Positions 1 through 33,699 of a stretch of 33,699 nt of DNA are shown here, one piece after another. The stretch comes from Ectothiorhodospiraceae bacterium (GTDB lineage: Bacteria > Pseudomonadota > Gammaproteobacteria > XJ16 > Halofilaceae): assembly GCA_007134775.1 (NCBI GenBank), contig SLKC01000025.1:1-33699 (forward strand). The letters run 5' to 3'. Position 1 is the stretch's first letter, and each line of letters starts with the position of its first letter. Under the pieces are notes generated by a model. The model was not told the origin of the DNA, made no database searches, and was given only the letters and a program-made list of their open reading frames with translations. A program made the position numbers and the translations under genes.

Positions 1-1439
1 CCGTGGACCTGGTTGTCGGCGCGACTGACGCTCGGCTGCTCGTGGTTGGGCACGGCACCCGTGATCACGGGCAGATCGGGATTGCCGCCGATGAAGCCGA
101 TCAGTACGCGCGCGCCCTTGCGCAACGGGAAGTGCATGCCCTCGCTCATGCCGCTGTAGGGCTGCACAAGCCGCACCCAGTGCGAGGCCTTGCCCGCGTC
201 CTCCCGGCCCGGGTCCTGGAAGCCGCGATGGAAGGGGAACACGATATGGTATCGCCCCTCTTCGTCGAGTTCGGCGAAGCGGCCATCGCCCTCGGCGTCG
301 ACATGGGCATTCAAGTCCCCGCGGATCTCGGGCCAGTCCGTTACGCGCTGCGGACGGAACTGGGTATCGGCGGGGATCGCCTCGAAGCGGTTCTCGTAGA
401 CGGGCGTACCCTCCTCCATGGTCTGCCCGACAAGCCCGGCTACCTCGGGGTCGTGGCCCTCGTGTTCGATGCTGATGAGCTGGTATTCGCGGTTGTTTTG
501 CTCACGAGCGTGGCCAATGAGATTGAAACGGTAGCCCGCGGCGAGGCGGAACACCGTACTCGCGCCGTGGTAGATGGTCTTGCGGCAGCGCAACTCCTCG
601 GCGCGAACGCCCGCGATCGCCTTCGCCTCGTCCGGATCCAGCACGTTCTGGCCGTAGAGGTTGATGTCGCCCTTGCCCCGGGGGTCAACTTCGGCCTGCT
701 CGCGGATCGGTGTCGAGGGCTTGTCGTCGTTATAGTTCTGCACCCATACCGTTTGCGGCAGGCGCTGCTGGCGCTGGACGAGGGAGTGGACGACACCACC
801 CACGGAATCGTCCGCATCCGGCGTCATGCCGAGGCCGCCGGTGTAGGGGATCTCCGGGTCCTCCGTGGCGGGCTGGCCACTGCCGGAATCACAGAAGACG
901 GCCTGCTCGCCCTCCTCGCCCGGGGTAAAGAAGTAATAGATGCCGTCGCGCTCCATCAGGCGGGCGAGAAAGTCCCAGTAGCTCTCGCCATACTGCAGGC
1001 GGAACGGCCACTCGCGATAATCGGCATCAAGGGATTGCTCGTAGTCGATGGAGGTAACCCCGAGCTGCTCTTCGAGGGTCCCCGCGATAATCTCGGGGGT
1101 GGTGCGGTCCAGATAGACCGCGTTGACCCGGGTCAGGCCCAACTCCCACAAGCGAGGCACGATGGCAAGGCGGTAGATCGTACGCCCGCGCACCTGGTCG
1201 AGCACCTCGACCTCGGCGGCCACCCCCTGGATCTCCCGCGAGTAAGGCCCGGCCTCGATCGTGAAGGTACTCGGCTGGTCCTGCAGGTCATCAATATCGA
1301 TATCGGCCTGGTCGGAGACGAGGTCAACCTCGAACCGGTATAGGCGAGAGACCCCCTCCTCGCCGCGAAAGCGCAGCACCGAGAACGTGGAGTCGGCGAA
1401 ATCGCCGCAGGTCAAGCGGTATGTGATCGACTCGGCCAT
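1..1439 (-). CDS. vgrG: Type VI secretion system VgrG tip protein, C-terminus cut by window edge
   Basis: Reading the minus strand from an ATG at 1439 gives 479 uninterrupted codons that run off the left edge, so the 3' end is missing. The protein looks like the gp27/gp5-like core of a VgrG spike: an N-terminal beta-rich part (FEVDLVSD near residue 37), the segment ESYWDFLARLMERDGIYYFF near residue 150, and a later gp5-like OB part with HRGFQDPG and GARVLIGFIGGNPDLPVITG near the visible end. VgrG trimers cap the Hcp tube and carry effectors to target cells. A ribosome binding site (GAGGTG, 1446-1451) precedes the ATG well. The 190-base gap to the gene upstream holds a small hairpin (1464-1484). 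No other T6SS gene is visible; an effector or its adaptor would lie beyond the left edge. The family call is firm; whether there is a C-terminal extension cannot be seen. Confidence 0.87.
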   Translation of the reverse strand, partial: MAESITYRLTCGDFADSTFSVLRFRGEEGVSRLYRFEVDLVSDQADIDIDDLQDQPSTFTIEAGPYSREIQGVAAEVEVLDQVRGRTIYRLAIVPRLWELGLTRVNAVYLDRTTPEIIAGTLEEQLGVTSIDYEQSLDADYREWPFRLQYGESYWDFLARLMERDGIYYFFTPGEEGEQAVFCDSGSGQPATEDPEIPYTGGLGMTPDADDSVGGVVHSLVQRQQRLPQTVWVQNYNDDKPSTPIREQAEVDPRGKGDINLYGQNVLDPDEAKAIAGVRAEELRCRKTIYHGASTVFRLAAGYRFNLIGHAREQNNREYQLISIEHEGHDPEVAGLVGQTMEEGTPVYENRFEAIPADTQFRPQRVTDWPEIRGDLNAHVDAEGDGRFAELDEEGRYHIVFPFHRGFQDPGREDAGKASHWVRLVQPYSGMSEGMHFPLRKGARVLIGFIGGNPDLPVITGAVPNHEQPSVSRADNQVH

Positions 1440-1629
1440 AAGTTCACCTCAAGGCGAGTGGAGGACGGCGCATCAGCCGCCGTCTCAGGACGGGCATTGT
1501 TGCAGATTCCTAGCCGATTCTGCCGCGAACTCCGTCACAAATACACCGCCACGAGGAGCCGTCCCTGCGCAATCGAGCGATTCCTGGATGCCGGCGCCGG
1601 GCCGTGCGCCCCACGCGCACCGCGATCGT

Positions 1630-3861
1630 TCATGGATCGACCGGGGCAGCGCGGGAGCCCGACGCCACATACGCCTGCCACAACGGTGCGAAATCGTCGC
1701 GCCACGGCGGACCCGCCATCGGGGTCACTGGCAGCCAGTCGGGGTCACCGGCGAGCGGGCCCAATGCCGCCGAATCGCGCGCAACGACCACCCACTCGGA
1801 TTCGTGCAATCGCTCCCCGGTCGCGGTCATGTCGTCGAGGTCGTGGGCGCGACTGCGAACGGCCAGACCATGGGCCTCGGCGAGACGACCGATGACGGGG
1901 ACGAGGTCGATATAGGGATTGGAGACGTGCAGGGCGATCAGGCCCTCCCCGGCGAGCCGCCCAAGGAATAGCTCCATCGCCTCGAGGGTCAGCAGGTGCA
2001 CCGGGATCGCCGCCGAGCTGTAGGCGTCGAGAACGATCAGATCGAATCTCCCGGCCGGCTCGGCGGCGACGGCGAGGCGGCCGTCGCCGAGCACGACCTC
2101 GCAGCCCTGGCCGCAATTGCGCAGGTACGTGAAGTAGTCGGGGGTGGAGGCGATGCGCTTGACCGCCGGGTCGATCTCGTAGAAGACCATGCGCTGGTAG
2201 GGTTGGCGGTGGGCCGCCATCGAGCCCGAGCCCAGCCCCACGACCCCGATCTCGCCCTGCGGGGCGCGCTCGCCAACGACATCGAAGATGTCGCCCAGCG
2301 GCCCGCTCGCATGGTAGTAGGCCAGCGCTTCGTCGGGGCCACTGCGGTCGACCTCCTGGGCACCGTGCGCGGTGTTTCCGTGAATGAGGACATGGTAGTC
2401 GCCGCCCTCGGCGAGCACCTGGTGGGTACCATAGAAGCTGCGCGCGGCGTGCAGCTCGTCGCCATCACCGATTGCACTGACACCCACAGCGACGGCACAG
2501 AGGCCGACGGCCGCCACGTGTGCGATCGCTGCCCGGCGCAGGACCAACACGGCCGTACCACCGACCAGCAGCGCGGCCAGCAGTGCCACCGCTGCCGTGA
2601 TGTTCATGTCCGAGGCGAGCAGGAGCACGGGCGCAGTGAGCACGACTGCAACCGCGAGACCCGCCAGCAGCGACCGGCCCATCCACCGGTCACGCCACAG
2701 CGGGGTTGCAATCATGGCCGCGGCGAGCGCGAGCACCAGCGGATATTCGAGCAAGCGGTCGAACAGGAGCGGCGCGACGAGCGCATTGAAGATCCCCCCG
2801 ACGGCCCCACCGACGGCGAGCCAGACGTAGAACTCGGTCAGGTGGGCGGGTGCCGGGCGGTCGTCCGCCAGCCTGCCGTGGCAGGCGAGCGCCACTACGA
2901 GCAACACGAGCAGGTGAAAGACCAGCAGCACCCCGAGTGGCTGGTGGAAGCCGAGGGCAAAGACCGCGGCAGCGGGGACTAGCAGCAGCGCGGACGCCCG
3001 CAGCCACCACTGGGTCGGCACCGGCCGATGGCGGGCGAAAGCGTGGATGTGGCTCAGCAGGTAGAGGCTGAGCGGCACCACCCACAGCAACGGCATCGGC
3101 GCCAGGTCGGTGGTGATCACCGAGGTCACGGAGAGCAGGAGGCTGGACGGGATCAGGGCGAGCACCAGCCAGCGCAGGCGATCGCGCCAGCGCGGCGGAG
3201 CCACGCTTTGCGGCTCACCGCGGTCGGGCACCGCGCCACCCGAGCGACGCAGCATCAGACCGGCGCCCGCCGCCAACGCGAGGCCGAGGGTGAGATAGAG
3301 CGTGAGCCAGACCACGCTCTGGCTGCCCAGGGCAAGCCGAGGTTCGAGCAGGAAGGGATAGGCGAGCAGGGCGCCCACACTGCCACAGTTGCTCGCGGCG
3401 TAGAGATGGTAGGGATCGCGGGCATGGCGATGATCGGTCGCGGCCAGCCAGCGCTGGATCAGCGGCGTGGTACTCGTCACCACGAGGAAGGGCAGTCCGA
3501 CCGCGGCGAACAGCGTGACGAGCACCCATAAGGCCGGATAGTCGGCCAGGACCGAATCACCCGGCGCGCCGACCTCCGCCGGCAGAAACCAGGCTGCTGC
3601 CGCGAGCAGCAGCAGGTGCGCGAGCCACTGGCGGCGCGGGCCGAGCCAGCGCACGCTGAGATGGGCGTAGAGGTAGCCCGCCAGGAGCATGACCTGGAAG
3701 AACACCATGGCGGTGTTCCAGACCGCTGGCGTCCCCCCCATGACCGGCAGCAACATCTTGCCGAGCATGGGCTGCACCGAGAAGGTCAACGCAGCAGCCA
3801 GCGCTACGGTCGTGACGAACAGGGGATACATCAGGCGCCGACCCGCACGAAAACTCGCCAT
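1630..3861 (-). CDS. Membrane-embedded fused spermidine synthase-like protein
   Basis: A 743-residue protein starting at ATG 3861 (RAGRRLMYPLFVTTVALAAALTFSVQP follows within the first 30 residues). An earlier in-frame start at 3939 would add 26 unconvincing residues. The first roughly 480 residues contain many hydrophobic segments, probably 12 or more membrane helices, resembling the MFS-like half of fused MFS/spermidine synthases. The C-terminal soluble part has a class I methyltransferase/aminopropyltransferase fold: a glycine-rich SAM-type loop (GLGSG, near residue 537), an acidic residue ending the next strand (FYEIDP), GDGRLA, and LDAYSS near residue 610. Known spermidine synthases transfer aminopropyl from decarboxylated SAM to putrescine, but the substrate of membrane-fused forms is poorly known, and polyamine synthesis should not be assumed. 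It stands alone between vgrG and groEL, with no close partner. Confidence 0.8.
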   Translation of the reverse strand: MASFRAGRRLMYPLFVTTVALAAALTFSVQPMLGKMLLPVMGGTPAVWNTAMVFFQVMLLAGYLYAHLSVRWLGPRRQWLAHLLLLAAAAWFLPAEVGAPGDSVLADYPALWVLVTLFAAVGLPFLVVTSTTPLIQRWLAATDHRHARDPYHLYAASNCGSVGALLAYPFLLEPRLALGSQSVVWLTLYLTLGLALAAGAGLMLRRSGGAVPDRGEPQSVAPPRWRDRLRWLVLALIPSSLLLSVTSVITTDLAPMPLLWVVPLSLYLLSHIHAFARHRPVPTQWWLRASALLLVPAAAVFALGFHQPLGVLLVFHLLVLLVVALACHGRLADDRPAPAHLTEFYVWLAVGGAVGGIFNALVAPLLFDRLLEYPLVLALAAAMIATPLWRDRWMGRSLLAGLAVAVVLTAPVLLLASDMNITAAVALLAALLVGGTAVLVLRRAAIAHVAAVGLCAVAVGVSAIGDGDELHAARSFYGTHQVLAEGGDYHVLIHGNTAHGAQEVDRSGPDEALAYYHASGPLGDIFDVVGERAPQGEIGVVGLGSGSMAAHRQPYQRMVFYEIDPAVKRIASTPDYFTYLRNCGQGCEVVLGDGRLAVAAEPAGRFDLIVLDAYSSAAIPVHLLTLEAMELFLGRLAGEGLIALHVSNPYIDLVPVIGRLAEAHGLAVRSRAHDLDDMTATGERLHESEWVVVARDSAALGPLAGDPDWLPVTPMAGPPWRDDFAPLWQAYVASGSRAAPVDP

Positions 3862-3984
3862 ATGCGTCGCGCGCACTGCCGGTGCAACTGGATAGCGTAC
3901 AAGGGTAATCGAGCCCCGCGATGGTCGGCGACAGGGCAAGCTAACCGCTGGGGCGGGCAGTGAAAAGGGGGGGGAGGCACCTAC

Positions 3985-4016
3985 GACGAGGCCCCGCCAT
4001 GTGGCGGGGCCTCGTC
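3985..4016 (-). terminator. Strong hairpin downstream of groEL
   Basis: A perfect 14-bp inverted repeat (3985-3998 with 4003-4016) around a 4-base loop lies 37 bases after the groEL stop on the minus strand. There is no immediate U-run, only a C-rich stretch and a short U4 further on, so it may be a weak intrinsic terminator or an mRNA 3' end stabiliser. Confidence 0.75.
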
Positions 4017-4052
4017 CAGGGCAGGACCGGGTGGTCCCGGATCGCAGGGCGT

Positions 4053-5744
<1,692 letters not shown>

Positions 5745-5774
5745 TCAGAGACTGGTGCGCGTGCCGGACGGCGC

Positions 5775-6065
5775 TCAATCGCCCAGGACAGCGACGACAT
5801 CGTCCTCGCGCATGACGAGATAATCCTCGTCGTCGATCTTGACTTCACTGCCGGCGAACTTGCCGAACAGCACCTTGTCCCCGACCTTGACCTCGGGCTC
5901 GCGGACGCCGCCACTGTCGAGGGGCTTGCCCTTGCCGACGGCAACGATCTCACCCTTCTGCGGCTTTTCCGCAGCCGTGTCCGGGATCACGATGCCGCCT
6001 GCGCTCTTGCGCTCTTCTTCAAGGCGCTTGATGACTACGCGATCATGCAACGGACGAATGTTCAT
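5775..6065 (-). CDS. groES: Co-chaperonin GroES (Hsp10)
   Basis: A 96-residue protein starting [18 protein letters not shown] at ATG 6065. A longer in-frame reading to 6149 would translate the operator and promoter and is rejected. GroES is the heptameric lid of GroEL. The mobile loop ([20 protein letters not shown], residues about 15-34) and the roof segment ([23 protein letters not shown]) at the C-terminus are clear. The order groES then groEL with a short gap is the usual operon. Heat-shock control by HrcA is predicted from the CIRCE element 54 bases upstream. Confidence 0.99.
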
Positions 6066-6115
6066 GGACGCTTGCTCCTTTTCGATAACGTCAGTGGGAT
6101 CAGCGGTATACCGTG

Positions 6116-6145
6116 TTGTTAGCACTCTACCCTGCTGAGTGCCAA
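6116..6145 (-). promoter_or_regulatory. CIRCE operator over the groES promoter
   Basis: The plus strand reads TTAGCACTC (6119-6127), nine bases, then GAGTGCCAA (6137-6145). This matches the CIRCE consensus TTAGCACTC-N9-GAGTGCTAA with one mismatch, the binding site of the HrcA repressor. On the minus strand the element contains a -35-like TTGGCA (6145-6140) and an 18-base spacer to TAACAA (6121-6116), so the repressor would cover the core promoter. The -10 assignment is less sure than the operator. Confidence 0.92.
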
Positions 6146-6228
6146 ACATGATAGCGACGAACTTCGGGATTTCAAGGGGCGTTGTGTCGAGGCACGTGGC
6201 GCCCCCCCCTTGCCGGGGAGGCCATCAC

Positions 6229-7416
6229 CTACAGGCGACGCGAGAGATCGAGACCGGCGAAACCGGCAAGAGGCGTCTCGAGATCGCGGGAGAAGCCGAT
6301 GACATTGAAGCGCTCGCCCATCTCTCCGGGCAGGGCAAGCACCTTCACCTGGCGCGATGCGAACAGGCGTGTCCGGTCGTCGTCGGCTGCCAGGGCGCCT
6401 GCCGCCACCTCCTCAAGACCCGTGGAGAAGAGGAAATGGTTCTGCGGGGTGAAGCCCTCGAGATCCAGCCCCGCGTCGACCGCCGCCTCGACGATCGCGG
6501 TGAAGTCGACAAACGCGGTGATGTCGGTGAGGCCGGGCCAGTCGAAGGGGTCACCGTGCGCACGGTGGGCGCGGGTGCACACGAGCGTCCCCTGATCCCG
6601 CTCGGGCAGGTAGTACTCCGAGCGGACGTAGCCGTAGTCGATCAGCAGCAGGGCACCCTGTTGCAGGCAGTCCGCGAGTCCGGCGATCCAGGCCGGCAAC
6701 TGCGGTCGGTACTCGGAGACATAGCCCGTGGGCAGTTCTCGGCCGAGATCGCGCTCAAGCCCGACGACCGCCTGCGCGAGCGGCTGCGGCGCGGGCGACC
6801 AGATATCGACGAAGCCGCCGTCACGCCAACCGACACAGCGACGCTCGACACCCTCGGCACCGATGCGAAAGACCTCAACCGGCAACGCGTCCGCTACCTC
6901 GTTGGCGACGATCACGCCACGAAAGGGTGGGGGCCAGCGATCGTGCCACTGACAGCGGTCCAGCAGATGGGGGGCATCGGCGGCGATGGCCTCGCGCTGA
7001 CGCTCGCGTAGCTCCGCGCTGACCTCGAGCAGGTGGTAGCGCTCGGGCAACTGGCCCAGGCGTTCCAATTCGACAAGCAATCCCGCCGCGAGCACGCCCG
7101 ATCCCGGCCCCGGCTCCAGCACCTCGCCCCCGCCCGTGGCCGCGAGCACCTCCGCACACTGGCGGGCGAGGCAGCGCGCGAACAGCGGCGACACCGACGG
7201 TGCGGTAACGAAATCCTCACCATCCCCGAGGGCCGCGCCCCCGGCTGCCGCGTAGTAGCCGAGGCCGGGCTCGTAGAGGGCCATGTGCATGTACTCGTGG
7301 AACGCCAGCGCGCCCCCGGCCGCGTCGATCGCCGCCCGGATGCGCTCGACCAGCCGCTCACTATGCTCACGCGCCGCGAACGAGGGCGCCGGTGCCGCTG
7401 GGATCTGCTGAGTCAT
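6229..7416 (-). CDS. Class I SAM-dependent methyltransferase, MidA/NDUFAF7 (DUF185) family
   Basis: A 395-residue protein; ATG 7416 (MTQQIPAAPAPSF) is chosen because the earlier 64 in-frame codons overlap the divergent gene's promoter and do not look like family sequence. The family signature is present: HEYMHMALYEPGLGYYA near residue 40, FVTAPSVSPLFARC near residue 65, the SAM-binding loop EVLEPGPGSGVLAAGLL near residue 95, ANEVADALPVEVFR in the middle, and LLLIDYGYVRSEYY later. The mitochondrial relative NDUFAF7 methylates an arginine of a complex I subunit. The bacterial substrate is not established, though a protein arginine is plausible. It diverges from the pteridine reductase gene with 73 bases between starts, an arrangement that suggests a shared control region. 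Confidence 0.9.
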   Translation of the reverse strand: MTQQIPAAPAPSFAAREHSERLVERIRAAIDAAGGALAFHEYMHMALYEPGLGYYAAAGGAALGDGEDFVTAPSVSPLFARCLARQCAEVLAATGGGEVLEPGPGSGVLAAGLLVELERLGQLPERYHLLEVSAELRERQREAIAADAPHLLDRCQWHDRWPPPFRGVIVANEVADALPVEVFRIGAEGVERRCVGWRDGGFVDIWSPAPQPLAQAVVGLERDLGRELPTGYVSEYRPQLPAWIAGLADCLQQGALLLIDYGYVRSEYYLPERDQGTLVCTRAHRAHGDPFDWPGLTDITAFVDFTAIVEAAVDAGLDLEGFTPQNHFLFSTGLEEVAAGALAADDDRTRLFASRQVKVLALPGEMGERFNVIGFSRDLETPLAGFAGLDLSRRL

Positions 7417-7489
7417 TGCCGGGTGGACTGTCCGTTGCGCCATCCGTTCCGGTACGCTGCCCGGCCCGGACAGCAGAGGCCGAGTGACG

Positions 7490-8248
7490 ATGGCGGAGCA
7501 TAACGCGGACCGCGACGATAACCCAACGGCGCTGGTCACCGGCGGCGCCCGCCGCATCGGTGCGAAGCTGGTCCAGACCCTGCACGACGCGGGATTCCGC
7601 GTAATCATCCACTGCCGCCGCTCGCGCGACGAAGCCGATGCGCTCGCCGCCTACCTCGAATCCGAACGCCGCGACTCAGCCCGCGTCGTCACCGGCGATC
7701 TGGCCGACCCGGCCACCTGCGAGCGCGTCGCCGAAGAGGCAATCGCCCAGTGGGGTCGTCTCGATGTTCTCGTCAACAACGCCTCGACCTTCTATCCCAC
7801 TCCGGTGGGTACCATCACCGCCGACGCCTTCGACGACCTCATCGCCAGCAACCTGCGCGCACCCACCTTCGTCGCCCAGGCCGCGGCCCCGGCCCTGCGC
7901 GAGCGCGGCGGTGCGATCATCAACATCGCCGACGTCCACGGTGAGCGCCCGCTCGCCGATTACCCCGTCTACTGCGCCGCGAAGGCAGGCCTGATCATGC
8001 TCACACGCACCCTGGCCCGCGACCTCGCGCCCGATGTCCGCGTCAACGCGATCGCACCCGGCTCGATCCTCTGGCCGGAGGGTCCCGCCGGCGACGACCC
8101 GACCAAACGCCAGGCCGTGCTCGACGCCACCCCGCTCGGCCGCCAGGGCACACCCGAGGATATCGCGGGCGCCTTGCTTTACTTGGTCCGCGACGCCCCC
8201 TTCGTCACCGGCCAGACCCTCGCCGTCGACGGCGGTCGCGGCTTGTAG
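7490..8248 (+). CDS. Pteridine reductase (PTR1/FolM-type short-chain dehydrogenase)
   Basis: A 252-residue SDR. ATG 7490 is preferred over GTG 7484 because AGAGG (7475-7479) is 10 bases before the ATG but only 4 before the GTG. The NADPH loop is TGGARRIG (residues 17-24), whose double Arg is typical of pteridine reductases, and NNASTFYPTPVG follows near residue 97. The catalytic residues appear to be Asp148, Tyr161 and Lys165 (IADVHGERPL, YCAAK). Asp replacing the usual SDR Ser is the PTR1 pattern. Such enzymes reduce dihydro- or oxidised pterins and dihydrofolate and give a DHFR-independent route to tetrahydropterins. The folB-folK genes lie just downstream on the other strand, which fits a pterin/folate role. 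Confidence 0.88.
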   Translation: MAEHNADRDDNPTALVTGGARRIGAKLVQTLHDAGFRVIIHCRRSRDEADALAAYLESERRDSARVVTGDLADPATCERVAEEAIAQWGRLDVLVNNASTFYPTPVGTITADAFDDLIASNLRAPTFVAQAAAPALRERGGAIINIADVHGERPLADYPVYCAAKAGLIMLTRTLARDLAPDVRVNAIAPGSILWPEGPAGDDPTKRQAVLDATPLGRQGTPEDIAGALLYLVRDAPFVTGQTLAVDGGRGL

Positions 8249-8296
8249 GTCGACGCCGGCCAAACCGTTGCCCGCACGGTATCGTGGAAAATCTCA

Positions 8297-8321
8297 CGCA
8301 AAAGCGCCAAGCACGCCAAGG
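8297..8321 (+). repeat. CGCCAAG-type intergenic repeat, copy A
   Basis: A stretch with GCGCCAAG and CGCCAAGG in tandem lies between the pteridine reductase and folK genes. A related block with three CCAAG units occurs inverted at 10189-10219. No coding sequence covers it. The rest of the 222-base gap (8249-8470) is GC-rich and shows only the second repeat block at 8386. Confidence 0.5.
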
Positions 8322-8385
8322 AAACATTCTCTTCTGGCCGGCTCCGCGCCTTGACGAGCCCCCCTGCTCGTGAACGCCCCCGAAG

Positions 8386-8414
8386 CCGCGTCGCGGTGCA
8401 GCGAAGCGGCGGGG
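8386..8414 (+). repeat. GC-rich dispersed repeat block, copy A
   Basis: This 29-base block matches 10051-10079 at 25 of 29 positions by eye, and its last 19 bases match the minus strand of 10157-10179 at about 18 of 19. The three copies sit only in the two intergenic regions that flank the folK-folB-rpmB-rpmG block. Confidence 0.55.
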
Positions 8415-8470
8415 CCTTCGCGCCTCAGCGAGGGCCCCCACCCACGAACGCCGGGGACGCTGACGCGGGC

Positions 8471-8998
8471 CTACTGCGTAAGGACTTCGGGTGGCACGAG
8501 GCCCTCTGGATCGACCGGGCGGAGCTCCCCGGCACCGATGCCGTCGAAATGGGCCCAGAGGTCGAGCAACGCCTCGCCGTGCACGGGGTGGCGGCGGGTA
8601 CCGGCGAGTTCGGCGAGCGGGCCGAGGACAAAGGCGACGCGGTCGATCTCGGGGCGCGGCACAACCAGCTTGCCCGACTCGACTACGTGGTCACCGTAAA
8701 GGAGCAGATCGAGGTCGAGGCTGCGCGCAGAGAACTTCGGCTGGGAGCGGTCCCGGCCGAATCGGTCCTCGATCGTGTGCAGGGCGGCGTTGACCTCGGT
8801 AATCGGCTCGGCCGAATCGAAACCGACGACCAGGTTGTAGAAATCCTCGCCGTCGAAGCCGACCGCCGGGCATTCGAACACCGTGGAAACGGCGAGCGGC
8901 CCGAAGCGCTCGCGCAGCGCGCGCAGCGCAGCGGGGATATGGCGCTCGCGCTCGATGTTCGAGCCAATCGAGATATAAACGCGCTCCACTGTGCTCAC
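8471..8998 (-). CDS. folK: 2-amino-4-hydroxy-6-hydroxymethyldihydropteridine pyrophosphokinase (HPPK)
   Basis: A 175-residue protein of usual length that pyrophosphorylates hydroxymethyl-dihydropterin with ATP in folate synthesis. The start is YISIGSNIERER, a typical HPPK opening, followed by STVFECPAVGFDGEDFYNLVVGFD near residue 40. The metal and ATP region is RSLDLDLLLYGD near residue 92, with the DxD of HPPK, and the signature PRPEIDRVAFVLGPLAELAG comes next. The GTG start at 8998 overlaps the folB stop (GTGA), so the two are translationally coupled. The C-terminal about 20 residues are family-variable. Confidence 0.96.
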   Translation of the reverse strand: MSTVERVYISIGSNIERERHIPAALRALRERFGPLAVSTVFECPAVGFDGEDFYNLVVGFDSAEPITEVNAALHTIEDRFGRDRSQPKFSARSLDLDLLLYGDHVVESGKLVVPRPEIDRVAFVLGPLAELAGTRRHPVHGEALLDLWAHFDGIGAGELRPVDPEGLVPPEVLTQ

Positions 8999-9357
8999 TC
9001 CACGGGCCGGGTGCCCCGCTCGATGATGATACCGACGTCCCGCGCCCCGCGGATCGCACCGGGCTTGGACAGCGTGACCTTGACCCAGGGCACGTCGAAC
9101 TCCTCGCGCACGATGCGCGCGATCTCCTCGGCCAGGGTCTCGACGAGCTGAAAGGAGCTGCGCCCGACGAAATCGATCAGCCGCTTCGAGATACTCTTGT
9201 AATCGAGCGCGTCATCGATCGAATCGGTGGCCGCGGCCCGCGAAATGTCCGCAGCCATTTCAAGGTCGATCGCAACCACCTGGCGGGTATTGCGCTCCCA
9301 CTCAAAGATGCCGATGATCGTGTCGACCCGCAGGTCGCGCAGGAAAACGATGCCCAT
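8995..9357 (-). CDS. folB: Dihydroneopterin aldolase
   Basis: A 120-residue enzyme starting MGIVFLRDLRVDTIIGIFEWER at ATG 9357. Longer in-frame readings toward 9759 cross the rpmB promoter and are rejected. FolB cleaves dihydroneopterin to hydroxymethyl-dihydropterin, the substrate of the next gene. The catalytic Glu of GIFEWER near residue 19, the DYKSISKRLIDFV segment near residue 50, FQLVETLAEEIA near residue 67, and the catalytic Lys in VKVTLSKPGAIRGARDVGI near residue 99 are all present. It is the first gene of a folB-folK unit; a -10-like TACACT lies at 9390-9385 on the minus strand. Confidence 0.97.
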   Translation of the reverse strand: MGIVFLRDLRVDTIIGIFEWERNTRQVVAIDLEMAADISRAAATDSIDDALDYKSISKRLIDFVGRSSFQLVETLAEEIARIVREEFDVPWVKVTLSKPGAIRGARDVGIIIERGTRPVE

Positions 9358-9501
9358 GTCCGGACTCCCTCGACAGGGCCCGGGAGTGTAGAAAACCCCC
9401 GAGCGAAACGCCACGGGTGGACCCCCTTCGCAGCGAGCGGGGGCGCCGGTGGCTGACGATGCGCAACGCGACGGACCGGCACTCGCTGCTGGCAACAGGG
9501 C

Positions 9502-9530
9502 TTGCCGGACACGACGCGACGCGCTACCAT
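9502..9530 (+). promoter_or_regulatory. Sigma70-type promoter for rpmB-rpmG
   Basis: TTGCCG (9502-9507), a 17-base spacer and TACCAT (9525-9530) lie 45 bases before the rpmB start. The spacing is ideal and the position right for a strong ribosomal-protein promoter. The 217-base gap between folB and rpmB holds nothing else that I recognise apart from the folB -10-like box. Confidence 0.6.
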
Positions 9531-9574
9531 TCGCGGCTTCGCGCCAACCGGATCCAGATCCAACGGAGTTTCCG

Positions 9575-9811
9575 ATGTCCCGCGTATGCCAGGTAACCGG
9601 CAAGGGCCCGACGGTCGGGCACCATGTGTCGCACTCCAACATCAAGAGCAAGCGCCGGTTCCTCCCGAACCTGCACAAGCACCGCTTTTGGGTGGAGAGC
9701 GAGCAGCGCTGGGTGACGCTGCGCACCTCGTCGAAGGGGATGCGCATTATCGATCGCAAGGGTATCGACGCCGTGCTCGCCGATCTGCGTGCACGCGGCG
9801 AGAAGATCTGA
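9575..9811 (+). CDS. rpmB: 50S ribosomal protein L28
   Basis: A 78-residue L28 beginning [22 protein letters not shown] and continuing with [26 protein letters not shown]. It starts at ATG 9575 with GGAGTT upstream. Only the first CxxxG cysteine is present, so it is not the four-cysteine zinc form. It lies 13 bases before rpmG, as is usual in proteobacteria, and both end before a strong terminator. Length and sequence are ordinary. Confidence 0.98.
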
Positions 9812-9824
9812 GGAGGCAGAAGCG

Positions 9825-9980
9825 ATGCGCGAAAAGATCAAACTGGTGTCGAGCGCGGGTACCGGGCACTTCTACACGACAACGAAGAACAAGAAGAACA
9901 TGCCCGACAAGATGAACATCAAGAAGTTCGACCCGGTCGTGCGCAAGCACGTCAACTACAAGGAGACGAAGCTGAAGTAG
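9825..9980 (+). CDS. rpmG: 50S ribosomal protein L33, zinc-free form
   Basis: A 51-residue L33 starting [23 protein letters not shown] at ATG 9825, behind an excellent AGGAGG (9811-9816) that begins at the rpmB stop. The two CxxC pairs of zinc-binding L33 are absent, so this is the zinc-independent form common in proteobacteria. The longer in-frame start at 9789 lies inside rpmB and is rejected. Confidence 0.98.
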
Positions 9981-10005
9981 GCTTCGCGTCCGTGCCCTAC
10001 TTGCA

Positions 10006-10030
10006 AGCCCGGCCCCGTGCCGGGCTTTTT
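10006..10030 (+). terminator. Intrinsic terminator of rpmB-rpmG
   Basis: AGCCCGGC (10006-10013) pairs with GCCGGGCT (10019-10026) around a 5-base loop and runs directly into five Ts, then GTTTT. It begins 26 bases after the rpmG stop. This is a classic Rho-independent terminator. Confidence 0.93.
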
Positions 10031-10050
10031 GTTTTCGGCGCCCGCCAAGA

Positions 10051-10079
10051 CCGCGTCGCAGTACAGCAAAGCGGCGGGC
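10051..10079 (+). repeat. GC-rich dispersed repeat block, copy B left arm
   Basis: This block matches 8386-8414 at 25 of 29 bases. Together with the inverted partial copy at 10157-10179 it forms the two ends of a roughly 130-base intergenic unit between the rpmG terminator and the GcvT-like gene. Confidence 0.55.
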
Positions 10080-10156
10080 CCTTGCCCGGGGACCGCTCGA
10101 GCCTTCCATGGGCGCTTGGAGTGCGGCCCTCCCTGGCCGCACGCGCCCCTCCGGAG

Positions 10157-10219
10157 ACCCCGCCGCTCCGCTGCACTCCAGTCCTTCCCCTTGGCGAGCT
10201 TGGCGCCTTGGCGAGCGTT
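10157..10219 (-). repeat. Inverted copy of repeat blocks (GC-rich block plus CGCCAAG array)
   Basis: On the minus strand this reads three spaced CCAAG units (10219-10189) and then the GC-rich block (10179-10157). That is the same order as on the plus strand at 8297-8414, so this is a shorter inverted copy of the region beside folK. Confidence 0.5.
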
Positions 10220-10234
10220 TCCGGGTCGTGTCCC

Positions 10235-11554
10235 TCAGTACGCGGAGTCGCGGCCCTCGGCCCGGGCGCGCTCGCGCGAGCTCGGGTTCACCGACGGACG
10301 GAAGGGCATCTCCACGACCTCGGCGTGCACCGGATGGCCCGGATAGGGCTGATATTCCTCCGGCAGCCAGGCGACGAGTTCGGTGCCCAACTCAGCCTTA
10401 TCGACCGCCACGTAGGCCATACCGATGTTGACCTCGAGTTCGGGCGAGTACCATGGCGAGGTAATCCAGCCGATGGGCTCTCCCTCTTCGCTTTCGGCCA
10501 CCAGCCAGAAGTCGGACGCGTAGTCCTCGACCGGCTTGCCGCCGAGTTTCAGACCGACGAGCTGGTGATGGAACGGCGGGTTGCCCGCGTTGACCTGCTC
10601 CCGGGTGCGCTCAAGCGCTTCCTTGCCAATGTAGTGCGCCTCCTTGGTCTTCGGCACCATGTGGCCGAGGTAGCACTGGAACGGGTTGGTCTCGTGGTCG
10701 AGATCCTGGCCGTAGGAGAGGATGCCGGCAGCGATACGCCGATGGTGGGCCGGGGCGATGACCATCAGCTCGTGCTTTTCGCCCTCTTCCTTGATCTTGT
10801 ACCAGACAGTCTCGGCGTTGAGCGTGGAGTCGTAGGGGTAGACCTCGTAGCCCTTCTCCCCGCTGAAGCCGGTCTGCGAGATGATGCAGTCGACGCCGGC
10901 GATCTTCGCCGCCATCAGGCCGTAGTAGGGCACGTCGCGGATGCCCTCGCCGACCAGATCGACCATCAGGGCCTCGGACTTCGGCCCCTGGATCTGCAGC
11001 GGCGAGACGTCGATCTCGTCGATCTCGACGTTGTAGCGGGCGAAGACGTTGATGCCCTGGAACCAGTACATCAGGTCCGAATCGCTGATGGTGAACCAGA
11101 ACTCGTCATCGGCAACCCGCAGCATGACCGGATCATTGAGGACATGGCCTTTCTCGTTACACAGGATCACGTAGCGGCCCCGCATGACCGGCACCCGGGT
11201 GACGTCGCGCGTGCACACGAGGTTGCAGAAGGCCTCGGCATCGGGACCCTTGACCCGGATCGGGCGCTCGACAGCCACATTCCACAGCGTGACGTGGTTG
11301 ACCAGAGCGCGGTACTCGACCATGGCGCCCCCGTCCTCGGGACGCACGTAGCCGCGGGGGTGGTACATGCGGTTATAGACCGTGGCACGCCAGCAGCCCT
11401 CCTCGCAGGAGAGGTGCCAGTAAGCGGACTTGCGCACGCGGTTCGAGATCAGCAGGCGAATGCCGGCATCACCCGTCTGACGGAGATTGATCGGGACCTT
11501 GCGATCGCTTTGATCAATGGACTGCTGGTAGTTGACGTTGCTGTAGTCGGTCAT
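10235..11554 (-). CDS. GcvT/DmdA-like tetrahydrofolate-dependent aminomethyltransferase family protein
   Basis: A 439-residue member of the glycine-cleavage T-protein fold, starting at ATG 11554 behind GAGGAG (11563-11568). Family features are ALVNHVTLWNVAVERPIRVKGPDAEAF near residue 82, GHVLNDPVMLRVADDEFWFTISDSD near residue 135, DVSPLQIQGPKS near residue 180, TGFSGEKGYEVYPYD near residue 225, and AAGILSYGQDLDHETNPF near residue 275. The SDSD and SPLxIQGPKS patterns resemble DMSP demethylase (DmdA) and related O/S/N-demethylases more than true GcvT, but the protein is about 60-70 residues longer than both. These enzymes pass a one-carbon unit to tetrahydrofolate. The substrate cannot be told from the sequence. 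No gcvH or gcvP is nearby, arguing against glycine cleavage. It is a single-gene unit behind a cobalamin riboswitch, so expression should rise when B12 is scarce. Confidence 0.82.
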   Translation of the reverse strand: MTDYSNVNYQQSIDQSDRKVPINLRQTGDAGIRLLISNRVRKSAYWHLSCEEGCWRATVYNRMYHPRGYVRPEDGGAMVEYRALVNHVTLWNVAVERPIRVKGPDAEAFCNLVCTRDVTRVPVMRGRYVILCNEKGHVLNDPVMLRVADDEFWFTISDSDLMYWFQGINVFARYNVEIDEIDVSPLQIQGPKSEALMVDLVGEGIRDVPYYGLMAAKIAGVDCIISQTGFSGEKGYEVYPYDSTLNAETVWYKIKEEGEKHELMVIAPAHHRRIAAGILSYGQDLDHETNPFQCYLGHMVPKTKEAHYIGKEALERTREQVNAGNPPFHHQLVGLKLGGKPVEDYASDFWLVAESEEGEPIGWITSPWYSPELEVNIGMAYVAVDKAELGTELVAWLPEEYQPYPGHPVHAEVVEMPFRPSVNPSSRERARAEGRDSAY

Positions 11555-11582
11555 GTCGAGAGCTCCTCACCCTGAAATATGC

Positions 11583-11688
11583 ACATCCTGCATGCGGGAT
11601 GTCGGGTGCAAGCTCGCGGCGAGTATCGACTTCACCAACGCCGGGCGTTCCGGCGTCGACACGCTGTCACGCCCCCATCTATGGGCGT
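11583..11688 (-). promoter_or_regulatory. Structured leader between riboswitch and GcvT-like gene
   Basis: Three hairpins can be drawn in the RNA of the minus strand. They are an interrupted stem at 11688-11669 (ACGCCC with GGGCGT), a 7-bp stem at 11656-11638 (ACGCCGG with CCGGCGT, 5-base loop), and an 8-bp stem with a CATG loop at 11602-11583, ending 14 bases before the ribosome binding site. None has a U-run. The region 11555-11769 holds no convincing gene. These may be the expression platform or a second control layer. Confidence 0.45.
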
Positions 11689-11769
11689 TCACCGTCGCCT
11701 GTCGTCGCGGCCCACCGGGCACCCCGCCCGCTCGGACCTCTGGGAATACGCCGACACGCAAGGTACGGC

Positions 11770-11960
11770 GCAGCCGACGGCAGGTTTCCTGGCTCGCGGG
11801 TCGCCGCATCGAACCGCCTTCCCGATCGCTCGGTGGCGAATTTGGCTCGACGCTCGTCGCTTACAGTTGCGGGGGCAGCTCCGGACTGGCCCCGGGACGC
11901 CACCCGCATACACGCGGGATAAGCGCCCCGTAGGGCTCCACCGGATTCCCTTTTCCCTCT
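11770..11960 (-). promoter_or_regulatory. Cobalamin (adenosylcobalamin-type) riboswitch
   Basis: Read on the minus strand, the conserved blocks come in order: GGGAATCCGGTGG (11950-11938), CTGCCCCCGCAACTGTAAGCG (about 11879-11859), GGGAAGGCG (11823-11815), and the B12 box GAGCCAGGAAACCTGCCG (11795-11778). Order, spacing and sequence match the cobalamin riboswitch family (Rfam RF00174). It lies about 215 bases before the GcvT-like gene on the same strand, with no other gene between. A UUCG-capped hairpin (11972-11957) sits just upstream. B12 binding would be expected to lower expression. A start site was not located; TACGAT (11996-11991) is a possible -10. Confidence 0.93.
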
Positions 11961-12049
11961 CCCGAAGGAGAGGCACCGTTGGCAGGAGAGATCGTACCGG
12001 GGCGATGGAAGCGGCCGGCGTCCTGCCGACGACGCCGCCTTGCCCTGCG

Positions 12050-12084
12050 GCGACGCCGGCGGCCCAGGGGGGCGCCGGCGTCGC
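12050..12084 (-). terminator. GC-rich hairpin after sapC-like gene
   Basis: A perfect 12-bp inverted repeat (12050-12061 with 12073-12084) with an 11-base loop lies 36 bases after the SapC-family stop and before the riboswitch. There is no U-run, so termination is only suggested. It may separate the two transcription units. Confidence 0.45.
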
Positions 12085-12119
12085 TCAGGGACTTGCGGTG
12101 CGCGCGCAGCGAGCGCCGC

Positions 12120-12875
12120 TCAAGCGGCGTCTTCGCTGCCCTGGCGAGCCGATAGACGGCTGACCAGACGATTCATGTTGGTGAGCGAGGCGAGGTGGGA
12201 GTAGACCCAGGCCAGCTCGCCCTGGCGGAAGAGCTTGAGCGCGGGCTCGTCGTCGAGCGCGAGCAGTTTCTTCTCGTCCACTACCTGGAGACCGCCGAGC
12301 GCGAGCCGCCCACCTTGGGGCAGTTGCACCCGCGCGGTGAGTTCAGTAAACAGATCAAGCTCGGCCAGGTGCGCGGTGAAGCGCTCTACGCGGGCGTACT
12401 GGCGCTGATACTCGCTGAGGAAGTCGACCGCGCGCTGCAACGCCGGGCCGTTTTCCCCGTCGTCGGTGAACAGGCGCTCGCCGTCGTCATCACTGCCGCC
12501 ACTCGCGGTGAAGCCACTATAGGCCTCATCGACGCAGACGGTGTATCCAGAGCTCTCGGAGCGGGCGAGGATGAAGGGGTAGCGGCGCGCGAACGCGGGC
12601 ACATAGCGCGCATCCCAGGCACCGTCTTCGCCGACAAAGAGATTCTCCTCGTTGCGCAGACCGAGCAGCGCAACCGGCACATAGCGGTCCTCGCCAAGGC
12701 GGGAGAAGACGATCGGGTACTCCTTGCTCGCCTCGATGAACTCAACGCCGGCGAGCAGAACCGAATTGGTCCCCTTGGCGAAGGAGTAGTCACCCGAAAT
12801 GCTGCGGATGCGAGCGTCCCGATGCTTGTTGCGATTGATGGGCGTGGGTTGTCCGTAGAACATCAACGTAGCCAT
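12120..12875 (-). CDS. SapC-family protein
   Basis: A 251-residue soluble protein starting MATLMFYGQPTPINRNKHRDAR at ATG 12875, with AGGA about 9 bases upstream. The pattern resembles the SapC family (PF07277): an N-terminal AIRS-like strand with FAKGTNSVLLAGVEFIEASKEYPIVF near residue 33, ALLGLRNEENLFV near residue 69, and WDARYVPAFARRYPFILA near residue 86, followed by an acidic loop and LALGGLQVVDEKKLLAL late in the protein. The name comes from a gene near the Caulobacter S-layer secretion locus; its biochemical role is unknown. No S-layer or type I secretion gene is visible here. It diverges from the unknown gene at 12994, with 118 bases between. Confidence 0.83.
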   Translation of the reverse strand: MATLMFYGQPTPINRNKHRDARIRSISGDYSFAKGTNSVLLAGVEFIEASKEYPIVFSRLGEDRYVPVALLGLRNEENLFVGEDGAWDARYVPAFARRYPFILARSESSGYTVCVDEAYSGFTASGGSDDDGERLFTDDGENGPALQRAVDFLSEYQRQYARVERFTAHLAELDLFTELTARVQLPQGGRLALGGLQVVDEKKLLALDDEPALKLFRQGELAWVYSHLASLTNMNRLVSRLSARQGSEDAA

Positions 12876-12993
12876 GGAAATATTCCTGAAGGTTTGTGAG
12901 ATTTGCTACACGACTGGGCATGGGCGACCGCCCTGCGCCTGCCGGCGCATCCCAACACGCCCCCTGCCGCTATTCAACGGGGAAGGGCACGGG

Positions 12994-13635
12994 ATGAACC
13001 GTGGCGGGGCGCACGTGCTCCGACCAATATCGTACAATGTTGCGCTGACATCCGAGCTGGAGCTCGAATTGGCCCGTATCGAACGCATGCACATGGAGTA
13101 TATCCCAGGGGAGGACCGGATACGCCTGCGCGTGCGTACGAGCGACCCGGCCGAGGTGCGATGTTGGCTGACGCGCCGCTTTACCCGGCACCTGTGGCAG
13201 GCGCTGGAGAAGACGATGGCGGACGACCCCGAGCTGGCCGCCGCGAGTTCCCCCGGGGAACGCTCGGCCCGCCTCGCCCGCAAGCACGAGCGTGCCAACG
13301 CGCTTTCGCCCGCGCGCGAGGAACGGGCCGATGCGGAGACGCAGAGTGAGGCGAAGACGCAGGGCGAGCAACCGGCCGAGTTCCCCCTGGGGCCGCAGCC
13401 ACTGCTGATCACGCGCCTGCGGGTGCGCCGGACTGAACACGGCCACCGTCTCTCCCTGCTGCCCCCTGACGACGAGACCGAGGGGTTGCATATCAACATG
13501 GACGAGACCCTGCTGCACCGCTTCGCTGCCCTGCTCGCCCGCTCGGCCGAGCAGACCGACTGGGGGCTGGAGCTCAAGCCGCCGAGCCTGGCCGGCGCAC
13601 TCGGCGGCCTTCAGCCCGGCGAACGAGTCCACTGA
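12994..13635 (+). CDS. Conserved-looking hypothetical protein, first gene of the ABC/mutM run
   Basis: Unrecognised protein of 213 residues if it starts at ATG 12994, with GGGGAAGGG (12979-12987) upstream. The part that looks constrained is in the middle: MHMEYIPGEDRIRLRVRTSDPAEVRCWLTRRFTRHLWQAL (from residue 32), then an acidic/charged linker, then PLLITRLRVRRTEHGHRLSLLPPDDETEGLHINMDETLLHRFAALLARS. It is soluble, with no signal peptide. An alternative start is ATG 13087 (MHMEYIP): a -10-like TACAAT sits at 13033-13038, which would place a promoter inside the longer reading. It ends 2 bases before the ABC ATPase start and is likely cotranscribed with it. No function is proposed. Confidence 0.7.
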   Translation: MNRGGAHVLRPISYNVALTSELELELARIERMHMEYIPGEDRIRLRVRTSDPAEVRCWLTRRFTRHLWQALEKTMADDPELAAASSPGERSARLARKHERANALSPAREERADAETQSEAKTQGEQPAEFPLGPQPLLITRLRVRRTEHGHRLSLLPPDDETEGLHINMDETLLHRFAALLARSAEQTDWGLELKPPSLAGALGGLQPGERVH

Positions 13636-13637
13636 GC

Positions 13638-14606
13638 ATGGCAGGGGCCAATACGCTGATCGAGGCGAGTGGACTGGCGTGCCACTACGGTGACACCCAC
13701 GCCGTCGACGGCGTTGACCTCGAGGTGCGACAGGGCGACGTCCTCGGCCTGCTCGGCCCCAATGGCGCAGGCAAGAGTTCCACCCTCGGGATGATTTGCG
13801 GCACCTTGGCCCCGACAGCCGGGCGCGTGCGCATCGCCGGCGTTGACCTCATCGAATCGCCGCGCCGTGCCAAACGCGCGCTCGGCTATCTACCGGAGGA
13901 GCCGCCGCTCTATCCCGAGATGAGCGTGGCCGAATACCTCCACTTCTGTGCGGGGCTGCGCGGTCTGCGCGGCAGCGCGCGGCACCGTGCGCTCGATGCC
14001 GCCATCGAGCGCTGTAGCCTGGGCGAAATGCGCCACCGCGTGATTGCGCGCCTGTCGAAGGGCTACCGTCAGCGCACGGGCGTCGCCCAGGCGATCCTCC
14101 ATGCCCCCGCGGCCATCGTGCTCGACGAGCCCACGGTCGGCCTCGACCCGATCCAGGTCCGCGAGATCCGGGACCTGATTGCCGGCCTCGCCACGGAGCA
14201 CGCCGTCATCCTGTCGACGCACATCCTGCCCGAAGTCCAGGCCGTGTGCTCCCATGTCCACATCATGCATCGCGGGCGCATCGCCTGGCGCGACACGCTG
14301 AATACGCCCACCGCGGCACGGGCCAGTGGTGCCGTCCGCGTCGCCCTCACCGGTGATGTCGCGCTGCCGCACGATCTCCCGGGCGTGACCGCGGTCGAGA
14401 CCCTGGGGAGCGGGCGCTACCGGCTCGAACTCGAGACCGCACCGGAGCCCGTACCGAGACTGGCCGCGGCGCTCGTCGAGGCCGGCTGCGGCCTGCTCGA
14501 ACTCGTGCCCGAAACACGTTCGCTGGAACAGGTCTTCGTCGAAGTCACGGCCACCGACGTCACGGCCACCGAGGAGGCTGCGGCATCGCAAGGGCAGGCA
14601 GCATGA
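13638..14606 (+). CDS. ABC transporter ATP-binding protein, GldA/NatA-like
   Basis: A 322-residue ABC ATPase that powers export or a membrane machine together with the next gene. Walker A is GPNGAGKS (residues 40-47), the signature region is LSKGYRQR (139-146), Walker B is IVLDEP (160-165), and the switch His is in STH (195). The C-terminal about 110 residues form the extra domain typical of ABC-2 type ATPases such as GldA, CcmA or NatA. It begins 2 bases after the unknown gene and overlaps the permease start by ATGA, so translation is coupled. Confidence 0.93.
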   Translation: MAGANTLIEASGLACHYGDTHAVDGVDLEVRQGDVLGLLGPNGAGKSSTLGMICGTLAPTAGRVRIAGVDLIESPRRAKRALGYLPEEPPLYPEMSVAEYLHFCAGLRGLRGSARHRALDAAIERCSLGEMRHRVIARLSKGYRQRTGVAQAILHAPAAIVLDEPTVGLDPIQVREIRDLIAGLATEHAVILSTHILPEVQAVCSHVHIMHRGRIAWRDTLNTPTAARASGAVRVALTGDVALPHDLPGVTAVETLGSGRYRLELETAPEPVPRLAAALVEAGCGLLELVPETRSLEQVFVEVTATDVTATEEAAASQGQAA

Positions 14607-15358
14607 TCGGTGTCATCGCGCAACGCGAGATCGCTGCCTGGTTTCGCTCACCGCTGGCGTGGATCCTGCTGGCCGTGGTCCAGGCATTGAGCGCCTTCAT
14701 CTTCCTGCTGCATCTTGAGGCGTACCTGGATCTGCAGCAGGAATTCCGCGCTGAGCCGGGCGCCCCCGGTGCCACGGCGTATCTGGTGCCGCGAGTGCTG
14801 GGCGCCGGCTCCGCCGTGGTGATGCTTGCGCTGCCCGTGGTCACGATGAACCTGATGGCCGGTGAGCGGCAGCGCCGCTCGCTGCCGCTGCTGCTGAGTG
14901 CCCCGGTTGCGACCGTGGAGATCATCGCGGGCAAGTACCTCGCGCTCATCGCCATGCTGACCGCTCTGGTCGCGACACTCGCCATCATGCCACTCACCCT
15001 GGCCTTCGTCGCACCCATCGATCTGGGGCTGCTCGCCGTGGCCATTGTCGGGGTCTGGCTGTTCATCGCCGCCGTCGCCGCTGCCGGCCTCTATCTCTCC
15101 ACGCTGACGCGGCAGCCAGTCATCGCCGCGATCAGCACGCTGGGCCTGCTGCTGGTGCTGCTCCTGGCCGGTGAATGGAGCGGCACGCTCGAGGGCCCGG
15201 TGGCAGAGGCCGTGCGCTATCCAGCGCCAAGCACGCACCTGCTGCCCTTTCTCTCCGGACTGCTGGACACGAGCGCGGTCGCCTACTTCGTGCTCTTTGC
15301 CGGTCTCTTCCTCACCCTGGCGACCCGGCGACTGGACAACGAGCGCCTACCGCGCTGA
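14603..15358 (+). CDS. ABC-2 type permease, GldF-like
   Basis: A 251-residue membrane protein with about six hydrophobic segments. It opens with IAQREIAAWFRSPLAWILLAVVQALSAFIF, the usual ABC-2 permease start in GldF-type proteins. The segment MNLMAGERQRRSLPLLLSAPVATVEIIAGKYLALI near residue 88 is the cytoplasmic coupling motif (ExxxGTLE/LLSxPV-like) seen in this family. It overlaps the ATPase gene by 4 bases and is followed 6 bases later by the GldG-like gene. The substrate is not known. Confidence 0.9.
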   Translation: MIGVIAQREIAAWFRSPLAWILLAVVQALSAFIFLLHLEAYLDLQQEFRAEPGAPGATAYLVPRVLGAGSAVVMLALPVVTMNLMAGERQRRSLPLLLSAPVATVEIIAGKYLALIAMLTALVATLAIMPLTLAFVAPIDLGLLAVAIVGVWLFIAAVAAAGLYLSTLTRQPVIAAISTLGLLLVLLLAGEWSGTLEGPVAEAVRYPAPSTHLLPFLSGLLDTSAVAYFVLFAGLFLTLATRRLDNERLPR

Positions 15359-15364
15359 AGCCCC

Positions 15365-16726
15365 ATGAAGATCGATCCCACCACACGACGACGGCTCCGG
15401 CTGCAGAACCTGGTCTTTACGGTACTGGTATTGGCGCTCGTCGCGCTGGGGGGCTGGCTGACCCACATGTTCAGCTATACCAGCGACTGGACCGCGACAG
15501 GGCGTCACACCCTGGGTGATGAGACCCGCGACGTCATCGCTTTGGTGGACGACACCGTCGAGATCACCGCGTACATCGGCCCGGACGCCGTCACCCGACG
15601 CGGCGTCGAGGCCCTGATCGAACGCTACGAGTCCGCCGGCCTCGAGCTTGAGTTCGACTTCGTCAACCCGGAGGAGAACCCCACACTGGCGCGCGAACTC
15701 GACCTGGACCCCGGCGGGGAAGTCATCATCCGCCTCGGCAATCGGGAGCAACGCCTCGCCAGCCTCGACGAGGCCGAACTGACCAATGCCCTCGCGCGTC
15801 TGGCTCGCGGCGAGGACCGTTTCATCGCCTTCGTCGAAGGACACGGTGAGCGCGACCCGCTGGGCGAGTCCAATCATGATCTTGGCGATTTCGGCGAACA
15901 GCTCGCCGATCGCGGCATATACCCCCAAGCCATCAATCTCGCCGCGACGCCTCAGGTACCCGACAATGCAGATCTGTTGGTGATTGCCGGACCACAGTCC
16001 AATTACCTGCCCGGTGAGGTCGCAGCAATCCAGCGCTATCTCGCCGACGGCCGCAACCTGCTGTGGCTCACCGAGCCAGAGGCGGATGATGGCCTCGATG
16101 ACCTGGCCGAACTGCTCGCCATCGCGCGCCTGCCGGGCGTCGTGGTGGACGCCGGCGCCCAGCAGTTCGGTGCCGAGCGCCCCGATTTCGCCGTGGTCAC
16201 GGACTATGGCGAACACCCGATCACTGCCGATCTCGATGCCATCACGGTGTTCCCCCAGGCGTCGGCTCTGGAGGCATTCAGCGCCGAGGGCTGGCACCAT
16301 AAGCCGCTGCTGCGCACGCGCGAACAGAGTTGGAACGAGACCGGCCCCATCGAGGGGCGCATCTACCAGGACCCGCAGGCCGGCGAGGTCGCGGGCCCGC
16401 TCGCACTTGGCTGGGCCGCTACGCGCGGACCCGAGCCGGCCCACGACGAACCGGATACGCAGCGCGTGGCCGTCATCGGGGACGGTGATTTCCTGTCGAA
16501 TGCCTACGTGGGGAATGCCGGCAACCTGGAGTTCGGCATGCGGCTCGTCCGCTGGCTCGTGGCCGACGACGACCGTGTCCGTATCGCGCCGGAGCAGCCC
16601 GCCGACATCGAACTGGACAGGTCGCCACTGGCTCTAGGTATCATTGGGGTCGGCTTCCTGCTCGTGCTGCCCCTTGTCCTCCTCACGCTCGGTGCCATCA
16701 TCTGGTGGTATCGACAAAAACACTGA
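15365..16726 (+). CDS. GldG-family ABC-type auxiliary protein
   Basis: A 453-residue protein with an N-terminal membrane anchor (LVFTVLVLALVALGGWLTHMF, residues about 15-35) and a C-terminal anchor (LALGIIGVGFLLVLPLVLLTLGAIIWWY), enclosing a large extracytoplasmic domain. The start of that domain (DWTATGRHTLGDETRDVIALVDDTVEITAYIG) and FVEGHGERDPLGESNHDLGDFGEQLADRGIYP near residue 155 are typical of GldG/IFT52-like domains. GldG partners GldA and GldF. Outside Bacteroidetes such clusters are common but their substrate is undetermined, and gliding is not implied. The gene is in a tight run with its ABC partners and a DUF4340 gene. Confidence 0.88.
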   Translation: MKIDPTTRRRLRLQNLVFTVLVLALVALGGWLTHMFSYTSDWTATGRHTLGDETRDVIALVDDTVEITAYIGPDAVTRRGVEALIERYESAGLELEFDFVNPEENPTLARELDLDPGGEVIIRLGNREQRLASLDEAELTNALARLARGEDRFIAFVEGHGERDPLGESNHDLGDFGEQLADRGIYPQAINLAATPQVPDNADLLVIAGPQSNYLPGEVAAIQRYLADGRNLLWLTEPEADDGLDDLAELLAIARLPGVVVDAGAQQFGAERPDFAVVTDYGEHPITADLDAITVFPQASALEAFSAEGWHHKPLLRTREQSWNETGPIEGRIYQDPQAGEVAGPLALGWAATRGPEPAHDEPDTQRVAVIGDGDFLSNAYVGNAGNLEFGMRLVRWLVADDDRVRIAPEQPADIELDRSPLALGIIGVGFLLVLPLVLLTLGAIIWWYRQKH

Positions 16727-16733
16727 GATCGCC

Positions 16734-17588
16734 ATGCGGACTCGATCCTGGACCAATATCGCGCTGTTGCTCGCTGTAGCCATTGTCGCCACCGCGATCT
16801 TCCTTCTCCGCGACGGGGATCGCCTCGACCCCGCGCCGCTGACCGAACTCGAGCCATCGGCCATCACCGGCTTCGAGGTCCAGTACAGCGACAACCGCCC
16901 CGAACTCATCCTGCGGGGAGATGGTGAGAGCTGGCGCATCCTCGAACCGGTGAATCGCGAAGCGCGTTCGGGGCGGATCGTTCGCATCCTCTCCTTCCTC
17001 GATGATCGGATCGACGCCTGCTATCAGCGCAGTGAGGAGCGCATGACGGAGTTCGGCCTTGACGCCCCCGACCTGACACTGGTCGTCGATGGCGTCGAGA
17101 TCGAGTTCGGCGACCGCACAGCGGACGGCCGGCGCTATGTGGGTGCGGGCGAGCGCCTCTGCCTGGTCGACGATGTCGCCTATCCGTTGCTCGCGGGCGG
17201 CGCCACCGAGATCGCCGTTCTCGCGCTCCTGCCGCGCGGGGAACAACCGATCGCGATCGAGGGGCCGACGGCCCATGCCGTGGACCCACAGGCGCGCGAC
17301 GAGTGGGAGTTCATCGAGGGCGAAGGGGCCGGACACCGCTGGGCCGTGCGCTGGCGCTCTGCCCATCTCTCCGATTTCGACATGGATCCGCCGGACGATG
17401 ACCATGGCGAGATCCGCATCGAGCTGGCCAATGGCCAGGTCCAACGCTGGCGGATCGCGGCGGAGGCTGGCGAGGAGAGCGACCTCATCCTCGTACCCGA
17501 GGGAGCAGACTACGGGCTGGTCATTGCGCGCGACGAGGCAGCAGGGCTGGTCGCCCCTCCCGAGAGGGTCGAGGACGGCTTGAACTGA
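16734..17588 (+). CDS. DUF4340 domain-containing membrane-anchored protein
   Basis: A 284-residue protein starting MRTRSWTNIALLLAVAIVATAIFLL at ATG 16734, 7 bases after the GldG-like stop. A longer in-frame reading would overlap the preceding gene and is rejected. One N-terminal membrane segment is followed by an extracytoplasmic domain with repeated strands (WRILEPVNREARSGRIVRILSFL near residue 63, EFGLDAPDLTLVVDGVEIEFGDRTADGRRYV near residue 105). That is the usual DUF4340 layout. DUF4340 genes regularly follow GldG genes in proteobacteria and cyanobacteria, so a shared envelope complex is inferred. Biochemical role unknown. Confidence 0.85.
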   Translation: MRTRSWTNIALLLAVAIVATAIFLLRDGDRLDPAPLTELEPSAITGFEVQYSDNRPELILRGDGESWRILEPVNREARSGRIVRILSFLDDRIDACYQRSEERMTEFGLDAPDLTLVVDGVEIEFGDRTADGRRYVGAGERLCLVDDVAYPLLAGGATEIAVLALLPRGEQPIAIEGPTAHAVDPQARDEWEFIEGEGAGHRWAVRWRSAHLSDFDMDPPDDDHGEIRIELANGQVQRWRIAAEAGEESDLILVPEGADYGLVIARDEAAGLVAPPERVEDGLN

Positions 17589-17597
17589 GAACCGGTT

Positions 17598-18413
17598 GTG
17601 CCGGAGCTGCCCGAGGTCGAAACGACCCGCCGCGGTATCGCGCCACACCTCATCGACCGGCGCATCCTCACCATCGAGGTGCGCCAACCGCGGCTGCGCT
17701 GGCCCGTCCCTGTAGACACGCTGCAGATCCTGCCTGACGCCACTGTCACCGCCGTCGACCGGCGGGCGAAGTATCTGCTCGTGCGCACGTCAGTCGGCAC
17801 CCTGATGCTCCACCTGGGCATGTCGGGCAGCCTGCGCGTGTTGCCGCAAGCAACCCCGCCCGAGCGTCACGACCACTTCGACCTCAGCCTCGACTCGGGC
17901 TACTGCCTGCGCCTGCGCGACCCCCGGCGCTTCGGCTCAATCCATTGGTTACCGGGAACCAACAACGCCCATCCCCTGCTCGACCCGCTCGGCCCCGAAC
18001 CGTGGGACCCGGCCTTCGACGGCACCTACCTCTACGAGCACTCGCGGGGACGCAGGCGCTCGGTCAAGGCATTGCTCATGGACAGCCGTATCGTGGTCGG
18101 CGTCGGCAACATCTACGCGAACGAAGCGCTCTTTATGGCCGGGATCCATCCCGCCCGTGCGGCCGGGCGGGTGAGTCGGGCACGCTACCAGCGCCTCGCC
18201 GACGCCACACGCCAGGTGCTGGAAAGGGCGATCGCGGTCGGCGGCACGACGCTACGCGACTTCACCGACAGCGCGGGCGAGGCAGGATATTTCCGTATTG
18301 AACTCGCGGTCTACGGCCGTACCGGCCAGCGCTGCCCGGCCTGCGGCAACGCACTGCGCCATGTGCGCCAACAACAGCGCTCAAGCTGGTACTGCCCACA
18401 CTGCCAGCGCTAG
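17598..18413 (+). CDS. mutM: Formamidopyrimidine-DNA glycosylase (Fpg)
   Basis: A 271-residue DNA repair enzyme that removes 8-oxoguanine and cuts the abasic site. The GTG start at 17598 gives MPELPEVETTRRGI; Pro2 (the nucleophile after Met removal) and Glu3 are in place. Further hallmarks are the lysine in DRRAKYLLV near residue 57, HLGMSGSLRV near residue 73, the H2TH region (VGVGNIYANEALFMAGIHP near residue 168), and a complete C-terminal zinc finger CPACG...CPHC. It closes the ABC run with a 9-base gap and faces the DUF1566 gene convergently 39 bases away. Confidence 0.98.
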   Translation: MPELPEVETTRRGIAPHLIDRRILTIEVRQPRLRWPVPVDTLQILPDATVTAVDRRAKYLLVRTSVGTLMLHLGMSGSLRVLPQATPPERHDHFDLSLDSGYCLRLRDPRRFGSIHWLPGTNNAHPLLDPLGPEPWDPAFDGTYLYEHSRGRRRSVKALLMDSRIVVGVGNIYANEALFMAGIHPARAAGRVSRARYQRLADATRQVLERAIAVGGTTLRDFTDSAGEAGYFRIELAVYGRTGQRCPACGNALRHVRQQQRSSWYCPHCQR

Positions 18414-18452
18414 GAGGCCGTGCAAGCCCTCCCTGCCGTAGTGCAGGCACGC

Positions 18453-19127
18453 TCAATCGTCGGCGTCACGCACCAGCCGTACCGGCTTGGGCCCGCTCTT
18501 GAAGAAGTAGTAGTTTGCCAGACCGAAGCGGAAATCCGTGTGCCAGGCGTACTGCGGATACGTGGGATTGGCATCCGCGCTCCAGTAGGACAGCGCCATT
18601 GTGTTCGGGAAATGGTCTTCATCGATCGCGGGGAACTCCGCGCGGTAATCGACCAGGGAGCGTAGCTCCGCCCGCGTCGGCATGCGCCAGTCGTTGTAAC
18701 CGCACAGCCCGACCTCATTGACCGCTTCGACGTACGACTCGGTGTCGCAGTCGATACCGCCGGCGCAATCCCCCCCGTCACGGGTGCCCGGCGAGCCCGC
18801 ATTCTCTGCAGGATCGGAGTTGTACCAAGTGTAGGTGTTGGCCTGATCCCGCAGCGCTCCGTCCGTGTTTTTGACCTCCCAGATCAGGCCGGTGACGTTG
18901 TCGCGCACGCAGTCCCACGGCTCGATGGTGTAGATGACGCCCTGGTCCGCGAGCGGCTCTCCCGCCGGATCGAGCTTGGTGTAATCGGTGCTCGCGCCCG
19001 GACCGGCGATACTTTGCAGCAGCTCGGCCTCATCGGCCGCAACCCCCGTACTCGCCACCCCGGTGACCAACAGCACCACACCCAAAGCCCAGCCGCTGCA
19101 TGCGGGATTTGATCGCTTCGCCTTCAT
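18453..19127 (-). CDS. Secreted DUF1566 (Lcl C-terminal-like) protein
   Basis: A 224-residue protein with a Sec signal peptide (Lys-rich start, then GWALGVVLLVTGVASTGVAA, cleavage probably near residue 31). The mature part carries the DUF1566/Lcl pattern: CVRDNVTGLIWEVKNTDG near residue 73, CGYNDWRMPTRAELRSLVDY near residue 142, NTMALSYWSADANP near residue 175, and KPVRLVRD at the end. Such domains occur in exported proteins of bacteria, often C-type lectin-like, with unknown ligands. Several cysteines suggest disulfides outside the cytosol. It has its own promoter candidate within the end of the upstream ggt gene. Confidence 0.85.
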   Translation of the reverse strand: MKAKRSNPACSGWALGVVLLVTGVASTGVAADEAELLQSIAGPGASTDYTKLDPAGEPLADQGVIYTIEPWDCVRDNVTGLIWEVKNTDGALRDQANTYTWYNSDPAENAGSPGTRDGGDCAGGIDCDTESYVEAVNEVGLCGYNDWRMPTRAELRSLVDYRAEFPAIDEDHFPNTMALSYWSADANPTYPQYAWHTDFRFGLANYYFFKSGPKPVRLVRDADD

Positions 19128-19189
19128 CGGATATCGCCCCCCTCGGGCGCACAGTTTCGCGAACGGCCGCCATTTACCTCACGGGGCCG

Positions 19190-19218
19190 AATATACTGGA
19201 CCACTCAGTGGCTTCCAA
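19190..19218 (-). promoter_or_regulatory. Promoter candidate for the DUF1566 gene
   Basis: On the minus strand TTGGAA (19218-19213), a 17-base spacer and TATATT (19195-19190) lie about 60 bases before the start codon. The -35 lies inside the final codons of ggt. Spacing and sequence are good, in an otherwise GC-rich context. Confidence 0.5.
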
Positions 19219-20881
19219 CCCGACCCCGCGCGCGTGCTGCGCCGACGCCGCGGGGATCAGCCGCGACATCGATTTCGCCGTCCGCCTCCACGACCACGGC
19301 CTGGCTGTTGCCCCATGTGCGCCCGAGCGCCTCGAGTTCATGGCCCCGTTCCTCAAGTCCGGCCCGCACGGCATCGTCGAACGCATCGGGCTCGTGCTCG
19401 ACGACATCGGGCAGGTACTGATGGTGATAGCGCTCAGGCTCGACCAGTGCAGCCGCGTGACCGCCCTCGCGGAACTCGAGCGCGGCGAGCAGCACCGTGG
19501 TGATGATCCGGCTCCCGCCGGGCGTGCCGATCACGGCCGCCCGTTCGCCGTGATCGAGCAAGGTCGGCGACATGCTCGAGAGCATGCGCTTGCCCGGCTC
19601 GATGCGATTGGCATCGGACTGCACCAGCCCGTAGGCGTTCGGCTCGCCCGGCTCGACGGTGAAGTCGTCCATGTGGTTGTTCAGGATCACGCCCGTCTCC
19701 GGCGCCATGAAACCGGAACCGAAGGGATAGTTCAGCGACAGCGTCGCCGCGACCCGGTTGCCATCGCCATCAACGACGGAGAAGTGGCTCGTGTTCCGCC
19801 CTCCCTCCGGCACCGCGGGGCCAGGGAAGATGTCGCTCGGCGTCGCCCGGTCTCGGCGGATCGTGGCACCCAGACCGGCGGCGTAGTCGTCGGCGAGCAG
19901 GCGGTTGACCGGCACATCGACGAAATCCGTATCCCCGAGATAGCGCGCGCGGTCGTGATAGGCGCGGCGCATGACCTCAACGATGATGTGGATGCGTTCC
20001 GCCTCGTCCACCGCATCAAGATCGAAGAGGGAGAGCATCTGGAGCATCTGCGCCAGCGCGATCCCCCCCGACGAGGGCGGTGGGGCCGAGGCCAGGCGCA
20101 GGCCGTCGACCTCGACCTCGATGGGCTCACGCTCGGCCACCTCATAGGCAGCCAGATCATCCCGACTCCAGAGACCGCCGGCGGCCTGCACTGCCTCGAC
20201 GAGCCGCGCGGCCACCGGGCCGTCGTAGAAGCCATCATGACCGTGGCGCGCGAGCCGCTCCAGCGTCTCCGCGAGTTCGGGCTGGCGAATCAATGCCCCC
20301 TCCGCCGGCACCTCGCCGTCGGCGAGGAAGACCTCGGCCCCGTGCCCCCAGGCACGCAGCACATCGGCCCGGAAGTCCGCCAGCCAGGCGTAACGCTCAT
20401 CGACCTCGAAGCCCTCACGTGCGAGACGGATCGCGGGCGCGAGTACCGCGTCGAGATCGAGATCGCCGTACGCCTTGGCGATATGCACGAGGGCCGCGGG
20501 CGCGCCGGGGATGGCAGCGGCGAGCGGACCGTCGAGCGCCTGCTCCGGCTCGGCCTCGCCTGCGGTGAACAGGTCCGCCTCCGCTGCGAGGGGCGCGCGC
20601 TCGCGGCCGTCCACCATGACGCGCTGGTCGGCACCGGCATCCTCGAGCAGCCAGAACCCGCCCCCGCCGAGCCCGGAACCGTAGGGTTCGACAACGGCGA
20701 GAGCGGCGCTGACCGCGACCGCCACATCGAACGCGTTGCCCCCGACCGCCAGCACTTCCTCCCCAACCTCGGTCGCCAGGGGGTGCGGGGTCGCGATGCC
20801 GTGGGCGGGCTCGGCGGCGGCCGGGGCGACCTTCAGGAGCAGAACGACCAGCATCAGACCCAGCAGAGTACGACGCATCAC
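19205..20881 (-). CDS. ggt: Gamma-glutamyltranspeptidase, exported
   Basis: A 558-residue Ntn-hydrolase precursor. The signal peptide is MMRRTLLGLMLVVLLLKVAPAAAEP, so the enzyme is periplasmic or secreted. The large-subunit start (GIATPHPLATEVGEEVLAVGGNAFDVAVAVSAAL) is standard. Autoprocessing should occur before the Thr in NTSHFSVVDGDGN near residue 367, which becomes the N-terminal nucleophile of the small subunit. MLSSMSPTLL and GTPGGSRIITTVL near residue 450 form the rest of the active site. It hydrolyses or transfers the gamma-glutamyl group of glutathione and similar amides. The ATG overlaps the coaD stop (ATGA), an unusual coupling to a CoA gene. Confidence 0.95.
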   Translation of the reverse strand: MMRRTLLGLMLVVLLLKVAPAAAEPAHGIATPHPLATEVGEEVLAVGGNAFDVAVAVSAALAVVEPYGSGLGGGGFWLLEDAGADQRVMVDGRERAPLAAEADLFTAGEAEPEQALDGPLAAAIPGAPAALVHIAKAYGDLDLDAVLAPAIRLAREGFEVDERYAWLADFRADVLRAWGHGAEVFLADGEVPAEGALIRQPELAETLERLARHGHDGFYDGPVAARLVEAVQAAGGLWSRDDLAAYEVAEREPIEVEVDGLRLASAPPPSSGGIALAQMLQMLSLFDLDAVDEAERIHIIVEVMRRAYHDRARYLGDTDFVDVPVNRLLADDYAAGLGATIRRDRATPSDIFPGPAVPEGGRNTSHFSVVDGDGNRVAATLSLNYPFGSGFMAPETGVILNNHMDDFTVEPGEPNAYGLVQSDANRIEPGKRMLSSMSPTLLDHGERAAVIGTPGGSRIITTVLLAALEFREGGHAAALVEPERYHHQYLPDVVEHEPDAFDDAVRAGLEERGHELEALGRTWGNSQAVVVEADGEIDVAADPRGVGAARARGRVGSH

Positions 20882-21387
20882 CGACTCCGCAGCCGCGCGA
20901 GCAGCGCCTCGTTGACGGCGGGGCTGACGAACTCAGAGACGTCACCGCCGAGCGAGGCGATCTCGCGCACGAGGCTCGAGGAGACAAAGCCGTAGTCCTG
21001 CGCCGCGGCAATGAATACGGTCTCGATCTCCGGTGCCAGGCGCCGATTCATGCCCGAGAGCTGGACCTCAAACTCGAAATCGGAGACGGCGCGCAGTCCG
21101 CGCAGGATGGCCCCGGCGCCATGCTGACGAGCGTAATCGACCAACAGGCAATCGAAGGAGTGGACTTCAACGTTGGCGAAGTCGGCGAAGGTCAGACGCG
21201 CAAACTCCACGCGCTCTTCGACGCTGAAGAAGGGGTTCTTGGCCGGATTCGCAGCCACGGCGACGATCACACGGTGGAACATGCGGCTGGCACGACCCGC
21301 GACATCGGCGTGGCCGTTCGTAATGGGATCGAAGGTCCCCGGGTAGACGGCCGTTACATCCAAATCGCTGCTCCCGTTCTCGCTCAT
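20878..21387 (-). CDS. coaD: Phosphopantetheine adenylyltransferase
   Basis: A 169-residue enzyme catalysing the fourth step of CoA synthesis from pantothenate. Start ATG 21387 (MSENGSSDLDVTAVYPGTFDPITNGH) is chosen; ten upstream in-frame codons are not family-like, and even this form has about nine extra N-terminal residues. The nucleotidyltransferase motif GTFDPITNGH (residues about 17-26), NPAKNPFFSVEERVEFA, the pantetheine-binding region GLRAVSDFEFEVQLSGMNRRLAPEIETVF near residue 99, and VSSSLVREIASLGGDV near residue 135 are all present. Its stop overlaps ggt by 4 bases. Confidence 0.97.
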   Translation of the reverse strand: MSENGSSDLDVTAVYPGTFDPITNGHADVAGRASRMFHRVIVAVAANPAKNPFFSVEERVEFARLTFADFANVEVHSFDCLLVDYARQHGAGAILRGLRAVSDFEFEVQLSGMNRRLAPEIETVFIAAAQDYGFVSSSLVREIASLGGDVSEFVSPAVNEALLARLRSR

Positions 21388-21450
21388 GGCACACGCGGCG
21401 ACCTGGGCGATCGCCAAGGATGAGAGTGCCCGATGGCGCGCTACCCCGCA

Positions 21451-21478
21451 ACGCCGCAGCGCTAGCGAGCCGCGGCGT
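21451..21478 (-). terminator. Possible lysR terminator hairpin
   Basis: ACGCCGC (21451-21457) can pair with GCGGCGT (21472-21478), loop 14 bases, touching the lysR stop codon. There is no U-run, so this is only a weak suggestion of a transcript end between lysR and coaD. Confidence 0.25.
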
Positions 21479-22401
21479 CATATCGTGGGCGCGCGCGGCG
21501 CTGCCGCCGCGGTCGCGAGCCAATCGCGCAGCCGTCCCACCGGGCTGTCTTCGGGCACGGGTCGCAGACACCGAAGATAGAACGCCCCTTCCGTCACCAG
21601 CGGGGTGATCGGCAGGGAACTGAGGTGGCCGGCCGCGAGCAGATCATCCGCCAGATGCTGCCAGGCCAGCGCGACCCCCTGACCGGCAACCGCCGCCTGC
21701 AGCAGCATCGGATAGGAGTTCACCCGAATGGAGCGGCGCGGGCGCTGATGCTCCACGCCGAGACGGCGGAACCAGCTCGGCCAGCCGATCCAGTCCGGAT
21801 GATCATCGTCAAGCACCAGCAGGGTGTGATCCCGCAGCGCCTGCGGCGTCCGTGGCGCGCCCTCTCCGGCGAGATAGCTCGGTGCGCACACCGGGAAGAT
21901 GACCTCGCCGAAGAGATGCCGGTCCCCGGTTGCGGCTGGCGGCTTTCCGGCGTAGGCGATCAGCAGATCGACCTCGTCGGCGGCGGTGGCCACATCGTGA
22001 TCGGAGGCGAGCACGCGGATCTCCAGGTCGGGCTCGCGATGGCGGAAGCCGCTGAGCCTCGGCATCAGCCAGAGCGAGGCCAGCGCACTGCTGGCGCCGA
22101 TGGTCACCGGCCCGCTACCCCCCTGGGGCCCCAGCTCCGCGGTGGCCGCGGCCAAACGCTCCAGTGCCTCGCGCACAGCCAGGCGGTAGCGCTCGCCGGC
22201 CGGCGTCAATACAACCCCGCGCTCGCGCCGATGAAACAGCACCACGCCGAGGCGCTCCTCGAGCTGGCGGATCTGGCGGCTGATCGCACCCTGGGTGATG
22301 CTGAGTTCACCTGCCGCCCGGGTGAAGCTGGCCAGGCGGGCCGCGGCCTCAAAGGCGCGCAGCGTCTGCAACGGCGGCAGGGTGCCGGGCTTTCTCTCCA
22401 T
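21478..22401 (-). CDS. LysR-family transcriptional regulator, GcvA-like
   Basis: A 307-residue LTTR. The N-terminal winged helix-turn-helix is PPLQTLRAFEAAARLASFTRAAGELSITQGAISRQIRQLEERLGVVLF (residues about 9-56), a form seen in the GcvA/AmpR branch. The rest is the periplasmic-binding-like effector domain, with ITIGAS-type opening (VTIGASSALASLWLMPRLSGF near residue 100). It starts at ATG 22401 and diverges from the Rieske oxygenase with 170 bases between, the usual LTTR arrangement, so it probably controls that gene and itself. The ligand is not predictable from the sequence. Confidence 0.93.
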   Translation of the reverse strand: MERKPGTLPPLQTLRAFEAAARLASFTRAAGELSITQGAISRQIRQLEERLGVVLFHRRERGVVLTPAGERYRLAVREALERLAAATAELGPQGGSGPVTIGASSALASLWLMPRLSGFRHREPDLEIRVLASDHDVATAADEVDLLIAYAGKPPAATGDRHLFGEVIFPVCAPSYLAGEGAPRTPQALRDHTLLVLDDDHPDWIGWPSWFRRLGVEHQRPRRSIRVNSYPMLLQAAVAGQGVALAWQHLADDLLAAGHLSSLPITPLVTEGAFYLRCLRPVPEDSPVGRLRDWLATAAAAPRAPTI

Positions 22402-22453
22402 TGGCTACGCCTTGCGCCTGCAGGGGCGACATCCCCGGAAGCCATGATGTCAG

Positions 22454-22510
22454 TGCATACCGCAAATGCAAAATCCTCGATTGTGCAGACGTTCCACACG
22501 GTCCTACATT
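22454..22510 (+). promoter_or_regulatory. LysR-type operator and promoter of the Rieske gene
   Basis: TGCAT (22454-22458), seven bases, ATGCA (22466-22470) is a perfect dyad containing the T-N11-A core of LysR boxes. Just downstream are TTGTGC (22481-22486), an 18-base spacer and TACATT (22505-22510), a fair sigma70 promoter 61 bases before the start codon. The dyad is centred about 55 bases before the inferred start site, as expected for LTTR activation. Confidence 0.5.
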
Positions 22511-22571
22511 CTTGTTGGTCATCACCCCTGATCCGGCCGAGACGGTTACCGCACAAACGCAGGAGGTCACC

Positions 22572-23777
22572 ATGTCTGCACCCACGAATCTGCCACGGGA
22601 CCGCATTGCGGCTGCCCTGGAAGACACGCCCAACGCCAGTGGCCTGCCCAACCCCCTCTACGTCGAAGCGGGCATGCTCGAACTCGAGCGCGATCAGCTG
22701 TTCGCGCCCACGTGGACGGCGCTCGGCTTTGCCAGCGACGTCCCCGAGCCCGGCGATGTACGCCCGGTCACCCTGGTCGGTGTACCGCTGATCCTGCTCC
22801 GCGACCGCCGCGGCGAAATCCGGGTCCATCACAACGTCTGCAGCCACCGTGGCCGCCGGCTCGTGGACGCCCCGTGCAAGGTCGAGGCGGGCCTGCGTTG
22901 CCCCTATCACTCCTGGCATTACGGCCTCGACGGCAGCCTCAAGGGAACGCCGCACATCGGCGGCATGAACGTCCATACCTGCACCGGCTTCGACAAGAGC
23001 CAGCACGGGCTGCGCGAGGTCCCCACCGCGGTCTGGTGCGACATCGTCTTTGTCAATCTCTCGGGCGATGCCCAGCCCTTTGCCGACTTCATCGCGCCGG
23101 TCATGGAGCGGTGGCGCGCCTACTGGGGCGAGACCGGGCCCGAAGAACTCAAGCCTGCCGGTGCTGACGGCCAGGTCGAGCTTGAGGTGGCCGCGAACTG
23201 GAAGCTTGCGGTCGAGAACTACTGCGAGTCCTACCACCTGCCCTGGGTCCACCCCGGGCTGAACACGTATTCGCGGCTCGAGGACCACTACATCGTCCTC
23301 GACGAGGATGGCGAGTCGTTCGCCGGACAGGGCACGCGCGTCTACAACCTGGCCGAAGTGGCCGGTATCTCCTTGCCGAAGCTCTCGCAGTGGCCAGCAG
23401 AACGCGAACGCGAGGCGGAGTACCTGGCGCTCTACCCCAACGCCCTCATCGGCCTGCAGGCCGACCACTTCTTTGTCGTGCTGCTGGAACCGCTCAGCGA
23501 GGACCGCACGCGCGAGCACGTCCGCCTGCTGTTCGTCGGCGAGGCGGCCACCGATGACGAGCACGCAGCGGCCCGCGAATCGACGCTGCAGTCGTGGAAG
23601 ACGGTCTTCGAGGAGGATGTCTCGATGGTCGAGGGCATGCAGCGCGGTCGCGCTTCTCCCGCCTACCAGGGCGGTGTCTTCTCCCCTGTGCAGGACATTC
23701 CGACCCACCATTTTCACCAGTGGACGGCACGTCGGCTCTTGGGCCTGCTGCCGCAGGCCGAGGTGGCGGCAGGCTGA
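22572..23777 (+). CDS. Rieske non-heme iron oxygenase alpha subunit, quaternary-amine type
   Basis: A 401-residue oxygenase component starting at ATG 22572 behind AGGAGG (22561-22566). The Rieske [2Fe-2S] ligands are Cys90, His92, Cys110 and His113 (CSHRG ... CPYHSW). The mononuclear iron site has His222 and His227 in ENYCESYHLPWVHPG, with Asp349 (EEDVSMVEGMQRG) as the likely third ligand. The residue three before the first His is Glu219 where aromatic dioxygenases have Asp. A bridging Glu is the mark of carnitine monooxygenase CntA and related glycine betaine/stachydrine demethylases. So N-demethylation or C-N cleavage of a quaternary amine is inferred, the exact substrate not. No reductase gene is adjacent, and no beta subunit. 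A divergent LysR gene probably regulates it. Confidence 0.88.
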   Translation: MSAPTNLPRDRIAAALEDTPNASGLPNPLYVEAGMLELERDQLFAPTWTALGFASDVPEPGDVRPVTLVGVPLILLRDRRGEIRVHHNVCSHRGRRLVDAPCKVEAGLRCPYHSWHYGLDGSLKGTPHIGGMNVHTCTGFDKSQHGLREVPTAVWCDIVFVNLSGDAQPFADFIAPVMERWRAYWGETGPEELKPAGADGQVELEVAANWKLAVENYCESYHLPWVHPGLNTYSRLEDHYIVLDEDGESFAGQGTRVYNLAEVAGISLPKLSQWPAEREREAEYLALYPNALIGLQADHFFVVLLEPLSEDRTREHVRLLFVGEAATDDEHAAARESTLQSWKTVFEEDVSMVEGMQRGRASPAYQGGVFSPVQDIPTHHFHQWTARRLLGLLPQAEVAAG

Positions 23778-23793
23778 CCGCGCTTCCCCACCC

Positions 23794-23834
23794 GGCGCCG
23801 GCCGCCCCGCTCCGGGGCGATCGGCGCCGGCGCC
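23794..23834 (+). terminator. Nested GC hairpin after the Rieske gene
   Basis: An outer 9-bp stem (23794-23802 with 23826-23834) encloses a 7-bp stem (23803-23809 with 23813-23819, 3-base loop) and a 6-base bulge. It starts 17 bases after the stop but has no U-run. The rest of the gap to 23997 holds an AT-richer patch with AATATC (23868) and GATATT (23904) facing each other, possibly part of the asparagine synthetase control region. Confidence 0.45.
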
Positions 23835-23997
23835 CTTGGGGTGATACGCACGCGCACATCGGCACGAAATATCATGGTCGCGACGCCGGGATGTCGCATT
23901 TTGGATATTATCCGTCGGCGCCCGCCTCAGATCCCATCGGCCCCGCGAGCGCATAATGTGGGCACACTTGACGCGAGCGAGGAGCTCCCTCCCCACC

Positions 23998-25503
23998 ATG
24001 TGTGGAATCGTCGCCCTCTGGGGCCAGAAAGACCCGGAAACTACCCGCAGTATCCTCCAACAGCTTGAGCACCGCGGCCCGGACGGCCACGCCATCAGGA
24101 CGCATGATGCCGGCCCGGGTGCCACCCTCGGCCATACCCGGTTGGCCATCATCGACCCCGAGGGCGGGCAGCAGCCGCTGGTCGACGACCATAACGGCAC
24201 CATGCTCGTCTGCAACGGCATGATCTACAACGACCGCGTCCTGCGCGCTCGCCTCGGTGGCAAACCCTTCCGGACCTTCAGCGACAGCGAGTGCATCCTC
24301 CACGGCTACGCCGCCTGGGGTACCGCCGTCGTCGACCAGCTCGACGGCATGTTCGCCTTCGTGCTCGTCGATGGCCAGGGGCAGTGCTTTGCCGCACGCG
24401 ACCCGCTGGGCAAGAAGCCGCTCTACTGGGGTCGGATCGGCGATGCCCTGGCCTTCTCCTCGGAGATCGCCGCCCTCGCCGCAACGGCGACCGACATCGA
24501 GGAGTTCCCCGCCGGCTGCGCCTGGCACAGCGACCACGGCCTGCGGCGCTATTTTGCGGTCCCCGGGCCCAGCGCCGGTGGGCGTTGCGAGCAACGCGCC
24601 GCGGCGGCCGTACGCGTGACGCTCGAACGCGCTGTCGCCAAGCGCATGCGCTCCGACGTGCCGCTCGGCGCCTTCCTCTCGGGCGGGCTCGACTCCTCAG
24701 CGATTGCGGCGATCGCCCGGCGCCATGTCGATGAACTCCACACCTTTGCCGTCGGTCTGCCCGATTCGAGCGACCTGCGCGCGGCCCGCCGCGTGGCCGA
24801 GCACATCGGCAGTATCCACCACGAACACGTCATCGACCCCGCCGAGATCGGTGACATCCTGCCCGGGATCGTCCGCCACCTGGAGAGCTACGACCGCGAT
24901 CTGGTACGTAGCGCGATGCCGACCTGGTTCGTGTCGCGCCTCGCCGCCCGCGAGGTCAAGGTGGTCCTCACCGGCGAGGGCGCCGACGAGCTGTTCGCCG
25001 GCTATACCTATCATGGCGGCTACGGTGATCCGCACCTACTGCAGGACGAGCTCCGCCGATCGCTGACGGCCATGCACAACGTCAACCTCCAGCGCGTCGA
25101 CCGCATGACCATGTCGCACTCGCTCGAGGCGCGCGTACCCTTCCTCGACCCCGAGCTGGTGCGACTGGCCATGGACATCCCCGCGACGCTGAAGCAGCGC
25201 CCCGCCGCGGGCGGCGACGGCGCGAAGTGGATCCTGCGCAAGGCGTGCGAGGATCTGCTGCCGCACGAGATCGTATGGCGCGACAAGCTGCAGTTCGATC
25301 AGGGCAGCGGCTTCTCGGACTACCTCGCCGATCATGCCCGCAGCGCGTATGCCGAGGGGCATGTCACCGCGGCGTCTGCGGACAGCGCCGAGGAGCGGCT
25401 CTACGAGCAGCTGCTGACCAGCGCCTGCCCAACCCGCGCCGCCGTGGTCAGCGACCTCACCGCGCACTGGCGCCAGGGCCGGACGACGCGCCAGGCCGCC
25501 TGA
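23998..25503 (+). CDS. asnB: Glutamine-hydrolysing asparagine synthetase
   Basis: A 501-residue two-domain enzyme; ATG 23998 is chosen because Cys2 of MCGIVALWG must become the N-terminal nucleophile of the class II glutaminase domain. HRGPDG near residue 34, TRLAIIDPEGGQQPLVDD near residue 55, and CNGMIYND near residue 75 complete that domain. The synthetase domain has the PPi loop SGGLDSSAIA near residue 222, then GEGADELFAGY near residue 325 and MTMSHSLEARVPFLD near residue 372. It makes asparagine from aspartate, ATP and glutamine. It is about 50 residues shorter than E. coli AsnB. Family members also amidate other substrates, so asparagine as product is likely rather than certain. It follows the Rieske gene by 220 bases, probably as a separate unit. 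Confidence 0.88.
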   Translation: MCGIVALWGQKDPETTRSILQQLEHRGPDGHAIRTHDAGPGATLGHTRLAIIDPEGGQQPLVDDHNGTMLVCNGMIYNDRVLRARLGGKPFRTFSDSECILHGYAAWGTAVVDQLDGMFAFVLVDGQGQCFAARDPLGKKPLYWGRIGDALAFSSEIAALAATATDIEEFPAGCAWHSDHGLRRYFAVPGPSAGGRCEQRAAAAVRVTLERAVAKRMRSDVPLGAFLSGGLDSSAIAAIARRHVDELHTFAVGLPDSSDLRAARRVAEHIGSIHHEHVIDPAEIGDILPGIVRHLESYDRDLVRSAMPTWFVSRLAAREVKVVLTGEGADELFAGYTYHGGYGDPHLLQDELRRSLTAMHNVNLQRVDRMTMSHSLEARVPFLDPELVRLAMDIPATLKQRPAAGGDGAKWILRKACEDLLPHEIVWRDKLQFDQGSGFSDYLADHARSAYAEGHVTAASADSAEERLYEQLLTSACPTRAAVVSDLTAHWRQGRTTRQAA

Positions 25504-25525
25504 CCCATCCCGGCGCCGTAGGTCG

Positions 25526-25554
25526 GTCTGAGGCCCGCGCAGCGGGCCGAAGAC
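25526..25554 (+). repeat. REP-like hairpin with tandem G-A mismatches
   Basis: GTCT-GA-GGCCCGC, loop GCA, then GCGGGCC-GA-AGAC: an 11-bp stem interrupted by a symmetrical GA/GA internal loop, which can form sheared G-A pairs. It is 23 bases after asnB and preceded by GTAGGTCG, a start common in gammaproteobacterial intergenic repeats. It may act as the asnB 3' end. No second copy is seen in this window. Confidence 0.5.
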
Positions 25555-25698
25555 GGGCCTGGAGGGGGCGGGCGGAGCGCCTCCCGACTCGGGGCACCCG
25601 ACCGCGCGATGGCGCTGGGCCGCACGCGCCATGCCTCGCGGTTCGCGCCGTTCCAGGCCTCACCGTCGGGCTTGGTATCACCCGACCGACCGTGGGGC

Positions 25699-25727
25699 GT
25701 GACATCGGCGCCGACAGGCACTACATT
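25699..25727 (+). promoter_or_regulatory. Promoter candidate for the VanY-like gene
   Basis: GTGACA (25699-25704), a 17-base spacer and TACATT (25722-25727) lie 27 bases before the start codon. The match is fair and the location fits. Confidence 0.4.
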
Positions 25728-25754
25728 GCCCGAACCCGGAATCAGCAGACCCGC

Positions 25755-26480
25755 ATGCCCGTAACTCCACCCCGGCTCCCTGTCAGGCGCTTCAGCGCAG
25801 TCCTGATCCTGCTGTTGATGGCCGGCTGCGCCGCACCGACGAAGGTGCCCGCCCCCCTGGTCGACGCCGAGGACCCGGTCGAGCGCGCCGATGAGCCCGA
25901 GGCGCGCGATTACCCGTGGTGCGATGCCCCACCGCTGCCCCCTGCCGACAACGCCTATCGCGAGCGCATGGAAGCCATCAACGAGGAGTTCGGCTTCCCC
26001 TTGCACCGTCTGCAGATCGAGGGACTGCGCATGCTGCCCGATGCCGATGCGCTGCAACCGATCGAGATCGACCCCAATCGCGGGATGCTCACCATGAGCC
26101 CGGACGCCGCCTGGGCCTGGATCCTGATGCGGGCGGCTGCGCGCGCCGACGGCATCGGCCTCGTGCCCCTGTCGAGCTACCGCAGCCCGGGGTATCAGAC
26201 CTTGATCATTCGCAACCGGATCGCGCGGGGTGACACGATGGCGGAGATCCTGCACACGAGCCTGCCGCCCGGCTTCAGCGAGCACCACACCGGCGACGCG
26301 ATCGACATCGGCAGTCCCTCTTTCCCCGGTCTGGGGCAGGGCTTCGCGGAGACCGAAGCCTTCGCCTGGCTCGAGGCGAACGCGGCGCGCTTCTGCTTCG
26401 AGCTCTCCTATCCCAAGGACAACCCCTACGGCCTCGCCTTCGAGCCTTGGCACTGGCGGTACGTGCGCCGAGCGCAGTGA
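25755..26480 (+). CDS. VanY-like D-Ala-D-Ala carboxypeptidase (M15B) lipoprotein
   Basis: A 241-residue exported peptidase starting at ATG 25755. The signal is VRRFSAVLILLLMAGCAAP; the lipobox LMAGC predicts lipidation at Cys26 and membrane anchoring. The M15B zinc-peptidase motifs are complete: LSSYRSPGYQTLI, SEHHTGDAIDIG (first His and Asp zinc ligands), and FEPWHWRYV (catalytic Glu region and second His ligand). It should trim the terminal D-Ala of peptidoglycan stem peptides. There are no vanS/R/H/A genes, so a cell wall maintenance role is more likely than glycopeptide resistance. Longer in-frame readings from 25227 overlap asnB and are rejected. It precedes the unknown barrel-like gene by 122 bases. 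Confidence 0.9.
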   Translation: MPVTPPRLPVRRFSAVLILLLMAGCAAPTKVPAPLVDAEDPVERADEPEARDYPWCDAPPLPPADNAYRERMEAINEEFGFPLHRLQIEGLRMLPDADALQPIEIDPNRGMLTMSPDAAWAWILMRAAARADGIGLVPLSSYRSPGYQTLIIRNRIARGDTMAEILHTSLPPGFSEHHTGDAIDIGSPSFPGLGQGFAETEAFAWLEANAARFCFELSYPKDNPYGLAFEPWHWRYVRRAQ

Positions 26481-26602
26481 AACGCAGCCGCTGCCGATTG
26501 GGCGGCCGGCGCCGCGGAGGGTATCGTCGACCCGTGCGCCGGCCTTACCCTCTTGCATCGAACACCGCACCGAGGCGGTGGCAAACCGCGGGAGCCGATC
26601 GC

Positions 26603-27592
26603 TTGCGCCCATCAATCGCGAACCCTCTCCGCTACGGCTTACCCCTGATCGCCCTGGCCACGCTTGCGACCACGGGTGAGCGCGGCGTGATCGCACCGGC
26701 CACGGCCGACCTACTCGACGACACCTACGAAGACACCCATCGCCTGGAGCCCCCGGACGATCCCGACGAGCTGCCGGCCGACCCGGAGCCCGAGGGTCTC
26801 GACGACAGCGACGAGGACACCCAACCGCTTGCACCGGAGGATCCCGAACCGGCGTCCGGGGACGCGCCGTCACTGCCCGAGGAGCCGGACCTCGAAGCGC
26901 CGGCTACCGGGCCCGAGAATCTCGACGAACTCGACGACACCTACGAGGACACTGAACGGCTGGAGCCGGAGGGCCTCGAAGGCGAGGCCACGGAAGCACC
27001 GGTGCAGGAACAGCCCGCCCCCGAACCCGCACCGACCGCACCCGGCGCAGTGGTCGATGCCGACGAGCCCACCGAGGCGCAGGCACGCGCGGCCTGGATG
27101 CACCGCTACGACCAGATCGGTCTCTACGGTGTCGAACTCCCCGAGGACAGCACCCGCCTAGAGGGTGTCTACTTACACGGCTACAACGGGCGCATCGGGG
27201 GTCGGCAAGGGATAGCCGGTCCGGTTTCGATCTTCTCGGCGGATCTCCCGCTCGCCGCCGACGAAGACGGCCTCGGTGAGGCCTACATTGGTTTCGGTCT
27301 CCAGGCGGGGAGCGAGCGCTTCACCCTCTATGGCACAGTGGGTGGCGTCTACGCGCGGACAGTGCGCAGCAGCGGCGACAGCCGCTCGGATACGGACTGG
27401 GGCGCGGATGTCGGCTTCAAGGTCGCGCTGTCCGAACGCACCATGGCAACCCTCGCGGTGCGCGAGGACCCGAACGAACTCATCGACGATCAGACCGCGC
27501 GGCTCGGACTGCACTTCGGCGAATTCTATGTCGGCTTGCGCCAGCGCCTCGACGCCGATCTCGGGCGCCTGGATCTGGCCGTACGGTTTTAA
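26603..27592 (+). CDS. Unknown exported protein: acidic Pro-rich repeat stalk and probable small outer-membrane barrel
   Basis: A 329-residue protein that I do not recognise. The start is taken as TTG 26603, eight bases after GGGAG (26590-26594); it gives a short hydrophobic N-terminus (YGLPLIALATLATTG) that fits a signal peptide. An ATG at 26447 would overlap the VanY gene and give a poor N-terminus. Residues about 36-160 are very rich in Asp, Glu and Pro, with three degenerate copies of a DDTYEDTxRLEP motif near residues 38, 66 and 110. From about residue 166 the sequence alternates polar and aromatic residues (YLHGYNGRIGG, AYIGFGLQAGSERFTLYGTVGGVYAR, WGADVGFKVAL, FYVGLRQRLDADLGRLDLAVRF) and ends in Phe, like an eight-stranded outer-membrane barrel. 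Function unknown. Confidence 0.7.
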   Translation: MRPSIANPLRYGLPLIALATLATTGERGVIAPATADLLDDTYEDTHRLEPPDDPDELPADPEPEGLDDSDEDTQPLAPEDPEPASGDAPSLPEEPDLEAPATGPENLDELDDTYEDTERLEPEGLEGEATEAPVQEQPAPEPAPTAPGAVVDADEPTEAQARAAWMHRYDQIGLYGVELPEDSTRLEGVYLHGYNGRIGGRQGIAGPVSIFSADLPLAADEDGLGEAYIGFGLQAGSERFTLYGTVGGVYARTVRSSGDSRSDTDWGADVGFKVALSERTMATLAVREDPNELIDDQTARLGLHFGEFYVGLRQRLDADLGRLDLAVRF

Positions 27593-27620
27593 GCGCCCGC
27601 TAGCCAAAGAGGAGATCCCG

Positions 27621-28565
27621 ATGCATCTTATCGACGGCACCGGCGTCGCGTCCCTGCTCGACTACCCGGCACTGATCGAGGCCCTCGAAGCCGGCCACCG
27701 CGGCGCGCCACCGCTGGTCGACCGCTCCCTGCTGCAGCATGCCGATGACTCCTTCCTCGTGCTACCCGCGTGGCTGCCGGGCACAGCGATGGGTGTGAAG
27801 ATGGCTACGGTGGTGCCGGGCAATGCCACGCGCGTGGACGAACTGCCGACCATCCACGCCGCCTACCAGCTCTTCTGCGGCGAGACGGGCCAGGCGCTCG
27901 CGGCGATCGACGGGACGACCCTGACCCTGTTCAAGACGGCCGCCGACTCCGGGCTCGGCGCTCGCCTGCTGGCACCGCGGCATGCCAGCACGCTCCTCAT
28001 GGTCGGTGCGGGCGCACTCGCGCCCCATCTGGTCGCGGCACACCGCGCCGCCCGCCCGAGCATCGAGCGTGTGCTGGTATGGAACCGCACCCCATCCCAC
28101 CGCGATGCCCTCGTCGCGCAGTTGCGCGACGAGGGCATCGATGCAGTGGCGATCGATGACCTCGACGCTGCCGCCCCCGAGGCCGACATCATCAGCTGCG
28201 CGACCGCCACCACGACGCCGCTGATCGCGGGTGAACGCCTGCGCGCCGGTCAGCATCTCGACCTCGTCGGCGCGTTCCGCCCCGACATGCGGGAGAGCGA
28301 TGACGCCTGCGTGCGCCGCGCGCGGCTCTTTGTCGACCTGCGCCTGAGCACGCTGGACAGCGCCGGCGACCTGACACAGCCCGTCGCAGCGGGCGTGATT
28401 ACCCGCGACGAGGTCCTCGCCGACCTGTTCGAACTCATCGGTGACGATGTCACCGGGCGTAGCCGCGACGACGACATCACGCTGTTCAAGAATGGTGGCG
28501 GCGGCCACCTCGACCTGATGACGGCCTGGCACTGCTGGCAGCGCTACCAGGCAACCCGCACTTAG
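27621..28565 (+). CDS. Ornithine cyclodeaminase/mu-crystallin family dehydrogenase
   Basis: A 314-residue NAD(P)-dependent enzyme starting at ATG 27621 with GAGGAG about 8 bases upstream. The family segment GVKMATVVPGNATRVDELPTIHAAYQLF near residue 53, the substrate Lys before AADS in LFKTAADSGLGARLL near residue 100, the Rossmann loop LLMVGAGALAPHLVAAH near residue 130, and CATATTTPLI with HLDLVGAFRPDMRE near residue 210 are clear. Members include ornithine cyclodeaminase, alanine dehydrogenase, and ketimine or pyrroline-2-carboxylate reductases; sequence alone does not decide. It lies 50 bases before the OYE/TMADH-type gene on the same strand. That pairing fits a role in breaking down an N-methylated or cyclic amino acid, where a ketimine is reduced after demethylation. 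This is inference. Confidence 0.87.
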   Translation: MHLIDGTGVASLLDYPALIEALEAGHRGAPPLVDRSLLQHADDSFLVLPAWLPGTAMGVKMATVVPGNATRVDELPTIHAAYQLFCGETGQALAAIDGTTLTLFKTAADSGLGARLLAPRHASTLLMVGAGALAPHLVAAHRAARPSIERVLVWNRTPSHRDALVAQLRDEGIDAVAIDDLDAAAPEADIISCATATTTPLIAGERLRAGQHLDLVGAFRPDMRESDDACVRRARLFVDLRLSTLDSAGDLTQPVAAGVITRDEVLADLFELIGDDVTGRSRDDDITLFKNGGGGHLDLMTAWHCWQRYQATRT

Positions 28566-28615
28566 GGAGGACCTGTCACCAGGGACGGGCGCGAGACCGA
28601 CAACGAGGAGTAAGC

Positions 28616-30604
28616 ATGAGCGCGCAACCGTTCCACCACTTGTTCCAACCCCTCGATCTGCGCCACCACCGGGTGAAAAACCGGCTGACCTTCGGTGCCC
28701 ACACGGCCAACATGGCCGCGGACGGCCTGCCCGGCGAGCGCCACCTCGGCTACTACACAGAGCGCGCCCGCGGTGGCGCGGGCATGATCGTGGTCGAACC
28801 GGTGCCGGTCCATCCGGCAGCGATGCTCACCGCGCGCAACTTCCGCGCCGGCGACGACGCCGTCATCCCTGGCTTTCGCCGAATCACCGAGGCGTGCAAG
28901 GCGCACGGCACCGTGATGATCCAGCAGCTCTACCACGTCGGTGGCCACGGCGACTACGACAACTCCTACCACCCCAACTGGTCGCCCTCGGGGCGCCCGT
29001 CGTTCCACGACTCCGACGGCAGCCACGCAATGACCGAGGCGGAGATCGAGGAGACGATCGCGGGCTTCGTCGCCGCGGCCTGGCGCGCCCACGAGTCGGG
29101 CTTCGACGGTGTCGAGCTGTTCGCGACCTACCACGCGCTGATCGACCAGTTCTGGACCCCCTGGTCGAACCGCCGCGACGACCGCTGGGGCGGCTCGTTC
29201 GACAACCGCATGCGCTTCTCCGCGACGCTGCTCGAGCGCATCCGCCAGCGCTGTGGCGATGACTTCATCATCGGCCTCGCCGTGAACATGCACCCGGAGA
29301 TCGATGTCGCCCTCTCGGTCGAGTCGGTACAGGAAATCGTGGCCTGGCACGACGAACGCGCGCTGATGGACTACGTTACCTGCGGCACCGGCAGCTACTT
29401 CGACTTCCACGGCATCATCCCGACCGTGCTCTACGAGGAGAAGCTCGGCGCCCCCTTCGCCGAGGCGCTGAAGGCCGTCACGCGCCACGCCCGGGTCCAA
29501 TGCGAGAGCCACGTGCGTACGCCGGAGAACGCCAACACCGTCATCGGCGCCGGCCAGGCCGATCTGGTCAGCATCGTCCGCGGCCAGATCGCCGACCCCC
29601 ACCTGGGGAACAAGGCGCAGGCGGGGCGCGACGAGACCATCCGTCCCTGCATCTCCTGTAACCAGATGTGCTGGGGCCGGCGCCACCGCGACTACTGGAT
29701 CTCCTGCCTGGTCAACCCCTCCGCCGGCCGCGAGTTCGAGTGGGGCGGCGACCGCTTCGAGCCGGCGGCGCAATCGCGGCAGGTGCTCGTCATCGGCGGC
29801 GGCCCCGCCGGCCTGGAGGCGGCCCGCGTGGCCGCCGAGCGCGGCCACGACGTAACCCTCTGCGAGGCCGGCCCCGAACTGGGCGGGCGCTTCGCGCTCG
29901 CCGGACTGCAGCCGCGCCGGGGACAGATCAGCGAGCTCGTGCGCTGGTGGCGGGGGGAGCTGGAGCGGCTCGGCGTCACCGTCCACTACAACACCCCGGT
30001 CGAGGAAGAGGAGGTGGCCGCCTACGGCGCCGACGCGGTCGTCGTCGCCACGGGCGCCCTGCCCGACGAGGATGCCTTCCAGCGCGGACTCGCCGCCCAC
30101 GACCGCCTGCCCGGGATCGACCGGGGGCACGTCGCCACCGTCGACGACGTCATGGCGCGCCAGGTCCAGCCCGGTCAGCGGGTCATCGTCCTCGACGACC
30201 TCGGCCACTGGCACGGCGCCGGGACCGCCTGGCACTTGGCCGAACTGGGCCACGATGTCCAGGTCGTTACCCGGCTGCCGACGATCGGCGCCGAACTCGC
30301 GCGCACCGCCGCCGACGGCCCGCTGCGCGCCCGGCTGGCGCAGCTCGGGGTCGAGGCGTTCGGCGACAGCGTCATCAGCGAGTGGCACGGCGACCGCGCC
30401 ACCGTACAGCGCCTGCTCGACGGGGCGTCCCGCGACCTCCCAGCGGATACACTGATCACCGCGACCACGGCGGCACCGTTCGATCCACTCAGCGACGCGC
30501 TACGCGCGCAGGGTGTCGAAGTCCATACCGTGGGCGATTGTGTCGCACCGCGACTGGCCGTGATGGCGATCTACGAGGGACGCAACTGCGCGCGCGGGCT
30601 CTAG
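28616..30604 (+). CDS. Old Yellow Enzyme/TMADH-type flavoprotein, probable N-demethylase (DgcA/StcD-like)
   Basis: A 662-residue multidomain enzyme with a good AGGAG upstream of ATG 28616. The N-terminal TIM barrel binds FMN (LFQPLDLRHHRVKNRLTFGAHTANMA; MIQQLYHVGGHGDY; GFDGVELFATYHALIDQFWTPWSNRRDDRWGGSFDNRMRF near residue 160). A [4Fe-4S] site follows, Cys345-X2-Cys348-X3-Cys352-X11-Cys364. The C-terminal half has a dinucleotide fold (VLVIGGGPAGLEAARVAAERGHDVTLCEAG, residues about 390-420). This plan is shared by trimethylamine dehydrogenase, dienoyl-CoA reductase, dimethylglycine demethylase DgcA and N-methylproline demethylase StcD. The DgcA/StcD reading is favoured by the OCD-family neighbour, not proved. 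It ends against ggt convergently. Confidence 0.85.
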   Translation: MSAQPFHHLFQPLDLRHHRVKNRLTFGAHTANMAADGLPGERHLGYYTERARGGAGMIVVEPVPVHPAAMLTARNFRAGDDAVIPGFRRITEACKAHGTVMIQQLYHVGGHGDYDNSYHPNWSPSGRPSFHDSDGSHAMTEAEIEETIAGFVAAAWRAHESGFDGVELFATYHALIDQFWTPWSNRRDDRWGGSFDNRMRFSATLLERIRQRCGDDFIIGLAVNMHPEIDVALSVESVQEIVAWHDERALMDYVTCGTGSYFDFHGIIPTVLYEEKLGAPFAEALKAVTRHARVQCESHVRTPENANTVIGAGQADLVSIVRGQIADPHLGNKAQAGRDETIRPCISCNQMCWGRRHRDYWISCLVNPSAGREFEWGGDRFEPAAQSRQVLVIGGGPAGLEAARVAAERGHDVTLCEAGPELGGRFALAGLQPRRGQISELVRWWRGELERLGVTVHYNTPVEEEEVAAYGADAVVVATGALPDEDAFQRGLAAHDRLPGIDRGHVATVDDVMARQVQPGQRVIVLDDLGHWHGAGTAWHLAELGHDVQVVTRLPTIGAELARTAADGPLRARLAQLGVEAFGDSVISEWHGDRATVQRLLDGASRDLPADTLITATTAAPFDPLSDALRAQGVEVHTVGDCVAPRLAVMAIYEGRNCARGL

Positions 30605-30607
30605 CTG

Positions 30608-30657
30608 GACGCCGTCGTCACCACACGCATGACCGAATGGGCCGGTACGACGGCGTC
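30608..30657. terminator. 11-bp inverted repeat between convergent genes
   Basis: GACGCCGTCGT (30608-30618) and ACGACGGCGTC (30647-30657) are perfect inverted repeats separated by 28 bases, filling the gap between the flavoprotein stop and the ggt stop, with the right arm touching the latter. There is no T-run on either side. It may serve both transcripts. Confidence 0.4.
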
Positions 30658-32203
30658 AGACGACGGTCGCCTCGCCACCGCGGCGCGGGTCGCCGACGCC
30701 GTCGAAACCGCCGGGCCCGACCTCGACGGCGTGCGCACCGCCGAAGAACATGTTGCGCCCGGGCCAGACACAGTGCTCCGGCCACTCCGCCTGCAGGGCG
30801 GCGACGGCCTCGTCGCCGAAGCCGCCCTCGATCTCGAGGCGGTCGCCCTCGACGTGCAGGCGCGGCTGCTCCACGGCGGCCGTCAGGGACAGGCCCGCCT
30901 CGAGGCGCGCGGCGAGCACCTGGAGCAGGGCCGAGCGGATGCGATTCGAGCCGCCGGAGCCGAGCGCCATAAGCCTCGTGCCGGCGCCGTCCTCCACCAG
31001 CGTCGGCGCCATCATCGAAGCCAGGCGGGTATCGGGGCGCCAGGTATCGAAGCCGTGGGGCTGGAGATCGGCCTCGCCGAGCATGTTGTTCAGCATCATC
31101 CCGGTCTCGGGCACGATCCAGCCGCAGCCCTCGCCGTTGGAGACCGTGCCCGCGGCGGCATTGCCCGCCGCGTCGATGACGCTGATATGGGTGGTCCCGC
31201 GGTAGGCGGGCGCGTGGGCGGCGACGCGATCGCGGTAGTGCGCCACCCGCTCGGGATCGAGCATGCGCCGGGCGAGCGCGTCGTCGACACCGTCATCGAC
31301 GCGCTCGCGCAGGCGCGCCTCGCGAGTCGCGGCGAGTGCGCCCGCCAGGCGGCGCACCGCGGCAGCGCTGTCGGGCGCTGTCGGTGCGGCCGTGCCGGCG
31401 AGTACGGCCAGTCCGAAGGCGACCAGCAAGCCGCCGGCGCTGGGCGGCGGATTGGTCAGTATGTGCTGGCCGTGGAACGCCAGGTCGAGCGGCTCGCGCC
31501 GCGCGACGCGATAGGCGGTGAAATCCTCGCGGCGCAGATGGCCGCCATCGGTCACACAGGCGTCGGCGATCGCGGCAGCCACCTCACCCCGGTAGAACAG
31601 ATCGGGGCCCTCGTGGGCGAGGACCTCAAGGAAATCGCCGAGGGCACGCGGGCGGTGCAGCTCGCCCTCGGCCATCACACGACCATCGCGGGCGAACAGC
31701 GCCCGCGCCTCGACCGAGGCGAGCAGGATCGGGGCAACCACGCTGCAGATATAGCCCTGCAGTTCGTTGACGCACACGCCCTCACGCGCGGCCGCGATCG
31801 CCGGCGCCAGCGGCTCCGCCGCGGGCATCCGCCCCAGCTCCTGTTGCAGCGAGAACAGCCCGGCGACCATGCCCGGCGTCGCCGCGGAGCCCAGGCCGAT
31901 ATGGAACTCCTGGCGCGTGGTCCCGAAGTCGGCGTGGATCGGATGGAAGTCGATCTCGGCGTGCGGGCGGCGCTCGCGCGGGGTCTGGGCGAAGAAGTCG
32001 TAGACCCGCGCGCGGCCATCAACCGGGCGCGCCAGCAGGAAGCCGCCACCACCGGGTGACGCCAGTACAGGCTCGCTCACGCAGGCCGCCCAAAGGCCCG
32101 CTGCAGCGGCGTCAAAAGCGTTGCCGCCCGCGGTGAGCATCGCGGCCGCGGCATCGCGGGTGACCGGATGGCCACAGGCAACCGCACCGTACCGGGCCCC
32201 CAT
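30656..32203 (-). CDS. Second gamma-glutamyltranspeptidase-family protein, without signal peptide
   Basis: A 515-residue Ntn-hydrolase of the GGT family starting at ATG 32203 (MGARYGAVACGHPVTRDAAAAMLTAGGNAFDAAAA). There is no signal peptide, so it is probably cytosolic, unlike the other GGT at 19205. The expected autoprocessing Thr is in RGTTHISVIDAAGN near residue 340, and LASMMAPTLV and LGSGGSNRIRSAL near residue 420 form the active site. It is shorter than typical secreted GGT. Cytosolic GGT-like enzymes include gamma-glutamyl amide hydrolases of polyamine or amine breakdown and acylases, so substrate is open. It begins 10 bases after cysQ and so belongs to the nudE-cysQ operon. Confidence 0.9.
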   Translation of the reverse strand: MGARYGAVACGHPVTRDAAAAMLTAGGNAFDAAAAGLWAACVSEPVLASPGGGGFLLARPVDGRARVYDFFAQTPRERRPHAEIDFHPIHADFGTTRQEFHIGLGSAATPGMVAGLFSLQQELGRMPAAEPLAPAIAAAREGVCVNELQGYICSVVAPILLASVEARALFARDGRVMAEGELHRPRALGDFLEVLAHEGPDLFYRGEVAAAIADACVTDGGHLRREDFTAYRVARREPLDLAFHGQHILTNPPPSAGGLLVAFGLAVLAGTAAPTAPDSAAAVRRLAGALAATREARLRERVDDGVDDALARRMLDPERVAHYRDRVAAHAPAYRGTTHISVIDAAGNAAAGTVSNGEGCGWIVPETGMMLNNMLGEADLQPHGFDTWRPDTRLASMMAPTLVEDGAGTRLMALGSGGSNRIRSALLQVLAARLEAGLSLTAAVEQPRLHVEGDRLEIEGGFGDEAVAALQAEWPEHCVWPGRNMFFGGAHAVEVGPGGFDGVGDPRRGGEATVV

Positions 32204-32213
32204 GCCTGCGCCC

Positions 32214-33032
32214 TCAGTCCGCCGGCGGCAGGCAGGCGGTCCAGTCCCGACGGCTGTCGCCGAAGACGAGGAAGTCGGGGTTGAGCAGCGACTCGCCCTG
32301 GTTGTAGCGCAGGGGCCGGTTGGCTGCGTCGACCACCCAGCCGCCAGCGGCCTCGACCACGGCCTGCGCGGCGGCGGTGTCCCACTCCGAGGTCGGTCCC
32401 AGGCGCGGGTAGAGGTCCGCCTCGCCCTCGGCGACCAGGCAGGACTTCAGCGAGGAGCCCATCGGGCGCAACTCGTGCGACCCGAGGCAATCGAGGTAGG
32501 CCGACATGCGCTCGTTCGCATGGGAGCGGCTACCCGCAACACGGATCGGGTCCGCCGCGCGCTCGCGGACGTGGATCGGGTGCGCCGATGCGCCGCCGTC
32601 GCGCCGGAATGCCCCGTCGGCGGCGCTGCCGTAGTAGAGGCGGTCGAGCACGGGCGCATAGACCACGCCGAGCACGGGCACACCGTCGCGCACCAGGGCG
32701 ATATTGACGGTGAACTCGCCGTTACGTTTGATGAACTCGCGCGTGCCGTCGAGCGGATCGACGAGCCAGTAGGTGTGCCAGTGGCGGCGCTCGCTGTAGG
32801 GCACCTCGGCCGACTCCTCCGAGAGCACGGGATAGTCCCCAGGGAGTGCGCGCAGACCCGCGAGGATGGTCTCATGGGCGACGGTGTCGGCCGCCGTCAG
32901 CGGGCTGTGGTCGGCTTTGCGCTCGATGTCGAAGGCGTCGCCGGCGTAGATCTGCAGGATGGCCGCACCGGCCTCGCGCGCGATGTCGTGGACGCGGGGC
33001 AGCAGGGCGGGAAGCTCGGTGTCGTCAGTCAT
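32214..33032 (-). CDS. cysQ: 3'(2'),5'-bisphosphate nucleotidase
   Basis: A 272-residue member of the inositol-monophosphatase superfamily; starts at 33032 (MTDDTELP) or 33038 are both possible, and earlier ones lie deep in nudE. CysQ clears 3'-phosphoadenosine 5'-phosphate made in sulfate assimilation. The metal site is complete: the Glu in YPVLSEESAEVP, the motif WLVDPLDGTREFIKRNGEFTVNIALV near residue 85, and the late Asp in PTSEWDTAAAQAVVEAAGG near residue 220. RVAGSRSHANER near residue 155 is also typical. The start overlaps the nudE 3' end by 8 bases, indicating coupling, and the nudE-cysQ pair is widely conserved in gammaproteobacteria. Confidence 0.95.
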   Translation of the reverse strand: MTDDTELPALLPRVHDIAREAGAAILQIYAGDAFDIERKADHSPLTAADTVAHETILAGLRALPGDYPVLSEESAEVPYSERRHWHTYWLVDPLDGTREFIKRNGEFTVNIALVRDGVPVLGVVYAPVLDRLYYGSAADGAFRRDGGASAHPIHVRERAADPIRVAGSRSHANERMSAYLDCLGSHELRPMGSSLKSCLVAEGEADLYPRLGPTSEWDTAAAQAVVEAAGGWVVDAANRPLRYNQGESLLNPDFLVFGDSRRDWTACLPPAD

Positions 33033-33585
33033 GTCCATGCCGTTCACGGTTGATGCGGTCGCGGACCCGGTAGAGTGTCGCAATGGTACGCGCGTCGGTG
33101 ACATCCTCGCGGTCGAGCAGGACGTCGAGGCCAGCCAGCGAGCCGTAGACGACCGTCAGCGGCTCAGGCTCGTCGCCGGGCAGGCTCGCGGGGAAGAGGT
33201 CGCGCGCGAGCACGGTGTCGGTCGTCTGGCCATTGTAGCCGGGTGCGACGGTGAGGCCACCGAGGTATTGGCACGATCCCGCGCCGAATCCCGCCTCTTC
33301 GCGTAGCTCGCGCTCGGCGGCGGCGAATAGGTCCTCGCCCGGGTCGACGAGGCCCTTTGGCAGGGTCAGCTCGTAGCGGTCAGTGCCCGCGGCATACTCG
33401 CGCACGAGCACGACCGTATCGGCATCGAGCAGCGGCGCGACCATGACGATGCCGCGATCCGTCGTCGCCAGCCGCTCGAAGCAGGCCGTGGCGCCACCGG
33501 CGAAGCGCAGATCGACCTCCTCGATCGTGAACAGCCGGCTGCGCGCGACGACGCGGCGGTCGAGGATGGCGGGTTTGTTCGACAT
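33025..33585 (-). CDS. nudE: ADP compounds hydrolase NudE (Nudix)
   Basis: A 186-residue Nudix hydrolase starting MSNKPAILDRRVVARSRLFTIEEVDLRF. The longer in-frame GTG start at 33654 adds 23 residues without family resemblance. The Nudix box is complete: GLVDPGEDLFAAAERELREEAGFGAG (residues about 86-111), with the metal-binding REUxEE core. Known NudE cleaves ADP-ribose, NADH and diadenosine compounds. YELTLPKGLVDPGED just before the box is typical of this subgroup. It is the first gene of the nudE-cysQ-ggt unit. The 114 bases from 33586 to the right edge show no gene. Confidence 0.95.
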   Translation of the reverse strand: MSNKPAILDRRVVARSRLFTIEEVDLRFAGGATACFERLATTDRGIVMVAPLLDADTVVLVREYAAGTDRYELTLPKGLVDPGEDLFAAAERELREEAGFGAGSCQYLGGLTVAPGYNGQTTDTVLARDLFPASLPGDEPEPLTVVYGSLAGLDVLLDREDVTDARTIATLYRVRDRINRERHGHD

Positions 33586-33699
33586 GCGGGCCCAAGGCGA
33601 ATCGAAAGCGGATAAGCGTGGCAGCTCCACCCGCCGAGGGCAAGCACCCGCCACCTTCCTCCCGATCCGGCGAGCCCGTCAGCGCTCGACGTGATCGGC

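Follow-up and report, generated by a model that had tools for sequence, protein, structure and literature searches.

Why should a cobalamin riboswitch stand before a solitary gene whose product has a GcvT fold and no cobalamin-binding domain? The question arises from the minus strand of the window (the whole stretch of 33,699 nt of DNA analysed here, from an Ectothiorhodospiraceae bacterium), and we addressed it computationally in a genus sample made up of the window genome (G000) and two congeneric genomes (G001 and G002), using whole-genome searches. The encoded protein, which we have named GCVX, probably provides the same bacteria with a B12-free backup for their B12-dependent betaine demethylation. 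The features of the locus are as follows.

11762..11995, minus strand: cobalamin riboswitch aptamer RF00174, full length (cmscan)
11555..11761, minus strand: leader, from the aptamer to the start codon
11720..11737, minus strand: 18-nt element GTCCGAGCGGGCGGGGTG, just 3' of the aptamer, identical in three species
11563..11568, minus strand: Shine–Dalgarno sequence GAGGAG, kept in all three species of the genus
10235..11554, minus strand: GCVX, 439-residue GcvT/DmdA-fold protein, predicted THF (tetrahydrofolate)-dependent glycine betaine methyltransferase (Pfam/NCBIfam, orthologue neighbourhoods and predicted structure)

Cobalamin riboswitch and leader of gcvX

The only Rfam match within the window was RF00174, found by cmscan at positions 11995-11762 of the minus strand with a score of 112.2 bits (gathering score 31.5; E 1.4e-27) and with the model covered from end to end (1-189 of 189). 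By score and by full model coverage this element is a member of the cobalamin riboswitch class, and it is predicted to bind cobalamin and to change expression accordingly. The initial annotation had already placed such an element here, and the search bears it out, the limits first given (11960-11770) being slightly narrow. From the 3' end of the aptamer to the ATG of the 439-residue ORF there are 207 nt.

We examined this leader for a means by which the aptamer could act. No intrinsic terminator was found in it, its predicted fold was not significant (z -1.03), short upstream ORFs within it showed no conservation across the three species, and pairings that would sequester the Shine–Dalgarno sequence were inconsistent among these species, with none conserved. 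The leader is poorly conserved in the three species apart from the element GTCCGAGCGGGCGGGGTG, which was absent from every other fetched locus and is a candidate, judged by its conservation, for part of the expression platform.

GCVX has the fold of DmdA but lies outside its clade

GCVX contains PF01571 (E 1.1e-36) and PF08669 (E 7.9e-11) as its only domains, with no cobalamin-binding domain, and it has the motifs ISDSD and SPLQIQGPKS, so that the 439-residue GcvT-fold ORF with DmdA-like motifs of the initial annotation is confirmed. Its closest solved relatives are DmdA (3tfh; phmmer E 4.4e-46) and T-proteins, and a Foldseek search with the predicted structure (mean pLDDT 79.8) likewise ranked DmdA 3tfh first, with a TMt of 0.89 and 28% identity over the structural match. 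The two proteins share the GcvT fold, the NDP motif and an invariant catalytic-type aspartate (Asp141 in the window protein), and for GCVX, as for DmdA, THF would be the expected acceptor and methyl-THF the expected product; GCVX differs in carrying an additional N-terminal stretch of some 35-40 residues.

The best NCBIfam match was the DMSP demethylase model NF009133, at 257.3 bits against a cut-off of 410. GCVX members of four other genomes scored 259-269 bits with this model, and DmdA-like proteins at two loci (L007 and L016) scored 366-371 bits. In a tree in which some outgroup branches are long, a strongly supported branch separated GCVX from the DmdA-like proteins. On the sub-threshold score and the separate clade we rejected membership of DmdA; what survives of the earlier description as a 'DmdA-like demethylase' is the fold, and the assignment to DmdA (257 against 410 bits) does not.

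The glycine cleavage T-protein GcvT, which shares with GCVX the fold, the PF01571/PF08669 pair and a TG[FY]SGE-type motif, was rejected as an identity on scores of 149.3 and 123.6 bits against GcvT cut-offs of 300 and 235.9, and the recurrent neighbour clusters described below are not glycine cleavage genes. The TMAO demethylase Tdm, a protein of approximately 760 residues with an N-terminal half before its GcvT-like part, was also rejected, as GCVX has 439 residues, scored 162 bits against 1100 and matched only positions 400-732 of the profile. To our knowledge, no member of GCVX has been assayed.

Matches to the GCV_T domain as a whole number 12-15 in each of the genomes G000, G001 and G002, many of them in ORFs of 800-1000 residues, which is an unusual load of methylamine-type enzymes.

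Orthologues of GCVX lie among betaine and C1-folate genes

In the riboswitch genus GCVX is solitary, with no betaine genes adjoining it, and its substrate is therefore inferred from the neighbourhoods of its orthologues. A GTDB genome scan with the family alignment yielded 80 orthologues outside the genus, 62-80% identical. GCVX was found in SAR86, HIMB59-type alphaproteobacteria, Marinobacter, Halomonas, sponge-type MAGs, Actinomycetota and haloarchaea. The ORFs at the 80 outside loci, weighted by codon-position GC, were clustered and the clusters named from representative sequences, the oxidase and formate-THF ligase assignments being confirmed.

The commonest neighbour was a dimethylglycine-oxidase/dehydrogenase-like gene (49 of the 80 loci), its product being closest to Arthrobacter dimethylglycine oxidase 1pj5, followed by methylene-THF reductase (MTHFR; 25/80), formate-THF ligase and a GlxA/GbdR-type regulator (16/80 each), SoxA (10/80), SoxB (8/80) and serine deaminase (6/80). 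At least one dimethylglycine or sarcosine gene was present at 50 of the 80 loci, and 31 carried MTHFR, formate-THF ligase or both. In HIMB59-type genomes (L044, L048 and L050), SoxA, a SoxG-like gene, the oxidase, MTHFR and GCVX are consecutive. More distant relatives (59-60% identity) are located on haloarchaeal megaplasmids (L167 and L168) near annotated MTHFR and other folate genes, with a BCCT transporter also nearby in Halomicrococcus and FAD-dependent oxidoreductases in Haloarcula, and these occurrences suggest transfer between domains.

Dimethylglycine oxidase, GbdR-type regulators and serine deaminase are typical of glycine betaine catabolism. Taken together, the neighbour sets would spell out the route from glycine betaine through dimethylglycine and sarcosine to glycine, and they point to GCVX at the position of the first demethylase. 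Among these partners MTHFR is the revealing one: on established biochemistry, dimethylglycine oxidase and sarcosine oxidase yield methylene-THF directly and would not need it, whereas a DmdA-type reaction yields methyl-THF, which would.

Instead of glycine betaine, GCVX might demethylate another quaternary ammonium compound (proline betaine, carnitine, choline or homarine), replacing another MttB paralogue under the same B12 logic. Each of the three genus genomes holds three or four MttB-family (MTTB) matches, several of them likely to have other substrates, and a Rieske oxygenase, an FadH/OYE-type oxidoreductase and a pyrroline-2-carboxylate reductase in the window would suit proline betaine. 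Against this, the commonest neighbour across phyla is dimethylglycine-oxidase-like, in the company of GbdR-type regulators and serine deaminase, and we judge such a substrate to be unlikely, if deserving of attention. That GCVX is a DMSP demethylase of the DmdA clade which happens to be B12-controlled is improbable: DmdA is its best solved-structure match in both sequence and fold and the DMSP demethylase model its top NCBIfam match, but the score and clade described above argue otherwise, as do recurrent neighbours of the dimethylglycine/sarcosine and C1-folate type.

A candidate corrinoid counterpart in the same genomes

If GCVX were a B12-independent isozyme, a corrinoid enzyme for the same step would be expected in the genus, and a candidate was found. 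In G000 and G002 a single cluster encodes a GbdR-like regulator, MttB, an MtgC-like corrinoid protein, DUF1638, an MTHFR C-terminal protein, MTHFR, a methyl-THF:corrinoid methyltransferase and a RACo activase; the corresponding cluster of G001 has no MttB next to it, and the MttB genes of that genome lie elsewhere. The cluster (L142, positions 11126-17250; L143; L162) also holds a protein of approximately 100 residues, and GbdR-like regulators lie near. A second MttB is close to the structure 4yyc and to the glycine betaine methyltransferase (MtgB) structures 2qne and 9yce, and it adjoins FolD, EtfBA and a dimethylglycine-oxidase-like gene. A candidate B12-dependent counterpart, consisting of MTTB, the MtgC-like protein, the methyl-THF:corrinoid methyltransferase and RACo, is therefore present in all three genomes, with MttB substrates assigned by similarity. 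That GCVX would catalyse the same net reaction is a reading drawn from the orthologue neighbourhoods.

Outside the genus, MTTB was present in 11 of 50 other GCVX genomes, some of these being fragments, and GbcA scored above its cut-off in seven, with no overlap between the two groups; 32 of the 50 have neither GbcA nor MttB, in a count that leaves out Bhmt.

We also considered methionine synthesis. No MetE-type protein (PF01717) was found in the three genus genomes, and therefore methionine synthesis would still need B12. The MetH reactivation domain (PF02965) was not found in G000, where a gap is possible as the assembly consists of 201 contigs, and the only PF02574 protein of that genome is of the MtgE/Bhmt type; these findings suggest a split corrinoid methionine synthase in G000, leaving the MtgE-like protein. 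The proposed bypass would thus aid the use of betaine, and not the supply of methionine, when some B12 or external methionine is available.

These results bear on the two interpretations offered by the initial annotation, of which one gains and the other loses. The first, in which a B12-independent enzyme stands in for a corrinoid-dependent methyl transfer, now has strong circumstantial support from the complete MttB/MtgB, MtgC, methyl-THF:corrinoid methyltransferase and RACo system of the genus and from the clustering of GCVX orthologues with betaine, dimethylglycine and C1-folate genes. The second, a supply of methyl-THF at low B12, is disfavoured by the missing MetE-type synthase. A related proposal, that at low B12 GCVX feeds one-carbon units or methyl groups into B12 synthesis or methionine, with no corrinoid bypass, is highly improbable: betaine is indeed an additive in industrial B12 fermentation (PMC8123684), but the demand of corrin methylation for methyl groups is small and, with no PF01717 protein in the three genomes, methyl-THF would be unusable for methionine without B12.

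The riboswitch is specific to the genus

Both congeners carry a GCVX orthologue 83% identical to the window protein, with RF00174 elements of 116.5 and 120.9 bits located 217-224 nt upstream of the gene. As there are only three or four RF00174 elements per genome, their presence before GCVX in both congeners excludes chance placement. Upstream of GCVX lies SapC in the window, whereas G001 and G002 have a divergent gene there, and folB is located downstream in the window and in G002; because the riboswitch stays while the flanking upstream genes differ, it belongs with GCVX. The other confident riboswitches examined precede genes for BtuB-type TonB-dependent receptors and a CobN-like gene (names from sequence appearance), and this ordinary B12-related context indicates that the genus uses the riboswitch class normally.

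In contrast, no B12-box-like element was detected near the 80 orthologues outside the genus in the fetched DNA of up to 8 kb on each side, nor was any sub-threshold or degenerate RF00174 found in the four closest loci, all from Halomonas. An association of the riboswitch with the whole family was therefore rejected (0/80) and, as three of three genus genomes have the element, it is genus-specific. The initial annotation had counted riboswitch-free homologues in related genomes against its proposal, and on this point the outcome is divided, the genus keeping the element throughout and the 80 orthologues beyond it having none. The genus and Halomonas copies group in one clade of the tree, with the window protein outside G001, G002 and Halomonas, a topology implying either that the riboswitch was gained early in the clade and then lost in the Halomonas copies, or that it was gained more than once.

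We give very little credence to a real riboswitch that exerts no meaningful control over GCVX, through fortuitous placement or as a relic, since a long leader (207-224 nt) with no recognized expression platform and the riboswitch-free outside orthologues would fit it, but intact aptamers of 112-121 bits before GCVX in three species with differing upstream genes, and the invariant 18-nt element after the aptamer, speak against it.

Weak RF00174 matches of 29-36 bits were also obtained at L003, L022 and L023 (G000:C42, G001:C22 and G002:C2) and are candidate riboswitches only; in each of the three genus genomes, the ORFs near them terminate with a similar short winged-helix-like domain.

Proposed role of GCVX

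GCVX shares with metE-type genes an upstream riboswitch (3/3 genomes), a product with no cobalamin-binding domain and a candidate B12-dependent counterpart in the genome. It has been reported that cobalamin represses B12-independent isozymes where both isozymes are present (Kazanov et al., 2007; PMC2211319), and that MtgBCD demethylates glycine betaine in aerobic marine bacteria, as demonstrated genetically (Mausz et al., 2025; PMC12478193). In this context, we consider it fairly probable that GCVX is a THF-dependent, B12-independent betaine methyltransferase, an isozyme of the MtgBCD system of the same genome, repressed by B12 through the riboswitch in the manner of metE and metH. The wider proposal, that GCVX is a fourth, unrecognized first-step enzyme of aerobic glycine betaine breakdown in several phyla and haloarchaea, which one genus has placed under B12 control in order to swap routes, we favour by a narrow measure.

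In the proposed scheme, GCVX would move the first methyl group of glycine betaine, or of a close quaternary-ammonium relative, to THF, giving dimethylglycine and 5-methyl-THF, and this one corrinoid-free protein would thereby do what MtgB, MtgC and MtgD do through cobalamin. With B12 present, the riboswitch would keep gcvX down and the corrinoid enzymes would demethylate betaine; with B12 scarce, the aptamer would be empty, gcvX would be made and betaine demethylation would proceed free of cobalamin. From the evidence above we infer the substrate, which way the methyl group moves, and that B12 acts as repressor rather than activator. As a counterpoint, the 11 other genomes with both GCVX and MTTB had no B12 box at the GCVX loci checked, and so the pairing does not require the riboswitch.

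Comparison with known systems

The reaction proposed for GCVX is, in net terms, that of MtgBCD (PMC12478193), betaine + THF → dimethylglycine + methyl-THF; MtgBCD requires three proteins, RACo and cobalamin, whereas GCVX is one cobalamin-free protein of unrelated fold. The resemblance to metE is one of regulation, a B12-independent enzyme behind a cobalamin riboswitch with a B12-dependent counterpart (for GCVX, a candidate) in the genome, but metE serves methionine synthesis and GCVX would serve betaine demethylation, and GCVX was not found in the published B12 regulons that we searched. Aerobic betaine breakdown is otherwise known to begin, at the position proposed for GCVX, with the GbcAB monooxygenase, which uses oxidative Rieske chemistry, or with Bhmt, which transfers the methyl group to homocysteine, and both are unrelated to GCVX.

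In the sea and in salt water, glycine betaine serves as a major osmolyte and nutrient. For many marine bacteria, the enzymes that carry out its first demethylation have been described as poorly resolved (PMC12478193), and Sun et al. (2011) described SAR11 aminomethyltransferases of unknown function, one of them near a betaine transporter (PMC3160333). A partial literature search, with most subscription papers and preprints outside it, returned neither a GcvT-family betaine demethylase nor a gene of that kind behind a cobalamin riboswitch; the regulatory logic is known and the enzyme appears to be uncharacterized. Should GCVX prove to be a betaine:THF methyltransferase, a route would escape markers that rely on GbcA and MtgBC, as the 32 of 50 GCVX genomes with neither GbcA nor MttB (Bhmt left out) would illustrate. 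It would also be a new entry among B12-controlled genes, a candidate for an unrecognized route of betaine breakdown and a further reaction among the few B12-independent isozymes controlled by cobalamin riboswitches. The riboswitch itself gives a separate, regulatory line of evidence on function, and it predicts a B12-dependent choice between two betaine routes.

Other genes of the window

A gene group at positions 21478-30604 encodes a LysR-type regulator, a Rieske oxygenase, an AsnB-like protein, a pyrroline/piperideine-2-carboxylate reductase and an FadH/OYE-type oxidoreductase, and is flanked by two gamma-glutamyltransferases (19205-20881 and 30656-32203). The Rieske oxygenase is GbcA-like, at 144 bits against a cut-off of 670, and the group is possibly, from its gene content, a second quaternary-amine pathway such as that for proline betaine. 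Genes for a VgrG-like protein (3-1439) and a GroEL copy (4053-5708) were both named from sequence appearance only. An ABC transporter operon at 13638-17588 resembles the gliding-motility genes GldA, GldF and GldG, and similar genes lie near GCVX in G002.
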